The notes below the pieces were generated by a model. The model had not been told where the DNA came from, ran no database searches, and was given only the letters and a program-made list of their open reading frames with translations. This document shows, in pieces, positions 1-60,497 of a stretch of DNA of 60,497 bases (its first letter is position 1; every line of letters begins with the position of its first letter). This DNA is from Chloroflexota bacterium (GTDB taxonomy: Bacteria; Chloroflexota; UBA6077; JACCZL01), in assembly GCA_020850535.1 (NCBI GenBank), contig JADZEM010000186.1, positions 1-60,497 of the forward strand. The letters run 5' to 3'. The translations under genes were made by a program, and so were the position numbers.

Positions 1-599
1 GCGAGGGCTTCCGCCTCCGAACCGACGGCAAGGGCCGCCTGAGCCTGGTGCTCGACACCTGGGGCGGCCAGTTCATCCAGTTCACCCGCATCGGCGAGAT
101 GCTGGCCGGGCAGCTCAAGAAGATCGGCATCGAGCTCCAGGTCAAGGAGCTGGAGCGGAGCTTCGGTCAGAAGCGCAACGCTGCCAACGAGAACCAGATC
201 TACGCCTGGCAGAACGACGGCTCGGAGCACCTCTACACCTTCCCCGGCCACGTCTTCCCGTTCGATCAGACGGGCGGCGGCGGTGCGCTCTACGCGACGT
301 GGTTCCAGTCCAACGGCGCGCAGGGCAAGGAGCCGCCCGGCAAGATCAAGGAAGTGATGGACAAGTGGAAGAAGGCGTTCGGCGTGCCGGAGGCCGAGCA
401 GGTCAAGCTGGGCAAGGAGATCTGGGCCACCGTCGTGGACGAGGTCTTCATGTCGGGCGTGGTCGGGCTGGCCGCCGCCGTGTCGGGCGTCCGGCTGATC
501 AAGAACACCATGGGCAACATCCCTGCCCGCCAGTTCAACAGCCCGGACGGCAAGACCCCGGGCACGTCCCGACCGGCCCAGTTCTACTTCAAGAGCTGA
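1..599 (+). CDS. ABC transporter substrate-binding protein, family 5 (3' part only)
   Basis: This is the C-terminal part of a gene whose start lies left of the window; the reading frame is open from base 3 to the TGA at 597-599. The visible 199 residues resemble the end of extracytoplasmic family-5 solute-binding proteins (peptide/nickel/opine type). They include an LKKIGIELQVKE-like strand, followed by conserved Trp/Phe-rich segments and a final two-stranded region. Such proteins deliver oligopeptides or other solutes to an ABC permease at the outside of the membrane. The partner permease genes are not visible and may lie to the left. The ligand cannot be told from this fragment. Confidence 0.8.
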   Translation, partial: EGFRLRTDGKGRLSLVLDTWGGQFIQFTRIGEMLAGQLKKIGIELQVKELERSFGQKRNAANENQIYAWQNDGSEHLYTFPGHVFPFDQTGGGGALYATWFQSNGAQGKEPPGKIKEVMDKWKKAFGVPEAEQVKLGKEIWATVVDEVFMSGVVGLAAAVSGVRLIKNTMGNIPARQFNSPDGKTPGTSRPAQFYFKS

Positions 600-618
600 G
601 GCCTCTCGTCGCCGATGC

Positions 619-652
619 GGGCCGCGCGTGACTCGTCACGCGCGGCCCTTTT
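619..652 (+). terminator. Rho-independent terminator after the substrate-binding gene
   Basis: A perfect 13-bp stem (619-631 pairing with 636-648) closes a CTCG loop and is followed directly by TTTT (649-652). It lies 20 bp after the stop codon at 599. This is the clearest intrinsic terminator in the window. Confidence 0.9.
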
Positions 653-661
653 CGTTACACT
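633..661 (+). promoter_or_regulatory. Candidate sigma70-type promoter for the PP2C-cyclase gene
   Basis: TCGTCA (633-638) and TACACT (656-661) are separated by 17 bp, each matching the consensus at four of six positions. The -35 box lies in the loop and right arm of the upstream terminator, so the two signals overlap. Transcription would start near 668, about 90 bp before the chosen ATG. Inferred from sequence only. Confidence 0.4.
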
Positions 662-758
662 GCCCACGCATCGGGCGGGATGCGGGGCCTGCCATGCACG
701 TCGCCTCGACGTGAGGCGCGTCTCCACGTCCTCGCCGGCCGCGGAGGCCCATTCCCCA

Positions 759-3128
759 ATGCCGCTCCAGGTCACCGGCGCGCTCATGACCGACCTCGGC
801 CGTCAGCGGGCGGTCAACGAGGACTGGTGCGGCTCTCTCACGCCGGACGAGTTCGACGATGACCCGCGTCAGCCATCGATCTGGGTCATCGCGGACGGGC
901 TGAGCCAGTTCGGCACCGGCCGCGACGCCGCCCGCCTCACCGTCGAGGCGACGCTCGGCGCCGGCTGGGGGCCGGAGGTCACCGATCCCGGCCAGCAGCT
1001 CCTGACCGCCGCCGAGACGGCCAACCGGATCCTGTGGGCGCGCGCGCAGGACTCGTCCGATCCGGCACGCCTGCACGCCGCGACGCTCCTCGGCCTCGTC
1101 GTCAAGGAGGACGTCGCCTGGGTGGTCTCCGCCGGCGACTGTCGCGCGTACCTGCTGCGTGACGCGGCCGTTCGTCAGATCACCCGCGATCACACCGTCG
1201 CCGCCGAACAGGTCCGCGCCGGCCGTCTGCGCCCGGAGGATGTCGCGCGGCACCCGGGCCGCAACACCCTGACCCGCTGCCTCGGCTTTCGGGCGTCCGT
1301 CCACCCGGACCTGTTCCGCGAGCCGCTGGAGGCTGGCGACCGGCTGGTGATCTGCTCGGACGGCATCACCCGCCACATCTCGGACGACGAGCTCGCGCAG
1401 ATCGTCCAGGAGTCCGCGCCGCAGCAGGCCTGCACCCGCCTCGTCGAGCTGGCGAATCAACGGGGCGGTGCTGACAACATCACGATCGGTGTGCTGGAGG
1501 TGGAAGAGGTTCACCAGCCGACGCGGGTGATCCCGCCCCGCCCGTCCCTACGCGACCTGAGCACCAGCAGGCTGGCCGCGCTCCAGGAGATCGGCCAGCG
1601 GATCAACGCCAGCCTCGACGTGGCCGAGACGCTCGAATCGGTGCTGAACAGCCTGGTCGAGATGACCGGGGCCGAGCGCGCCTGCATCATGCTCAGGAAC
1701 CACGACACCGGGCAGCTCGCGTTCGAGGTCGGGCGCAACCTCGATGCCCAGGGCGTCGCGGAGGACGCGACGATCTCGCGGAATATCGTCGGGTCCGTCT
1801 TCCGAGACGGCAAGCCGCTCCTGCTCGGGGACGCGGTCGCCGACCCGCGCTTCAAGGCGTTCGAGAGCGTCGTAGTACAGGCGTTGCGCTCGGTCATCTG
1901 CACGCCGCTCGTCGTGCGCGGCGAGGTGATCGGCGTGGTGTACATCGACAACAGCCTCGGGGCCGAGCTGTTCACACCGTCTGACCTGGATCTCGTCACG
2001 GCGTTCGCGAACGTCGCGGCGGCGGCCATCGAGAATGCGCGGCTGCACCAGCGGCTTGAGGCGCAGGTCCGCGAGATCACGGCGATGAAGACGACGCAGG
2101 AGCGCATCCTCCGCAGCGTGAGCAGCGGCATCATCGCCGTTGACCGCGACGGCACGCTGACCAGCGCCAACCCGGCCGCCGCCGAGCTGTTCCTGACCAC
2201 GTCCGATCAGATGGTCGGCAAGCGGCTCGACGCCTTCCTGCCGCCGCACTTCCTGAACCTGCTGGGGCCGCCGTTCATTGGAGACGGCAACGAGCCGGGC
2301 GCAACGGTTCAGGGCTTCGAGATGGCCGGCGTCATCGACGGGCGCGGATACGTCCATTTCAAGCACCACCTCTCGCCCCTGCGAGATGAGGCCGGCCAGA
2401 CCGTCGGCTACGTTCTGGTGCTGGAGGATCATACCGAGCGCGAGCGGCTGGAGCGAGAACGCCGCAAGGCCGCCGCCGAGCGTTCGCAGATGGAGCAGAT
2501 CTTCGGGCGGTTCATGCCGCGCGGCGTCTTCCAGGAGCTGATGCGGCAGGGTCCGGACCAGCTCAGGATCGGCGGGGATCGCCGCGAGCTGACCGTGATG
2601 TTCGCCGACATTCGCGGGTTCACCGGGATGTCGGAGCGGCTGGCGCCCGAACAAGTGGTAGAAGTCCTCAACAGCTACCTGACGGCGGCCACCGACATCG
2701 TCTTTGAGCACCAGGGGACGGTTGACAAGTTCATTGGCGACGCAATCATGGCGCTGTTTGGCGCACCGATGCAGCTCGAACAGCACGCACTCTTCGCAGT
2801 TCGGGCAGCGATGGCGATGCAGCGGCGTTTTGCCGAGACAGTGTCACGGAGCGGACAGCGCGCCAGCTTCGGGATCGGTATAAACACGGGCCAGGGGGTT
2901 GTTGGCACCATCGGCGCACCCCAGCTCTTGAGCTACACCGTCATCGGCGACGTCGTCAATGTCGCGGCCCGGCTCCAGAATGAGGCGCGCGCGGGCGAAG
3001 TGCTGGTCACCGAGGAGACGTTCCGGCTGGTGGAGCAGCACGTAGAATCGGAAGAGCTTGGCTCGATCTTCGTCAAGGGACGGCTCGCCCCAGTGACCAT
3101 GTATAAAGTCACCGCTTTGCGACCCTGA
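759..3128 (+). CDS. PP2C phosphatase - GAF - PAS - adenylate cyclase fusion protein
   Basis: A multidomain signalling protein of 789 residues. The PP2C-type Ser/Thr phosphatase is at about 4-243, with NED, ADG, SDG and GADNIT motifs. A GAF sensor follows at about 270-425 and a PAS domain at about 440-560. A class III nucleotide cyclase lies at about 590-785, with both metal aspartates (FADIRGF and KFIGDA) and a VIGDVVN-AAR segment. The Lys and Asp positions suggest ATP rather than GTP as substrate, giving cAMP. The open frame extends up to 615, but that codon lies inside the upstream terminator, so the ATG at 759 (or 786) is preferred. No membrane segment is evident. A cNMP-binding protein is encoded at 9060-11054. 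The usual PP2C GG pair after ADG is replaced, so phosphatase activity could be altered. Confidence 0.9.
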   Translation: MPLQVTGALMTDLGRQRAVNEDWCGSLTPDEFDDDPRQPSIWVIADGLSQFGTGRDAARLTVEATLGAGWGPEVTDPGQQLLTAAETANRILWARAQDSSDPARLHAATLLGLVVKEDVAWVVSAGDCRAYLLRDAAVRQITRDHTVAAEQVRAGRLRPEDVARHPGRNTLTRCLGFRASVHPDLFREPLEAGDRLVICSDGITRHISDDELAQIVQESAPQQACTRLVELANQRGGADNITIGVLEVEEVHQPTRVIPPRPSLRDLSTSRLAALQEIGQRINASLDVAETLESVLNSLVEMTGAERACIMLRNHDTGQLAFEVGRNLDAQGVAEDATISRNIVGSVFRDGKPLLLGDAVADPRFKAFESVVVQALRSVICTPLVVRGEVIGVVYIDNSLGAELFTPSDLDLVTAFANVAAAAIENARLHQRLEAQVREITAMKTTQERILRSVSSGIIAVDRDGTLTSANPAAAELFLTTSDQMVGKRLDAFLPPHFLNLLGPPFIGDGNEPGATVQGFEMAGVIDGRGYVHFKHHLSPLRDEAGQTVGYVLVLEDHTERERLERERRKAAAERSQMEQIFGRFMPRGVFQELMRQGPDQLRIGGDRRELTVMFADIRGFTGMSERLAPEQVVEVLNSYLTAATDIVFEHQGTVDKFIGDAIMALFGAPMQLEQHALFAVRAAMAMQRRFAETVSRSGQRASFGIGINTGQGVVGTIGAPQLLSYTVIGDVVNVAARLQNEARAGEVLVTEETFRLVEQHVESEELGSIFVKGRLAPVTMYKVTALRP

Positions 3129-3180
3129 AAGACGCAGGACGCGCACGGCGTGCGACAGCACCGACGCGGGAGATCGTTGC

Positions 3181-6060
3181 GTGAGACACCAGCCACAGCC
3201 GCCCCACACACCAGGGTTCTTTTCCCACCTCGGGGAGTTTGTCGCGCGGTTCCGATGGCTGGTGCTGGCCGTCTGGATCATCTTCGTCGGCGTCTCGGTG
3301 CTGGGCGCGCGGCAGGTCAAGGGCGAGCTGGTCTCCGGCGGCATCAACGTCCCCGGCAGCGAGTCGAACCGAGGCGAGGCGGTCCTGGCTGACGAGTTCG
3401 ACCGCCGCCCGACGCGCACCGCCGCCGCGATCTTCACCAGCTCGAAGTTCAAGGTCACGGACCCGCAGTACCGCGAGGGAGTAGACCAGGCCGTCAAGCG
3501 GATTCAGGACGTCGAGGGCGTCGACCGCATCGTGACGTTCTACGTCTCCGGCCTGAAGCGGCTGGTCAGCGAGGACGAGCACACCACCTACGCCGTCATC
3601 AACCTCAAGGGCGATGAGGAGGAAGCGAAGGCCCTGGTCCCGAAGATCCGCGAGGAGCTGCACCGCGACCTCTCGAATGACATCGACGAGGCCTACATTA
3701 TCGGCTTCCCGGCCGTGTCCTACGACATCTCGCAGGGCAGCGCCGAGGATCTCCACCATGCCGAGCTGTCGAGCCTGCCGCTGACGCTCTTCCTGCTGCT
3801 GCTCGTCTTCGGCACCGTGGTCGCATCGGGGCTGCCGGTGATGCTTGGCGCGGCGGCAGTGGTCACGGCGCTCGGGATTCTCTACCTCGTGGCACAGCGG
3901 ATGGAGACCTCCATCTTCGCGATGAACACGGCGTCGATGATCGGTCTCGGTCTCGGCATCGACTTCTCGCTGCTGATGGTCAGCCGCTACCGCGAGGAGC
4001 TGGCGAAGGGCCGCACGCCGCACATGGCGACGGTCAAGACCGTCGAGACGGCCGGGACGTCCATCGTCTTCTCGGGTCTGACGGTCATGGCCGGCCTGTC
4101 GGTCATGCTGCTCTACGACCTGGTGCTGGTGCGGTCCATCGCGCTGGGCATGCTGCTGGTGGCTGGACTCGCGGTGCTTGGCGCGGTCACGCTGCTGCCG
4201 GCCCTGATGTGCCTTTTCGGACGGCAGGTCAACGCCTTCAACCTGATCCCCGGCCGCAAGCCGGGGCAGAAGCGGTCGTCCGGCACGGGCGTCTGGCACA
4301 GCTGGAGCCTGCTGGTCATGCGGTATCCCTGGCCGTTCCTGTTCCTGTCGGTCGGGCTGCTGGCAGCGATGTCCTGGCCGGCCCGCGACATGAACGCCAT
4401 CGGCGCGGGTGGGCCGCAGGGCGTCGGCGAGGAGGCCGAGTCGCGGAAGGGCTTCGAGATTCTCTCCCGGTCGTTCCCCGTGGGCGAGGTCGCCCCGATC
4501 TCGATCATCGTCAAGCTGAACAAGCAGGATGCGGCGTTTGAGACGGCCAACCGCGAAGGCGTGTTCAAGCTGACGCAGGAGCTGACCGACGACAAGACCC
4601 GCGTGGCGCGCGTCGAGTCGATCGCGAATCTGCGCCCAGGCATGTCGCTTGACGAGTTCAAGGCCGTCACGCCCGAGCAGTTGATCGGCACGGACCCGCG
4701 TCAGCGGGCGCTGATCGCGCAGTACGTCAACATCGACCGCACCCGCGACATGTATCACGTCGTCGTGATCTCGAACTTCGCGGAGGTCGCGCCGGAGACG
4801 ACGGATCTCGTGAAGGACATCCGCGCCACTGTCGTGCCGGGCATCCGCGAGCTGCGCGGGGCCGAGGTGCTGGTCACCGGGCAGTCGGCGCTGACCCTCG
4901 ACTACCGCGACGAGCTGTTCGGGCAGTTCCCGAAGCTCGTGGGGCTGGTGCTGCTGGTCACGTACTTCGTGCTGCTGCTCTTCTTCCACTCGCTGATCCT
5001 GCCGCTCAAGGCCATCTTGATGAACCTGATCGGCATCACGGCGAGCTACGGCTTCCTGGTGATGGTCTTCGAGTGGGGCATCCTCGACAAGATCCTCGGC
5101 TTCGATCACCTCGGCCGCCTGACGATGTTCCCGCCGGTGATCTTGTTCTCGATCCTCTTCGGCCTCTCGACGGACTATGAGGTCTTCCTGCTCAGCCGGG
5201 TGAAGGAGATCTACGAGCACCAGAAGCACAAGCTCGACGAGCAGTTCGGCCCGAACGCCGTCCACGACGCGGAGTACAACCACAAGCTGGACGAGATCAA
5301 CGAGCACAGCGTGGCCGAGGGGCTGGAGCGGACGGCCGGCATCATCACCGCCGCCGGCCTGATCATGATCGTGGTGTTCGGGGCGTTCTCGCTCGGGCAC
5401 GTGTTGGTGGTGAAGGAGTTGGGTATCGGCCTGTCGATGGCCGTGCTGCTAGACTCGACCATCATCCGCGTCATCATGGTGCCGGTCTCGATGAAGCTGA
5501 TGGGCCACCTGAACTGGTGGATGCCGAAGGCGCTCGACTGGATCCCGACCATCTCCGAGCCGCCCAGCGACGATCTCGAAGAGGACGGCGCGCACGGCGC
5601 CCGCCCGATGCCCGGACAGGCCCGGTTCTGCGGTCGCTGCGGCGCGGTGCTGCCAGCACGGGCGCGCTTCTGCGGACGCTGCGGCCGGGTGCTGAGCGCC
5701 CCGCGTGACTATCCACAGCAGATGCCGGCCGGCGTTGGCGCGGGCATGGCCGCCTACGGCTCGGGCGAGACCGTGATGGGCGACATGCTCGGTGCACCGC
5801 GCCAGGACTGGGGCCGACAGGCCTCGGGCGGGCAGGCGATGATGCCGCAGGCCGGCATGGGTCTGTACCGTATCCCCATCGTGCTGCGGATCGGACGGAC
5901 CGAGCATCGCGCCTGGCTCAACCTGCGTGACTGTCAGGTGGAGAAGGACCCGAACCTGCCGAACGTGCCGGTGATCGCCGTGGACGGGCTGGACGTGCGC
6001 CCGATGCCCGGCCAGGATCCGCCTGAGATCCAGATTCGTAACGCCCGCATCCGGTACTGA
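3181..6060 (+). CDS. MMPL/RND-family transporter with C-terminal double zinc ribbon
   Basis: A 959-residue membrane protein of the MMPL class, RND-type exporters that use proton motive force to move lipids or other hydrophobic substrates. It has the two-fold RND plan. There is one N-terminal helix, a periplasmic loop, and a helix bundle containing GIDFSLLMVSRYREE. A second loop follows, then a bundle containing LSTDYEVFLLSRVKE. The Asp residues in these motifs fit the proton-relay positions. After the last helix is an unusual cytoplasmic tail with two consecutive CGRCG knuckles (about 817-838), a Gly/Met-rich linker and a beta-rich end. The start is GTG with GGGAG upstream. It lies 52 bp after the cyclase gene. 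The zinc-ribbon tail is shared in style with neighbouring genes. The cargo is unknown. Confidence 0.9.
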   Translation: MRHQPQPPHTPGFFSHLGEFVARFRWLVLAVWIIFVGVSVLGARQVKGELVSGGINVPGSESNRGEAVLADEFDRRPTRTAAAIFTSSKFKVTDPQYREGVDQAVKRIQDVEGVDRIVTFYVSGLKRLVSEDEHTTYAVINLKGDEEEAKALVPKIREELHRDLSNDIDEAYIIGFPAVSYDISQGSAEDLHHAELSSLPLTLFLLLLVFGTVVASGLPVMLGAAAVVTALGILYLVAQRMETSIFAMNTASMIGLGLGIDFSLLMVSRYREELAKGRTPHMATVKTVETAGTSIVFSGLTVMAGLSVMLLYDLVLVRSIALGMLLVAGLAVLGAVTLLPALMCLFGRQVNAFNLIPGRKPGQKRSSGTGVWHSWSLLVMRYPWPFLFLSVGLLAAMSWPARDMNAIGAGGPQGVGEEAESRKGFEILSRSFPVGEVAPISIIVKLNKQDAAFETANREGVFKLTQELTDDKTRVARVESIANLRPGMSLDEFKAVTPEQLIGTDPRQRALIAQYVNIDRTRDMYHVVVISNFAEVAPETTDLVKDIRATVVPGIRELRGAEVLVTGQSALTLDYRDELFGQFPKLVGLVLLVTYFVLLLFFHSLILPLKAILMNLIGITASYGFLVMVFEWGILDKILGFDHLGRLTMFPPVILFSILFGLSTDYEVFLLSRVKEIYEHQKHKLDEQFGPNAVHDAEYNHKLDEINEHSVAEGLERTAGIITAAGLIMIVVFGAFSLGHVLVVKELGIGLSMAVLLDSTIIRVIMVPVSMKLMGHLNWWMPKALDWIPTISEPPSDDLEEDGAHGARPMPGQARFCGRCGAVLPARARFCGRCGRVLSAPRDYPQQMPAGVGAGMAAYGSGETVMGDMLGAPRQDWGRQASGGQAMMPQAGMGLYRIPIVLRIGRTEHRAWLNLRDCQVEKDPNLPNVPVIAVDGLDVRPMPGQDPPEIQIRNARIRY

Positions 6061-6097
6061 GCATCGCCCTCACCCCGCGCCACTCAACGACCAGACC

Positions 6098-6116
6098 GCC
6101 GAACCGATGGTTCGGC
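6098..6116. other. Short perfect hairpin between MMPL and the next gene
   Basis: GCCGAACC (6098-6105) pairs perfectly with GGTTCGGC (6109-6116) around a 3-nt loop. There is no T-run after it, so it is not a classical terminator; it could be an mRNA-processing or attenuation structure. Confidence 0.35.
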
Positions 6117-6143
6117 ACACGCCATCGAGAAGGAGCGACTTCC

Positions 6144-6515
6144 GTGGAGCCACAGCAACCCCCGCGCTCCACTCCTCCGCCGCCAGCGTCGGCATCAGGC
6201 ACGCCGCCCCCGCCAACCGGTGGGGCGACCCCTCCGCCGCCGCCGTCGGGTGCTGCGCCACCGCCTCCACCCCCGGCCGCGGCCGCCAGCCCCGGCGCAC
6301 CGACCGTGACCGTCTGCCCGGCCTGCGGCGTGCCACGGGCCGAGGATACGCGGTACTGCGAAGAGTGCGGCCACGATTACGGCGGTCAGGTGGCCCCAGA
6401 GGCCGAGGAGAAGCCCCTGCTCCGAGGCCCAGTCCTCTGGGCGTTCATGCTGTTCTGGGTCGCGCTCGCCGTCGGCGGACTCTGGTACCTGTTCACGGTG
6501 CTCTGGGCGGCCTGA
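6144..6515 (+). CDS. Small proline-rich zinc-ribbon protein with one C-terminal membrane helix
   Basis: A 123-residue protein of no recognised named family. The first 55 or so residues are almost entirely Pro, Ala and Gly. Then comes a zinc-ribbon with CPAC and CEEC knuckles (about 57-77), and a hydrophobic C-terminal helix (about 95-120) that would anchor it in the membrane with the ribbon inside. The GTG start has a good AAGGAG site about 8 bp upstream (6129-6134). It lies between two genes of related style, the MMPL with zinc-ribbon tail and an FHA protein, and may act as an adaptor. The function is an inference. Confidence 0.75.
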   Translation: MEPQQPPRSTPPPPASASGTPPPPTGGATPPPPPSGAAPPPPPPAAAASPGAPTVTVCPACGVPRAEDTRYCEECGHDYGGQVAPEAEEKPLLRGPVLWAFMLFWVALAVGGLWYLFTVLWAA

Positions 6516-6524
6516 GCGCTCGCC

Positions 6525-7514
6525 GTGAGACTGGTTGTTCTGGAGGGTCCGACTGCCCGGCCGACCTTTGAGATCCTTCAGCGGCGGACGCTGATCGGGC
6601 GCGCGCCCGATTGTGATGTGCTGGTCTACGACGCGCAGGTCTCGCGGCACCATGCTCAGATCCTGCGGCTCGGCGACGCCTACGTCATCGAGAGCTTGCA
6701 GGCTGCCAATCCGGCCATCGTCAACGACCGTATGACGGTCGAGCGGCGCAAGCTCTCAGACGGCGACCTGATCGTGCTGGGGACAGTTGTGTTTCAGGTC
6801 GATCTGCCGCCCCAGACCGCGCATCCCGACGACTCCTGGTCGCGAGACCGTCGGATGCCGGGCGCCCCGGCCCCGGTCTCTGACGACCTGGACCCTGAGG
6901 ACTACCAAGAGACGCCGGGCGTCGTCATGCCCCAGGAAATCGAGCCGTCGCGCAGAACGCACGAGAATGTGGCGCCGCCTCAGCCCCGGCCACTGGCAGC
7001 GCACGCGAACGCGAACGCGCTGCCGTCGACGGTCCAGCAGCCGAAAGACCGGCCGTCAGCAGACCAGCCGCCAACATCCCAGCAGCCACCGGCGCAGCCG
7101 TTGACCGCCCAGCAGCCGCCCACAGCGCCGCGGCCACTCGCAGCATCCGCCGAGCCGGCCCCGCAGCGCTCCCCTCGCGAGCAGTTGGTGGCGGTCGCTG
7201 TGCGCCTTGGAGCGGCCGGGCAACGCCTCCAGTCACGAGTGCTCGCGTCAGGCCTTGCGCCTGCTGGCGCATCTGTCGAGAGCGACGCGGTCACCCAGCT
7301 GGTCGCCGAGCACGAGCGGCTCGGCGGCGACACCGAGCTGGCGCGGCTGGCGGTCCTGCTCAGCGAACGGCTGGGCAACCAGACGGACATCCGCGCCCTG
7401 TACCGTCTGGGAGCCGAGGCCGCCGAGTTGGGCGCCTGGACGCGGCTCGCGAGGCAGTCTGTCGAGGAGGCGATCCGCCTTGCCGAGGCGCTGGGCGTCC
7501 ACCGCGCCCTGTGA
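6525..7514 (+). CDS. FHA-domain protein
   Basis: A cytoplasmic 329-residue protein. It begins with a forkhead-associated domain (about 1-90) containing LIGRAPDCDV, VSRHHAQI and a final strand ending in VFQVDLP. These are the usual phosphothreonine-binding loop residues (Arg, Ser, His), although the normal Asn of the last loop is less clear. The middle (about 100-215) is low-complexity Pro/Gln/Ala. The C-terminus (about 215-329) is helical and of unknown fold. It begins 9 bp after the previous stop and is likely cotranscribed. FHA domains read phosphothreonine, and the PP2C upstream could be the eraser, but no Ser/Thr kinase is in the window. Confidence 0.85.
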   Translation: MRLVVLEGPTARPTFEILQRRTLIGRAPDCDVLVYDAQVSRHHAQILRLGDAYVIESLQAANPAIVNDRMTVERRKLSDGDLIVLGTVVFQVDLPPQTAHPDDSWSRDRRMPGAPAPVSDDLDPEDYQETPGVVMPQEIEPSRRTHENVAPPQPRPLAAHANANALPSTVQQPKDRPSADQPPTSQQPPAQPLTAQQPPTAPRPLAASAEPAPQRSPREQLVAVAVRLGAAGQRLQSRVLASGLAPAGASVESDAVTQLVAEHERLGGDTELARLAVLLSERLGNQTDIRALYRLGAEAAELGAWTRLARQSVEEAIRLAEALGVHRAL

Positions 7515-7696
7515 CCGGCCAGGCCGCACCCGTGGTGAAACCGCCATCGTTGTGCAGCGTCGTCGGGGCCGCGGTAAAGGCCCTCATCCCCCAACAGCTC
7601 GCGTCATGACGTCATGGGACCATCGACGAACAGGCAATCGCCCTGGGGGTGCGGTCGCTGCCGGCACGATTCAGTCCACGTCGTCGATCCGCTGGT
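7515..7696. other. Intergenic stretch with a short repeat motif
   Basis: No gene is seen here between two converging units. It contains the self-complementary CATGACGTCATG (7605-7616). It also has a copy of the GAACA-GC-ATCGCCCTGGGG motif (7628-7648) that recurs twice near the right end of the window (60044-60064 and 60242-60262). Confidence 0.4.
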
Positions 7697-8965
7697 TCAG
7701 TCCGGCGGCCCGGACAGCACCAGGCAGGCGTTCTGCCCCCCGAACCCGAAGCTGTTCGAGAGCACGGTCCGCACCGGCCGCTCTCGCGCCTCGTTCGGCG
7801 TGTAGTCAAGGTCGCACTCGGCGTCGGGCGTCTCGTAGTTGATGGTCGGCGGGATCAGGCTGCGCTGGATCGTGAGCAGCGAGACGATCGCCTCCAGCGC
7901 CCCGCTCGCGGCGAACATGTGGCCCGTCATCGACTTGTTCGCCGTCACCGGCACGCGCTCGGCCCGGCAGCCCAGCACCCGGCGCAGCGCCACCGTCTCC
8001 AGTCGATCCCCGAGCGGCGTCGAGGTCGCATGCGCGTTGACGTGGTCGATCTCCTCGGCGTGGATGCCGGCGTCCTCGATGGCCAGCCGCATCGCATTCG
8101 ACGAGGCCTCGCCGGTCGGGTCGGGGCCGGTCAAGTGAAAGGCGTCCGTCGTCGCGCCGTACCCCGTGACCTCGCCGTAGACGCGCGCGCCGCGCCGCCG
8201 TGCGTGCTCGTACTCCTCCAGCACCAGCACCGCGCCGCCCTCAGCCGCCACAAAGCCGTCGCGGTCCGCGTCGAACGGACGGCTGGCCCGCGTCGGCTCC
8301 TCGTTACGGGTCGAGAGCGCGCCGATCATGCTCATGCCGATCAGCGTCATCTCGCAGATCGGGGCATCGGCGCCGCCGGCCAGCATCACGTCTGCCGCCC
8401 CGCGTCGAATCACCTCCGTCGCCTCGCCAATGGCCGTCGTGCCGCCAGCGCAGGCGGTGGCCACCGTCGAGTTGTAGCCGCGCGCCCCAACAGCAATGCT
8501 CACGTTGGAGCTGACCATGTTCGGCAGCACCATCGCCATGAACAGCGGATGGGTGCGCTGCCAGCCGCGCTCGCGCAGCACGGCGTAGTTCTTCTCGCTG
8601 ACGGCAATCGAGCCGGCGCTGTTCGAGAGCAGCACGCCCACACGGTCGTGGTTCTCAGGCGTGATGGCCAGCTCGGCGTCTTTGACAGCCATCTGCGCCG
8701 CCGCCACGGCGAACTGGCTGAAGCGGGCCATTCGGCGCGCCTGCTTTTGCGGCATAAACGCCGTTGGGTCGAAGCTCTTGACCGGCGCAGCAATGTGCGT
8801 CGGATACTCCGCGGTCGAGAACGGAAAGTCCGTAAAGTCCATCTCGTCCGGAAATGCCTGCGCGCCGGACACCCCGGAGACGAGATTCGACCAGGTCTCC
8901 TCCACGGATGCACCGACTGGCGACAGCATCCCCAGGCCTGTCACCACGACGCGACGTCGTCCCAC
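7697..8965 (-). CDS. fabF: 3-oxoacyl-ACP synthase II (KAS II)
   Basis: A 422-residue thiolase-fold condensing enzyme. It extends fatty acyl-ACP by two carbons using malonyl-ACP, in the cytoplasm. The catalytic Cys sits in TACAGG (about residue 171). The two histidines are in NAHATSTPLGD and NKSMTGHMFAASGA, and a GFGGQNA loop near the end completes the family pattern. The length is normal for FabF. The start is GTG with GGAGGG 5-10 bp upstream. It is downstream of the patatin and FHA genes on the same strand with a 94-bp gap, so it may share their message. It is not beside other fab genes, so it may be a specialised copy for a lipid or secondary product. Confidence 0.93.
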   Translation of the reverse strand: MGRRRVVVTGLGMLSPVGASVEETWSNLVSGVSGAQAFPDEMDFTDFPFSTAEYPTHIAAPVKSFDPTAFMPQKQARRMARFSQFAVAAAQMAVKDAELAITPENHDRVGVLLSNSAGSIAVSEKNYAVLRERGWQRTHPLFMAMVLPNMVSSNVSIAVGARGYNSTVATACAGGTTAIGEATEVIRRGAADVMLAGGADAPICEMTLIGMSMIGALSTRNEEPTRASRPFDADRDGFVAAEGGAVLVLEEYEHARRRGARVYGEVTGYGATTDAFHLTGPDPTGEASSNAMRLAIEDAGIHAEEIDHVNAHATSTPLGDRLETVALRRVLGCRAERVPVTANKSMTGHMFAASGALEAIVSLLTIQRSLIPPTINYETPDAECDLDYTPNEARERPVRTVLSNSFGFGGQNACLVLSGPPD

Positions 8966-9059
8966 CTTGTTCCCTCCGTGTATACCAGCGCCCTACGTCG
9001 GAAACACCAGGAGCAGAGCCGAGACGGTGGTCGAACCGACGAGCTGGCCTACTGTCAGC

Positions 9060-11054
9060 TTAGTCGTGGCCGGGGCTCCGGTCTAGCCAGGGAAGCAACT
9101 TCTGTAACGAACTGAACATTTCGCGCGCGGCAACGTAGCCGGCCTCGGCGTAGGCATCGGCGTGCTCGAAGGCCTTCCACCCGGTGATCTCGAACTTCGG
9201 CCGAATCACCACGTCCGCCAGGAGGCAATCGCGCACCGCACGATCCGCCGTCATGATATCAATGCAGCGCATCAGATTCTGGAGCAGGTTCGACTGCTTT
9301 TGAACCTCAGCCGCACCGCCCGCGTCTCGATTTGAGAGATCCACGGCGATGACGATGTCGGCCCCGAGATCGCGCACAGCCTGCGTCGGCACGGGGTTCA
9401 GCACGGCGCCGTCCACCAGCCGCATCTTGCCGATCTCCTTCGGCGGCCAGACGCCAGGGATCGAGCTGCTGGCGCGCAAGGCGTCCGCGAGCGGTCCCTG
9501 CGTGAACACGATGGGGCGGGCGGTCTCCAGGTCGGCCGCCACCACCGCGAACGGCACCGGCAGCTCCTCGAAGGTCGCGTCTCCCACCAGCTCACGGTAG
9601 GTCGATTCGACGGCCTCGGGCTTGAACAACGCCTGCATCATGCCCATGCCCCAGCGCGGCTGGAGCAGGTTCGTGAACTTCTGGTGCAGCATGCGCATCG
9701 TCTCCTGGCCCTGCACCACGTCCATGCCCAGGGCGCGCGGCGCGCCGATCACCGAGCCCATGCTGCAGCCGGCCAGGTAGTCGTTCGGGATGTCGTGCTC
9801 CTCCAGGAAGCGCAGCGCGCCGACGTGCGCGAACCCGCGAGCGCCGCCCGACCCGAGCGCCAACCCGACCTTCAGCCCGGCGATATCGCGCGCCATCCAG
9901 TGCATCGCGCGGCTGAACGAGAGATGGCGGGCGTTGATCGCCAGCGGCGGCAGTTGCCGGGCCGCCTCACGGAGGATCTGGGCTGGCCCGGGCAGGATCA
10001 CCCGGGCCGGCACACCGAGCCGCTCGACGGAGCGGGCGCGCACCGCCGCGAGCGACAACCCTTCGTCCGAGAGCAGGACCGGGAACGACTGCTCGCGCAC
10101 GTCACGTCGCAGCGCCGAGAACGCCGAGACCAGCTCGTCCGCATAGGTGGTGCCAAGCTGAGCCGTCGTCGCCAGCAGGTAGATGCGATCCAGCTGCGCC
10201 ATGATCGACAGCACGTCGCGCCGGTCCTCGCCCACGAGGTTGAGCACCGTGTAGGCCGCGTTCTGACGGAACCAGCCCAGCGCCTCCGACAGGGCCAGTG
10301 GCTGGATCGCCCGCAACAGCCCGGCGTCTGGCGGCAGGTTCAGCGCCATGAAGCGGGCGGTCCCGAACTGGAGCGCCGGCACCCGTAGCCGTTCAGCACC
10401 ATGGGTCCAGATGTCTGACAACGCGGGGCTGCGCTCGCGGCCCGGCAGCGAGCTGGCCTGCTCCGGCGGCCGGTCGATCAGCAGCACGCGCTTGCGGGTC
10501 GTGTGGGAGAGCGCGGCGGCGACGTTCGTGGCGACGAGGCTGCCGATCAGCGGCGGCATCCGCCCGATGATCGCGATGACCTGCGCGCCTGGCCGCGCGG
10601 CCCGTGAGTGGGTGGTCCGCTGAAGGCGGTCCACCAGGATGCGGCTGAGGTTGAACAGCAACAGGGGCGTGGTCGCCGCCGCCTGCAGGAACGCCTCGCG
10701 GTTCGCCAGCCGCACGACGGTCGGGGCGATGGCCCGCACGTTGGCCGAGCGCGGCTCGCCGGTCAGGACGGACATCTCGCCAAACGTCTCGCCGGCCCCC
10801 AGCCGCGCCAGCACGGTCGTCTCGCCGGTCGCGCTCTGAAGGAAGACCTCTACCAGCCCGGTCTCGATGATGAACAGCGAGTCGCCGGCCTCGCCCTCCC
10901 GCACGATGACGGTGTCCGGCCGAACGCCGTGCCGCTGAAACGGCCCGACGATCTGATCCACGGTCTCACGCGGGATGCCACGAAACAGCCGGCTGCTCCC
11001 CAGCAGGTGACCGCTCCCGTCGGCGGCGTTCGACCCAGGCGCTTCAGTTGACAT
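9060..11054 (-). CDS. Patatin-like phospholipase with cyclic-nucleotide-binding domain
   Basis: A 664-residue protein of NTE-like plan. The cNMP-binding domain spans about 20-135, with FGEM...PRSA, the phosphate-binding Glu and Arg of true cNMP binders. A middle region (about 150-360) looks like a MinD/P-loop Rossmann domain whose nucleotide-binding loop is degenerate. The C-terminal patatin domain (about 385-650) has GSGGARG (oxyanion hole), GCSMG (nucleophile Ser) and VDGA (catalytic Asp). It is expected to hydrolyse phospholipid or lysophospholipid acyl esters at the membrane, perhaps under cAMP control. The ATG at 11054 is chosen because the open frame runs further up into the neighbouring gene. 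It starts 22 bp after that gene's stop. Confidence 0.9.
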   Translation of the reverse strand: MSTEAPGSNAADGSGHLLGSSRLFRGIPRETVDQIVGPFQRHGVRPDTVIVREGEAGDSLFIIETGLVEVFLQSATGETTVLARLGAGETFGEMSVLTGEPRSANVRAIAPTVVRLANREAFLQAAATTPLLLFNLSRILVDRLQRTTHSRAARPGAQVIAIIGRMPPLIGSLVATNVAAALSHTTRKRVLLIDRPPEQASSLPGRERSPALSDIWTHGAERLRVPALQFGTARFMALNLPPDAGLLRAIQPLALSEALGWFRQNAAYTVLNLVGEDRRDVLSIMAQLDRIYLLATTAQLGTTYADELVSAFSALRRDVREQSFPVLLSDEGLSLAAVRARSVERLGVPARVILPGPAQILREAARQLPPLAINARHLSFSRAMHWMARDIAGLKVGLALGSGGARGFAHVGALRFLEEHDIPNDYLAGCSMGSVIGAPRALGMDVVQGQETMRMLHQKFTNLLQPRWGMGMMQALFKPEAVESTYRELVGDATFEELPVPFAVVAADLETARPIVFTQGPLADALRASSSIPGVWPPKEIGKMRLVDGAVLNPVPTQAVRDLGADIVIAVDLSNRDAGGAAEVQKQSNLLQNLMRCIDIMTADRAVRDCLLADVVIRPKFEITGWKAFEHADAYAEAGYVAAREMFSSLQKLLPWLDRSPGHD

Positions 11055-11076
11055 CTGCAGGCTGACGCTCGCGCGA

Positions 11077-12501
11077 CTAGCTCGTGAGCCGCGCGAGCGT
11101 CGCCTGGAGGCGCGGCGCTGCCGCCACGAGGCGACCGTGAATCCGCAACGCCCCTTCGATGGCTCCGGCCTGCTGCGAGAGCCTGAGCAGCAGCTCGATG
11201 TCACGTGGCTGGGCCGCAAGCTGTTCCAGCACTACCAGGGCGTCGGACAGCTTCGGCCCCTCGGCCGCCCGGTCGATGTCGGCCAGGATGCCCTGCAGCT
11301 CGGTGAGGACGGCGGCGTCTGGTCCCTTGATCGCGTCCGCGACGGCCGCGAGGTCAGAGGTGGCCGTGTCGAGGCCAAGCTCCAGCCGCTCGACACGATC
11401 CGCCAGCGCCGTCAGCGTGCTGGAGAAGCCGGTCAGATCCTGCCCGACCTCGGACAGCTCGCGGCGCAACGAGGCCAGCGTCGCGGCGGTCGAGCCAGAT
11501 GGGGAGGACGGCTGCGGCGTCGCCTCGGGCACGACTGCCGGTGCACTCGCCACCGGGGCAACCGGCTGCGGGGCCGACGCAGGAGTCGGGGCAGGGACCG
11601 GCGCCGGCATGGGCGACGGCGCGACGTATGGGGCAGGTGAGGCGTACGGAGCGGGTGCCGAGTGCGCTGCCTCCGTCAGCAGGCTCGGCGGGGAGAGATC
11701 CTCCTCGTCGAGCACCCCCTCGGACAGCGATGTCTGATTCGCGGCGGCCAGCACGGGCGGCGGCGTGTACGTCGAGGCCGGGGCCGGTGCCGGGGCAGGC
11801 TGCGGAGGCGTCGCCGGGGCAGGCGGCGTCGATGGGGTCGACAGCGGCGACGACATCAGCGCTGGCGGGTTGAAGTCGGGCGCACCACCCAGGCTCGTCA
11901 TCGGCGAGTCGAGGTCGATGGCCATCGTCGAGCCTTCGGGCGGCAGATCGGTCTGGTACCCGCCCGTGGTCGGCTGCGCCTCGAGGATGAAGACGGCGTC
12001 CCCGATGCGGATGACGTCGCCGTCCTTGAGGTCGCGCGGCTGCTCGATCCGCTCGTCGTTGACGATGGTGCCGTTGGAGCTGCCGGCGTCCTCGATGGTC
12101 AGACGCGAGCCGTCACGGCGGATCTGCGCGTGCATCCGCGAGACGTTCGTGTCGTGGATCACGATGTCGCTGCCCTGCCGCCGCCCGATGATGGTGATCG
12201 GCCGGTCGAGGCTGATGAGCGCCTCGTCCACCGAGCCCTGCTCGACGCGTAGCTGGACCGTCGCGCCCCCCGAGGAGGGGCTGCCGCCCAGCGGCGTACT
12301 GCTCGCGGGGCTGTCGAACTCCGGCACCGACATCGCCATCGTGCCGGCCTCCATCGGAAGGCCGCCGCCAATCGGCTGCATGTCGGCGCGCGTCTCGCCG
12401 CCGATGTCCACGGTCTGCCCGGACTGCGCGAGCGGGTGGCCGCACTGCAGGCAGAAAGAAAAGTCTGCGTGATTGGCTGCGCCGCACGAGGGGCACGTCA
12501 T
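11077..12501 (-). CDS. Zinc-ribbon FHA-domain protein
   Basis: A soluble 474-residue protein. The N-terminal zinc ribbon has knuckles CPSC and CLQC (about 3-22). The FHA domain is at about 85-165, with IIGRRQGSDI, VSRMHAQI and SSNGTIVN, and all phosphothreonine-binding residues present. A long Pro/Ala linker (about 175-340) leads to a helical, partly coiled-coil C-terminus (about 345-474). The ATG is preceded by GGAGG about 10 bp upstream. It is the first gene of a leftward unit with the patatin protein and perhaps FabF. It probably docks phosphorylated partners; the target is unknown. Confidence 0.88.
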   Translation of the reverse strand: MTCPSCGAANHADFSFCLQCGHPLAQSGQTVDIGGETRADMQPIGGGLPMEAGTMAMSVPEFDSPASSTPLGGSPSSGGATVQLRVEQGSVDEALISLDRPITIIGRRQGSDIVIHDTNVSRMHAQIRRDGSRLTIEDAGSSNGTIVNDERIEQPRDLKDGDVIRIGDAVFILEAQPTTGGYQTDLPPEGSTMAIDLDSPMTSLGGAPDFNPPALMSSPLSTPSTPPAPATPPQPAPAPAPASTYTPPPVLAAANQTSLSEGVLDEEDLSPPSLLTEAAHSAPAPYASPAPYVAPSPMPAPVPAPTPASAPQPVAPVASAPAVVPEATPQPSSPSGSTAATLASLRRELSEVGQDLTGFSSTLTALADRVERLELGLDTATSDLAAVADAIKGPDAAVLTELQGILADIDRAAEGPKLSDALVVLEQLAAQPRDIELLLRLSQQAGAIEGALRIHGRLVAAAPRLQATLARLTS

Positions 12502-12636
12502 GGAACTATCGCCTCCAGCCCGACAGTCTCAAGGGGGCGCGTCGCGCCACCCACGTTGGCTGCGGCGCACGACGGTCTCATTGTAGCCGCGTCACCCTGA
12601 TTCGGGGCCTTTCCTGGGAAACTCTGTTCGCAGTGG

Positions 12637-12642
12637 TACACT
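12637..12642 (+). promoter_or_regulatory. Extended -10 candidate giving a nearly leaderless start
   Basis: TGGTACACT has an extended -10 form. Its expected start point near 12649 is only about 4 bp before the ATG at 12653, so the message would be almost leaderless. The -35 (CTGGGA) is weak. It lies in the divergent space between the FHA gene and the GTPase-like gene. Confidence 0.35.
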
Positions 12643-12652
12643 CCGTGACGCC

Positions 12653-13732
12653 ATGGGCATGTTCCTTCAACGTGGTTCGCAACTGTTCGGGCTGGGGCGC
12701 TATTTCTGGGACGCCCTCCGCGAGATCAATCCGGCGGAGCTTCGGGCCGACTACGAGCAGCCGGTCACCATCGGGTTCTTCGGCCGCGCCGGCAGTGGGC
12801 GGCACACTCTCTCGCGAGCGCTGCTGGGCGTCGACACTGCCGAACTGACCGGGCGGGACATCTCCTTCAACGACGTCGACAGCGCCGCCGTCACGGCCTC
12901 CGGACGCTTGAGCCTGGCATTCCTGGTGGTGGACGCCACGGAGCCGGACTGGTCGCCTGAGCGCCGGATCGCGGCCCAGCTGGGCACGCGCGGCAGCCCG
13001 TTCTTCATCGTGTTGACGCACGCCGACCAGCTGCCGACGCCGTCTCAGGGCGGGCCGGCCCTCCGGAATCAGTTCCCAACCCATCCGCCTGAGCTGACGG
13101 CTGTCGTCGACGCCCGGAATGCCGAAGCCACCCGTGGCCAGCTGCTCGGGCGGATGCTCCAGACGGCGCCGCACCTGCGGCTGGCGCTGGCCCACCGCTT
13201 CCCGGCTCTGCGCCACCCGATCTCTGAAGATCTGATCCGCGAGGCCAGCAAGGTCAACGCTCAGTTTGCGCTGATGTCGAGCCTGCCGGCCCTGGTGCCG
13301 GTGCTGGGCATGTTCCTCGGCGGCATGGCTGACATCCTGGTGCTCACCAAGAACCAGGCGATGCTGGTCTTCAAGCTCGCCGCCATCCACGGACGGGACG
13401 TGGACGACCGGATCGGCGTGCTCAAGGAGATCCTGCCGGTGATCGGCAGCGCGTTCGTCTGGCGGACGGCTGCGCGCACGGCCATCGGATTCGCGCCGGC
13501 GCCCATCGCCGCCCTGCCGAAGGCGGCCGTCGCCTACCTGGGGACGTACACCGTGGGGCAGGCCGCCCGCTACTACTACGAGCGTGGCGACGCCCCGCCA
13601 CCTGAGATGATCCGTCTGTTCCAGGCCGAGGCGCGCCGTCGCTACGTCTCGGTCAACGAGGCGCTGAAGCAGCGGTTTGGCGGTGGTAAGCGGGCGCTGC
13701 CGTCTGGAGAGTCATCTACCGGCGCGTCCTGA
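12653..13732 (+). CDS. GTPase-like protein with DUF697-type membrane domain
   Basis: A 359-residue protein with a P-loop-like domain (about 35-170) and a hydrophobic DUF697-like domain (about 195-315). The P-loop reads GRAGSGRHT, with the usual Lys replaced by Arg. The base-recognition loop reads THAD rather than NKxD, with preceding VVDAT and FIVLTHAD strands. A glycine-rich helix pair with GMFLGGMAD follows. Related proteins (YcjF/Era-like with DUF697) are poorly understood membrane-linked GTPases. The altered P-loop makes nucleotide hydrolysis doubtful. The start is ATG at 12653; a second ATG lies at 12659. It stands alone, divergent from the FHA gene. Confidence 0.75.
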   Translation: MGMFLQRGSQLFGLGRYFWDALREINPAELRADYEQPVTIGFFGRAGSGRHTLSRALLGVDTAELTGRDISFNDVDSAAVTASGRLSLAFLVVDATEPDWSPERRIAAQLGTRGSPFFIVLTHADQLPTPSQGGPALRNQFPTHPPELTAVVDARNAEATRGQLLGRMLQTAPHLRLALAHRFPALRHPISEDLIREASKVNAQFALMSSLPALVPVLGMFLGGMADILVLTKNQAMLVFKLAAIHGRDVDDRIGVLKEILPVIGSAFVWRTAARTAIGFAPAPIAALPKAAVAYLGTYTVGQAARYYYERGDAPPPEMIRLFQAEARRRYVSVNEALKQRFGGGKRALPSGESSTGAS

Positions 13733-13767
13733 CCGTACATTCAGGGCAATCAGTGAGTGCGGAACGT

Positions 13768-13796
13768 TTGCCGGCCTTCGAGAAGGCGTGTATAAC
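13768..13796 (+). promoter_or_regulatory. Promoter of the small zinc-ribbon gene
   Basis: TTGCCG (13768-13773) and TATAAC (13791-13796) are separated by exactly 17 bp, one of the two best sigma70-like promoters in the window. Transcription would start near 13803. The ribosome site GGGAGGA (13815-13821) lies before the GTG at 13825, so promoter, leader and start fit one another. Confidence 0.65.
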
Positions 13797-13824
13797 CGAC
13801 TCGCTCAGCGACGAGGGAGGAACC

Positions 13825-14403
13825 GTGGCGCGCACCCCAATCGAATTTACCTGTCCGAGCTGCCGCGAGAGCTTCAAGAGCGCAGAATGGGGCGCTGTGT
13901 TTCCGTGCCCGAATTGCCACGAGAAGATTGGGCGGATCCAACAGCTCGATCAGCTTCTGGATCAGTGGTTCTATCCGCGCCGGTGGCGGGCGGACCTGCA
14001 CGAGCCGAACCCGTACTACCTGCTCGAAAAGCTGTGGACGGCGAACGGCCAGGGCGAGACGCTCTACAACGGCATCGCGCCGGCCCACGCGAACTACGAC
14101 GTCTTCCGACATCTGGTGACGCGGCTCGTGGCGCAGGGCGTGGACGAGGGCTGGGTCGAGCTGGAGTTCCCGGATGACCCGCTGGAGGAGAACCCGGTCT
14201 ACCAGCTGAAGTTCGGCGATCCGGACCGCTTCGCGAAGGGCGTCGAGCGGCTGTTCCCGGAGGTTGACTGGGACGAGCAGATCGAGGTGCCGGCCCAGGA
14301 GACTGAGGACGAAGGCACGTTCCCGGACGTCACGTCCAGCATTGCCGAGAGCGACGAGCCGACCTCGCTGGCGACCGAGCGGTCGCGCCGAGGCAAGCGC
14401 TAG
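13825..14403 (+). CDS. Small zinc-ribbon protein of unknown function
   Basis: A 192-residue soluble protein not assigned to a named family. The N-terminus holds a zinc ribbon with knuckles CPSC and CPNC (about 10-32). A conserved-looking aromatic middle follows (WFYPRRWRADLHEPNPYYLLEKLW), and then an acidic, probably disordered tail ending in RSRRGKR. The GTG start is chosen because GGGAGGA and a promoter stand directly upstream; the open frame continues up to 13753 but would then overlap the promoter. The gene is single and ends just before a large inverted repeat. The fold suggests a nucleic-acid or protein adaptor. Confidence 0.75.
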   Translation: MARTPIEFTCPSCRESFKSAEWGAVFPCPNCHEKIGRIQQLDQLLDQWFYPRRWRADLHEPNPYYLLEKLWTANGQGETLYNGIAPAHANYDVFRHLVTRLVAQGVDEGWVELEFPDDPLEENPVYQLKFGDPDRFAKGVERLFPEVDWDEQIEVPAQETEDEGTFPDVTSSIAESDEPTSLATERSRRGKR

Positions 14404-14420
14404 CCCGGGCGAGCAAGAAG

Positions 14421-14576
14421 GCCCTCACCCCCACCCCCTCTCCCTGTGCGCGGGAGAGGGGAGACCAGCAACGTGACGGCTGTTCCCTCGTATTCGGGCG
14501 TACCAGACGGCGGTAGGAGCAGTTCTCTCATTCCTCCCCTCTCCCGCGCACAGGGAGAGGGGTTGGGGGTGAGGGC
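14421..14576. repeat. 156-bp element with 42-bp inverted arms (repeat family A, copy 1)
   Basis: Bases 14421-14462 and 14535-14576 are reverse complements with one mismatch in 42, around a 72-bp centre. Each arm also contains its own 9-bp palindrome, CCCTCTCCC paired with GGGAGAGGG. It sits exactly between two convergent genes, so it could serve as a two-way terminator. A related element is at 30378-30551. It has no coding capacity and resembles a MITE or REP-type element. Confidence 0.85.
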
Positions 14577-14586
14577 TGCTTCTCGC

Positions 14587-15657
14587 CTACGCTCTCAGCT
14601 TCGCGATGATGGCGTCCGTGACGTCCCAGGTGGTGGCCGTGCCGCCGAGATCCGGCGTGAGCACCGTGCCCTCGGCGGTCACCGCCTCGATGGCCCGCAT
14701 GATCAGGCCAGCCAGCTCGCGCTCGCCCAGAGATTCGAGCATCATCGACGCCGCCCAGACCGCCGCAATCGGGTTGGCGATGCCCTTGCCGTGAATGTCC
14801 GGCGCGGAGCCGTGGACCGGCTCGAAGAACCCGGGCACCTTCTTGCTCGGGTTGACGTTCGCGCTCGGAGCCAGCCCGAGGCTCCCCTGGAGCGCCGCCG
14901 CGAGGTCCGTCAGGATGTCCCCGAACAGGTTCGAGGCAACCAGCACATCCAGTGACTCCGGATTGCGGACCATCCGCGCGGCCATCGCGTCCACGTGGCA
15001 CTGCTCGTGGGCGATCTCGGGATAGTCCGCCGACACCAGGTTGAAGACCTCGTCCCAGAACACGTTGCTGTGCTGCATCGAGTTCGACTTGGTGACGCTG
15101 GTGACCTTCTTGCGGCCGGTCGCGCGGGCGTACTCGAAACCTGCCCGCATGATCCGCTCGACGGCCGCCCGCGTGAACACGATGCTCTGAATCGCGACCT
15201 CGTGGTCGGAGCCGACGTGGACCCGGCCGCCGACCCCCGCGTATGCGCCCTCGGTGTTCTCCCGGAAGCAGACGAAGTTGATGTCGTCGCTGGTCTTGCC
15301 ACGCAGGATGCCCTCGGTGCCGGGCAGCAGGCGGATCGGCCGCTGGTTGACGTAGAGGTCGAACCCCTTGCGAATCGGCAGCAGCAGGCCCCACAGCGAG
15401 ATGTGGTCCGGCACCAGCTTCGGGAAACCGACCGCGCCCAGGTAGATCGCGTCGAACGGCTCCAGGATCTTGATGCCGTCGTCCGGCATCATCTTCCCGT
15501 GTTCAAGGTAGTAGCCGCAGCTCCAGGGGAACGTCTCGAACTCGAACCGCACATCCCCGACGACCTGCTCGGCCGCTTCGAGAACCTTCAGCCCGCAGCC
15601 GATGACGTCCTGCCCGATCCCATCGCCGGGAATGACCGCGATGTTGTGCGTCCGCAT
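14587..15657 (-). CDS. Tartrate dehydrogenase / D-malate dehydrogenase family
   Basis: A 356-residue decarboxylating dehydrogenase of the isopropylmalate/isocitrate fold. It starts with IPGDGIGQDV, has WSCGYYLEHGKMMPDDG typical of the tartrate dehydrogenase branch, and NQRPIRLLPG. It also carries the substrate and metal residues SVTKSNSM, SNLFGDILTDL and GSAPDIHGKGIANP. These enzymes use NAD+ with Mn2+ or Mg2+ to oxidise D-malate, tartrate or similar 2-hydroxyacids in the cytoplasm. The length is usual for the family. It is not next to leu genes, which argues against LeuB. It could be a single-gene route for dicarboxylate use. Confidence 0.9.
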   Translation of the reverse strand: MRTHNIAVIPGDGIGQDVIGCGLKVLEAAEQVVGDVRFEFETFPWSCGYYLEHGKMMPDDGIKILEPFDAIYLGAVGFPKLVPDHISLWGLLLPIRKGFDLYVNQRPIRLLPGTEGILRGKTSDDINFVCFRENTEGAYAGVGGRVHVGSDHEVAIQSIVFTRAAVERIMRAGFEYARATGRKKVTSVTKSNSMQHSNVFWDEVFNLVSADYPEIAHEQCHVDAMAARMVRNPESLDVLVASNLFGDILTDLAAALQGSLGLAPSANVNPSKKVPGFFEPVHGSAPDIHGKGIANPIAAVWAASMMLESLGERELAGLIMRAIEAVTAEGTVLTPDLGGTATTWDVTDAIIAKLRA

Positions 15658-15730
15658 AGGAAGCCCCCCGATCTACGTCAGAATCCGAAAGCCAGAGGAA
15701 CCGCGTCAGATCGATCAGCGGACCACGCGC

Positions 15731-15979
15731 TCAGGCGCCCGCTCGACGCTTCCACGCCCGAGCGAGGCGCAAGTACGCACGCCAGCGGATGACCGTCTTC
15801 CAGCCAAGCACGATGGTCGCGCTCAGCAGCAGGAGGAGGATCCCCCAGTTGAACTGCGCGCCGACCGACGGATACGCCAGCTTCAGGATGAGCTGCGCCG
15901 CGACGACGTTGACGAGTACCAGGCTGCCGATGGTCATCAGCAAGAGACTGGCCGGCGGCCTCGGTTTCACCTCGTACAT
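15731..15979 (-). CDS. Small two-helix membrane protein
   Basis: An 82-residue protein with two predicted hydrophobic helices (about 11-34 and 43-61) and an Arg/Lys-rich C-terminal tail (about 62-82), which would place both ends inside the cell. No family is recognised. It lies upstream of the tartrate dehydrogenase gene with a 73-bp gap on the same strand. It is divergent from the spermidine-synthase-like gene, whose promoter is at 16007-16035. Confidence 0.6.
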   Translation of the reverse strand: MYEVKPRPPASLLLMTIGSLVLVNVVAAQLILKLAYPSVGAQFNWGILLLLLSATIVLGWKTVIRWRAYLRLARAWKRRAGA

Positions 15980-16006
15980 CCCCTGTGCGCCACGAAACGT
16001 AATCTT

Positions 16007-16035
16007 CTGGCAGGTTCCGGGGCGGATGATACAAT
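16007..16035 (+). promoter_or_regulatory. Promoter of the membrane-fused spermidine-synthase-like gene
   Basis: CTGGCA (16007-16012) and TACAAT (16030-16035) are 17 bp apart, with a TG one base before the -10 (extended -10). The leader would be about 70 nt, with GGGAGCGAC before the ATG at 16114. Confidence 0.65.
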
Positions 16036-16113
16036 AGCGCCGCCGTAGGTGGACCCTGGCCCGTCCGAGCGCGCAAACGCGCGACGCCGGGCAGGCGAGA
16101 GGATGGGAGCGAC

Positions 16114-17709
16114 ATGGGTGGGCTCTGGGTCTCGTTATTGATCGTCTTTATGGCCAGCTGCTGCACCATGGTGCTGGAGCTGGTCGCTGGGCGCATCCTC
16201 GCTCCCTTTATCGGTGTCTCGTTGTACACCTGGACGAGCATCATCGGGGTGTGTCTGGCTGGCATCTCGGCAGGCAACTTCCTGGGCGGCGTTCTGGCAG
16301 ACAAAGCCGGCTCGCGCAGGACGCTCGGCCTGATCCTGCTGGGCGGCGGGCTGTTCAGCCTGCTGATCCTGCCGCTGGCCGCCTACGACCTGACCAACAT
16401 CATCCCGAAGCCGACCACCGGGCAGGCATCTGACGTCTGGCTCATCACCCGAATCGTGGTGATCACGTCGGTGCTCTTCCTGCCGCCGACGCTGATTCTG
16501 GGCATGGTCTCGCCGATCGTCATCAAGCTGGCGCTGACGGACCTGCGCCAGACCGGCTCCATCGCCGGCAAGATCTACGCCTTCTCGACGGTCGGCAGCA
16601 TCGTCGGCACCTTCCTGACGGGCTTCTACCTGGTGTCGGCGTTTGGGACGCGGTCGGTCGTGCTCGGCGTGGCCGTCATCCTGATCGGCATGGCGTTCGT
16701 CTTCGGCAACCTGCTCCCCTTCGGCAAGGACAAGAAGGGGAACGCCGAGGTGACCGTCGCCACCGCCTTGATCGTCATCGGGCTGGTCTACTGGATCAAT
16801 CCGCGCGGCGTGATCACCTACGAGCGGCCGGACGCGCTGAACGGCGGCTGCTACATGGAGACCAACTACTTCTGCATCAAGGTGACCGGGCCAGACTTGA
16901 ACGACGAGCATCAGACGGTGTCACTGGTGCTCGATCACCTGATCCACAGCTACAACTCGCTGAACGATCCGACCTACCTCAAGTACGGCTACATCAAGGT
17001 GTACGCCGACATGATCGAGTACGTCGCGCAGAAGTACCCGAAGTACAGCGCCTTCTTCATCGGCGGCGGCGGCTACACCCTGCCTCGGCAGATGGAGACG
17101 CTCCGCCCCGACGCCAAGATCGTCGTGTCGGAGATCGACCCCGGCGTGACGGAGACGAACTTCGCGCGGCTGGGCGTGCGCCGCGACACGAACATCATCA
17201 CCTACAACGCCGACGCCCGACAGATCGTCGATCTGTACCAGGGCGGCGAGAAGTTCGATCTCGTGTTCGGCGACGCGTTCAACGACCTGCAGATCCCGTA
17301 CCACCTGACGACGAAGGAGTTCGCGCAGAAGGTGCGGAGCATGATGAAGGACGACGGGCTGTACCTCGCGCTGGTCATCGACAAGCTGCGGGGCGGCCTG
17401 TTCATCCCGGCCTACACCAAGACGGTCAAGGAAGTCTTCCCCTACGTCTATATCCTGAACGACGCGCCGAACTGGAACAGTTCCGCGCCGAACACCTACC
17501 TCGTGGCGGCCAGCGCGACGCCGATCGACATGGACCGCATCCGCGCTATCAAGCCCGGCCAGGGTTTCAACGGCCAGCCGCTGGTGCAGATCATGCCGCA
17601 GGACGTGATGGACACGTGGCTCGCCGAGACGCCGACCATCATCCTGACCGACGACTACGCTCCGGCCGACAACCTGGTGGCCCCGCTGTTCGTGGAGCGC
17701 AGCTTCTAG
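16114..17709 (+). CDS. Membrane-fused spermidine-synthase-like protein
   Basis: A 531-residue protein. The N-terminal half has several membrane helices (about 1-230) that resemble the MFS-like part of fused spermidine synthases, with ELVAGRILAPFIG near the start. The C-terminal Rossmann domain (about 270-510) has FIGGGGYTLPRQ, VSEIDPGV and FDLVFGDAFND. These match the SpeE nucleotide loop and acidic loop, but the usual GGGDG and DSSDP residues are changed. It may therefore be an aminopropyltransferase relative with another substrate, or a non-catalytic one. The ATG has a GGGAGCGAC ribosome site and a strong promoter. Followed by a hairpin terminator. Confidence 0.85.
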   Translation: MGGLWVSLLIVFMASCCTMVLELVAGRILAPFIGVSLYTWTSIIGVCLAGISAGNFLGGVLADKAGSRRTLGLILLGGGLFSLLILPLAAYDLTNIIPKPTTGQASDVWLITRIVVITSVLFLPPTLILGMVSPIVIKLALTDLRQTGSIAGKIYAFSTVGSIVGTFLTGFYLVSAFGTRSVVLGVAVILIGMAFVFGNLLPFGKDKKGNAEVTVATALIVIGLVYWINPRGVITYERPDALNGGCYMETNYFCIKVTGPDLNDEHQTVSLVLDHLIHSYNSLNDPTYLKYGYIKVYADMIEYVAQKYPKYSAFFIGGGGYTLPRQMETLRPDAKIVVSEIDPGVTETNFARLGVRRDTNIITYNADARQIVDLYQGGEKFDLVFGDAFNDLQIPYHLTTKEFAQKVRSMMKDDGLYLALVIDKLRGGLFIPAYTKTVKEVFPYVYILNDAPNWNSSAPNTYLVAASATPIDMDRIRAIKPGQGFNGQPLVQIMPQDVMDTWLAETPTIILTDDYAPADNLVAPLFVERSF

Positions 17710-17739
17710 GCCCGGCCGCGCGCGGCACCTGGGCGGGAC

Positions 17740-17775
17740 GCCCGCACGTCGATTCTGACGTGCGGGCGCTCTTGC
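17740..17775 (+). terminator. Hairpin terminator after the spermidine-synthase-like gene
   Basis: GCCCGCACGTC (17740-17750) pairs perfectly over 11 bp with GACGTGCGGGC (17757-17767) around a 6-nt loop. The following stretch GCTCTTGCTT is only moderately T-rich. The position, 30 bp after the stop codon, fits a terminator. Confidence 0.65.
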
Positions 17776-17881
17776 TTCCTGGTACACGTCTGGCAGTCAT
17801 CCGTTCGGATGTTCCCGACGTACCATGTGGAGAGACGCCGCGTTTCAGGGAAGACTGTCACACGACAGGAACACCGGCCGG

Positions 17882-17911
17882 TTCTAAGGACGGAAAGACG
17901 CCTGATATACT
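17882..17911 (+). promoter_or_regulatory. Extended -10 promoter of the DUF4956-kinase-CYTH cassette
   Basis: TGATATACT (TATACT at 17906-17911 with TG at 17903-17904) has an extended -10 form. A weak -35 TTCTAA lies 18 bp upstream (17882-17887). The start would be near 17918, leaving a leader of about 59 nt before the GTG at 17977, with a GGGGGCGGAGG ribosome site. Confidence 0.5.
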
Positions 17912-17976
17912 GGCCGCAGCGCCCACCAGAGCAGAGGCGCGGCTGGTTCAGGCCCGCTGACGGGGGCGGAGGCGCC

Positions 17977-18894
17977 GTGGCGAAGAAGGATCGAATCGCG
18001 GCGGAGCAGGAGGCTGGTGACGACGCCGGCCTCGTCTTCGAGCGCTTTTCTCTCAACGGCTCAGCCAAGCCGGCCGGCCTCGGGGCCTCGCACCCAGACT
18101 ATGGCGTCTGGCTGGTGGCCCTCGGCATGGCCGCTGCCGCCGTCCTGGTGCTGGTCCTGGTGGCGATGCCCTCCAGCCGCACCACCAGCGCGCAGGCCAC
18201 CCCCCTGCCCGACAACGAGTTCACCAACATCATCAGCAGCGTGCAGACGCTGCTGACGCCGAGCGACCACTCCCTGCCCGTCGTGCTGGCGAAGCTGGTG
18301 CTGGCCGCGCTGCTCGGCGCGATCGTCGGCTACCGGCAGCGCATCCACGTTGACGAGTACATCGTCCAGGCGCACGTCATCATCGCGTTCACCGGCGCGC
18401 TGATGATGATCATCATCGGCAATGAGATCGTGCGCGCCTTCGGGCTGCTGGGCGCGGGCAGCATCATTCGGTACCGGACGCCCGTCCGCGACCCGCGCGC
18501 GCTGGCCTCGCTGTTCGTCACGATGGGTATCGGCATCGCCGTCGGCGTGGGCCTGTTCGAGCTGGCGTTTATCGGTGCGGTGTTGATCGTGCTGATACAA
18601 GGGGTCTTCGGACGGATCGCCAGCAGTCTTCCGTCAACGCTCTACAACCCGCAGCGCGGTTACACGTTGTCCCTCACGACGGAGGATGGCAGCGGCTCGC
18701 TGGAACGGATCCGTCAGACATTCTATGAGCGAGATATTCGGTACCGGCTGCTCGAATTCGATGCGCGGGCGAAGAAGGATGGCCTGGTCAAGATGACAAT
18801 GGTTGTCGAGGCAAACGCCAACCTCTCGACCGAAGAGCTGACGCTGCTGGTCTTCCGGGACGGCGTCCAGTCTGTCAGCTGGGAGGAGGAGTGA
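17977..18894 (+). CDS. DUF4956 membrane protein, first gene of the cassette
   Basis: A 305-residue protein. Residues 1-38 are hydrophilic. One membrane helix lies at about 44-66, and a bundle at about 105-210 contains GAIVGYRQR, LLGAGSIIRYRTPVRDP and TMGIGIAVG, the hallmark of DUF4956. The C-terminal part (about 225-305) is a soluble domain of mixed alpha/beta type. In other bacteria DUF4956 proteins are often found beside VTC-type or CYTH proteins, which handle polyphosphate; the CYTH gene here is four genes downstream. The GTG at 17977 is chosen for its GGAGG-like site; the open frame extends to 17809, across the promoter. The stop is 1 bp before the next ATG. Confidence 0.85.
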   Translation: MAKKDRIAAEQEAGDDAGLVFERFSLNGSAKPAGLGASHPDYGVWLVALGMAAAAVLVLVLVAMPSSRTTSAQATPLPDNEFTNIISSVQTLLTPSDHSLPVVLAKLVLAALLGAIVGYRQRIHVDEYIVQAHVIIAFTGALMMIIIGNEIVRAFGLLGAGSIIRYRTPVRDPRALASLFVTMGIGIAVGVGLFELAFIGAVLIVLIQGVFGRIASSLPSTLYNPQRGYTLSLTTEDGSGSLERIRQTFYERDIRYRLLEFDARAKKDGLVKMTMVVEANANLSTEELTLLVFRDGVQSVSWEEE

Positions 18895-18895
18895 T

Positions 18896-19678
18896 ATGGC
18901 GTCCAATGGCCAGGTGAACGGTGTCGCGACGCTGACGGCGCCGATCCCCCTGCAACGGTTCGACTATCCGGGCAGCCTGATCGTCGTCGAGGGCGTGGAC
19001 GGCTCGGGCAAGAGCACGCAGCTCCAGTTGCTCAAGGATTGGCTCATCGAGCAGGGAGCGGATGTCCTCTTCACAGAGTGGAACAGCTCCAGCCTGACGG
19101 CCAAAGCCGTGCGGCGCGGCAAGCGACGGCTCTGGCTTGGCCACCTGAGCTTTGTGCTGCTGCACGTGACGGACTTCACGCACCGGTACGAAAACATCAT
19201 CCTGCCGGCCCTCCGCGAGGGCAAGCTGGTGCTGGCCGACCGCTACGTCTTCACGGCGTTCGCCCGAGACGTGGCGCGCAACGCCGACCGCGCCTCGATT
19301 CGCCGGCTCTACAGCTTCGCCCTGCAGCCTGACCTGGCGCTCTACTTCCACGTGCCGCTCGACGTGGCCATGAACCGCGTCCTGACCGGTCCAGGCCGCG
19401 AAGGTCTGAAGTACTACGAGGCGGGCCTCGATCTCGGGCTGAGCCTGGAGCCGCAGGAGAGCTATCGGCTCTTCCAGAGCCGGGTGGTCAACGAGTACCA
19501 GCACATGGTGGACGAGTACCAGCTTACGGTGATCGACGCGAACCGGACCATCGAGCCGCAGCGCGAGGAAGTGCGCGAGCTGGCCCGTCCGATCCTGGAG
19601 CGTCACCTCGCGATGCTCGGCGAGCGTGAGGACACCCGCCGTGAGCGCCGACGCCGGCGGGAGGTTATCGGTGGCTGA
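18896..19678 (+). CDS. Thymidylate-kinase-like protein with intact P-loop
   Basis: A 260-residue P-loop kinase. The Walker A is EGVDGSGKSTQ (about 30-40), followed by the LADRY motif of thymidylate kinases (about 115) and PDLALYFHVP. The normal Lid arginines are not obvious. Instead it has a long segment YYEAGLDLGLS and YRLFQSRVV shared with the next gene. It may phosphorylate a nucleotide, or in this setting a different phosphate acceptor; true Tmk function is not assured. The start codon is 1 bp after the stop of the DUF4956 gene, and it overlaps the next start by 8 bp (translational coupling). The Arg-rich C-terminus resembles a linker or nucleic-acid-binding tail. Confidence 0.85.
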   Translation: MASNGQVNGVATLTAPIPLQRFDYPGSLIVVEGVDGSGKSTQLQLLKDWLIEQGADVLFTEWNSSSLTAKAVRRGKRRLWLGHLSFVLLHVTDFTHRYENIILPALREGKLVLADRYVFTAFARDVARNADRASIRRLYSFALQPDLALYFHVPLDVAMNRVLTGPGREGLKYYEAGLDLGLSLEPQESYRLFQSRVVNEYQHMVDEYQLTVIDANRTIEPQREEVRELARPILERHLAMLGEREDTRRERRRRREVIGG

Positions 19679-20942
19679 CCAGCGTCCCTACCCCGGCTAC
19701 CTGATCGCTTTCGAGGGTCCGGAGGGTGCGGGCCGCCGCGAGGCGCTCGCTCACGCGCGCGGCGCGCTCCAGGCACGCGGGCAGGATATCGTGGTCAGCC
19801 GCCCGATGGGCGCGACGCTGGCCGGCGGCATCTACCGCAGCGCCGCCCCCCTCAACGAGCTGTCGCCCCGCACCCTGGTGCTGGTCGCGGCCAGCGACAT
19901 GGCCGAGCGGCTCGAATGGGAGATCCTGCCGGCCCTGCAGGCCGGCAAGGTCGTCCTGGCCGACCGCTACGTCTACCGAACGGTGCAGGGCATGGCTCGC
20001 GATCTCGACCCTGACTGGCTGGAAGTGCTGTGCGCGGTAGCTCCGCGCCCGGACCTGGTCTTCCTCTACCACGACGAGGAGACGGTGCAGCGCTCGCGCA
20101 TCGATCTGTCCACCATCGACCTGTACGAGGCGGGGATGGATCTCGGGCTGACTCGCGACGTGCCGTTCAGCTATCAGCTCTACCAGCAGCGGGTGCTGGA
20201 GGGGTACGAGGACTGGGCCGAGGCGCATCAGCTTGAGTTGGTCCAGCCGAAGTCGATGGCCGAGATGGTCCAGCGCATCGAAGAGCTGATCGGCATCACC
20301 GTTGGCGACCTGAACGTGCGTCATCAGGCGGTCCTCTCGATGCTGATGCAGAACTACCACGATCCGCCGCACGCCATGCAGACGGCGACGCTGGCCCTGC
20401 AACTGTTCGACCAGTTGAAGCCGTTGCACAAGCTTGGCGCACAAGAAGCCGAGCTGTTCGAGTTCGGCGTCCTGCTGCACAACGTCGGCGAACAGGGCGA
20501 GGAGCGCGACCGCCGCATGCGGACGGCGGCACTGATCCGCGAGAGCAGCCTGCCAGGCTTCACGCGCGACGAATTGAACGTCATCAGCGTGATCGCCGCC
20601 GCCCACACGATCCATCACGTCAGCGAGCTTGAGGCGTGGTTGACCACCATCCCCTCGACGCTCCGGCCGATGGTCGAGAAGCTGGCGCCGCTGGCGCGGC
20701 TGGTGGACGGGATGGACGCCTCGCACGAGCAGACGGTCCGGTGGGTCGAGGCGATCCTTGCCGAGCACGGTAAGCTGCTGATCCGCATGCAGAGCCGCAC
20801 CAAGGCCAAGGCCGAGGTGCATGCCACGCGAGACCGCGCGCACTTGATCGAGAAGGTGTATGGGCTGGAAGTGGAGGTCATCGCGGAGCGGCAGGGGCCG
20901 CCGCCGGCCACAGCCAACCTTGTGCCGCTCAGCGTCGGCTGA
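19671..20942 (+). CDS. Degenerate thymidylate-kinase-like domain fused to a Ppx/GppA-type HD domain
   Basis: A 423-residue protein. Residues 1-205 are a paralogue of the preceding kinase, sharing LADRY and YEAGMDLGL. Its P-loop reads GPEGAGRRE: the catalytic Lys and the Ser/Thr are both replaced by Arg, so phosphotransfer is unlikely. Residues about 215-410 match the C-terminal HD-like domain of exopolyphosphatase/guanosine pentaphosphatase (Ppx/GppA), with HAMQTATLALQLFDQLKPLH, SSLPGFTRDEL and LVDGMDASH. The HD doublet reads HN. The GTG at 19671 overlaps the previous gene by 8 bp and has GGGAGGT upstream. It may bind polyphosphate or a phosphorylated nucleotide as a regulatory partner. The combination of domains is unusual. 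Confidence 0.8.
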   Translation: MADQRPYPGYLIAFEGPEGAGRREALAHARGALQARGQDIVVSRPMGATLAGGIYRSAAPLNELSPRTLVLVAASDMAERLEWEILPALQAGKVVLADRYVYRTVQGMARDLDPDWLEVLCAVAPRPDLVFLYHDEETVQRSRIDLSTIDLYEAGMDLGLTRDVPFSYQLYQQRVLEGYEDWAEAHQLELVQPKSMAEMVQRIEELIGITVGDLNVRHQAVLSMLMQNYHDPPHAMQTATLALQLFDQLKPLHKLGAQEAELFEFGVLLHNVGEQGEERDRRMRTAALIRESSLPGFTRDELNVISVIAAAHTIHHVSELEAWLTTIPSTLRPMVEKLAPLARLVDGMDASHEQTVRWVEAILAEHGKLLIRMQSRTKAKAEVHATRDRAHLIEKVYGLEVEVIAERQGPPPATANLVPLSVG

Positions 20943-20987
20943 GCGGCCAGTCACGAGAGTTCCAGGCGGCCAACGTCGGGGGAGCGG

Positions 20988-21185
20988 ATGCCGAGCCGAG
21001 ACCAGGACTACAGCTTGATCGCAGTCCTACACGACCAGCTCGAAGATATCGAGAGCTACGAGCGCTACCTGAAGGCGGCCACTGATTGCGACGCATGTGA
21101 AGCCATCTGGCGGCAGCTCAAGGAGCAGGCCGAGGCTGCCGTGACGTCGATCCGGGCGGAGATCCAGCGCCACGCCGTCGATTGA
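20988..21185 (+). CDS. 65-residue protein inside the cassette
   Basis: A small soluble acidic protein, largely helical (about 5-60). It has a Cys pair in the order CDAC near the middle, and it follows a GGGGAGCGG ribosome site by a few bases. It lies 45 bp after the kinase-HD gene and 95 bp before the CYTH gene. No family is recognised. The good ribosome site and its place in the operon support a real gene; it may be an accessory subunit of the kinase-like pair. Confidence 0.65.
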   Translation: MPSRDQDYSLIAVLHDQLEDIESYERYLKAATDCDACEAIWRQLKEQAEAAVTSIRAEIQRHAVD

Positions 21186-21280
21186 TGTCTGCTGCCGGCT
21201 CTGATGCCCCCGGCCTGAACGATGCAGCGACGTCCTCTCCGGACGCCGTGCCGGCCTGCCATCGGCAAGATTGGTGACCC

Positions 21281-21997
21281 ATGCGACTGCAGGACAACCT
21301 CGAAGTCGAGCTGAAGCTGACGGTGACCGGCAACGATCCTGACAAGCTGCTCGACGAGATCGCAACCATCGTCTCGCTCGGAGGCGTGCGGCTGGCCGAC
21401 GCCCGGGAGCACCAGTTGCGCGATATCTACTGGGACACCGCCGACTACGGTCTGCGCGCCCGCAAGCTCAGCCTGCGCCTCCGCGAGATCGACGGACGGC
21501 AGGTCTTCACGGTCAAGGGCGGCACCAGCTCCAGCGAGGGCCTGTTCCGTCGGTACGAGCTGGAGACGCCGGCCAGCGCGCAGAACTGGCAGGATGTCTG
21601 TGCCGTCTTCCACGACGAGGGCGTGGACCTGGCGCGGGTCAACGGGCTGGCCGGGGCCGGCACGTCGCCGGACGACTGGCTCCGCGCGGCTGGCCTCCAT
21701 CCGACGCAGGACCGTTCGACTCGCCGCACGGCCATCCACGCCTACGACGACGCCCACGGCGACCAGCCCCTCGCCGAGCTGGCCCTGGACCGCACCCGCT
21801 TCGACTTCGGACGGGTCCTGGTCGACTACTGGGAGATCGAGATCGAGGAGCTGGGCAACCACGGCGACGAGGTTCCTCGGCTCCTGGGGCAGGCGCTGCG
21901 GGAGCGCTACCCGGATCGCCTGGAGCCGTCCACGATGGGCAAGTACAGCCGTGGACTGGCTATCGAGCGGGAGCTGCGGACCACGGGCCAGCTCTAG
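21281..21997 (+). CDS. CYTH-domain (triphosphate tunnel) protein
   Basis: A 238-residue CYTH protein, the fold of adenylate cyclase class IV, thiamine triphosphatase and inorganic triphosphatase. The signature ExExK is EVELK at about 8-12. The tunnel strands follow: RDIYWDTADYGLR, LRLRE, VFTVKGG, LAELALDRTRFDFG and EIEIEEL. No CHAD domain is attached. The enzyme would bind a triphosphate end with divalent metal; substrate could be inorganic triphosphate, polyphosphate ends or a nucleoside triphosphate. It is the last gene of the cassette and converges with the next gene, their stops 7 bp apart. A possible stem CCGCTGG...CCAGCGG (about 22000-22031) spans the junction. Confidence 0.88.
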   Translation: MRLQDNLEVELKLTVTGNDPDKLLDEIATIVSLGGVRLADAREHQLRDIYWDTADYGLRARKLSLRLREIDGRQVFTVKGGTSSSEGLFRRYELETPASAQNWQDVCAVFHDEGVDLARVNGLAGAGTSPDDWLRAAGLHPTQDRSTRRTAIHAYDDAHGDQPLAELALDRTRFDFGRVLVDYWEIEIEELGNHGDEVPRLLGQALRERYPDRLEPSTMGKYSRGLAIERELRTTGQL

Positions 21998-22004
21998 CCG
22001 CTGG

Positions 22005-23294
22005 CTACCCGCGCGGCCACCCGGCCAGCGGATAGCGGATGCGCGCCCCGGCCACGTCGGGCGGGTAGACGGCCACCAGCTCATTGCCCTGCTGCTGCAA
22101 CACCGGCGGCACCGACGCCCGGTTGCGCCCCGCCGTGTCCCAGCCCAGGCGGCCCCAGAACGTCAGCACCTCCAGGCCCGAAAGCGCCTCGCGGACGGCG
22201 GCGGGGTCAGCCCCGCCCACCCGCTCGACCGCCAGCTGCAGCGCGAGGCCAGCCGCTGTCGCCGCCGCGCCGCGGGGGTCTGCCGCGTAGCCGTGCAGGC
22301 GCTTGAAGCGCTCGGCGTACTCGGCGGCTGACCCGAACACGGGCCCGTTGGCGGAGACCGTCGGCCACCAGTTCTCGACCGTCAGGATGCCGTCGAAGAG
22401 GACGGCGCGCCGGCCCGTCGGATCGACTGGCTCGGGCATCGGGACCAGCGCGCGCATCGAGGTGTACGGCAGGTAGGCCCGCAACGATGGCGCGAAGCGT
22501 GTCGTCTGGCCGTACTCCGTCGCCAGGATGATGAAGCGCGGCGTGGACTCGGCAGTCCGCAGGAGCGGCGGCATGATGTCCCGCGAGCCGAGCGCCGTCA
22601 GCTCCAGCCGGACCGGCCCGAGATCGAGGGCGTTCGCCCGCTCGCGGAAGCCGGCCGCCGCGGCGGCGTTCGACGGCTCGTCGGCGATGATGATGCCGAC
22701 CGGCGTGGCGCGCGGCTGAACCGATGCGGCAATATCCGCCAGTCCGTGAAACAGACGGTCTTCCGTCGGCAGGATCGAGAACAAGCCCTTCAGGCCCCGC
22801 CGATACAGTCCGGCAGCCGGCGCGTCAGGAGCGACCAGCACTGCACCGGCGCGGTCGGTCACGGTGGCAACCGAGGTCGTGATGGCCGACGAGAACGGCC
22901 CCAGAAAGAGGCGCACGCCCTGGCCTTGCACCAGCCGCTCGGTCTGGCGACCGGCCGTCAGCGGCTCGCTCTCGTCGTCCAGCAGGTGCAGGCGCAGCGC
23001 CCGCCGGCCATCGCTGACCTTCAGGCCGCCGGCCTGCTCGACGGCGTCCTGCCAGACCTCGTAGCCGGCCCGCATCAGCGCGCCCTCGCGGGAGAACCGT
23101 CCGCTCAGACTCAGGATCACGCCGACCTGCAATTCGCCAGTCGCCACGGCCGGCGCGGCCGGCGCGACAGACGGCGTCGGCGTCTCCGGCATCGAGAGCG
23201 TGCAGCCAGCCAGCCCGAGACTGGCCGACGCCAGCAGCAGCCCGGACAGGACGCGGCGGCGGCTCAGGCGGTTCATTCGGGGGGTCGCAGACAT
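22005..23294 (-). CDS. Substrate-binding lipoprotein, branched-chain amino acid type
   Basis: A 429-residue extracytoplasmic binding protein of the periplasmic-binding-protein family 6 (LivJ/AmiC type). It has a signal peptide with RRR and a lipobox LAGC (Cys about 31), so it is anchored to the outer face of the membrane, possibly via Tat. The two lobes begin with VGVILSLSGRFSREG, typical of the family, and later DESEPLTAGRQTERLV and the hinge region around SILPTEDRLFHGLADI. No permease or ATPase of the Liv type is adjacent, so it is an orphan and may serve as a sensor or use a distant transporter. The ligand is unknown. Confidence 0.87.
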   Translation of the reverse strand: MSATPRMNRLSRRRVLSGLLLASASLGLAGCTLSMPETPTPSVAPAAPAVATGELQVGVILSLSGRFSREGALMRAGYEVWQDAVEQAGGLKVSDGRRALRLHLLDDESEPLTAGRQTERLVQGQGVRLFLGPFSSAITTSVATVTDRAGAVLVAPDAPAAGLYRRGLKGLFSILPTEDRLFHGLADIAASVQPRATPVGIIIADEPSNAAAAAGFRERANALDLGPVRLELTALGSRDIMPPLLRTAESTPRFIILATEYGQTTRFAPSLRAYLPYTSMRALVPMPEPVDPTGRRAVLFDGILTVENWWPTVSANGPVFGSAAEYAERFKRLHGYAADPRGAAATAAGLALQLAVERVGGADPAAVREALSGLEVLTFWGRLGWDTAGRNRASVPPVLQQQGNELVAVYPPDVAGARIRYPLAGWPRG

Positions 23295-23541
23295 GGCGAG
23301 CGGATGCTACCACGGCGTTCGCGACGACGGTCAGGCCGCCTGAGCTGCCGCCCGGTGCCTGCCCCCGTCCGCGGTTGTCGTAACCCTGACGCTGTGAGCC
23401 GGTCGTGACCGCGCGCCGCTTGCGACGCTCCGACCGATGCCGTAGTCTGGCCTTCGTGCCGCGAGGTCGCCCAGGCGACCACCGGCCGCCGCGCAGTGGA
23501 CAGATTCGCTGCTGACACCCCGCCAAGGACCGCGCCACGCC
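23295..23541. other. Divergent intergenic region, 247 bp
   Basis: Between the binding-protein gene (leftward) and the SH3 gene (rightward). No gene is supported. It should hold both promoters, but no convincing paired -35/-10 boxes could be chosen. Confidence 0.4.
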
Positions 23542-24015
23542 ATGAGTATCGCGTTTTCACGAGTTACGTCGAGCTTCCGACCGGTTGATGCGACGCCATT
23601 GCCGCCGGTCCACTGGCCTTCGGCCTTCGTCGGGCTGTTCCTGGCCGTGCTCGTCGTCGTCTCGATCGCCTGGCTGGCCGCTCCCAGGCGCGTCGATCGG
23701 CCGTTGCCGGCCGCCGTCGCGCCGCTGCCGGTGGTGCAGGTCGCCCCGACCCCGATCCCTGCGCCGGCGGTCGCCGCCCCCGAGCCAGCACCCGTGCCGG
23801 AAAAGGTCAAGGTCGCCAACACCGGCGGCAGCAACCTGAACCTCCGGGCGAACGCCGGCGAGCGGTCCCAGCGGCTCAAGTCGGTGCCCGAAGGCTCGCT
23901 GTTGGAGATCGTGGGGGCGGACCAGACGGCAGACGGGGTCGTCTGGCGCAACGTGCGCGACGCATCAGGGGCGAGCGGCTTCGTGGCGGCGAAGTTCGTG
24001 GTCAAGACGCAGTAG
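23542..24015 (+). CDS. Membrane-anchored SH3-domain protein
   Basis: A 157-residue protein. It has one membrane helix (about 28-48), a Pro/Ala/Val-rich linker (about 50-92) and an extracellular SH3b domain (about 93-157) with LNLRANAG, VPEGSLLEIVG and GVVWRNVRD. Bacterial SH3 domains of this type bind peptidoglycan peptides or wall polymers. It therefore probably sits outside the cytoplasm facing the wall. The start is ATG at 23542, and the preceding stretch has no obvious ribosome site. Confidence 0.82.
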   Translation: MSIAFSRVTSSFRPVDATPLPPVHWPSAFVGLFLAVLVVVSIAWLAAPRRVDRPLPAAVAPLPVVQVAPTPIPAPAVAAPEPAPVPEKVKVANTGGSNLNLRANAGERSQRLKSVPEGSLLEIVGADQTADGVVWRNVRDASGASGFVAAKFVVKTQ

Positions 24016-24071
24016 CGAGACGGTCGGCGTATGAGCGGACCAATCTTTGGCCCGTTCACACAGCGCGCCGG

Positions 24072-24077
24072 TACACT
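24072..24077 (+). promoter_or_regulatory. Possible -10 box upstream of the metallo-hydrolase-like gene
   Basis: GGTACACT has the TACACT form seen at 656 and 12637. The -35 region (TTGGCC, 19 bp upstream) is poorly spaced. About 90 bp separate it from the TTG start at 24169. Confidence 0.3.
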
Positions 24078-24168
24078 TCAGGAAAGCGGCGCCAGATTGC
24101 GGGACGCCTGACGATTCGGGATCGAGTTCAGCCGTCAATCCGCCCCTGGGCGCGAGCCTGGAGCCACC

Positions 24169-24819
24169 TTGGACATTGTCTGGCACGGACACGCCTGTTT
24201 CCGCCTGCGCGGCCGCGAGGCGTCCATCGTCACCGACCCGTACGACCGCTCGACCGGCTACCCCGCGCTGAAGCTGACGGCTGACGTCCTCACCATCTCG
24301 AACCACACATCGCAGCACGCAAACACTGCCGCCGTCTCGGCAGCTGGCGACAAGCTGCGGCAGGTCGATGGCCCCGGCGAGTACGAGGTCGCCGGCTCGC
24401 TGATCGAAGGCGTGGTCACCTACCGTGACAAGCAGAAGGGCAAGGAGCGCGGCAAGAACACCGCGTACATGATCCACCTCGACGACCTGTCAGTGTGCCA
24501 CCTGGGCGCGCTGGCGCACACGTTGAGCAGCAGCCAGATCGAGTCGCTCAAGGACGCCGACGTGCTCCTGGTGCCAGTCGGCGGCGGGGACGTGCTGGAC
24601 GCGGCGGCCGCGGCCGAGGTCGTGAGCCAGTTGGAGCCGCGCATCGTCATCCCGATGTATTACGGTACGCCCGCCCTTCAGCTCGACGCGGTCGACCGGT
24701 TCTGCGCCGAGATGGCCGTCACCGAGATCGTGCCGCAGGCCCGCCTGGTGGTCACCAGATCCTCGTTGCCGGAAGAGACGCGGCTCATCGTGCTGGCCGC
24801 GCCGGAGCCGAAGCGGTAA
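24169..24819 (+). CDS. Metallo-beta-lactamase-fold protein with altered metal motif
   Basis: A 216-residue protein of the UlaG-like branch of the metallo-beta-lactamase fold, starting with MDIVWHGHACFRLRG and TDPYD. The expected HxHxDH motif reads NHTSQH, so the metal site is partly lost. The remaining GPGEYEV, HLGALAH and IPMYYGT regions follow the usual order. It may be a weak or repurposed hydrolase. The TTG start at 24169 has no strong ribosome site. The stop is 4 bp before the next gene, so these two and the following lipoprotein may be cotranscribed. Confidence 0.8.
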   Translation: MDIVWHGHACFRLRGREASIVTDPYDRSTGYPALKLTADVLTISNHTSQHANTAAVSAAGDKLRQVDGPGEYEVAGSLIEGVVTYRDKQKGKERGKNTAYMIHLDDLSVCHLGALAHTLSSSQIESLKDADVLLVPVGGGDVLDAAAAAEVVSQLEPRIVIPMYYGTPALQLDAVDRFCAEMAVTEIVPQARLVVTRSSLPEETRLIVLAAPEPKR

Positions 24820-24823
24820 CGGC

Positions 24824-25021
24824 ATGCGGGAGATCGCCGTTCGGCTGGCCTGCTTCGTGGCGAATCTGGTCATCGGCGAGCCGCGCATGGTCGTGACGGC
24901 CGCCGAAGAGAAGGCCCTGGCGCTGGCCCGCGTCGACGACCCGTACTTTCACGCTTTTCGAGATCGCTGCATGCAGTGGGTGCTCGGGAACGATCCTCGC
25001 CGCCCCCAGGACGACAGCTAG
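24824..25021 (+). CDS. Small conserved-style protein, 65 residues
   Basis: A short soluble protein with a hydrophobic first part (LACFVANLVIGEP) and a charged end. Unassigned. It lies between the metallo-beta-lactamase-fold gene (4-bp gap) and the GDSL lipoprotein (15-bp gap), all on one strand, which supports it being translated. It could still be a chance frame; codon use looks like the neighbours. Confidence 0.55.
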   Translation: MREIAVRLACFVANLVIGEPRMVVTAAEEKALALARVDDPYFHAFRDRCMQWVLGNDPRRPQDDS

Positions 25022-25036
25022 AACGGCGCCACATCC

Positions 25037-25726
25037 ATGACTTCACGCAGACGGCTCCTGCTGACGCTTCCGTGGGTGCTGCTGGCCGGGGCCGCCTGCC
25101 GAGGGGCGGTCACGCCAACGTCGGCGGCACGCCCGCTGACCTATGTAGCCATCGGCGCATCGGACTCGGTCGGGGTGGGCGCCGGCTCGCCGGATCAGGA
25201 GAGCTGGCCGGCCGTCCTGCAGCGCAGGCTGCCGGCCGGCAGTCGGCTCGTCAACCTGGGTGTCAGCGGCTCCCTGATCCGGCAGGCCGTCGACCAGCAA
25301 CTGCCGGTGGCCCTCGACAGCGATCCCGACCTCGTCACCGTCTGGCTGGCCGTCAACGACTACGGCGCACGGGTGCCGTTGCCCCGCTACGCCTCGGACC
25401 TGGATCTGCTGCTCCAGACCCTCCGATCCCAGACCCGCGCCACCATCCTGGTCGGGAACGTGCCGGACTTGAGCGTCTTGCCGGTCGCCGCGCGCTTCGA
25501 CCTGAAGGATGTGGACCGCTGGAACAACGCCATCGCCGAACTGAGCCGGCGGCATGGCGCGGTCCTGGTCGATCTGCGGCAGGCGTACGCTGAGGTCGCG
25601 CAGCACCCCGAGTACATCAGCTCGGACGGCTTCCACCCGAGCACGACGGGGTACCAGCGGCTGGCCGACCTGTTCTACGCCTCGGCCGTCGAGCCGCTCG
25701 GACTGGCGACGGGCCGAGCCGGATGA
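25037..25726 (+). CDS. GDSL/SGNH-hydrolase lipoprotein
   Basis: A 229-residue secreted hydrolase. The N-terminal signal ends in a lipobox-like AGAAC (Cys about 20), so it is likely lipid-anchored outside the cell. SGNH blocks are present: GASDS (block I, Ser nucleophile; the usual GDS is altered), NLGVSGS (block II Gly), LAVNDYG (block III Asn) and SDGFHP (Asp-His of block V). Such enzymes deacylate lipids or carbohydrates; the substrate is not evident. The stop overlaps the ATG of the next gene (ATGA). Confidence 0.87.
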
Positions 25727-26541
25727 CCCGAACGCCGGAACCATCCTCCGTCTCGCCGATTGTCGAGGCGCGCGGGCTTCGCAAGTGGTATCGAACGGGC
25801 GCGGTCCCCGTCGAGGCGTTGCGCGGCCTTGACGTGGCCGTGGAGGCCGGCGAGATCGTCGCGATCATGGGGCCGAGCGGCTGCGGCAAGACGACCCTCC
25901 TGCAGTGCATCTCCGGCCTTGACGACTTCGACGAGGGCGAGGTCTGGATCGACGGGACGCCGCTCAAGGGGATGAAGGACGCCCAGAAGGCCGACCTTCG
26001 GGCGCGGCGGACCGGGTTCGTGTTCCAGGCGTACAACCTCCTGCCGGTCCTCGACGCCGCCGAGAACGTCGAGCTGCCGCTCTTGCTGGCCGGCCAGCGC
26101 GGCAAGGCGGCGCGCGCCCGGGCGCTGCGCGCCCTGGAGGCTGTCGGGCTGGAGCATCGCGCCCGCCACCGCCCGAATGAGCTGTCGGGCGGCCAGCAAC
26201 AGCGTGTCGCCATCGCGCGGGCGCTGGTCAACGATCCGGCCGTCGTCTGGGCCGACGAGCCGACCGGCAACCTGGACTCGGAGTCGGCCACCGAGATCCT
26301 CGACCTGATCGAGCGGCTCAACCACGAGAACCACCAGACCTTCGTCCTGGTCACCCACGATCCGCGCGTGGCCGAGCGGGCGCACCGGGTGCTGCGGATG
26401 CGAGACGGACAGATCGTCGAGGAGGAGCGGCGGCGGCCAACGCGAGACCACGGCCCGAACGGCGCTGCTCCCGACGCGCCGGCCACCATCCCGACCCATC
26501 CTGCGAGCCGTCCCACGCCGTCGCTCACCTCCGAGCGCTGA
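25723..26541 (+). CDS. ABC transporter ATPase, MacB/LolD type
   Basis: A 272-residue ATP-binding subunit with all nucleotide-binding motifs. Walker A is GPSGCGKTT (about 49-57), the Q-loop FQAYN, the signature LSGGQQQR, Walker B VWADEPT and the switch His in VTHDP. The [21 protein letters not shown] stretch is typical of ATPases working with FtsX-like permeases. The C-terminal tail is Pro/Ala-rich. It overlaps the previous gene by 4 bp and sits 7 bp from the permease gene; the two form one exporter or lipoprotein-release machine in the cytoplasmic membrane. Confidence 0.92.
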
Positions 26542-26548
26542 GCCAGAC

Positions 26549-29500
26549 GTGCAGTCGATCCTCGGCGTCCCGATGTCCACCATCGTCGTGGCGGTCAGCG
26601 TGCTCTTCGTGGGCGGCCTCGCGGCCCTGCTGGCCGTTGGTCTGCGCGACCGGCTCCTGCTCCGGCTCGCGCTCCGCAACGTGCCGCGACGGCGGGCGCA
26701 GTCGGCGCTGATCGCGCTGGGGCTGGCGCTCTCCACGGTCATCATCACGACCGCGCTCAACACCGGCGACACCATCAGCCACACGCTGCGCTCGCTGGTG
26801 GCAGGCACGGTGGGCCGGGCAGACGAGATCGTCGTCAGGCCACGCCGGGACGCCCGCCGCATCGGCTTTGACAACGTCCAGTCCGTCGCCAACGGCACCT
26901 TCCTGACCGGGACGCTTCAGCCGTTCGAGCAGGCCGAGGCCGACCGGCTGGCCGCGGCCCTGGCCGACGACGACCGCATCGCCGGCGTGACGGCGTCGAC
27001 CGTCGAGCAGGTGCTGGCGGTGAACGGCAGCACCGGCGAGGTCCAGGCCCAGGTGCGTCTGTACGCCCTGCCGCGAAGCTACCCGCCCGTCTTCGGCACG
27101 CTGACCGACACGCGTGGCGGGCCGCTCGACTTCGCCGGCCTCGACGCCGGGGCGGTGGTGTTGAACGCCGACGCCGCCCTCGCACTGGGGGCCGAGCCGG
27201 GCCACCGACTGCAGGCGCAGCTTGGCGAGCACTCGCTGGAGTTGACCGTCGCGGCCATCGCCCGGAGCGGCGACCTGACGGGCGTCCAGGCGACCATCGT
27301 CATGCCCCTGGACGACCTCCAGCGGCTCACCGAGGCCCCGGGCCAGATCAACCAGGTGCTGATCGCGAATCGCGGCAACTCCACCACCTCGGTGCTGCTG
27401 AGCCAGGAGGTCGCGGCCAGGGTCCGCCCGCTGCTGGTCGATCCGGAGGCCGCGCGGCGCATCCACGGGCTGTTGCGCTCGGAGATCGCGCGGGCCGAGC
27501 TGACCGCCGCCCTGCCGGCCCTCGACGAGAAGACGCAGGCCCAGGTGCAGGCACTGCTGACCGAGCTTGAGGCCAGCGAGCCGTCGCCCCGCTTCGCGGC
27601 GATCATCTCCGATCCGGAGCTTGAACGGCGGCTGTTCGCGCTGAGCGGGCGGCTGGCGGCGCAGCAGGGGCGGGCTGGTACCAGCACGCTGGCGACGCTC
27701 TCGACGCTACGCGTCCTCGAAGTGAAGCGGCTCAGCCAGGAGTTGGCCGACCGCTGGGGCGCGGCGCTGACGACGGTCTTCGTGGTGCTCGGTCTGTTCT
27801 CCATCGCCACCGGCACGATGCTGGTCGTGCTGATCTTCGTGATGCTGGCCGCCGAGCGCCGCACCGAGCTTGGCGTGATGCGAGCACTGGGGGCGCGGCA
27901 GGGCCGGGTGGCCGCCACCCTCCTCTACGAGGGGCTGCTCTACGACCTGGTGGCTGCCGCCGTGGGCGTGGTGGTCGGGATCGCCGTCGCCATCGGCCTG
28001 ATCTCGATGAGCGCCAGCGTCCTGGCCGGCTTCGGCATCACCCTGACCCCGCGCGTCGAGCCGGTCAGCCTCTGGCTCGCCTACTGCCTGGGCGCGGTTG
28101 TCACGATGGTCAGCGTGGCGATCAGCGCCTGGCGGGCCGGCCGTCTGAGCATCGTGTCGGCCATCCGCAACCTGCCCGAGCCGCCGCGTCCACCGAACAG
28201 CGTTCGGCCGCTGGTGGTGGGGGTCGGCATCCTGGTGCTCGGCGTCCTCCTGAGCGTCCTGAGCGCCGGCACTCGCTTCGCGCTGCCGAGCGGCGCGGGG
28301 GTGGTGCTGATCACCCTCGGCGTGGCAGCCCTGGCCCGCCCCCTCCTGTTGCGTCTCAGCCTGGAGCCGCACACCGCCGACCGGCTGCGCTACTCCGTGG
28401 CGGGCGCGTTCCTGCTGGCGTACTGGCTGCTGCCGACCGATCTGCTGGGGCTGGTGGGCAACGTCCGGCCGCTGCCGCGCTCGGTCGATCTCTTCTTCGT
28501 GGCGGGGCTGACGCTGGTGCTCGGCGCAGTGCTGATCCTGGCTCACAACCTGGAGATAGCCTCGGGGCTGGCGCGGCAGATCGGCGACGGGATGCGCGGC
28601 GGCGCACTGGTCGTACGGCTGGCCCTGGCCTTCCCGGTTCAGAACCGCTTCCGCACGGGCATGACGGTAGCGATGTTCGGGCTGGTGATCTTCAGCATGG
28701 TGGTGGCTGCCGTGCTGCTGACCGGCACCCACCGCGCCTACAGCGATCCGGAGATCATGGCCGGCGGCTACGACATCCGCGTGGACGAGACGGCCGGCGG
28801 CGCGCCAGCCCTCCAATCGCTGTTCGGGTCCACGCCGACGCTGCGCGCCGAGGACTACGCGGCGGTGGGCGTGCTGACGGGCCGGCCGGCCGAAGCGATC
28901 CAACCGGGCAGCGAGACGACGGTCTGGCGGAGCGTCGGGCTGAACGCGCTGGACGACCAGTTCACGCAGACGATCCGGGCCGGCTTCAGCGGCCGGGCGG
29001 CCGGCTACGCGTCGGACGCGGCCGTCTGGGAGGCGTTGCGGACTCAGCCGGGCACGGCCATTGTGGCGGGTGCGGCGGCCAGGTCACGCGAGGTCGAGCC
29101 GGCCCCGATCCCGACGTTCCGCCTCGCGGGCGCGTACCGCGAGGACGCCCAGTTCCCGCCGACGACGGTCTGGGTCCGCGACACGCGCGGCGGCAAGGCC
29201 ATCAGGCTGACGGTCATCGGCATCCTCGATCCGCGCACGACGTTCGGCAGTGGTCTGTTCACGTCACCCGCGACGCTGGCCGCCGCCGAGCTGCCGGCCG
29301 CGAATCGGACGGCTACCTATTTGCGGACGGCCCCCGGAGCCGTGCCTGCCGAGCGCACGCTGGCGCTGAACGTGGCGCTGGCCCAGCACAACCTGCGCGC
29401 CTCGGAGATCGGCGAGGACGTGCGGCGCATCCTGGGCCTTCGCATGCTGTTGAACGACATGCTGCAGGCGTTCATCGGCGTGGGCCTGCTGGCGGGGATC

Positions 29501-29848
29501 GCCGGGCTGGGCGTCATCAGCATGCGGGCGGTGGTGGAGCGTCGGCGCGAGATCGGGATGCTGCGGGCGCTCGGCTTCACGGCGCGAGCCGTCCAGGCGA
29601 CGTTCGTGCTGGAAGCGACGGTCGTGGCGCTGTTGGGGATCGCGGTTGGCATCGGGCTGGGGCTGGGGCTGGCCGAGCGGCTGATCGCGTTCATCGCCCG
29701 CGAGTTCCCGGAGATCGTTTTCACGGTGCCGTGGGGGCAGATCGGCGGGATCGCGCTGTTCGCGTATGTCGCGGCGCTCGCCACGACGGCGTGGCCGGCC
29801 TGGCGGGCCGGCCGCGTCCAGCCCGCCCAGGCCCTCCGCTACGACTGA
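26549..29848 (+). CDS. FtsX-like/MacB-type ABC permease
   Basis: A 1099-residue membrane protein carrying two FtsX-like permease domains, each with about four helices. The first domain follows a helix at about 10-33 and an extracellular domain, and shows LGVMRALGARQGRV at about 435-450. The second ends the protein with EIGMLRALGFTARAVQATFVLEA. An extracytoplasmic domain lies between the halves. The large length fits a fused two-domain permease; with the ATPase it would move lipids, lipoproteins or peptides, or act in mechanotransmission. The GTG start at 26549 may be replaced by the ATG at 26573. The target is not evident. Confidence 0.9.
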   Translation: MQSILGVPMSTIVVAVSVLFVGGLAALLAVGLRDRLLLRLALRNVPRRRAQSALIALGLALSTVIITTALNTGDTISHTLRSLVAGTVGRADEIVVRPRRDARRIGFDNVQSVANGTFLTGTLQPFEQAEADRLAAALADDDRIAGVTASTVEQVLAVNGSTGEVQAQVRLYALPRSYPPVFGTLTDTRGGPLDFAGLDAGAVVLNADAALALGAEPGHRLQAQLGEHSLELTVAAIARSGDLTGVQATIVMPLDDLQRLTEAPGQINQVLIANRGNSTTSVLLSQEVAARVRPLLVDPEAARRIHGLLRSEIARAELTAALPALDEKTQAQVQALLTELEASEPSPRFAAIISDPELERRLFALSGRLAAQQGRAGTSTLATLSTLRVLEVKRLSQELADRWGAALTTVFVVLGLFSIATGTMLVVLIFVMLAAERRTELGVMRALGARQGRVAATLLYEGLLYDLVAAAVGVVVGIAVAIGLISMSASVLAGFGITLTPRVEPVSLWLAYCLGAVVTMVSVAISAWRAGRLSIVSAIRNLPEPPRPPNSVRPLVVGVGILVLGVLLSVLSAGTRFALPSGAGVVLITLGVAALARPLLLRLSLEPHTADRLRYSVAGAFLLAYWLLPTDLLGLVGNVRPLPRSVDLFFVAGLTLVLGAVLILAHNLEIASGLARQIGDGMRGGALVVRLALAFPVQNRFRTGMTVAMFGLVIFSMVVAAVLLTGTHRAYSDPEIMAGGYDIRVDETAGGAPALQSLFGSTPTLRAEDYAAVGVLTGRPAEAIQPGSETTVWRSVGLNALDDQFTQTIRAGFSGRAAGYASDAAVWEALRTQPGTAIVAGAAARSREVEPAPIPTFRLAGAYREDAQFPPTTVWVRDTRGGKAIRLTVIGILDPRTTFGSGLFTSPATLAAAELPAANRTATYLRTAPGAVPAERTLALNVALAQHNLRASEIGEDVRRILGLRMLLNDMLQAFIGVGLLAGIAGLGVISMRAVVERRREIGMLRALGFTARAVQATFVLEATVVALLGIAVGIGLGLGLAERLIAFIAREFPEIVFTVPWGQIGGIALFAYVAALATTAWPAWRAGRVQPAQALRYD

Positions 29849-29856
29849 CCGTGTGC

Positions 29857-29862
29857 TAAACT
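29857..29862 (+). promoter_or_regulatory. Weak extended -10 before a decayed gene
   Basis: TGCTAAACT has the extended -10 form, but no -35 is visible. Its start point would coincide with the GTG at 29870, so a leaderless message is possible. It may be a leftover of the decayed gene that follows. Confidence 0.25.
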
Positions 29863-29869
29863 CTCGCGC

Positions 29870-30359
29870 GTGAGTAGCACCGTCGAGACGAGCGTGCATT
29901 TCGACATGACGGACCTTCCTGGCTCGGACGGCTACTGCCCCGTGCCTCCCGATGACCGGCCGCAACGAACTGCACCGGCACTGAAGAAAGCAGAACACTA
30001 CCACGGCGCTTCTCCCGGACTGGAAGCAACATCGGCAACAAGTACCTGGGGGCACACTATCGCGAGCGGTTGGTGCCCTTCCTCGAATCGCTGGTGCAGG
30101 GGCGACACGGCCACCCCGTCGAGATCGCCAAGCATTTCACGCGCGTCCTGGACACAGTTCCCTTCGGACCCTCCTTCGGACCCTGCCCGGCGCGTGGGAC
30201 TTCGCCTTGCGGACGCTCTTCCAGGAGCAGCCGGAGTGGGAGCAGCGGCTCCGAGCCTGGGCTGCTGACGTGCGTGGTTCGGACGAGATCGCCGCAGAGC
30301 CAGCCTGGAAGCGCATCCGTAGCGCAAAGCGGTCCGCACGGACAGACATCGGTGATTGA
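29870..30359 (+). pseudogene. Frameshifted remnant of an unidentified gene
   Basis: Two stretches read as plausible protein but in different frames. One is about 30034-30165 (IGNKYLGAHYRERLVPFLE, then EIAKHFTRVLDTVPFG). The other is about 30186-30359 (LPGAWDFALRTLFQEQPEWEQ, then RAWAADVR, ending with TGA). The junction holds a tandem 12-bp duplication (CCTTCGGACCCT twice, about 30164-30187), and one base must be lost or gained there. The first frame also has weakly protein-like sequence from 29870. The family is not recognised; the length and alpha-helical content suggest a small cytoplasmic protein. Likely inactive. Confidence 0.55.
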
Positions 30360-30377
30360 GGCGAAGTAGGCCTGAGC

Positions 30378-30551
30378 GCCCCTCACCCCCCGGCCCCCTC
30401 TCCCTGTGCGCGGGAGAGGGGGAGACGAATTGCGAATCGGACCTGTTCTCCATTGGCCCTGCGTCGTCTCTAGACGGCTCCGACATCTGCGCGGGCTGCC
30501 CTTCTCCTCCGCACAGGGAGAGGGGGTCCGAGGGTGTGGGGATAAGGGGGC
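30378..30551. repeat. Diverged inverted repeat, family A copy 2
   Basis: The left arm (about 30378-30424) and right arm (about 30501-30551) match the arms of the 14421-14576 element. Both carry CCCTCTCCCTGTGCGCGGGAGAGGG-like cores, but with more changes, especially in the right arm. It fills the space between the decayed gene and the leftward glycosyltransferase gene. Confidence 0.75.
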
Positions 30552-30588
30552 CCCATGGTAGGGTGTGGAGGGCCTCCGTCGCGGCGCA

Positions 30589-32133
30589 CTATGCGCTAGA
30601 CTCGCGTTGCCGGCGGGCGAGCCGCCACGCCGACTGTCCGAGCCAGACCAGCCCGCCGAACGCCAGCACGGCGATCAGCGGATCGACCGGGTAGCGGAAG
30701 CGGGCCTCCGGGCCGGCCAGCGCCGCGTTCGCCACCAGCATCGGCGGGATCGCCAGCGTCAGCAGCAGCCCGATTCGATAGCGCGTACTGATGACCGTCA
30801 GGACACCGCCGACCACGAACCCAATGGCGATCAGCCAGATGATCCGGCCCGGCTGGTACAGCTCGATCAGCCGCTCGGCGTTGTCGAACTCGTTCTCGAC
30901 GGCCGGCGACGGCGGCTCGCCGAGATGCAGGATGCGGTCCTCGAACCACGTCCGCTGGCGCGCCTGCGGGTTGATGTACTGCGCCTCGCCCGCCCGCTTC
31001 GAGACCTCGCCCAGCCGCTGATCCTCGCCGAGGAACAGCTCGACGGAGAAGCGCAGCGTACTGGTCACGTACTTCACGGGCTGACGAAGGATCGCCTCCA
31101 GCGCGATGGCCCGCATGATCGCGTCGGCCTCGCCAGCGCTCAGGCCGAGGTCGCGGCGCAACCCGGTGAAGATCTCCTGTGGCAGTTGACGGTCTACCGC
31201 GCGCCGCAAGACGTAGCGCCGGGCGGCAGCCTGCGGCGAGTCTGGCTCGCCCCGCGGGATGTCGGCGCGGCTGATGTAGCCCGAGTCCGAGCGGATGATG
31301 CGCCAGAGCAGATGCTCCCCGAGCGCCCCCGAGCTGACGCCGCCCCGCAGCAGCAGGTCGGCCAGCATCGCCGGCCCCATCGCCAGGACGAAGCCGACCA
31401 CCACCAGGGCTGACAGCGCCAGCGCCCGCCGCCACGGACGGAGCAGCGCCAGGAGGTAGAGCGGCGCGAGCGGCACGAGCACCTCGGCTATCGGGCGGAA
31501 CAGGCTGGCGAGCCCGATTGCCAATCCACCGACCAGCGCCCACTGCCAGGCCCGCCGCTCAGCACGAGCGGCCAGGATGATCGCCAGGACGGCCAGCGCC
31601 GTCCACATTGCGAAGACGCTCTCGGCCAGGATGTAGTGCTCGTAGACCAGCAGTTGCCCGCCGATGGCAACGCTCAGCGCCGCCAGACTGCCCGCCAGCC
31701 GCCCGAACACCAGCCGCCCAATCCAGTAGGTCGCAGTCAGCGTCACCAGCCCGAGCATCGCCTGGACAAAGACCAGCCCACGCAAGTCCTCGCCCAGAGA
31801 GGAGATCGCCGCCGCCACCAGCAGCGGATAGCCGAGCGGTCGCTTGAGGATCGGGTCGAAGGGGAGGCCGCGCGCGAGATCATAGCCGGGCATCAGGAAG
31901 CTCTGGCTGTCGCCCGGCATGAACAGCGGCGGGATGCGATAGAGCAGGGCCAGCCGGAAGACCAGCCCGACAGCCAGGATCAGGAGCAGCGGCGCGAGAT
32001 CGGGATGCGCGCGCCACCACGCCGCCAGCCGCCGGCCGGGGCCAGTCGCCCTGGCCAGCCGCGCGGCAGATGCGGGCGACGTCGGATGGTCGCGGACACG
32101 ATCCACCGCTGGCCGTTCGAGTGTCTGGCTCAC
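30589..32133 (-). CDS. GT39-type membrane glycosyltransferase
   Basis: A 514-residue polytopic membrane protein with about ten helices. An early extracytoplasmic loop contains PGDSQSF and RPLGYPLL, matching the acidic motif of GT39/PMT-like (GT-C) transferases. These use a polyprenyl-phosphate sugar donor outside the cytoplasm. The acceptor is unknown. The GTG start at 32133 has no clear ribosome site; GATAAT (32147 to 32142, minus strand) is placed so that the message could be almost leaderless. It begins the glycosyltransferase island and is divergent from the next gene. Confidence 0.8.
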   Translation of the reverse strand: MSQTLERPAVDRVRDHPTSPASAARLARATGPGRRLAAWWRAHPDLAPLLLILAVGLVFRLALLYRIPPLFMPGDSQSFLMPGYDLARGLPFDPILKRPLGYPLLVAAAISSLGEDLRGLVFVQAMLGLVTLTATYWIGRLVFGRLAGSLAALSVAIGGQLLVYEHYILAESVFAMWTALAVLAIILAARAERRAWQWALVGGLAIGLASLFRPIAEVLVPLAPLYLLALLRPWRRALALSALVVVGFVLAMGPAMLADLLLRGGVSSGALGEHLLWRIIRSDSGYISRADIPRGEPDSPQAAARRYVLRRAVDRQLPQEIFTGLRRDLGLSAGEADAIMRAIALEAILRQPVKYVTSTLRFSVELFLGEDQRLGEVSKRAGEAQYINPQARQRTWFEDRILHLGEPPSPAVENEFDNAERLIELYQPGRIIWLIAIGFVVGGVLTVISTRYRIGLLLTLAIPPMLVANAALAGPEARFRYPVDPLIAVLAFGGLVWLGQSAWRLARRQRESSA

Positions 32134-32151
32134 GGAGGAGGATTATCCAGC

Positions 32152-32177
32152 ATCGCGGGGCGTGGCTGCCCCGCGAT
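32152..32177. promoter_or_regulatory. Perfect 9-bp inverted repeat in a divergent control region
   Basis: ATCGCGGGG (32152-32160) and CCCCGCGAT (32169-32177) are perfect reverse complements separated by 8 bp. They lie in the 198-bp space between two divergent glycosyltransferase genes and might be an operator. No regulator gene is adjacent. Confidence 0.35.
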
Positions 32178-32331
32178 CGGCCCCAACCGACCAGCGCACC
32201 GATGCGACGGAGCGCCACGCATCGGCGGGCGAGAAGGCGACAAAATCTGGTAGCATGCGCCCGCGAGCCGGCCTGCGCGCGCCGCGCCAGACCACCTATT
32301 CTCGCACGAGCAGACCCTACCCGCATGGATC

Positions 32332-34059
32332 ATGCTGGCTACCGGTAAGGCGGCAACCGCCGCGCCCGCACCCTCGACGACCGCGCACGGTCGTGCCCAG
32401 ACCTGGACGCGATCCGGGCTGCTGCTCGACATGCTCGCCACGGTCGCACTGATGGTGGCCGCGTTGGCCGCGCGCCTGCCCTACTTGCAGACGGCCCCGC
32501 GCTTCCGCGACGACACCCTCAACGCCGCGTGGTCGCTGCGGATCTATCGCGGCCAACACTTCCCGTTCACGGACGTCGAAGCCTACATCGGCGCATTCTT
32601 CAACTACGCCGTCGCGGCCGGGATGTTCGTCGTCGGCCCGACAATCTACGCGGCGCGGACCATCGTCACCTACTTTGGTGTCGCGACGGTCGGCGCAACC
32701 TACTGGCTGGGGCGTGAGCTGGGCGGCCCGACAGCTGGCCCGGCCGTCGGGCTGATCGCCGCCGCCTTCATGACCACCAACGGCATCCACATCGCGCCGG
32801 TCGGGCACGTCGCCTTCTCGGGCAGCATCACGCCGCTGTTCACGACGCTGGCGTTCTGGCTGCTCCACCGCTGGAACGTCCGCCGCACCAACGGCACGCT
32901 GGTCTGGGCCGGCCTGATGCTCGGGATGAGCATGCACACCCACCCCACTATCGTGGCGTTCCTGCCCGGCGCGGCCGGCTTCATCTTCTGGCGCAACTGG
33001 AGCATGCTCCGCACCCGCTGGCCCTGGCTGGCGCTGGCCGCGTTCCTGGTCGCCTTCAGCCCGATGATCGCCTTCAACATCATCACCGGCGGCCAGTCGA
33101 TCCGACACGCCATGTACACGGCCAGCGAGCGGCCGGATTATGTCGATCCGAAGAAGGCCGACCAAGCCAAGCTGACGGTCACCAACTACCTCCAGCGCGA
33201 GGAAGACTACTGGCTGCTGCTGCACGGCACGCTCGGCGGGGCTGTGGACGAGCGCGACAGCACCGTGGCCTACCTGACCGACCCGTACCTCGCGTCGATG
33301 TCGCTGCTCTCGGTGGCGGCCGTGGCCTGGGCGGCCGTGCGTCACCGTTACCGACTGCCGCTCTGGCTGGGGGCGTCGTTCGCCCTGCTGCTGCCGGTCT
33401 TCAACGTCGCCCACTACGACGTGGAGTACGACGGCCGGTACGTGTTGCCGCTGTTGCCGATGATCTACGCCGCCGTCGGGGTGCTGGTCGTCGATCTCTG
33501 GCGGATGGCTGCCGCGAAGCTGGCCGCTCCGGCCGCGCGCATGGGCGTCGCGGCCGGGCTGGGGCTGGCCGTCGTCGTGATGGCGGGCGTCCCGCTCCTG
33601 TTCCTCGCCCGCTACTACGAGCGCGCCTCCCGTTCCGAGCCGACCAATGCCAGCCTCGTCCGCGCGATGGATCAGGTCCGCTCGGTGCTGGGGGCCGGGC
33701 AGACGGTCCTGCTCGACGAGAACATGAACAACCGCCGCACCGAGCGCGCCGACCCGCTCAAGGACGAAGCGTCCACCATCCGCGTGATGAAGTACATCCT
33801 CGAATTCGAGGACGCGCCGTTCGAGACGGCCTACGTCGACGCCGGCGTGCTGGGCGAGTACCAGCGGCTGGGCCGCCCGACGGTGGTCGTGCTGGCGTCC
33901 GGTGTGGACAGCAAGGAGACGGCGAAGCTGGGCGACCTCATCGAGCAGTTCGGGATGACCGGGCTGGACGGTCGGGCAGCCCGTCCGCCCCGCCCGGCCG
34001 ACCGCTACGGGCTGTACCTGCTGCCAGCCGGCCCTGCCACCACGACCGGGCGTCCCTGA
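32332..34059 (+). CDS. GT39-type membrane glycosyltransferase (575 aa)
   Basis: A polytopic protein with about ten helices. The first extracytoplasmic loop contains FRDDTLNAAW, the acidic pair expected of GT-C enzymes, and a second has DVEAYIGAFF. There is a large loop with YLTDPYL at about 325 and HYDVEYDGRYVLPLLP near the end of the bundle. It probably transfers a sugar from polyprenyl-phosphate to a glycan or protein outside the membrane. The next gene starts 1 bp after its stop. The chosen start is ATG at 32332; no strong ribosome site is seen. Confidence 0.85.
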   Translation: MLATGKAATAAPAPSTTAHGRAQTWTRSGLLLDMLATVALMVAALAARLPYLQTAPRFRDDTLNAAWSLRIYRGQHFPFTDVEAYIGAFFNYAVAAGMFVVGPTIYAARTIVTYFGVATVGATYWLGRELGGPTAGPAVGLIAAAFMTTNGIHIAPVGHVAFSGSITPLFTTLAFWLLHRWNVRRTNGTLVWAGLMLGMSMHTHPTIVAFLPGAAGFIFWRNWSMLRTRWPWLALAAFLVAFSPMIAFNIITGGQSIRHAMYTASERPDYVDPKKADQAKLTVTNYLQREEDYWLLLHGTLGGAVDERDSTVAYLTDPYLASMSLLSVAAVAWAAVRHRYRLPLWLGASFALLLPVFNVAHYDVEYDGRYVLPLLPMIYAAVGVLVVDLWRMAAAKLAAPAARMGVAAGLGLAVVVMAGVPLLFLARYYERASRSEPTNASLVRAMDQVRSVLGAGQTVLLDENMNNRRTERADPLKDEASTIRVMKYILEFEDAPFETAYVDAGVLGEYQRLGRPTVVVLASGVDSKETAKLGDLIEQFGMTGLDGRAARPPRPADRYGLYLLPAGPATTTGRP

Positions 34060-34060
34060 G

Positions 34061-35500
34061 ATGACCGCGCGCCCGGCGGCCACGAGCGCCGTCGTCAGCA
34101 AGTCGCCGACTGGGCTGCCGGCTGGCCGCGAGGCCGTACCCTTGCACAGTCGCCGGGCCTGGGTCGTAGACCTCGTCGTCGGGGCCACCATCCTCGCGAC
34201 AGCCATCGTCGTGTTGCTGCGTGCGGTGGACACGGTCCCGTTCCACGGCGACGAGAGCGAGTGGATCAACAACGGGCGGTACTTCCGCTACGTCTTCCTG
34301 GACGCCGACCTCACCAGCAGCGTCTGGCGGCCAAGCTGGGTCAACCGCGACCAGCCGCCGTTCGGACGCTACATCATCGGCGGGATCGTCTGGGCATCGG
34401 GAACCGACCCGGCGAGGGTGAACCGCACCTACAACTGGGAGCGGGATTACGAGGCGAATCTCCGCGACGGGCGGATCCCGGGTCCGAACATCCTGCTGCC
34501 GGTCCGCCGCACGATGGCGGTCCTCGGCGCGTTGAGCATCCTGTTGCTGTTCGTGGCGGGCCGGATGGTCGGCGGGACGGTCTGCGGGGCGGTGGCGGCC
34601 CTGTTCGCCACCTTCAGCCCGCTGCTGCAGGCGTACTTCGTGCAGGCGCGGACGGAGGCGCTGCTCGCGCTGTTCTCCGTCGTCGGACTGATCGCGCTGT
34701 TGCGGTTCGCCAGCCACTACCAGCGGATGGGCACGCTCGGGCTGTCGGGCTGGTGCGTCGGTCCGATGATGGGGATAGCCCTCGCGACGAAGCTGACGGC
34801 CGCCGTCGCGATCCTCGGCGTGTGCGCCTACGGCGGCATTGCTGGCCTTGCGCGGCTGCGGGCGGACCGCGCCGAGGCGTTCAGAATGATCGGCTGGTCG
34901 CTGGCGACGGGGCTGTTGGCGACGGCGGTCTGGGTCGTCGTCAACCCGTTCCTCTGGCCCGACCCGGCCGGCCGCACCTGGTCGATGCTCGAACAGCAGC
35001 AGTCGATCATGGTCGAGCAGGGGGTGCAGTTCGGAAATCCGGTCGATCTGAGCCTGCCCGCGCGGCTGTTGCTGATGGTGCAGCGCACCTTCGTCGAAAA
35101 CTCGACGCCCGCGTTCGACATGGGCCTGCCGCCGGGCAGCCCGTCCGTGTTGCGGCGGACGTTCACGGAGCTGCCAGCGCCGTTCGGCGTCAGCCTGGAG
35201 CTGATCCTCGCAGCGGCTGGGCTGGCGGCGCTGCTGGCGCGCGCTCTGAGCGTCTGGCGGGCGGGCGCGCGCCCCGGGCCGGAGACGGCGCTGCTCTGGT
35301 GGCTGGCGGCCTATCTGCTCGGCATCGGCGCGAACCTGAGCCTCGACTGGCCGCGCTACTATGTCCCGACGGCGTACTTCGGGGCGTTACTGATCGGACT
35401 GGGGACCGGGGCCATCCTGAGCGCGGCACTGCAGGCGACGGGAAGGCCGGTCCCTGAGTCGCTGCTGATCGACCCACAAGCTATCTTGCAGGGTCGCTAG
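34061..35500 (+). CDS. GT39-type membrane glycosyltransferase (479 aa)
   Basis: A polytopic protein with HGDESEWINNG in the first outer loop and RDQPPFGRYIIGG in the next. These are the two motifs that mark protein-O-mannosyltransferase-like GT39 enzymes. Later loops include NPFLWPD and the amphipathic stretch TRPL-like. The start follows the stop of the previous gene by 1 bp. Together they look like a two-gene transfer unit. The acceptor is unknown. Confidence 0.87.
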   Translation: MTARPAATSAVVSKSPTGLPAGREAVPLHSRRAWVVDLVVGATILATAIVVLLRAVDTVPFHGDESEWINNGRYFRYVFLDADLTSSVWRPSWVNRDQPPFGRYIIGGIVWASGTDPARVNRTYNWERDYEANLRDGRIPGPNILLPVRRTMAVLGALSILLLFVAGRMVGGTVCGAVAALFATFSPLLQAYFVQARTEALLALFSVVGLIALLRFASHYQRMGTLGLSGWCVGPMMGIALATKLTAAVAILGVCAYGGIAGLARLRADRAEAFRMIGWSLATGLLATAVWVVVNPFLWPDPAGRTWSMLEQQQSIMVEQGVQFGNPVDLSLPARLLLMVQRTFVENSTPAFDMGLPPGSPSVLRRTFTELPAPFGVSLELILAAAGLAALLARALSVWRAGARPGPETALLWWLAAYLLGIGANLSLDWPRYYVPTAYFGALLIGLGTGAILSAALQATGRPVPESLLIDPQAILQGR

Positions 35501-35541
35501 CCACGTGAACAGGCGTCGCCCGGCACGCTCATGATCGATGT

Positions 35542-35659
35542 GTCATCTCGACCGAAGCGAGGGACGAGCGGAGCGGAGGGAACTTCCTCAGACCCGGTGT
35601 CAAGCCATTCAGGGAAGATCCCTCGACTGCGTTCGCAGGCTCACGTCGCTCGGGATGAC
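35542..35659. repeat. Dispersed repeat family B, copy 1
   Basis: An element with imperfect ends GTCATCTCGA and TCGGGATGAC and an inner pair of GGGAACTTC/GGAAGATCCC type. A partial second copy of the right end (GCAGGCTCACGTCGCTCG) follows at 35671-35695. It lies just before the GT87 gene, and its forward reading frame stays open into that gene (66 codons), which likely explains a false long upstream start. Confidence 0.75.
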
Positions 35660-35735
35660 GAGAGGCACACGCAGGCTCACGTCGCTCGGCACGACGGAGT
35701 GGCTGCCTTCAGGCAAGGCAGAGGAATCGCGGCAG

Positions 35736-37064
35736 ATGCATGCTGAAATGAGCGCAGCTCGTCGGGTGCGTCCTGTGTTGCACGTGCTGTGCGTCGTCCT
35801 GCTGGCGGGTCTGTTCATGTGGCAGAGCTTCTACGAGCACGCTGCCGACTTCAAGTCGTTCTTCTCGGCAGGCTACGCCGTGCGGCATCCCGAGATCCCT
35901 CTCTACGACCTGATCGCCCTGGACGAGAACCCGTTCGGCGAGGTCTTCAAGCTCGCGCCGCCGGCCGCCGTCTACCTCGTGCCAGTCAGCTTCGGCACGA
36001 TCCAGCAGGCGCGGCTGATGTGGCGGCTGGTACTGGTCGCTTCCATCCTGCTCGCCTACGGACTGCTGCTGCGGGCGTTCGACGTGGGCACGCTCGGCTG
36101 GTCGTGGCTGGCGGGCCTGGCGCTCTGGCTCCAGTTCGGGCCGCTCCAGATCGCCGTGGGCGAGGGGCAGTGGGATCCCGCGTTCCTGCTGGTGATTGTC
36201 CTGGCGACCATCGGGGTGATGCGGAGCCGATACCTGCTGGCTTCGGTGGCGCTGGCCCTGGCCGGCTCCATCAAGCCGTACCCGCTGCTGCTGGCCGGCT
36301 GGTTCCTCGCGCGGCGGCAGTGGACGGCGCTCGTCGTGACGGGCCTCGCGTTCGTCGGGCTGCTGGCGCTCGGCTCGGCCATCGTCGGGCTGGACGAGGT
36401 CCAGGCGTTCTTTCTGCGAGTGCTGCCCGCCAGCGGCGCGACCACCGCCTACGCCGACAACCAGTCGCTCGGCGGCGTCCTGGCACGCCTCGCGACGAGT
36501 GATCTGAAGCCTTTCCCGCTCAAGGACACCCCCGTCGTCGATCTGGCGATTCGTGGGCTGGCCGTGGTGCTCGGCGGGCTGACCGTCTGGCTGGTCGCTC
36601 GCAGTCCGGCCGAGGAGCCGCTGAGCCGCGCGCTGCAGCTTTCACTCTTCGTGCCGCTCTCGATCCTAGTCATTCCGGCGGCCTGGACCCACTATCAGGC
36701 GATCTTGCTGGTCCCGCTCACGGTGCTGGCCGTCGAGCAGGCGCGGCATCGACCCCACGACTGGCCCGGGTGGGCCGTGCTGGCGACGCTGTACGCCGTT
36801 CTGCTGCTTCCCAACCCGACGATGCTGTACGGTGCCGAGATCGACCGGAACCTCTGGCTGCGGAGCCGCGCCGACGCCGCCAACCTCGCGCTGCAGCGGC
36901 TCTACCCAACGGAGGTAAGCCGGCTGATCCTCTCCTACAAGGCGCTGGCGGTGCTCGGGCTGTTCGGGCTGCTGGCGTGGCGCGTGGCACGGCAGCCAGC
37001 GACGCTCCCCGCGGCGTCGCCCGAAGCGTCAACGACACGCCAGACGGCGCGGGCGCTGTCGTGA
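35736..37064 (+). CDS. GT87-type membrane glycosyltransferase (442 aa)
   Basis: A polytopic membrane protein of DUF2029/GT87 type, related to polyprenyl-phosphate mannosyltransferases such as PimE. It has ADFKSFFSAGYAV in the first outer loop (acidic motif), a run of alternating helices and loops, and a LAGSIKPYPLLLAGWFL segment typical of the family. The ATG at 35736 is preferred because AGAGGA lies 10 bp upstream. The more distant ATG codons lie in a dispersed repeat. The next gene overlaps by 4 bp. Confidence 0.85.
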   Translation: MHAEMSAARRVRPVLHVLCVVLLAGLFMWQSFYEHAADFKSFFSAGYAVRHPEIPLYDLIALDENPFGEVFKLAPPAAVYLVPVSFGTIQQARLMWRLVLVASILLAYGLLLRAFDVGTLGWSWLAGLALWLQFGPLQIAVGEGQWDPAFLLVIVLATIGVMRSRYLLASVALALAGSIKPYPLLLAGWFLARRQWTALVVTGLAFVGLLALGSAIVGLDEVQAFFLRVLPASGATTAYADNQSLGGVLARLATSDLKPFPLKDTPVVDLAIRGLAVVLGGLTVWLVARSPAEEPLSRALQLSLFVPLSILVIPAAWTHYQAILLVPLTVLAVEQARHRPHDWPGWAVLATLYAVLLLPNPTMLYGAEIDRNLWLRSRADAANLALQRLYPTEVSRLILSYKALAVLGLFGLLAWRVARQPATLPAASPEASTTRQTARALS

Positions 37065-38365
37065 TCGCCGACCGCGCCGAGGTTGGGGACGTCGGCTCGC
37101 CTTCCCACGTGACGCGACAGGCCGTCGTCGCCATGCTGGCCGTGCTGGCGCTCGTTGGTGTCTGGAACCTCTACACCGCCCTCAGCACCAGCCCCTGGGT
37201 CTGGCACGACTTTGCGCAGGACTACATCGCGGCCGAGGATGCCCTGGCCGGCCAGAACCCGTTCCGCCCCCAGAACGACCGCCTGGGCGAGCTGTTCGGG
37301 GTGCGTCCGCCGGACAAGGAGCCGGCCTACAGCTTCCACCCCCCGACGACCATCCCCTTCTTCCTGCCGCTGGCGCCGCTGCCCTATCCGGTGGCGTTCT
37401 GGGCCTGGGCCGCGTTCCAGCTTGTCTGCCTCTGGGGCATTGTCGAGCTGACGGCGCGGGCGCTGGGCCACAGACTCAGCCTGCCGCTGGGGATCGTGGT
37501 GACGCTGGCGCTGGTCGCGCTCTGGCCGGTCCGCGAGAGCTTTGTCGAAGGCCAACTGAACGTCCCGGTCGCGGCGGGCATCGTCGGCTGCTGGTACGCC
37601 TTGCGCGTCGGGCGGCCAGGGCTGGCCGGGGTGGCGCTGGCGCTGGCGGTGGCGCTCAAGCCGCTGGCCGGCCTCTTCGTGCTGTGGGTGCTCTGGCGGC
37701 GCGAATGGCGGCTCTTCTTCAGCGCGCTGGCGACGGGGGCGGTCTTCGCTGTCGTCGGGGCGGCACTCTCCGGTGTCCAGGGCACGCTCGACTACGTCAC
37801 CACCGCCTATCCGCTCCACGCGGCCCTCTGGCCGGGCTACCAGGACAACGCCTCGCCGCAGGGTCTGTTCACCCGCCTCTTCGGCCCGAGCGACTGGCGT
37901 CCCCGTCCGCCCTACCCAATCCCCGGCCTGAGCCGCGCCCTGACCCTGGGAAGCTGGGCGGTCGCCGTCGGGCTGTTGTTCTGGCGGATCGGCTGGCGGC
38001 GGCCGGACGCCGAACGCCTGAACCGCGAGTTCGCGGCCCTCGGCGCGACCATGCTGCTGGTGACGCCGATCATCTGGCCGCACTACTACGCTGTCCTGCT
38101 CGCCCCGGTCGCCGTCTTCGTGGCCGACCTCTGGCGGCGGCGGGCCTGGGTCTGGCTCGGGCTGCTGGCGGCGGCGCTCGTGCTGCTGTGGGTACCGCGT
38201 GACCTCCACGCGTGGCTCGAACGCCTGTCGCTTGCGCCGCGCGCCTACGGTACGCTGCAACTGCCGGGGCTGCTGGTGGTCTACGCCGTCGGGCTGGCCT
38301 GCCTGTGGCGGCAACGGCCTGCCCCGGCGGAAGACGCTCGCCCAGCGACGCCGGCGCACCCATGA
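37061..38365 (+). CDS. GT87-type membrane glycosyltransferase (434 aa)
   Basis: Another GT87-type polytopic protein with HDFAQDYIAAEDAL in the first outer loop and SFHPPTTIPFFLP after it. It is a close paralogue of the gene at 42814: both share VRE-FxEGQLNV, GCWYA/GCWAA and the stretch WPGYxDNASxxGxFTRxFGPSxWRPRPP. GTG at 37061 overlaps the previous stop (GTGA). It likely adds a mannosyl-type residue from a polyprenyl carrier. Confidence 0.85.
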   Translation: MIADRAEVGDVGSPSHVTRQAVVAMLAVLALVGVWNLYTALSTSPWVWHDFAQDYIAAEDALAGQNPFRPQNDRLGELFGVRPPDKEPAYSFHPPTTIPFFLPLAPLPYPVAFWAWAAFQLVCLWGIVELTARALGHRLSLPLGIVVTLALVALWPVRESFVEGQLNVPVAAGIVGCWYALRVGRPGLAGVALALAVALKPLAGLFVLWVLWRREWRLFFSALATGAVFAVVGAALSGVQGTLDYVTTAYPLHAALWPGYQDNASPQGLFTRLFGPSDWRPRPPYPIPGLSRALTLGSWAVAVGLLFWRIGWRRPDAERLNREFAALGATMLLVTPIIWPHYYAVLLAPVAVFVADLWRRRAWVWLGLLAAALVLLWVPRDLHAWLERLSLAPRAYGTLQLPGLLVVYAVGLACLWRQRPAPAEDARPATPAHP

Positions 38366-41100
38366 GCGAGCGCGCGACGGCCGCGCCGCCACCGCGCGCC
38401 CAGGCCAGCCGGAGCCGGGCGGCGTTCACCGAGGGCGGGGCCGTCCTGCTGGTGCTCGCGGGTTGCATACCGCTGCTCTGGCCGCTGGCCGCCCCGGGCA
38501 TGGTGCTGACCCACGACGGCTTCCTGCACGTGCAGCGGCTGATCGCGCTGGACGCCGCCGCGCGCGAGGGCGCGCCGTTCACGCGCTGGCTCCCCGATCT
38601 CGCCTACGGCTACGGACAACCGCTCCTGCTCTACTACGCGCCGCTCAGCTACCTGCCGGCCCTGCTCTTTCGGCTGCTCGGGGCTGGCTTCGTCGCCAGC
38701 TTCGAGCTGACGAGCGGCCTGGCGCTGGTGCTGTCAGCCCTGGCCATGTACGCCCTGGCGCGGTCGCTGGCCGGCGTGGCCGCCGCTGGTACGGCGGCCC
38801 TGGTCTACGCCGCGCTGCCCTACCAGCTGGTCGATCTCTACGTGCGGGGCGTGCTGGCCGAAAGCTGGGCGTTCGTCTGGCTGCCCCTGGCAGCCCTGGG
38901 AGTGGTGCGCGCCATGCGCTCGGGCGACTGGCGCTGGACGGTCGCCGGCGCGCTCGCGCTGGCCGGGCTGGTCGTCACCCACAACGTGACGGCCCTGCTC
39001 TACCTGCCAGCCCTGGCGGCGCTGCTGGCCCTGACGCTGGTCTGGCCGGGATCAGCACGTCGTATGGCGCTCGTGCACGGAACCACGAGTCTCGGGCTGG
39101 GACTCGCGCTGGCGGCGTGGTTCTGGCTGCCGGCCCTGGCCGAGCGACAGCTTGTCCAGATCGACCAGACGCTGGAGCCGAAGCTGTTCGCCAGCTTCTT
39201 CCTGACCGGCTGGCTGCCGTTTCGCCTGGACCCGGCCTACGACTACACGCAGCCCGTGAGCATGGCGCTCGACTACCCGATCTTCTGGCCGCAGATGGGG
39301 CTGGTGCAGACGGCGATCAGCCTCGCGGGCCTGCTGGCCGTCGGCGTCGGGGCACGAACGCGCGCGTCTGCGACGATCACCACGCAGGCCGGCGTCTGGG
39401 CCGGCCTGCTGGTCGGCGGCGGCCTGCTGCTGCAAACGTCGCTCTTCTTCTGGCTCTACCAGAGCATCCCGCTGCTGAAGTTCGTGCAGTTCCCCTGGCG
39501 ACTCCTGGCCGTGGTCGGGCTGGGGTCCGCGCTGCTGGCCGGCCTGCTGGTCGAGAGCCTGCGCCAGCGGCCCGTGGTGAGCACGGCGGTAGGGATCGTC
39601 GTGGTGCTGCTCTCGATCCTGACCGCCACCATCCGCCTCGATCCCGAGCGCCTGCTGGTGGACGAGCGGCATCTCACGACCGAGAGCATCGTGCGGGGCG
39701 ACCTGGCCGAGTACGGCCTGGGCAGCACCCACAGCGGCGAGTACCTGCCCGTCTCCAGCGGCCAGCGGAACGCCAACCGCCTGCGGAAGACAATGCTGGA
39801 GGCTGGCGGCGGACGAACGGTCCCGGAGCCGCTCGCGCTGACCGTCGAGCGCGTCGAGTGGCGGGCCAACGGGATCGTCGCGGAGGTCACCTCCACGAGC
39901 CAGGCGACCGAACGGCTGGTCTTCAGCCAGTTCGCGTTCGACGGTTGGACCGCAGCCGTCGATGGTTCCAGCAGCCGCGCGCTGGCCGTGGGGCAGCTCG
40001 GGCTGCTGGGGGTGACCGTCACGCCGGGATCGCACCGGGTCGAGCTGACGTGGAGTGGCACGGCTACGGCCGCCCGTCAGCAGGGACTGGCGGTCAGCGC
40101 CGTGGCGGCGCTGGTGCTGCTCGGGCTGCTGGGCATGGGCCGGCGGCTGCAACGTCCCCGGCGGTGGATGAGCCGCGCGGCCATCACGACTGCAGCCCTG
40201 CTGGTGGGCGGCATGCTCGTCGCCGGCGTCGGCGGTCATAAGGTCACCCCGGCCTCTGCTGCGCCGTCAGCCTCATGGCAGATCGTGGACGACACCCTGG
40301 CGCTGGTCGAGACCCACCAGGACACCGCGCGCATGGCAAACGACGGGGTCATCCTGACGCGGCAGGTCTGGCTGGTCCGCCGGTCGCCGCCGACCGGCTA
40401 CCGGGCGGTTGTCGAGATCGTCGCGGGGGACGGCACGAGCCACCTCGCCCCCTGGGTCTACGAGCCGATCAGCCGCCTCTGGGAGCGGGGACAGCTGACC
40501 AGGACGGACGTGGCCGTGCGCCTGCCAGCCAGCTTCCCGGCCGGCCGCGCCGCCGTGCGGCTCGTCTTCGAGCGGCCAGCCGGTCTCGCGCCCATCGACC
40601 TCGGGACGCTGGAGATTCCAGTGCGCCCGCTGTCGCCCGAGGCTCGATCCCCGCTCCCGACGGTCGAAGTGACGCCCGACGGCACGCTCGTCGCGGCCCC
40701 GGCCGACTGGCGCACCGTCGTGCGGACGGGCGATGTCCTGGATGTCCTGCTGCGCTGGTCCGCGACGGCCGCACCGCACACGGACCGCGAGTTCGCCGTC
40801 TCGACGCTTCTCAAGCCGGTCGAGGGCGGGCGCTTCCCACGCTCCCGCTCCGACCTGCGCCGGCCGGGCGACTGGTTCGCGCCGCTGCCCTTCTGGCAGG
40901 CTGGCGATGCGATCGAGCAGCCGCTGCGCCTGCGGGTCCATGATCTGACGCCGCCCGGCCAGTACACGCTGACGCTCGACGTTTACGGACGGGATCTGGC
41001 TCGCGGTGGGGCTTCGGAGCCGGGCGCGAGCGGCTGGTCGCCGCGCGAGCAGGAGCGCACCCACGAGTACGCGCTCGCCACGGTGACGGTTGAGCGATGA
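38362..41100 (+). CDS. Large membrane protein, PTPS-related/GT-C-like (912 aa)
   Basis: A membrane protein with about 12 helices in the first 620 residues and a soluble beta-rich tail. The first outer loop has LTHDGFLHVQRL and LPDLAYGYGQPLLLYYAPLSYL. These match the 6-pyruvoyl-tetrahydropterin-synthase-related membrane family (PF10131), which looks like a GT-C glycosyltransferase and is often annotated as membrane glycan protein. The C-terminal part (about 640-912) lies outside the membrane and could bind glycan. The ATG at 38362 overlaps the previous stop (ATGA). The next gene starts on its last codon. Confidence 0.8.
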   Translation: MSERATAAPPPRAQASRSRAAFTEGGAVLLVLAGCIPLLWPLAAPGMVLTHDGFLHVQRLIALDAAAREGAPFTRWLPDLAYGYGQPLLLYYAPLSYLPALLFRLLGAGFVASFELTSGLALVLSALAMYALARSLAGVAAAGTAALVYAALPYQLVDLYVRGVLAESWAFVWLPLAALGVVRAMRSGDWRWTVAGALALAGLVVTHNVTALLYLPALAALLALTLVWPGSARRMALVHGTTSLGLGLALAAWFWLPALAERQLVQIDQTLEPKLFASFFLTGWLPFRLDPAYDYTQPVSMALDYPIFWPQMGLVQTAISLAGLLAVGVGARTRASATITTQAGVWAGLLVGGGLLLQTSLFFWLYQSIPLLKFVQFPWRLLAVVGLGSALLAGLLVESLRQRPVVSTAVGIVVVLLSILTATIRLDPERLLVDERHLTTESIVRGDLAEYGLGSTHSGEYLPVSSGQRNANRLRKTMLEAGGGRTVPEPLALTVERVEWRANGIVAEVTSTSQATERLVFSQFAFDGWTAAVDGSSSRALAVGQLGLLGVTVTPGSHRVELTWSGTATAARQQGLAVSAVAALVLLGLLGMGRRLQRPRRWMSRAAITTAALLVGGMLVAGVGGHKVTPASAAPSASWQIVDDTLALVETHQDTARMANDGVILTRQVWLVRRSPPTGYRAVVEIVAGDGTSHLAPWVYEPISRLWERGQLTRTDVAVRLPASFPAGRAAVRLVFERPAGLAPIDLGTLEIPVRPLSPEARSPLPTVEVTPDGTLVAAPADWRTVVRTGDVLDVLLRWSATAAPHTDREFAVSTLLKPVEGGRFPRSRSDLRRPGDWFAPLPFWQAGDAIEQPLRLRVHDLTPPGQYTLTLDVYGRDLARGGASEPGASGWSPREQERTHEYALATVTVER

Positions 41101-42725
41101 GCGCGTCGCCGCCAACCGCGAGCCAGGACGCCTCTTCGAGTCACTCTGCGCTCGAGACACCGTTCCTGGACCCAGGCGGTCGCGCGCACTGGATCATCCT
41201 GGCCGCCGTCCTGGCGCTGTCGGCGCTCTTTCGTCTCCCGTGGCTCGGCAGCGTCCCGAACGGTCTGTTCCTGGACGAGGCCTCGCGCGGGTACGACGCC
41301 TACGCCCTGCTGAGGACCGGGGCCGATCAGTATGGCGTCCGCTGGCCCCTCTTCGCCGAGGGCCTGGACGACTACACCCCGACCCTCTACACGCTGCTGG
41401 CGATCCCGAGCATCGCCGCGCTCGGCCTGACCGAGACGGCCGTTCGGCTGCCGGCCGCGCTGGTGGGCATCCTGACCGTCCTCACAGTCTGGTTGTGCGG
41501 CCGCCAGTTGCTCGGCCCGACCCCGGCGCTGGTCGGCGCGGCGCTGGTTGCCGTCTCGCCCTGGCACATCCTGCCGAGCCGGACCGGCGCGGAGTGGGCG
41601 CTGCTGCCGTGCTTCATGACAGCCGGGCTGTGGCTGCTGCTGCGCGGTCGACAGGATGGCCGTGCCCTGGCACTGGCTGGAGCGGTTTTCGGGGTCGGGC
41701 TGTACAGCTACGCCTTCGCCCGCCTGCTGGTCCCCCTGCTGGTGCTCGGGTTCGCCGTGCTCTGGTGGCGCGACCTGCGCCGCCACTGGCCGTGGGCGCT
41801 GGCCGGCGCGCTGATCCTGGCCGCCTGCGCCGTTCCACTGATCCAGTTCGGGCTGACGCCGGCCGGGCAGGCCCGCCTCCAGACGGTCGTGCCGCTCGAC
41901 CGCTACCGTGGACTGGCGCTGATCCCCTATGCCCTGGGCAACTTCGCCGCGTACTTCGGGCCGGGCTTCCTGGTCTGGGGGTCCGAGCCGACCCACCATC
42001 ACCGGCTGGCCGGCTTCGGCCCGGTCCTCTGGGTGATGGTCCCGCTGGCGTTGGTGGGGCTGTACCCCTGCGTGCGCCACCCGTCACGCGGCCGGCTCCT
42101 CCTGCTCTGGTGGATACTGGCCGCCCCGGCCAGCGCGGCCCTGCACCGCGAAAGCCCTTCGTCCGCGCTGATGCTCGGCGGGGTCGGCTCGTGGCAGTTG
42201 CTGGCGGGGCTGGGAGCATGGCAGCTGCTCGCCTTCACGCCAAGGGTGGCGCGCCAACGAACGGCTATCGTCGCTGCCCTGGCGCTCGGCTACGCGGTCA
42301 CGGCCCTGCTGGTCGCCCGGGCGCTCTTCCTGGAGTACCCGCGCTACGCCGCCGAGGACTGGCTGGCCGGCAGTCGAGAGGTCGTGACGTTCCTGGAACG
42401 GCGAGCGCCCGGCTACGACGGTATCCTGGTCAGCGACCGGCTGCCGACACCGCATGTACTGGTGCTGTTCTTCGCCCAGGTCGATCCGTTCACCTACCAG
42501 CCGACGGCGCTCCACGTCCGGCAGCCGAACGTTCGGTCGCGGGGCGATCTCGGCGCCTATCACTTCGGGCGTACTGGAGAGCTGCTGGAGCGTCCGGGGC
42601 GGTTCCTCGTCTGGCTGCCGGCCGACGAGGCGCGCAGCCTGTTCCGCGACCGCCAGCCACTCTTCTCGTCGCCGATGCCGGACGGCCATCCGTGGCAGCA
42701 GGTGTACGAGATCGAGCGCCGTTGA
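41097..42725 (+). CDS. GT39-type membrane glycosyltransferase (542 aa)
   Basis: A polytopic protein with FLDEASRGYDAYALL and DDYTPTLYTLLAIP, the classic DEA-containing first loop and the following proline-rich loop of GT39/ArnT-like enzymes. A third outer segment, SRTGAEWALLP, fits the acceptor side. It overlaps the previous gene by 4 bp. The next gene starts about 88 bp later. Likely substrate: polyprenyl-phosphate sugar. Confidence 0.87.
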   Translation: MSASPPTASQDASSSHSALETPFLDPGGRAHWIILAAVLALSALFRLPWLGSVPNGLFLDEASRGYDAYALLRTGADQYGVRWPLFAEGLDDYTPTLYTLLAIPSIAALGLTETAVRLPAALVGILTVLTVWLCGRQLLGPTPALVGAALVAVSPWHILPSRTGAEWALLPCFMTAGLWLLLRGRQDGRALALAGAVFGVGLYSYAFARLLVPLLVLGFAVLWWRDLRRHWPWALAGALILAACAVPLIQFGLTPAGQARLQTVVPLDRYRGLALIPYALGNFAAYFGPGFLVWGSEPTHHHRLAGFGPVLWVMVPLALVGLYPCVRHPSRGRLLLLWWILAAPASAALHRESPSSALMLGGVGSWQLLAGLGAWQLLAFTPRVARQRTAIVAALALGYAVTALLVARALFLEYPRYAAEDWLAGSREVVTFLERRAPGYDGILVSDRLPTPHVLVLFFAQVDPFTYQPTALHVRQPNVRSRGDLGAYHFGRTGELLERPGRFLVWLPADEARSLFRDRQPLFSSPMPDGHPWQQVYEIERR

Positions 42726-42813
42726 GTACCATCCTGCGAACACCTTCTGACAACTGGATCTTGCCGCCGGGCGCAGCGCGACTGCGCCACACTTCCCCGT
42801 GGATCTTGGACAC

Positions 42814-44304
42814 ATGAGCGTCGCTGCCACCTCGCCCGCCGACCGCCGAACGGCCAGCCCGACATCTGGCCTGCTGCTCGCCCTGGGGCTGGTCCTCCTG
42901 TCGCTGACGGGCGTCTTCCAGCTGGTCGGGGCCTGGAACGAGGGGCTGAGCGGCGGCCGGGATTTCGTGCAGGACTACGCTGCCGTCGTCAAGATCGTGG
43001 ACGGCCGTAACCCGTACGAGCCGTACAACGACGTGACGCAGGCCCTGTTCGGCGGGCCGCCACACAAGGGCGCGCTGTACAGCTTCCACGCTCCGACCTC
43101 GTTGCCGCTGCTGCTCTGGCTCGCGCCGTTCGCGAAGACGGGCGGGTACACCGGCGCATTCATGGCCTGGGGACTGTTCAGCCTGGTCTGCCTCTGGCTC
43201 GTCTGCTGGCTGACCTTGCGCGTCCTGAACGTTGCGTGGCCGCTGCTGTTCGGCCTGTTGCTGGCGTTCGCGCTGATCATCCTGCCGGCCGTCCGCGAAT
43301 GCTTCGAGGAAGGCCAACTGAACGTCGCCGTGGCGGCCGGCATGGTCGGATGCTGGGCGGCGCGCCGCGAGGGCCGCTCGCGGCTGGCCGGCGTCCTGCT
43401 GGCCCTGGCATTCGCCTTGAAGCCGATACCGGGCCTCTTCTTCATCTACTACGCGTGGCGGCGGGACATGCAGCTGCTGCTGGCCGCCGCCGTGACCCTG
43501 GCAGTCCTGAGCGTCTTCGGCGTGGGGCTGGCCGGCATCACCGGCACAGTCCAGTGGGCCACAGTCAACTATCCGTCGCACGCGGACGTCTGGCCGGGCT
43601 ACCCGGACAACGCCTCGGTGCGTGGCTTCTTCACCCGCGTCTTCGGGCCAAGCGAGTGGCGTCCACGCCCGCCGTTCCCGCTGCCGTACGCCGCGACGCT
43701 GCTCTGGGCCGCGGTTGGCGGCCTGCTGATGCTGGCCGCCGTGGCCGTGGCCCGGGGCGGCTTCCGCGTCCGCGAGGCGCGTCCGTGGGAAGGCGAGCGC
43801 TCGCCCGTCCGCGAGCAGTTGTCGCGGCTGGATCCGCTGCCCTTGGCCCGCGAGGACGCGCGCGGCGACCTGGAGATCGCCGCGCTGACGGTGCTGACGC
43901 TGCTGGTCACGCCGATTGTCTGGCCACACTACTACGTCGTGCTGATCATGCCGGTGGCGGTCGTGGCCGTCTACCTGGCGCGACTGGCGCTCGACGGCTC
44001 GGCCTGGACCCGCCCGGCCTGGCTGGACCTGCCGCACGCGCCCGGCGCCTCCGCGTCGCCAAACGCCCCGACGACCCCGCCCGGAGCCTACGACGCGCGC
44101 CGCCGGGTGCTCCCCACCGTCGCCATCATCGCGTTGGGGCTGGCGACGCTGCTGCTCGGCAGCGCCCAGTACGTCGAGCCGTTCCGAGGCGTCGGCGGGC
44201 AGCTGCTGACGGCGCTGCTGATCGTGTTCGGCGCGTCGCTGGTGGCGCTCGGCTGGTGCGTGCGCGATCAGGGACGGGGCGTCAAGCCGGCCGACGCGAG
44301 GTAG
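42814..44304 (+). CDS. GT87-type membrane glycosyltransferase (496 aa)
   Basis: A polytopic protein with GGRDFVQDYAAV in the first outer loop and SFHAPTSLPLLL after it. It is a paralogue of the 37061 gene, with an insertion of a basic, probably cytoplasmic loop (about 310-360, RVREARPWEGERSPVREQ). The last helices are followed by a longer Pro/Ala-rich part. ATG at 42814 is preferred over GTG at 42799, but no clear ribosome site supports either. The tail overlaps the convergent SGNH gene by 37 bp. Confidence 0.83.
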   Translation: MSVAATSPADRRTASPTSGLLLALGLVLLSLTGVFQLVGAWNEGLSGGRDFVQDYAAVVKIVDGRNPYEPYNDVTQALFGGPPHKGALYSFHAPTSLPLLLWLAPFAKTGGYTGAFMAWGLFSLVCLWLVCWLTLRVLNVAWPLLFGLLLAFALIILPAVRECFEEGQLNVAVAAGMVGCWAARREGRSRLAGVLLALAFALKPIPGLFFIYYAWRRDMQLLLAAAVTLAVLSVFGVGLAGITGTVQWATVNYPSHADVWPGYPDNASVRGFFTRVFGPSEWRPRPPFPLPYAATLLWAAVGGLLMLAAVAVARGGFRVREARPWEGERSPVREQLSRLDPLPLAREDARGDLEIAALTVLTLLVTPIVWPHYYVVLIMPVAVVAVYLARLALDGSAWTRPAWLDLPHAPGASASPNAPTTPPGAYDARRRVLPTVAIIALGLATLLLGSAQYVEPFRGVGGQLLTALLIVFGASLVALGWCVRDQGRGVKPADAR

Positions 44305-45494
44305 TCTGCAAGCTGGCTGGCTGCAAATGCGTGGCCGGCGCTCGTCCAGTGCCCGTCGGCCGGGAAGTACAACTGCGCGCCCTCCTCGTAGGCGGCGCGG
44401 GTCGCCGGCAGGATGTCGAGCAGCCGCAATCCCTGGCGCTGCGCGATCTCGGCCAGCCGGCGATTCGGCGCATCCTGGTCGTAGCGGTTGCGCTCGCGGG
44501 TATCGCCGCCCACCAGCCAGCGCCAGGCATCGCCGTCAAGCTGATAGAAGGCCGGCGCGGTCATCACCACCAGATCGGCCCCCATCCCCTGAGCTGACTG
44601 CTGCACGCGTCCCAGCAGTTGCTCGGTGACCCACCACGCCTCATCCCATTCATCTGGCGGATCGGCCAGGTAGGTCGGTCGGTTCTTGCCGATCTGGGCC
44701 TGCTCCTGGTCGTGCTTCTCCTGCCAGCGGGTCAGGTTCTCGACCATGTTGTAGGTGACCGACCGGCGCAGCAACGGGCGCACCAGTTCGAGCCGATCCG
44801 TCTCGGGTGGCTGGCCCGGCCGCAGCACGATCCCGCCCTTGCCGTCCGGCACGAAGAACGGTCGCCGCGTCGTGTCGAGCTTGCGCTCGCGGGCCACGCG
44901 GAAGCCGTTGTCGGGCAGGTCGTTGTCCACGAAGTAGACCAGCACCACCAGATCGGGCTGATACGCCTTGCCGTCGTTTTCGAGGAAGAGCAGCTCCTGG
45001 GCCGTGCCGAAGCCGGCGTTGCCGGCATTGATGACCTGGACCGGCCGGCCGTTGGCGGCACTCATCAGCAGCGTTTCCAGCTTGCGGGTAACCGTGTCCT
45101 CGACGGGCACCTGCGCCCCCTCGACGAACGAATCGCCCAGCACCAGAACCCGAAACGTTCCCGCTGGTCTGGCCGGTGCGATCTCACGTTCACGGAGGCC
45201 CCAGGCGTTGATGGCGACGTGCGAAACGAACTCGGGCGTCTCGATCCAGCCGCTCGCACCTGGACGGTGGAAGAAGCCGTAGATCGGGTGATAGGTCTGG
45301 AAGGTGGCGATACTCGTCAGGCTGTTGACGACAGGCAGGCGCGGCCCGAGCACCCGCAGGACCACCTCGACGGCCGCCAGCCCGATCAGCAGACCGAACC
45401 CCAGCAGGAGCAGCTTGCCGCGCCAACCAACGGCGGGACGGGCGCCAGTGGCGGCAGGTGAGGCGGTGGTGCGCGCGCCAGTCAGCACAGACAT
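44268..45494 (-). CDS. Membrane-anchored SGNH hydrolase-like protein
   Basis: A 408-residue protein with one membrane helix (about 28-48) and a large extracytoplasmic SGNH domain. It carries VLGDSFVEG (Ser nucleophile), NAGNAGFGTAQELLFLEN (Gly block), VYFVDND (Asn block) and FPADGHWTSAGH (Asp-His). This is close to AlgX/DHHW-type proteins that act on polysaccharide O-acetyl groups. The start at 45494 (ATG) is used because longer forms begin in non-conserved Pro-rich sequence. It overlaps the GT87 gene tail, head to tail. It may modify the glycan made by the island. Confidence 0.83.
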   Translation of the reverse strand: MSVLTGARTTASPAATGARPAVGWRGKLLLLGFGLLIGLAAVEVVLRVLGPRLPVVNSLTSIATFQTYHPIYGFFHRPGASGWIETPEFVSHVAINAWGLREREIAPARPAGTFRVLVLGDSFVEGAQVPVEDTVTRKLETLLMSAANGRPVQVINAGNAGFGTAQELLFLENDGKAYQPDLVVLVYFVDNDLPDNGFRVARERKLDTTRRPFFVPDGKGGIVLRPGQPPETDRLELVRPLLRRSVTYNMVENLTRWQEKHDQEQAQIGKNRPTYLADPPDEWDEAWWVTEQLLGRVQQSAQGMGADLVVMTAPAFYQLDGDAWRWLVGGDTRERNRYDQDAPNRRLAEIAQRQGLRLLDILPATRAAYEEGAQLYFPADGHWTSAGHAFAASQLADYLASAGLTPRP

Positions 45495-45652
45495 CGTGAT
45501 CGGGGGCGTGAGGCTCGAATGGGGATCGCTCCAGCCGGACGGGGACGCCCGAGCACGCTCAGCCGGACGGATCTGACTGAGCGGTATGCTACCATGCGCG
45601 CCAGCCACCTCCGCCCGCGTTCCGCGCGGCGCTCAGCCAGGAGCCCAGAGCC

Positions 45653-46405
45653 GTGCCACAGAACCCCGATCCATCGTTCTGGGCGCTGCTGACCGGGCTG
45701 CCGCTGCTGGCGCTCTTCGTGCTGGCGCTCTTCGCGCGCCGGCGCATGCAGGAGAAGGCCGGGCTGGCCGGAACACCCCCACCGACCGCCCCACAGGCCG
45801 CGCCCGAGCAACCGACCCCACGTCGCCGCCCGGTCGTGACGGCGCCGCCGGCCAGCAAGCAGGAGCTGACGAGCGCCCTTCGCTCGGCCATTCTGCGGAC
45901 AGCGGCCGAGCGCGCGCCGCAGGACTGGACGATCCTGGTGCTCTGTCCGCCGTCCAGCAGCCCACGGCCGGTCTGGCACGTCCATCTCGCCGCCCAGGTG
46001 GCGCTCGACGTGCCAGATGGGCGCAGCGTGCCGGTCAACCCGCCGACGCCCACGCATGCGTGGCAGTTCGCGGGGGGCCGCCGCGTCGGCGTCTCGGACG
46101 GCGATCCCGAGCCGGCCCCGTCCGGCGAGACGCAGGCCATCCGAGTAACCGGGCCGTACCTGCAGGTCGTGCTGGTCTCCGTGGCCGGGCAGCCCGCGGA
46201 ATTGGTGGCGCGGGTCGAGGGCAGCCCGGACGGCTCGCCGGAGTTCCGGGCTGCCGCTGCCGACCTGCGCGCCTGCCAGGCGGCGCTGCGGGATGGCGTG
46301 GAGCTGGCCGTCGGGACGCGGCTGCACGGCTCGCCGCCGACCCTCGGCTACAGTCTGAAGGCGTGGGGCGGCCACGACCGGGTCTGGCTGACCATCGGGC
46401 AGTAG
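45653..46405 (+). CDS. Membrane-anchored protein of unknown function (250 aa)
   Basis: The N-terminal helix (about 8-28) is followed by RRR, a Pro/Ala-rich linker (about 35-65) and a soluble domain (about 68-250). The domain shows no familiar motif but has regular strands, such as WTILVLCPPSSS, WHVHLAAQVALDV, IRVTGPYLQVVLV and VELAVGTRLHG. It is likely anchored with the domain inside or outside; the orientation is uncertain. GTG start, no strong ribosome site. It is divergent from the SGNH gene and convergent with the rhodanese gene. Confidence 0.6.
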   Translation: MPQNPDPSFWALLTGLPLLALFVLALFARRRMQEKAGLAGTPPPTAPQAAPEQPTPRRRPVVTAPPASKQELTSALRSAILRTAAERAPQDWTILVLCPPSSSPRPVWHVHLAAQVALDVPDGRSVPVNPPTPTHAWQFAGGRRVGVSDGDPEPAPSGETQAIRVTGPYLQVVLVSVAGQPAELVARVEGSPDGSPEFRAAAADLRACQAALRDGVELAVGTRLHGSPPTLGYSLKAWGGHDRVWLTIGQ

Positions 46406-46463
46406 CCAGAGACCACCCGGACGTGAGCGCCGGCCACGCCTCCGCTCGCTTCGCGACGACGGG

Positions 46464-46862
46464 CTACTTCGGCTGAACGGTCTCCAGGCCGGCCGCCTTC
46501 CAGCCGTTGGTGCCGCCCTCAAGGATGCTCACGTTGCTGAAGCCCATGTCCTTGAGCACCTTGGCCGCCAGCGAGGCCTGCCCACCGCCGCCGCAGGTGG
46601 TGATGATCGGGCGGTCGCGGTCCTGCAGGTCAGGATTGCGGAAGCTCTCGGGCAGCTCCTGGTCGGCCCGCAGCGGCAGCGTCCCGAGCGACACGTTGAC
46701 TGCGCCGGGGATGATGCCCGTCCCCGCCAGATCCTGGGCATCCCGCACATCCACCACCAGCGTGTTCGGCTCGTCCTTCATGCGCCGCTGGGTCTCCCGC
46801 GGGCTCACCATCGGCGTGCCGTCACGGCCCTCGGCCACCATGTCCTTGAAGCTCTTTGGCAC
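46464..46862 (-). CDS. Single-domain rhodanese-like protein
   Basis: A 132-residue cytoplasmic rhodanese fold. It has VVDVRDAQD, GTGIIPGAVNVSLG and the active loop TTCGGGGQASLAAKVL with Cys at about 86, then a C-terminal GGTNGWKAAG. The loop begins CGGGGQ, not the usual CxxGxRS, so the oxyanion-binding Arg is missing and the substrate preference is uncertain. Related proteins carry sulfur from thiosulfate or persulfides. GTG at 46862 follows GGGAGTGACACT. A larger frame extends to 46940 but lacks a ribosome site. Confidence 0.85.
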   Translation of the reverse strand: MPKSFKDMVAEGRDGTPMVSPRETQRRMKDEPNTLVVDVRDAQDLAGTGIIPGAVNVSLGTLPLRADQELPESFRNPDLQDRDRPIITTCGGGGQASLAAKVLKDMGFSNVSILEGGTNGWKAAGLETVQPK

Positions 46863-47027
46863 AGTGTCACTCCCGGAGGGCGGTCCTCGCCCTCTCCCAC
46901 GTCCGGGATGGTAGCCCATCCTCGGCGGGCGGCTCTGCAATTCGCGCGCCGGTGTGCGGTGAACGGTCGCACTCCGGGCCGGGATCGGCTACCGTTGCAG
47001 GGCAACATGGCGACAAGGGGGTCAGGC

Positions 47028-48086
47028 ATGGAGCTGGGCGTCTTCCATGAGTTCTCGCGGCTGCCCGGCGAGAGCGAGGCCGACGTGTTCACCTCCGGCT
47101 TCGAGATCGTCGATGCCGCTGAGCGCTGGGGCCTCGACGTGATGTGGCTGGCCGAACACCACTTCGTGAGTAACTCGGTGCTGGCGTCGCCGCTGGCCAT
47201 CGCGGCGGCCATCGCCGGGCGTACCGAACGCATGAAGATCGGCACGGCAGTCCAGGTGCTGCCGCTCGGCAACCCGCTGCGGCTGGCCGAGGAGTGGGCG
47301 AGCGTCGATCAGCTGAGCCGGGGCCGCCTGATCTTCGGGGTCGGGCGGAGCGGCTTCGCGCGGACCTATCACGGCTACGGCATCTCCTACGCCGAGAGCC
47401 GCGAGCGGTTCGCCGAGGCGCTGGCCGTCATCAAGCAGGCCTGGACCGAGCCGTCCCTGACCTTCCACGGCGCATACTACGACTACGACAACGTCGCCGT
47501 GATGCCGAAACCGTACCAGCAGCCCCACCCACCGATCCGCGTGGCCGCTACGACCCCTGAGACGTTTCCCGTGCTGGGGCGGCAGGGCTACCCGTGCTTC
47601 GGAGCCGTGCGGCAAGGCAACCTCACAGACCTGATCCCCGACATCCAGGCGTATCGAGCAGCGTGGCGCGAGGCCGGCCACCCTGGTGAGGGCGGCGTGT
47701 TCCTGCGTATCCCGATCTACATCGCGGAGACGGCGGCCCAGGCCCAGGACGAGCCGCACCGCAGCATCATGGACTTCTACCGCGCGATGGGCGATCAGTT
47801 GATCGAGTCGTCGCGCGAGCCGGGCGTGGGCGACGCCGAGATCCGCCGGACGCGCGGCGAAGCCCTGCTGGAGATCACCTACGAGGAGGTCCAGCGGGAG
47901 AAGGTCGTCATCGGCACGCCTGAACAGGTGGTCGCGCGGCTCGGGCAGCTGCGCGATGAGCTGGGCATCGCCGGGGTGCTGGCCGAGTTGAACTGTGGCC
48001 GGAATATCCCGCACCCGAACGTGATGCGCTCGCTGCAGCTCCTGTGTACCGAAGTGATGCCAGCCCTGAGCCGGGTGCCCGCCTGA
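47028..48086 (+). CDS. LLM-class flavin-dependent monooxygenase (luciferase-like)
   Basis: A 352-residue TIM-barrel protein of the luciferase-like family. It begins MELGVFHEFSRLPG, then has DAAERWGLDVMWLAEHHFV, LASPLAIAAAIAGRTERMKIGTAV and a SRGRLIFGVGRSGF loop. It would use FMN or F420 to oxidise a small substrate such as an alkane, aldehyde or sulfonate. The ATG at 47028 is chosen because AGGGGG stands 7 bp before it. The second, weaker member of the family follows on the same strand after 101 bp. Confidence 0.9.
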   Translation: MELGVFHEFSRLPGESEADVFTSGFEIVDAAERWGLDVMWLAEHHFVSNSVLASPLAIAAAIAGRTERMKIGTAVQVLPLGNPLRLAEEWASVDQLSRGRLIFGVGRSGFARTYHGYGISYAESRERFAEALAVIKQAWTEPSLTFHGAYYDYDNVAVMPKPYQQPHPPIRVAATTPETFPVLGRQGYPCFGAVRQGNLTDLIPDIQAYRAAWREAGHPGEGGVFLRIPIYIAETAAQAQDEPHRSIMDFYRAMGDQLIESSREPGVGDAEIRRTRGEALLEITYEEVQREKVVIGTPEQVVARLGQLRDELGIAGVLAELNCGRNIPHPNVMRSLQLLCTEVMPALSRVPA

Positions 48087-48187
48087 CTCAGGCTGGCACG
48101 TCTGCCCGCTACCATTCCCGCCAACCGATGCCGAGGCCGCATCCCGCCGCCGAGGCCGCATTCGGCCAGACCGGAGGGCTGTGTCTC

Positions 48188-49132
48188 GTGCCACGTCGTC
48201 CCATCGAGTTCGGGCTTGCCATCGACTTCGCGCGGCCGGCCGAGGCGGTCGCACAGCGTACAGCCCAGATCGACGGGCTGCTGGCGTTGGCCGAGGCGAG
48301 CGGGTTCACTTCGGTCTGGGCTGGCGAGCAGTACTCCGCCGACGCCGGCCGCATCCATCTGCCGGCGCCGTTCCTGGTGCTGGCGAGCCTGATCGGGCGG
48401 ACGCGGCTGAAGCTCGGGACCGGCGTGCTGGTGATCCCGGCCTACCATCCACTGCGGCTGGCGTACGAAGCGGCGCTGCTCGACGTGCTGAGCGACGGAC
48501 GGCTGATCGTCGGGGCGGGGGTGGGCAGCCCGGCCCTGGCCGAGCGGTTCGGCGTGCCGCCGGCGAGGGTTGGCGTGTTCGTGGACGACACGCTGTCGGC
48601 GCTGCGGGCGCTCTGGAGGGGCGCTGAGGGGTTCACCGGCGCGAGCTTCCGCCTGACGGGCACCGTCCAGCCGCAGCCGGTTCAACCGGGCGGGCCGCCG
48701 CTCTGGGTCGGCGGCATGATCGGCCGGTCGGCCGAGCGCGCGGCACGGCACGGCGACGCCTGGTACGGCGGGATGCACTCGTCCTACGCGCTGGTGGTGC
48801 GCCAGATCGGGCACTATCGGCGGGCGTTAGCGGCCCTTGGGACATCGCCTGATGACGGCAGGGTGGCGCTGAATCGGCTGCTGGTACTGGCCGACTCGGA
48901 CGCCGATGCCGTGTCAGCCGGCGGAGCGGCCATCGATCCGCACGGTCTGGACGGGCCGGTCCCGATGCAGCTGGTCGGCTCGCCTGAGACGGTGGCAGCG
49001 GCGATCCGGGCGTACGCCGAGGCCGGTGTCACCAACATGCAGCTCCGGGTGTTCCCGGCCGGCGTGACGTTCGAACAGGCGCAACGCACGCTGACGCTGT
49101 TCCGCGACGCGGTGCTGCCAGCGCTCCGGTAG
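48188..49132 (+). CDS. LLM-class flavin-dependent oxidoreductase (F420-type likely)
   Basis: A 314-residue luciferase-like protein with RPIEFGLAIDFARPAE at the start, SVWAGEQY and LSDGRLIVGAGVGSPALAERFG, then PLWVGGMIGRSAERAARHGDAWY. The spacing resembles the F420-linked branch, but cofactor choice is an inference. GTG at 48188 has GGAGG 10 bp upstream; the ATG at 48128 would extend it by 20 weakly conserved residues. Likely cotranscribed with the preceding gene. Confidence 0.88.
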   Translation: MPRRPIEFGLAIDFARPAEAVAQRTAQIDGLLALAEASGFTSVWAGEQYSADAGRIHLPAPFLVLASLIGRTRLKLGTGVLVIPAYHPLRLAYEAALLDVLSDGRLIVGAGVGSPALAERFGVPPARVGVFVDDTLSALRALWRGAEGFTGASFRLTGTVQPQPVQPGGPPLWVGGMIGRSAERAARHGDAWYGGMHSSYALVVRQIGHYRRALAALGTSPDDGRVALNRLLVLADSDADAVSAGGAAIDPHGLDGPVPMQLVGSPETVAAAIRAYAEAGVTNMQLRVFPAGVTFEQAQRTLTLFRDAVLPALR

Positions 49133-49443
49133 CGGCCGTCACCCTCGGACCGGTGGAGGCCCTCGCTGCCTCTCCCCGCGCGGCAGATGGGTCGATCCGA
49201 ACGAAGCGCACCCATCGTGCAAAACTTGCGAGTCACTATTTCATCCTGAGCGACGCGAAGGATCTCACACCCAGGTCGGCGGTCAGCGGGTGAGGTCCTT
49301 CACTCCCTCGCAAGCTCGGTCCGTTCAGGACGACATGGCTGCTTGCACGTGGTGATCGCAACGCGGCGCCGAACTCATCGTCAGACGCATTCGTCGGCAA
49401 ACAGTCCACCCAGAATCTAAGATGCCAGTGGCGCGCAGTCGAA
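49133..49443. other. Intergenic stretch carrying a repeat
   Basis: Between two convergent genes. It contains the inverted element at 49241-49333 and a repetitive flank (GACGCGAAGGATCTCAC). No gene is supported. Confidence 0.5.
49241..49333. repeat. Inverted repeat, family B-like (copy 2)
   Basis: TCATCCTGA (49241-49249) and TCAGGACGA (49325-49333) are reverse complements at eight of nine positions. The inner GAAGGATCTCAC and GTGAGGTCCTTC also pair. It is a palindromic element of about 93 bp, related in layout but not identical to the GTCATCCCGA type. Confidence 0.65.
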
Positions 49444-50724
49444 CTATGACGACTTCGCTTCCGCCGTGCGGCTGCGACGTGTCGCCATCGTCTCGCGGAG
49501 TGCCGGCAGGGCCAGCAGCACGACGGCCAGCAGATAGGCCGTGGCGGTCTGGATGAACACCGACCAGAGCCCGATCTGGCTGGCGATCACGCCCGAGATC
49601 AGCGGTGCGGTCGCCGTCCCGAGCATACCGCAGCTCGCCAGGAGCGCCATCGTGGTCGCCGAGCGGTCGGGCGGTGCGAGCCGCGCGCCCATGGTGTAGG
49701 CAAGGCTGACGGTGCCGCCGGCCAGCAGCCCGAGCACGATCCGCAAACCGAGCACCTCGGGCCACCCGCGCGCCAGCACGAACGCCGCCGCGACGACGCA
49801 CGCGCCGCTCAGCACGATCAACAACAGACGCCGGGTCGTCTCAGGACGCGCCCACCGGCCGTAGAGGATCGACGAGCAGGTGGCCGCGATGGCGCCGCCG
49901 GCGACGGTCACGCCGGCGATGGTCGCGAGCTGGGCCGCCGGGGTGTCGAGCTGAATCAGATAGAGCGGAATCGTCGGCTGGACGGCGCGCTCCGAGAACC
50001 GGGTCAGGAAGAGGATCGCCACGGCCACCGGGAAGCCCGGCAGGAGCAGCAGCCGGAACAGTGAGCCGTCCTTCGGGTCGCCCTTCGACGCGGAGCGAGC
50101 CGCCGACGGCGCAGCAACGGGTTGCTCGTTGAGCGTCAGGGCGATCAGCGAGATCGGGAGCAGCAGCATGATGCCGGTCACGATGAACGCCGCGCGCAGG
50201 CCCAGCCAGTCGGAGATCGGGCCGCCGATCAGCGGGCCGATGGCGGTCGGCGCGATCTGCGCGGCCTGCACCAGCGAGATGGTCTGCGGCATCCGCTCGC
50301 GTGGGCTGATCGCGATGGCCAGCGCCATCGACATCGACGTGAAACCCGCGAACATCCCCATGACGACCCGTGCCGCCAACAGCCAGTAGACGTTCGGGAC
50401 GAAGGCCGTCGCGGTCTGCATCAGCCCGATGCAGATCAGCGCGCGCAGCACCATCGACTTGCGGCCGTACTTGTCGGCCACGGACCCCCAGATCGGCCCC
50501 ATCAGCGCGGCCAGCAGCGGCGTGATCCCCGAGACCATGCCGGCCCAGAAGGCCGCCTCGTTGACGTCCTCCACGCCAAGCTGGCGGATGTAGAGCGGGA
50601 TGAACGGGTTGCTCAGCTCGAAGGCGCAGAACGCGACGGCGACTGCCGAGACGATTGCGAGTTGATTGCGCTGCCACGGCTCGAGTGAACCCAGGCGTGG
50701 CCGACGCGGTAACCCGACGCCCAA
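49444..50724 (-). CDS. MFS transporter
   Basis: A 426-residue major-facilitator exporter with about 12 helices. The loop between helices 2 and 3 reads GSVADKYGRKSM, the standard GxxxDxxGRR/K pattern. The central cytoplasmic loop is short and basic (about 200-215). The start is TTG at 50724; no ribosome site is obvious and the first helix begins about 20 residues in. The substrate is not deducible; drug and metabolite exporters share this shape. It stands alone, with repeat-rich DNA on both sides. Confidence 0.9.
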   Translation of the reverse strand: MGVGLPRRPRLGSLEPWQRNQLAIVSAVAVAFCAFELSNPFIPLYIRQLGVEDVNEAAFWAGMVSGITPLLAALMGPIWGSVADKYGRKSMVLRALICIGLMQTATAFVPNVYWLLAARVVMGMFAGFTSMSMALAIAISPRERMPQTISLVQAAQIAPTAIGPLIGGPISDWLGLRAAFIVTGIMLLLPISLIALTLNEQPVAAPSAARSASKGDPKDGSLFRLLLLPGFPVAVAILFLTRFSERAVQPTIPLYLIQLDTPAAQLATIAGVTVAGGAIAATCSSILYGRWARPETTRRLLLIVLSGACVVAAAFVLARGWPEVLGLRIVLGLLAGGTVSLAYTMGARLAPPDRSATTMALLASCGMLGTATAPLISGVIASQIGLWSVFIQTATAYLLAVVLLALPALRETMATRRSRTAEAKSS

Positions 50725-50916
50725 GGGCCAGCTCCCCGCGCTGAAGTGCAGCCGACGCGCCCGGCACGCTGCCGCCGTGGGTAGGATGGTCCGGCGACGG
50801 CGTCCGCGTCAACGTCAGGATGCACCGGCCCGGAGCGGTTTGGCCTGGCAGTTGGCGCTGGCTCACTCTGGGCTGGTTCTCGGCCATGCTGGACATGATG
50901 GGTACACAGCAACCTT
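50725..50916. other. Intergenic stretch without a supported gene
   Basis: About 190 bp upstream of the MFS gene and before the repeat. Several short frames are open but none has protein-like composition or a ribosome site. Confidence 0.5.
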
Positions 50917-51140
50917 GTCATCCCGACCGTGGCGAGGAACGAGCACACCCCTCCGTCATCCCGACCGCGGCGAGGAACGAGCGGGGTGGAGGGATCTTCT
51001 TCGCATAGCCACGAAGGGGAAGATCCCTCGACTTCGTTCGCAAGGCTTGCCCTGAGCTTGCCGAATGGGTCGCTTTGCTCGGGATGACGGGGGAAGCGTC
51101 GAGTGACCCGACCCGGTCGTTCACGACTGACAATCCACTA
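50917..51140. repeat. Dispersed repeat family B, long copy
   Basis: Starts with two tandem left ends GTCATCCCGACC (50917 and 50955). It passes a pair GGGATCTTC/GAAGATCCC and ends with CTCGGGATGAC at 51088. A further tail, GAAGCGTCG ... ACGACTGACA-TCCACTAG (51089-51140), is repeated at 60321-60374. The tail reaches the stop codon (51138-51140) of the DUF1501 gene on the opposite strand. Confidence 0.75.
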
Positions 51141-52514
51141 GCCCAGGAACCCAAGCCGTTCGTAGGAGCCGCCCAGGATCTGCTGGGACGGCGTCCTAAA
51201 CCAGTTCTCCAGCACCGTGGCGTACACCGACCGGAAGTCGACCGTGTGGCGCAGGTCGCCGTCGTCCAGGTCGGTCAGGCTCGGGACCTCGCCGTAGAGC
51301 CCGGGCTTGACGGCGTTGCCGATGGCGAACATCGGACCGGCCGCGCCGTGATCGGTGCCACCGCTGCCGTTCTCCTTGACCCGCCGCCCGAACTCGGAGA
51401 ACCCGAGGACCAGGACGTTGTCGGCCTTGCCCATCTGCTCCAGATCCTTCTGGAAGGCGGCCAGCCCGTTCGAGACCTGGGTCAGCAGGGTTGCGTGGGC
51501 CGGCTTCTGGTTGGAGTGCGTGTCGAAGCCGCCGAGCGACACGTAGAAGACGCGAGTCCCGAGATTCGCGGCGATCATCTGGGCAACGTTCTGCAACGCT
51601 TTGGCGAACGGATGCTGCGGATACGGCGTGGCCGGCTGATACTTCTCGGTGGACACCCCCAGTTGCTCGACGCCCTTGACCGTCGCGCCGTACCCCTCCG
51701 ACACCAGCTCCATCGTCGGGAGCTTGCGGCCGGGCTTCGCGTACATCTGCCCGAACGTCTTCAACAGCGGATCCTTGCCCGTCGGCAGCTTGCGGTCGGC
51801 CAGGAACTGAAACGTCGTCGCGTCCTGCACGGCGGCGGCGGGTGCGTGAGGCGAGAGCATCGCCTTCGGGATGGCGTTCCCGATGTTGACACACTGGAAC
51901 GGGCTGTCCCCGACCTTGTAGACCTCCGCCATGAACGCGCCGAGCCAGCCCTGGTCGGCGTTGGCATCGGTGCGGGCGGTGTGCCAGATGTCCATCGAGC
52001 GGAAGTGCGACCGCGAGGGGTTGGGGTAGCCAACCCCCTGGATCATCGCGAACTTGCCCTCGTCGTAGAGGCGCTTGAACGCCTTGACGCTGGGATGCAG
52101 TCCAAACTCGTTATTCAGCGGCAGCACGTCGCTCTGGGCGATGGCGACCTTTGGGCGCAGGTCGTAGTACAGGCCGTTGCCGTACGGCGCGAGCAGGTTG
52201 AGGCCATCGTCGCCGCCGCCAAGCTGCACCATGACCAGGACGCGGCTCTCCGGCGGCACGACCGGCCGGGCGGCCTGGGTCGGCGCCGGTGGCGGTGCGG
52301 CCTGGACCGGCGCGGTGGTCGGCTGAGCGGTCGGCCGCGGAGCCTGGGCGGCCCGTTCAGCCGGCTTCGACTTTGGCTTTGCGGCCGGCGCAGGGGCGGC
52401 CGCGGCCGTCGCGGTCGGCGGCGTCGCCGGAGCGGCGCAGCCGGCCGCGAGGCCGACGGTCAGCGCGCCTGCGCCACTCACCTTGAGGAAGTTGCGTCGA
52501 GATCGCCGCTCCAT
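51138..52514 (-). CDS. DUF1501 protein with Tat-type signal
   Basis: A 458-residue secreted protein. The N-terminus has SRRNFLK, a Tat motif, then a hydrophobic stretch and lipobox-like LAAGC. It continues with a Pro/Ala linker (about 35-85) and the DUF1501 domain (about 90-455), recognisable by VQLGGGDDGLNLLAP and HPSVKAFKRLYDEGKFAMIQGVGYPNPSRSHF. The family is found with DUF1800 in many bacteria and is sometimes linked to extracellular sulfatase-like folds, but its reaction is unknown. The start has AGGAG 8-12 bp upstream. It is downstream of the DUF1800 gene by 101 bp. Confidence 0.9.
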   Translation of the reverse strand: MERRSRRNFLKVSGAGALTVGLAAGCAAPATPPTATAAAAPAPAAKPKSKPAERAAQAPRPTAQPTTAPVQAAPPPAPTQAARPVVPPESRVLVMVQLGGGDDGLNLLAPYGNGLYYDLRPKVAIAQSDVLPLNNEFGLHPSVKAFKRLYDEGKFAMIQGVGYPNPSRSHFRSMDIWHTARTDANADQGWLGAFMAEVYKVGDSPFQCVNIGNAIPKAMLSPHAPAAAVQDATTFQFLADRKLPTGKDPLLKTFGQMYAKPGRKLPTMELVSEGYGATVKGVEQLGVSTEKYQPATPYPQHPFAKALQNVAQMIAANLGTRVFYVSLGGFDTHSNQKPAHATLLTQVSNGLAAFQKDLEQMGKADNVLVLGFSEFGRRVKENGSGGTDHGAAGPMFAIGNAVKPGLYGEVPSLTDLDDGDLRHTVDFRSVYATVLENWFRTPSQQILGGSYERLGFLG

Positions 52515-52615
52515 GCTGCTCGCTCCTGGGTGTGAGTCGTGGGTCGTAGGTCGTGGGCCGTAGGTCGTGGATCGTGGGCGGACGGGCGTGAATCGGCGGG
52601 TGAGGGGGGACTCAC

Positions 52616-53974
52616 TCAGCCGATCTGGTTCTCGGTGCTCGCGACGGCGAGGTGGATCGCGCCGCGCAGCCGGGCGTCCGTCGCCATCTGTATCTGCTGC
52701 GGGTTTGGCGCGCCCGTGACGTAGGGCGGGAAGGTCAACGGCGACTGCACGTAGGCCGCCAGCGCCGCGTGCGACTCAGGTGACAGCTCGATGTCGAGCA
52801 GGCCCGCCAGCCGCTCGGCGACCTTTGCGCCGTCGTCGAGCCTGACATCGTCGCCGAGCAGCTTGACGGGATCGATCGAGCCGCCGTCGTTTGGCTCGCC
52901 GCGCGCCGTCGCCAGTCGCGCCGCGAAGTTGAAGCGCTCCAGCAGTGTTGTCGGGTTGATCCAGGCCCGCCCGCCGGCCCAGCCAGCCACGTTCGGCGGG
53001 TTGAGGATGTCCTGCCCCATCGAGCGCATCAGGGCGATCAGGCTGCGCTCGCGGGCCTGCGCCCCGAGCATCCGGACGGCCCCGACCACGTACTCGGTGG
53101 GCGACTTCACGTGCCCGTAACGCGACTCGTCGGAGTAGAAGGCGTCCGACCTGAGGATCGCGCCGACGATGGCCCGGATGTCGTATCTCGAGTCCAGGTA
53201 CGCGCCGACCAGCGATCCGAGCAGCGCTGGCTCGGGGTTGGGGTAGGCGAAAAACGCGAACAGCTTGCGGCAGATCCGCTCGGCAGTTGCCTTGTGTCCG
53301 ACGACCATATTCACAATGTCGCCACCGTCGAAGTCGGCCGTCTCGCCCATGAACGTCTTCGGGCCGAACTCGTGCTGGTTGCGGTTGAAGAAGAACTCGG
53401 CGCCGTTCAGGTTCCAGCCGGTGAAGGCGCGGGCGGCGGCCCGAACGTCGGCTTCGGTGTAGTTGCCGATGCCGAGCGTGTACAGCTCCAGCAACTCGCG
53501 TCCGTAGTTCTCGTTCGGCGCGCCCTTGCGGTTCGTGTTGCCGTCCAACCAGACGAGCATCGCTGGATCGCGCGAGATCGCCATCAGCATGTCGCGGAGG
53601 TTGCCCAGGCTATGCTGGCGCAGCGTGGCCAGGTGCGCGTGCATCGCCAGCGGATTGGTCACCTTCTGGTTCGAGACGGCGAAGTGCCCGTGCCAGAAGA
53701 GCGTCATCTTCTCGACCAGCGGGCGGCGGCTGCGGACCATCCGGTACAGCCACCACGTCTGCACGTCTTCGATGTTCTGCAGGTCGATCAGGTGGCCGCT
53801 CAGGCTGTTGAGGAGGCCGTCGAAGTCCTCCTCGACCTTCTCGGGCTGCAGCAGCTCGTCCAGCGTCCCCGGCACACCCAGCTTGACGTACCGCTCCAGC
53901 TCGCTCGGGCTGGCCCCGAAGCCGGCTCGGCGCAGCAGCAGCGCCACACGGCTGCGCGTGTCTCCGTCCGCCAC
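52616..53974 (-). CDS. DUF1800 protein
   Basis: A 452-residue protein of the DUF1800 family, with LLRRAGFGASPSELERYVKLG near the start. Conserved stretches follow: KMTLFWHGHFAVS, NYGRELLELYTLGIGNYTEADVRAAARAFTGW and VVGHKATAERICRKLFAFF. A GTG at 53974 is chosen because GGAGGT stands 7 bp upstream; a TTG at 53989 is another option. No obvious signal peptide is seen, although partners are exported. It forms a unit with the DUF1501 gene; the pair probably acts together outside the membrane or at it. Confidence 0.88.
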   Translation of the reverse strand: MADGDTRSRVALLLRRAGFGASPSELERYVKLGVPGTLDELLQPEKVEEDFDGLLNSLSGHLIDLQNIEDVQTWWLYRMVRSRRPLVEKMTLFWHGHFAVSNQKVTNPLAMHAHLATLRQHSLGNLRDMLMAISRDPAMLVWLDGNTNRKGAPNENYGRELLELYTLGIGNYTEADVRAAARAFTGWNLNGAEFFFNRNQHEFGPKTFMGETADFDGGDIVNMVVGHKATAERICRKLFAFFAYPNPEPALLGSLVGAYLDSRYDIRAIVGAILRSDAFYSDESRYGHVKSPTEYVVGAVRMLGAQARERSLIALMRSMGQDILNPPNVAGWAGGRAWINPTTLLERFNFAARLATARGEPNDGGSIDPVKLLGDDVRLDDGAKVAERLAGLLDIELSPESHAALAAYVQSPLTFPPYVTGAPNPQQIQMATDARLRGAIHLAVASTENQIG

Positions 53975-54132
53975 AGCCCGCACCTCCAAGACCGTCTCGC
54001 GTGCCGACGCCTGGACGGCCGCCGAACGCGTGTCTTCAACGTCTCCACCAGTCTACGGCGATGCGGGTTAGCAGCCGGAGAGGACGAACGTTGAGGGGAG
54101 GTTAGGAGAGAGGGCGGCAACTGCCCGGGAGG
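53975..54132. other. Spacer between DUF1800 and the recombinase remnant
   Basis: About 150 bp, no gene supported. Short AT-rich spots near 54095-54180 (GGTTAGGA twice, CTGTAAACCTCAGG) may be the trace of the insertion that left the recombinase fragment. Confidence 0.35.
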
Positions 54133-54480
54133 TTAGGAACCTGTAAACCTCAGGTTGGTACTTGTACCAGGAGTAGCGAGCGGCGTGGGTACGGCTGAAT
54201 GTACGGCTGCGGGCGCTGCCGGGCGCGTCTCGGCGGGCGCTGCCGGGCCGATCCATGGCAGCACGTCGGCCATGTTGCGTGTGCGGCTGACGACGTGCTG
54301 GGGGATCGCATGCACGTGGGCCTTCATGAGTACGGCCGGTGCGTGGCCGAGGATCTCCGCGAGGGTCGGCATAGGGTAGCTGTTGGCGAGCATCAGGCCG
54401 CCGGCCAGGTAGTGTAGATCGTGGGCGCCCTGCAGGCCGTCGACGCCCGCTGCCTCCTCTGCCCCCACTCGAAAGCCCAA
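54133..54480 (-). pseudogene. C-terminal remnant of a tyrosine recombinase
   Basis: About 115 residues resemble the C-terminal catalytic part of phage-type integrases: HDLHYLAGGLMLANSYPMPTLAEILGH, then HAIPQHV and RMADVLPW-like RNMADVLPW. The HxxR motif reads HDLH, so the catalytic Arg is gone. The expected Tyr in the KTYAH context reads KAHVH, so the nucleophile is gone too. No N-terminal half is present. It is a decayed relic of a mobile element inserted between two genes. Confidence 0.65.
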
Positions 54481-54605
54481 GCCGCTGAGCTTTCCGCCTC
54501 TGGTGCTTGTCCCCCGCCCCTTGGCACAACGGTAGGCGAGTGACAGGCCCCCGCGCTACATTCGCGGCTTCTTGGAGTAGTCTCTTGGGCGGCTGACGCG
54601 GGCCG
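54481..54605. other. Short gap between relic and the ABC-F gene
   Basis: No supported gene. The sequence continues weakly in the relic's frame (GLGF and GGKLSG on the minus strand), which suggests the relic once extended further left of its present open frame. Confidence 0.35.
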
Positions 54606-56315
54606 CTACGGCTGGCGGTTCCTCTGCTTCTCGCGGCGAGCAGGGGTCGCCGCCACCTGCGCCTTTGGCGGGGCGAGCGTCAGCCGCTTGAGCCGCCGGC
54701 CGCTCTCGGCCACCGCGACCTCGCCGGCCAGGACCGGCAGCATCGCGTCGAGGTCCGGGGCCTCGCTGACCTCTCCCGCATCGTCGAACAACAGGAACCG
54801 GTCGAACGAGCGCATCAGCCAGCGGTCGTGGGTCACGCCGACCACCGTGCCCGTGAACTCGTCGAGGGCGTGCTCCAACGCCTCCGACGAGTCGAGATCC
54901 AGGTTGTCGGTCGGCTCGTCCAGCAGCAAGAGATTCGCGCCAGCCCGTTCCAGCAACAGGACTTGCAGGCGCGCCTGCTGCCCGCCCGACAGCGTCTCGA
55001 ACCGCTGCTGGGCGCACGGCTGCAGCTCGTAGCGGGCCAGGATCGCCATCGAGGACGACAGCGAGATGTCCGCGCGCTGGAGGATCTCCAGCACCGTCAG
55101 CCCGCGCCACTCCGGATGCTCGTGCAACTGGCTGAAATAGCCGACCTTGATGCGCGCACCGTACTGCAGCATGCCGGAGTGCCTGACCGGCTCGCCTGCC
55201 GCCAGCCGCAGGAAGTGCGACTTGCCCGTGCCGTTCGGCCCGAGGACAGCGACACGCTCGCCCTGGCGGATCAGCAGGTCGAACGGGTGGATCAGCCCGT
55301 CGATCTCCAGGCCGGTGCACTCCAGCACCTTGCGGCCCGAGTCCGAGCCGCGCAGCCGCATCCGAATCCGCTGGTTGCGAACGGGCGGCGTCGGCGGGCC
55401 GGCCTCCACGAACTTCCGCCAGCGGGTCTCAGCAGCGTCCGCCCGCGATGCGTTCGCGTCGCTCGATGCCGCCCGAATCTTCATGGTGCGGAAGTACTGG
55501 AACAGCCGGCGCTCCTCGTCGTTCCAGCGCTGCAACGCCTCTTCGAGCCGCTCCTGGCGCGCCTCACGGGCCTCGTAGTACGTGCCGAACGACTCGCCAT
55601 GCACCCACGCGCCGTGTCCTTCAAGCGTCACGACCTTGCGTGTGGCGCGCACCAGCAGCTCACGGTCATGGCTGACCAGCAGAACCGTCTTGTTGAGCGC
55701 GTTGAGCTGCCGCTCCAGCCAGCGCTTCCCGACGATGTCCAGGAAGTTGTCTGGCTCGTCCAGCAGGAGGTTTTCGCAGTCGGAGGTCAGCAGCATTTCG
55801 AGCGCCAGCCGCTTCTGCTCGCCGCCCGACAACTGACGCACGGGGCGATCGGCGGCCTGATCCAGCGTCTGCCCGAGGACCGACGCCGTGCAGCGATCCC
55901 ACAGCCCTTCCAGGGTGTAGCCGCCAGCCTCACCCCAGTGGGCGATGGCGTCGGCGTACCGCACGCCGGCGTCGTCCGAGGCATCCGACATCAGGGCGCG
56001 CTCGGCGTCGATCAGCTCGAGGGCGTGCGTTCGGAGCGGCTCGGGTGAGACGTAGGCCAGCAACTCGCGGACCGTGGCGTCAGCATCACCGCGATGTACC
56101 TGCTGCGGCATGTACTGCAGCCGACCGTCGATCTGAATCGCGCCGTTGCTCGGCTGCAGCTCACGGGCCAGCAGCCTCAGCAGCGTGCTCTTGCCGACGC
56201 CGTTGACGCCGACCAGCGAGGCGTGCTCGCGGTCGCCTATCCGAAACGAGACGCCGCTGAAGAGCAGGCCGCCGCCAGGGTGCTCGTAGTCAAGGTCTTG
56301 CACCACAATCGCCAT
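54606..56315 (-). CDS. ABC-F family ATPase
   Basis: A 569-residue soluble protein with two ATP-binding cassettes. The first has GVNGVGKST, LSGGEQKRL and LLLDEPDNFLD; the second has GPNGTGKSH, LSGGQQARL and LLLDEPTDNLD. A linker of about 60-80 residues between them is charged and helical. No membrane domain is present, so this is an ABC-F protein, acting on the ribosome (translation rescue or antibiotic protection) rather than in transport. The C-terminal tail is basic. It is encoded alone; the next gene to the right is on the same strand, 49 bp away. Confidence 0.93.
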   Translation of the reverse strand: MAIVVQDLDYEHPGGGLLFSGVSFRIGDREHASLVGVNGVGKSTLLRLLARELQPSNGAIQIDGRLQYMPQQVHRGDADATVRELLAYVSPEPLRTHALELIDAERALMSDASDDAGVRYADAIAHWGEAGGYTLEGLWDRCTASVLGQTLDQAADRPVRQLSGGEQKRLALEMLLTSDCENLLLDEPDNFLDIVGKRWLERQLNALNKTVLLVSHDRELLVRATRKVVTLEGHGAWVHGESFGTYYEAREARQERLEEALQRWNDEERRLFQYFRTMKIRAASSDANASRADAAETRWRKFVEAGPPTPPVRNQRIRMRLRGSDSGRKVLECTGLEIDGLIHPFDLLIRQGERVAVLGPNGTGKSHFLRLAAGEPVRHSGMLQYGARIKVGYFSQLHEHPEWRGLTVLEILQRADISLSSSMAILARYELQPCAQQRFETLSGGQQARLQVLLLERAGANLLLLDEPTDNLDLDSSEALEHALDEFTGTVVGVTHDRWLMRSFDRFLLFDDAGEVSEAPDLDAMLPVLAGEVAVAESGRRLKRLTLAPPKAQVAATPARREKQRNRQP

Positions 56316-56364
56316 GGTCCACGTCAGCCTTCTGCGCCGACTGGCGCGAACTGGTCCGCGAGGT

Positions 56365-57303
56365 CTACCGTCCGCGAGCGAGGACCGCCGACAGCCCGGC
56401 CGACGCCAGCTCAGCCGACACCGACACGATGCGGTACAGGATACTGGTGACGGCGGCGGCGGGGGCTGGCATGCCGATGGCGGTGAGCAAGACCGTCATC
56501 AATCCCTCACGCGCGCCCAGCCCGGCCGGCGCGATCGGCACCGCCAGCCCGAACAGGTAGCTCAGGGCCGCGATGCCGCTGACGGCCGGCAGGTCGGCCC
56601 AGGACAGCGTCTCCCAGCCGACCACCGTGTGCGCCGTGGCGAACAGGCCAATCGACATCGTGACCCAGAGCACCACGTACCCGGCGAGCAGCAGGATGAT
56701 CACGCGGTAGGGCGGCAGGTCGGTGCACAGCTCGGTGTTCTTGCCGGGCAGCTTCTTCGAGGCGAAGCGCAGGATCGGGCCCATCACGCGGGGGTGCAGC
56801 CCGATCAGGCCGGCCGGCAACGCCAGCCAGGAGACCCAGCCGATCAGCTCCAGGTGCTCGGCGATGCCCTGGCCGCGCAAGAGGATCGGGATGCTGATGA
56901 CGCTCACCAGCGCCGCCCCCAGCAGCGAGAGCGCCAGCTCCACCAGGACGCTGGTGACGCCAATCGAGGCCGGCTGGCCGCGCTCGCTGAGGAGCGCCAC
57001 GCGCCCGGCCGCGTGCATCACCTTGCCTGGGAGATACTTGCCGATATTCGTCACCAGGAAGATGCGACAGCCGTCGAGCGTGCTGACGTTGCCGCCCAGC
57101 CCCCGATAGATGATCAGCCAGAGTGGCGCCGTCGAGATCGACGTACACACCATCAGCAGGAAGGCGATGCCGACCGGCAGCGGGTGAAACTGCCACTGGT
57201 AGTCTGCGAGGGTCGGGTCATTCCAGCTTCGCCAGAGCGTGTACCCAACGCCGAGCACCAGGACGACGGCGAGGGCCGCCCTCAGCGCGGGATGACGCAG
57301 CAT
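56365..57303 (-). CDS. LPG-synthase-type membrane protein (UPF0104)
   Basis: A 312-residue polytopic membrane protein with about eight helices. It has the family's GKYLPGK (about 110) and the PAGLGAREG loop (about 255-263). These proteins share the transmembrane part of lysylphosphatidylglycerol synthases and many act as lipid flippases or glycolipid transport partners. Here no synthase domain is attached, so lipid or polyprenol-glycan movement is more likely. It lies between an ABC-F gene and a GT4 gene, and may serve the glycan pathway. Confidence 0.83.
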   Translation of the reverse strand: MLRHPALRAALAVVLVLGVGYTLWRSWNDPTLADYQWQFHPLPVGIAFLLMVCTSISTAPLWLIIYRGLGGNVSTLDGCRIFLVTNIGKYLPGKVMHAAGRVALLSERGQPASIGVTSVLVELALSLLGAALVSVISIPILLRGQGIAEHLELIGWVSWLALPAGLIGLHPRVMGPILRFASKKLPGKNTELCTDLPPYRVIILLLAGYVVLWVTMSIGLFATAHTVVGWETLSWADLPAVSGIAALSYLFGLAVPIAPAGLGAREGLMTVLLTAIGMPAPAAAVTSILYRIVSVSAELASAGLSAVLARGR

Positions 57304-57422
57304 GCCTGGGGGCGGTCGGCGACGGTGGCGTGGTCACGTACGACCTTCGAGGGCGACATAGCGCTAAGGCTACCGGATCGGCGCGCCGCGACGAAAGGTA
57401 CGAAACGTCACACTCCCGACCG

Positions 57423-58637
57423 TCAGCCTCCGCCGACGAGGCGTCGGTAGAAGGTCGTCAGACGCTCGGCGGCAACCGCCCAGCTCTCGGAGGTGGCGGC
57501 TGCTTGCTGGCCGGCCAGGCCGAGGCGCGCGGCGAGATCCGGATCGGCCAGCAGGCGTGAGATGGCGGCAGCAAGCTCGACGGGCTGGCCGGGCGGAGCC
57601 AGCAGGCCACTCTCGCCGTCCGCGATGACCTCGGGGAGATCGCCGGTGGCGGTGGCGACGACGGGGCAGGCAACGCCTCGCGCCGAGAAGAGCATGCCGC
57701 TGGCGGTCGTCTCGCGATACGGCAACACCAGCAGATCGGCGGCGCTGAGGTAGGCGGCCAGCCGCGACTCTGGCAGGAAGGCCAGGTCGAAAATGGCGCG
57801 GTCCAGCAGGCCGTGCGCTTCGAGCCGCTGCCGGTACGGGCCGAACGGCTCGTTCGGTTTCCCGGCGACGACCAGTCGGGCCGATGGGCGCTCAGGAGCC
57901 ACCAGAGCGAACGCCTCGATCAGGTCAGCCAGGCCCTTGTACGGCTCGATCAGCCCCGCGAACAGGATCAGCTCGGCGTCGGGCGGCAGGCCAAGCTGAC
58001 GGCGGGCTTCAGCACGCGGGAGCGGCGGCGTGTCGAGGAGCAGCGGCCCGTGGGGCACGACGGCGATACGATCTGGAGCGATGCCCCAACGGTCGCGGAG
58101 CGCGGCGGCGCTGCGCTCGCTGTGGACCACGAGGCCGTCGGCACGCCGGAACAGCCGCTCGTAGCGGGCAGCGACGGCCGGCGGAGCGTCGTGCGGCGCG
58201 AGGTTGTGGACCGTGTAGACCAGCGGCACGCCACGACGTCGGATCAGCGGCCCGAGACGCGCATCCAGGCGCGGCTCGAAGCTCCACTGGATGTGAACGA
58301 CGTCCGCCGGGTGGCGACGCAGATCGGCCAGCAGCGTCAGCCAGTTCAGCGGGTACTCGGCGGCTTTCAGCGCGCGCCGCGCGGACGGCCGGCCGGTCAG
58401 CCCGATCTGTCGGGCCGCCCCAGACCCGGCCACCCGAAAGAAGCGCTCATCGAGCCGGTAGCCCCGCGGCGCGGGCAGCCTCTCGTAGAGAAAGCGAGAG
58501 GTCGCCAACGTCACATCGCAGCCGGCGGCGGCCAGGGCGGCGCACAGGGCGCGGTCGTAGGGCGGCGTGTTGGCGTTCGGGTCGAGCTGCAGGACCCGAA
58601 GCCGCCGGCCGACCGGTATCATCCCGCGCGTGTGCAT
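57423..58637 (-). CDS. GT4-family glycosyltransferase (404 aa)
   Basis: A cytoplasmic GT-B fold enzyme. An N-terminal domain begins RVLQLDPNANTPPYDRAL, and a nucleotide-sugar domain follows with ILFAGLIEPYKGLADLIEAF, LPYRETTASGMLFSARGVACPV and the EVIADGESGLLAPPG motif. These are the usual GT4 E(x7)E-like positions, here somewhat altered. The open frame extends to 59423, but that part is antisense to the neighbouring gene. ATG at 58637 (or 58622) faces the other gene's ATG with only 9 bp between them. The acceptor is unknown; likely a surface glycan. Confidence 0.87.
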   Translation of the reverse strand: MHTRGMIPVGRRLRVLQLDPNANTPPYDRALCAALAAAGCDVTLATSRFLYERLPAPRGYRLDERFFRVAGSGAARQIGLTGRPSARRALKAAEYPLNWLTLLADLRRHPADVVHIQWSFEPRLDARLGPLIRRRGVPLVYTVHNLAPHDAPPAVAARYERLFRRADGLVVHSERSAAALRDRWGIAPDRIAVVPHGPLLLDTPPLPRAEARRQLGLPPDAELILFAGLIEPYKGLADLIEAFALVAPERPSARLVVAGKPNEPFGPYRQRLEAHGLLDRAIFDLAFLPESRLAAYLSAADLLVLPYRETTASGMLFSARGVACPVVATATGDLPEVIADGESGLLAPPGQPVELAAAISRLLADPDLAARLGLAGQQAAATSESWAVAAERLTTFYRRLVGGG

Positions 58638-58646
58638 GGCAGCAGT

Positions 58647-59879
58647 ATGCGCGTCCTGATCCTTACGCATCACTATCCGCCCGAGGTCGGCGCGCCACAG
58701 ACCCGGCTGAGCGGCACGGCGCGCTTTCTGCGCGACCGTGGTCATGATGTGGCCGTCGTGACGGCGATGCCGTCCTACCCGACGGGCGTCATCCCCGAGC
58801 GCTATCGGCGGTCGCCCCGCCTGAGCCAGCGGATCGACGGCATCCAGGTCGAACGGACCTGGACCTACGCGAAGCCCGGCGGCTCGATCGGGCTGCGGCT
58901 GGCGAATCAGCTGTCGTTCACGGGGTCGGCGCTGGCGGCCCTGCCGGCGGTCGGGCCGCGCGACGTGATCCTGGTCGAGAGCCCGCCGCTCTTCCTCGGA
59001 TTCACCGGGGCGCTCTACAGCGCGGCCCTGCGCGCCCCGATGGTCCTGCACGTCTCCGACCTCTGGCCGGCCGTCCCCATCGAGCTTGGCGCGCTCAAGA
59101 ACCAGCGGGCGATCCAGGCCGCACACCTGTTCGAGCGGGGAGTGTACCGGGCCAGCCGACGGCTGATCGTGGTCACCGAACGCTGGCGGGATCAGATCGC
59201 CGCCGACGGCGTGCCGGCCGAGAAGATCGACCTGGTGACGAACGGCGTCGATGCGACGTTCCTCGACCCGACGCTTGCCGCGTCGGAGCGGCTGCGCGTC
59301 CGCGCCGAACTCGGACTGGCCGACAAGGTGGTCGTCGCCTGCATCGGGACGGTCAGCTTCGTGTACGGCTACGACGCCATCCTGGACGCTGCCGGGCAAC
59401 TCGCGGCGCGGCTCGACGTGCACTTCTTGATCGTCGGCGACGGCTCCCAGAGGGCGGCAGTGACCGAGACGCTCGCCTCACGCGGCCTGACAAACGTGAC
59501 GCTGCTGCCGGCCCAGCCGCATGCCCGCATCCGGGCGCTGCTGGCCGCATCGGACATCTCGGTCAGTGCGCTGTTGCCGATGCCCGTGACGCGGGGGCAG
59601 TTGCCGGTCCGGATCCTCGAAGCGATGGCGATGGCCCGCCCGGTGATCTTCAGCGGCGAGGGGGTGGCCGCCCGGCTGGTAGCCGAGAGCGATGCCGGCA
59701 TCGTGACGCCGCCTGCCGATCCGTCCGCACTGGCGGCCGCCATCACGACGCTGGCGGACGCCCCTGAACGACGGGCTGTTCACGGCGCAGCAGGCCGCGC
59801 CACGATCCTCGACCGCTTCAACCGCGCGACGGTCGCTGGCAAGATCGAAGCGTCATTGCTGCGCGCCATCGACGGCTAG
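58647..59879 (+). CDS. GT4-family glycosyltransferase (410 aa, WbuB-like)
   Basis: A GT-B glycosyltransferase starting RVLILTHHYPPEVGAPQTRLSG, the hallmark of the WbuB/WcaI group. It then has VVTAMPSYPTG, SDLWPAVPIELGALKN, VVTERWRD and LVTNGVDATFLDP. It likely moves a sugar from a nucleotide donor onto a lipid-linked saccharide at the inner face of the membrane. The ATG at 58647 is chosen from the conserved start. It is divergent from the other GT4 gene, and both may share one control region that overlaps their coding sequence. Repeat-rich DNA follows. Confidence 0.9.
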   Translation: MRVLILTHHYPPEVGAPQTRLSGTARFLRDRGHDVAVVTAMPSYPTGVIPERYRRSPRLSQRIDGIQVERTWTYAKPGGSIGLRLANQLSFTGSALAALPAVGPRDVILVESPPLFLGFTGALYSAALRAPMVLHVSDLWPAVPIELGALKNQRAIQAAHLFERGVYRASRRLIVVTERWRDQIAADGVPAEKIDLVTNGVDATFLDPTLAASERLRVRAELGLADKVVVACIGTVSFVYGYDAILDAAGQLAARLDVHFLIVGDGSQRAAVTETLASRGLTNVTLLPAQPHARIRALLAASDISVSALLPMPVTRGQLPVRILEAMAMARPVIFSGEGVAARLVAESDAGIVTPPADPSALAAAITTLADAPERRAVHGAAGRATILDRFNRATVAGKIEASLLRAIDG

Positions 59880-59921
59880 TGGCTCGTCTGGCGTCGATCA
59901 CAGGGTCGCTCAGTGCCGGTC

Positions 59922-60031
59922 GTCATCCCGACCGCAGCGAGGCACGAGCGGAGTGGAGAGGGATCTTCTCCTTCTGTGGCGTGAGGAAGATCCCTCGACT
60001 GCGTTCGCACGCTCACGTCGCTCGGGATGAC
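59922..60031. repeat. Dispersed repeat family B, copy 4
   Basis: Ends GTCATCCCGACCGCAGCGA and CGCTCGGGATGAC, with inner GGGATCTTC and GAAGATCCC as a reverse-complement pair. It is about 110 bp and close to the 35542 copy, including CCTCGACTGCGTTCGCA and GCTCACGTCGCTCGG. Confidence 0.8.
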
Positions 60032-60043
60032 GGGGGAGGTCGT

Positions 60044-60064
60044 CAGGGCGATTGCATGTTGATG
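60044..60064 (-). repeat. Motif C, inverted copy
   Basis: CAGGGCGATTGCATGTTGATG is the reverse complement of the motif that reads AACATGC-ATCGCCCTG at 60242-60262 and 7628-7648. With the 60242 copy it brackets the 131-bp palindrome. Confidence 0.6.
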
Positions 60065-60079
60065 TCGTCGTGCCGCCTC

Positions 60080-60210
60080 GTCGGGGCTTGAAAGCCCCGC
60101 CTACCATCCTGCAGTCGCTGCGCGACGCGCCAGTCGCACCAGTGCCTGCCGTTCCCGGTGTCCGTCGCGCAGCGACGGCATGCGTGTAGGCGGGGACTTC
60201 AGTCCCCGAC
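60080..60210. repeat. 131-bp nested palindromic element
   Basis: The outer 25-bp arms (60080-60104 and 60186-60210) pair at 21 of 25 positions, and each arm is itself a hairpin (GGGGCT-TGAA-AGCCCC and GGGGACT-TC-AGTCCCC). Inside, GTCGCTGCGCGAC (60114-60126) pairs perfectly with GTCGCGCAGCGAC (60164-60176). It has no coding capacity and may be a MITE. Confidence 0.8.
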
Positions 60211-60241
60211 CGCCCGTTCCATGATGCTCCGGGTACACCAA

Positions 60242-60262
60242 TGAACATGCCATCGCCCTGGG
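60242..60262 (+). repeat. Motif C, direct copy
   Basis: TGAACATGCCATCGCCCTGGG matches the 7628 copy and, reversed, the 60044 copy. Short and of unknown role. Confidence 0.55.
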
Positions 60263-60272
60263 GGGAGGGGCC

Positions 60273-60374
60273 TCAGGCTTGCCCTGAGCGTGCCGAACGG
60301 GTCGCTTCGCTCGCGATGACGGTGAAGCGTCGGCAGAGATCCAACCCGGCAGGTTACGACTGACAGACCACTAG
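60273..60374. repeat. Dispersed repeat family B, partial copy with shared tail
   Basis: TCAGGCTTGCCCTGAGCGTGCCGAACGGGTCGCTT is closely related to 51044-51075. The tail GAAGCGTCG ... TTACGACTGACAGACCACTAG parallels 51089-51140. The left end is missing, so it is a partial copy. Confidence 0.7.
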
Positions 60375-60497
60375 AAGCCCGGCCGAAAAGTGGCAGTTCT
60401 GATGGTGCTGGGCCATGTTGAGGGTTGCAGGAGGTCGGCAGCCGTCGAATCGGGCGGGAACCATTGCTGATTCGGGGTGGGCCGCAGAGCGGCGTCC

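Follow-up and report, generated by a model that had tools for sequence, protein, structure and literature searches.

We analyzed a 60,497-nucleotide stretch of a Chloroflexota genome (contig JADZEM010000186.1, assembly GCA_020850535.1), referred to here as the window. Five ORFs lie on one strand in its positions 17,977 to 21,997 (Table 1), and their coordinates agreed with those of an earlier note made from the sequence alone, as did the 1-bp gap between ORF 1 and ORF 2 and the 8-bp overlap between ORF 2 and ORF 3. The small ORF starts 45 bp after ORF 3, and the CYTH gene starts 95 bp after the small ORF. The domain calls of the note were borne out by Pfam (i.e., Thymidylate_kin in ORFs 2 and 3, Ppx-GppA domain III in ORF 3, and CYTH in ORF 5; PF01928, 52.5 bits). 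The ExExK motif of the CYTH protein reads EVELK and is located at residue 8. No Pfam family above the cut-off was found for the small ORF, which also had no homologue in any of the fetched loci. The signals proposed upstream stood in part. A hairpin with a 13-bp stem is present at positions 17739-17768, but 0.9 such hairpins are expected by chance and its T tail is weak; likewise, the sequence TGATATACT, described as an extended -10 element, is present at positions 17903-17911, but a sigma-70 scan gave no promoter. A reading of the locus as a defence system was rejected, as PADLOC gave no convincing match.

Table 1. Features of the kinase locus and its flanks (window coordinates)
Feature	Position	Strand	Remarks
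P0001, DUF4956/MgtC-like membrane protein (ORF 1)	17977..18894	+	305 aa, GTG start; possible in-frame ATG at 17809
P0002 (ORF 2), kinase A, catalytic-type subunit of TMK-like pair	18896..19678	+	Assigned by the A profile
Walker A of kinase A, GVDGSGKST	18992..19018	+	Motif common to 124/127 A proteins
EWNSS motif of kinase A	19076..19090	+	Occupies the EPGG place of ordinary TMKs
P0003 (ORF 3), kinase B + Ppx domain III	19671..20942	+	
Degenerate kinase B domain, P-loop GPEGAGRRE	19671..20306	+	Walker K->R family; model matches ST1543
Ppx/GppA domain III (HD-like) fused to kinase B	20316..20885	+	PF21447; HD dyad = HN
Orphan small ORF (ORF 4), 65 aa	20988..21185	+	Membership in unit uncertain
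CYTH protein with ExExK motif (ORF 5)	21281..21997	+	Neighbour, outside conserved unit
Terminator-like hairpin 3' of MFS/spermidine-synthase gene	17739..17768	+	13-bp stem

The five genes had been proposed to form one cassette, which synteny contradicted. In two relatives (G018 and G019), the MFS/spermidine-synthase gene is followed by the CYTH gene with no kinases in between: the two genes are directly adjacent in G018 and 76 bases apart in G019 (L209, positions 7552 and 7475). In the window, 3.57 kb separates them and contains the DUF4956 gene, kinase A, kinase B with its fused HD-like domain (B-HD), and the small ORF. The G019 stretch equivalent to window positions 12653-29848 is collinear with the window, and the order DUF4956 - A - B-HD is kept in G019 on a different contig, without CYTH. 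Since G019 keeps these three genes together elsewhere and CYTH apart from them, the conserved unit consists of three genes; their order is conserved in two genera, and CYTH is independent. No A-B pair was found in G018. The five-gene cassette was rejected, given that CYTH belongs to an MFS/spermidine synthase - CYTH - substrate-binding protein block lacking kinases in G018 and G019 and that the small ORF is an orphan. This block is probably the older neighbourhood, existing without kinases in two relatives. Free variation of the neighbours between relatives, which the earlier note had named as evidence against a functional cassette, was found for the CYTH and small-protein genes but not for DUF4956 - A - B-HD. 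The block is kept in three genera of the family (window positions 16114-23294 versus L208 and L209) and is interrupted by the kinase unit only in the window, where the flanks of the unit showed no repeats characteristic of mobile elements. In G019, a Nudix hydrolase gene (L036:8557-8970, reverse strand) comes after DUF4956 - A - B-HD, in place of the small ORF and CYTH.

Kinase A matched Thymidylate_kin with 78 bits (Pfam) and scored 304 bits against an A profile built without the window and G019 members, versus 64 bits against the ordinary TMK profile. ST1543 of Sulfolobus, deposited as a dTMP kinase, was the closest solved structure (258 bits versus 73 for the next), and the match to PDB 2plr reached 164 bits (next structure, 47 bits). 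Kinase A also passes the NCBIfam dTMP-kinase equivalog TIGR00041 (96.7; cut-off, 83.25). The P-loop GxDGxGK[ST] is present in 124 of the 127 A proteins and EWNSS in 119. Eight ordinary TMKs extracted from the class carry EPG(G/D)T and DR(Y/F)xDSTxAYQ; kinase A has EWNSS and DRYVFTAFARD where the thymidylate-site EPGG and DR(Y/F)xDSTxAYQ would stand, and TAxARD replaces STxAYQ in the A family. The kinase family of the pair is different from ordinary dTMP kinase. The PPK2 profile PF03976 matched neither P0002 nor P0003. The possibility that kinase A is the genome's only dTMP kinase was rejected on account of a separate TMK of a different type (at C222). The separate thymidylate kinase of the genome (L003, 1501-2031, reverse strand) has FPDYSTPLG for the bacterial EPGG and a very long branch. 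A separate TMK-family protein outside the pair was found in the window genome and in all 15 other genomes checked, which left a nucleotide triphosphate, the alternative substrate named in the earlier note, less supported.

Kinase B (P0003) matched Thymidylate_kin with 56 bits (Pfam) and fell under the TIGR00041 cut-off (51.7 versus 83.25). Its Walker lysine is replaced by arginine in 113 of 121 B proteins, and the P-loop is more decayed in the window and G019 than in the other B proteins. The combination of an intact and a degenerate kinase, as first described, was upheld by comparative evidence. Only the B proteins of the window and G019 are fused to the HD part, which matched Ppx-GppA domain III (PF21447; 37 bits, cut-off 27.3; Pfam); its HD dyad is HN in the window and HD in G019. 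Domain III is a separate gene in three other genomes (G005, G006, and G251). In a structure model of P0003 (pLDDT 84), the kinase part matches ST1543 and the remainder matches Ppx/GppA structures. The Ppx catalytic domains I and II (PF02541) are absent from P0003 and were not found in the window genome. The polyphosphate-binding domain of Escherichia coli Ppx serves as a polyphosphate probe (PMC6537752). The fused domain has a net charge of -5, which does not favour polyanion binding. Against profiles from which the window and G019 B proteins were left out, the window B kinase domain scored 138 bits (B), 136 bits (A), and 52 bits (TMK), and in the tree the kinase domains of the two B-HD proteins form a long-branch pair outside the B clade. 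Because of this placement, descent of B-HD from B is suggested by gene position together with the narrow profile margin (138 versus 136).

P0001 has four or five hydrophobic segments and scored above the Pfam gathering cut-off for MgtC (PF02308; 50.3 bits, cut-off 31.4) and below that for DUF4956 (PF16316; 26.1 bits, cut-off 30.6). The DUF4956 identity given in the earlier note therefore holds in part: the SIIRYRTPVRDPR stretch matches DUF4956 proteins, including one that adjoins a VTC domain, but the score is under the Pfam cut-off. The structure model of P0001 (pLDDT 51) was too poor for use. The G019 counterpart is 42% identical and lies directly upstream of A-B, and this conservation supports the proposed membrane partner. 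Among the relatives of P0001 found in the phylum, the nearest non-family one is a DUF4956 protein, and its gene overlaps a VTC gene (L194); this suggests that polymerases of two unrelated folds are served by one membrane-protein family. A general partnership of DUF4956 with A-B was rejected, since the two were seen side by side only in the family of the window genome.

The kinase A family was detected at 1e-35 or better in 69 of 400 Chloroflexota genomes, nearly always with a second kinase beside A. A scan of genome contigs gave at least 497 confirmed stretches, of which 80 were kept; these include loci from Sulfolobus, Thermoplasmata, Nitrososphaerota, Methanobacteriota, Verrucomicrobia, Acidobacteria, Planctomycetes, Bacillota, Gastranaerophilales, and others. 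In about 120 of 127 loci, spread over many bacterial and archaeal groups, the sister kinase is directly 3' of A, most commonly with a 4-base overlap. In the tree, the A side, with ST1543 included, had support of 87/83, with a B side lacking the window and G019 B proteins. ST1543 grouped with the Sulfolobus A protein (L111_A; support, 100/100), and the A clade that holds ST1543 and this PPX-linked Sulfolobus kinase also contains the window kinase A.

Comparative gene neighbourhoods supported the link to polyphosphate that had been put forward. Genes for Ppx, domain III, CHAD, PhoU, or PPK2 are located at most 6 kb from A in 42 of the 80 wide-range loci (kept from at least 497) and polyphosphate genes in 21 of the 47 Chloroflexota loci, both being underestimates because several contigs are short; none of 20 ordinary tmk control loci had polyphosphate genes within 6 kb. 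The orders include PPK2 - Ppx - A - B with PhoU nearby (L089) and CHAD - A - B - ROK - separate domain III (L041). The latter arrangement occurs in L040, L041, and L077, and its ROK-like sugar kinase is a possible polyphosphate glucokinase. Large ORFs matching both the CHAD and the Ppx domain III profiles, possibly fusions of two polyphosphate-binding domains, were seen in L089 (1594-3354 relative to A) and L154. The Sulfolobus locus (i.e., SixA - PPX - A - B) agrees with the gene order SixA-PPX-dTMP kinase-CHAD published for Sulfolobales (PMC10892726). This group lacks PPK1/PPK2 (PMC6864096), and PMC11677633 and PMC13318637 cite a report of a family 3 polyphosphate kinase from it.

Searches of the window genome gave no PPK1, PPK2, or Ppx (PF03976, none at 1e-20); one weak CHAD and two VTC-domain proteins (L230, 1276-2211, forward strand; L231, 1435-2178, reverse strand) are present. 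No DUF4956 gene was found beside the latter two, and their presence led us to reject A-B as the only polyphosphate maker of this genome. G019 had no match to PPK1, PPK2, or VTC, which leaves A-B, among the families tested, as the one candidate maker in G019. Across the 400 Chloroflexota genomes (uncorrected for kinship), PPK1 is rarer with A-B (22/69 versus 187/331; odds ratio, 0.36; p = 3e-4) and PPK2 is commoner (47/69 versus 146/331; odds ratio, 2.7). Eighteen A-B genomes, including the window genome and G019, have neither PPK1 nor PPK2.

On the basis of these features, we consider it probable that DUF4956 - A - B-HD belongs, as a bacterial representative, to a thymidylate-kinase-fold polyphosphate kinase group, with a catalytic A and a chain-holding B-HD, and that it would act reversibly in association with the membrane. 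Kinase A, with its ATP site, would shuttle phosphate reversibly between ATP/ADP and the polyphosphate chain. Kinase B, having lost the Walker lysine, would be a noncatalytic subunit paired with A, and we infer an A-B heterodimer with polyphosphate as its substrate. The fused domain III, derived from the polyphosphate-binding region of an exopolyphosphatase, may allow B-HD itself to hold the chain in this lineage. P0001 may anchor or regulate the complex at the membrane, a role proposed because its DUF4956 relative pairs with a VTC-type polymerase. Kinase A and the recently reported archaeal family 3 polyphosphate kinase (PPK3; Hofmann et al., bioRxiv 2024; JBC 2026, 302:111283; cited in PMC11677633 and PMC13318637) are probably products of one gene family, since ST1543 is the nearest structure and the Sulfolobus locus reads SixA-PPX-A-B; the identification is drawn from the locus and from these citations of the enzyme. 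The main doubts about the polyphosphate kinase reading are the TIGR00041 score of A, the deposition of ST1543 as a dTMP kinase, and the slightly negative charge of the fused domain; the two VTC-domain proteins, the placement of B-HD outside the B clade, and the restriction of the DUF4956 partner to the family of the window genome also count against it.

Two of these doubts, the TIGR00041 score and the TMK fold with ST1543 deposited as a dTMP kinase, would fit a kinase A that is a second nucleoside-monophosphate kinase (for dTMP or another substrate) supplying NTPs, with B as a regulatory pseudo-kinase and the polyphosphate neighbours reflecting general phosphate regulation. We regard this as unlikely, because EPGG and STxAYQ are replaced by EWNSS and TAxARD, because a separate TMK-family protein accompanies the pair in every genome checked, and because polyphosphate genes adjoin about half of the A-B loci and none of the tmk loci. 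As a P-loop kinase, PPK2 has a related fold, and A-B could similarly be a polyphosphate-dependent nucleotide kinase working mainly toward NTP rather than a chain builder. The excess of PPK2 in A-B genomes shows that polyphosphate-using kinases are common where A-B occurs, and the title of the family 3 report, as given in the references of PMC11677633, mentions an energy buffer. However, the 18 genomes without PPK1 and PPK2 would need another maker, and the negative link of A-B to PPK1 is what a replacement would produce; this direction appears improbable to a similar degree.

That the CYTH and small proteins are functional members alongside the kinases is very improbable. All five genes share a strand with close spacing, the CYTH protein has ExExK and a weak nearest structure (5a60) that is an inorganic triphosphatase, and it could act as a hydrolase because the window genome lacks Ppx. 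However, G018 and G019 hold the MFS-CYTH-substrate-binding protein block without kinases, and DUF4956 - A - B-HD of G019 lies elsewhere, so a five-gene cassette as the ancestral unit is largely refuted.

The polyphosphate kinase reading relates the pair to several known systems. The window kinase A clusters with ST1543 and with the Sulfolobus kinase linked to PPX, whose gene would, judging from its locus, encode PPK3; unlike PPK3 as cited, the window pair is bacterial, has B fused to Ppx domain III and a DUF4956 gene upstream, and has no adjoining Ppx or CHAD gene. Canonical dTMP kinases (TIGR00041/PF02223) share the fold and P-loop with A, which scores above the NCBIfam cut-off, but A lacks the thymidylate-site motifs, has a second subunit nearly always adjoining and a polyphosphate neighbourhood, and forms its own clade. 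PPK2 (PF03976) shares the P-loop kinase fold, and two-domain PPK2 proteins also combine a catalytic and a degenerate unit; the window kinases, without a PF03976 match, are a separate family. VTC/CYTH polymerases have a membrane partner from the same family, but their triphosphate tunnel is unrelated to the TMK-like fold. Ppx/GppA exopolyphosphatases share domain III and its fold with P0003, which lacks their catalytic domains.

Automatic annotation would partly label these touching kinase genes "dTMP kinase", and many genomes contain polyphosphate-related genes yet carry neither PPK1 nor PPK2. Should A-B turn out to be the polyphosphate maker in such cases, many groups would have proteins to reassign that at present probably bear the dTMP kinase label. 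More tentatively, prokaryotes may possess an additional widespread route to polyphosphate, based on an obligate kinase/pseudo-kinase pair that has the thymidylate-kinase fold and occurs in many groups of bacteria and archaea; here the pair would be linked to the membrane, equipped with an exopolyphosphatase-derived chain-holding domain, and would share a membrane partner family with VTC-type polymerases. The fusion of a pseudo-kinase to Ppx domain III provides a direct gene-fusion link of the pair to polyphosphate in a small, testable enzyme. Within the two kinase families, a second kinase A copy in G131 (L101) is lone, with its P-loop altered to GICSSGKST and no B adjoining, and the Sulfolobus B subunit (L111:4387-5022, forward strand) is extremely divergent, with DGY where others have DRY.
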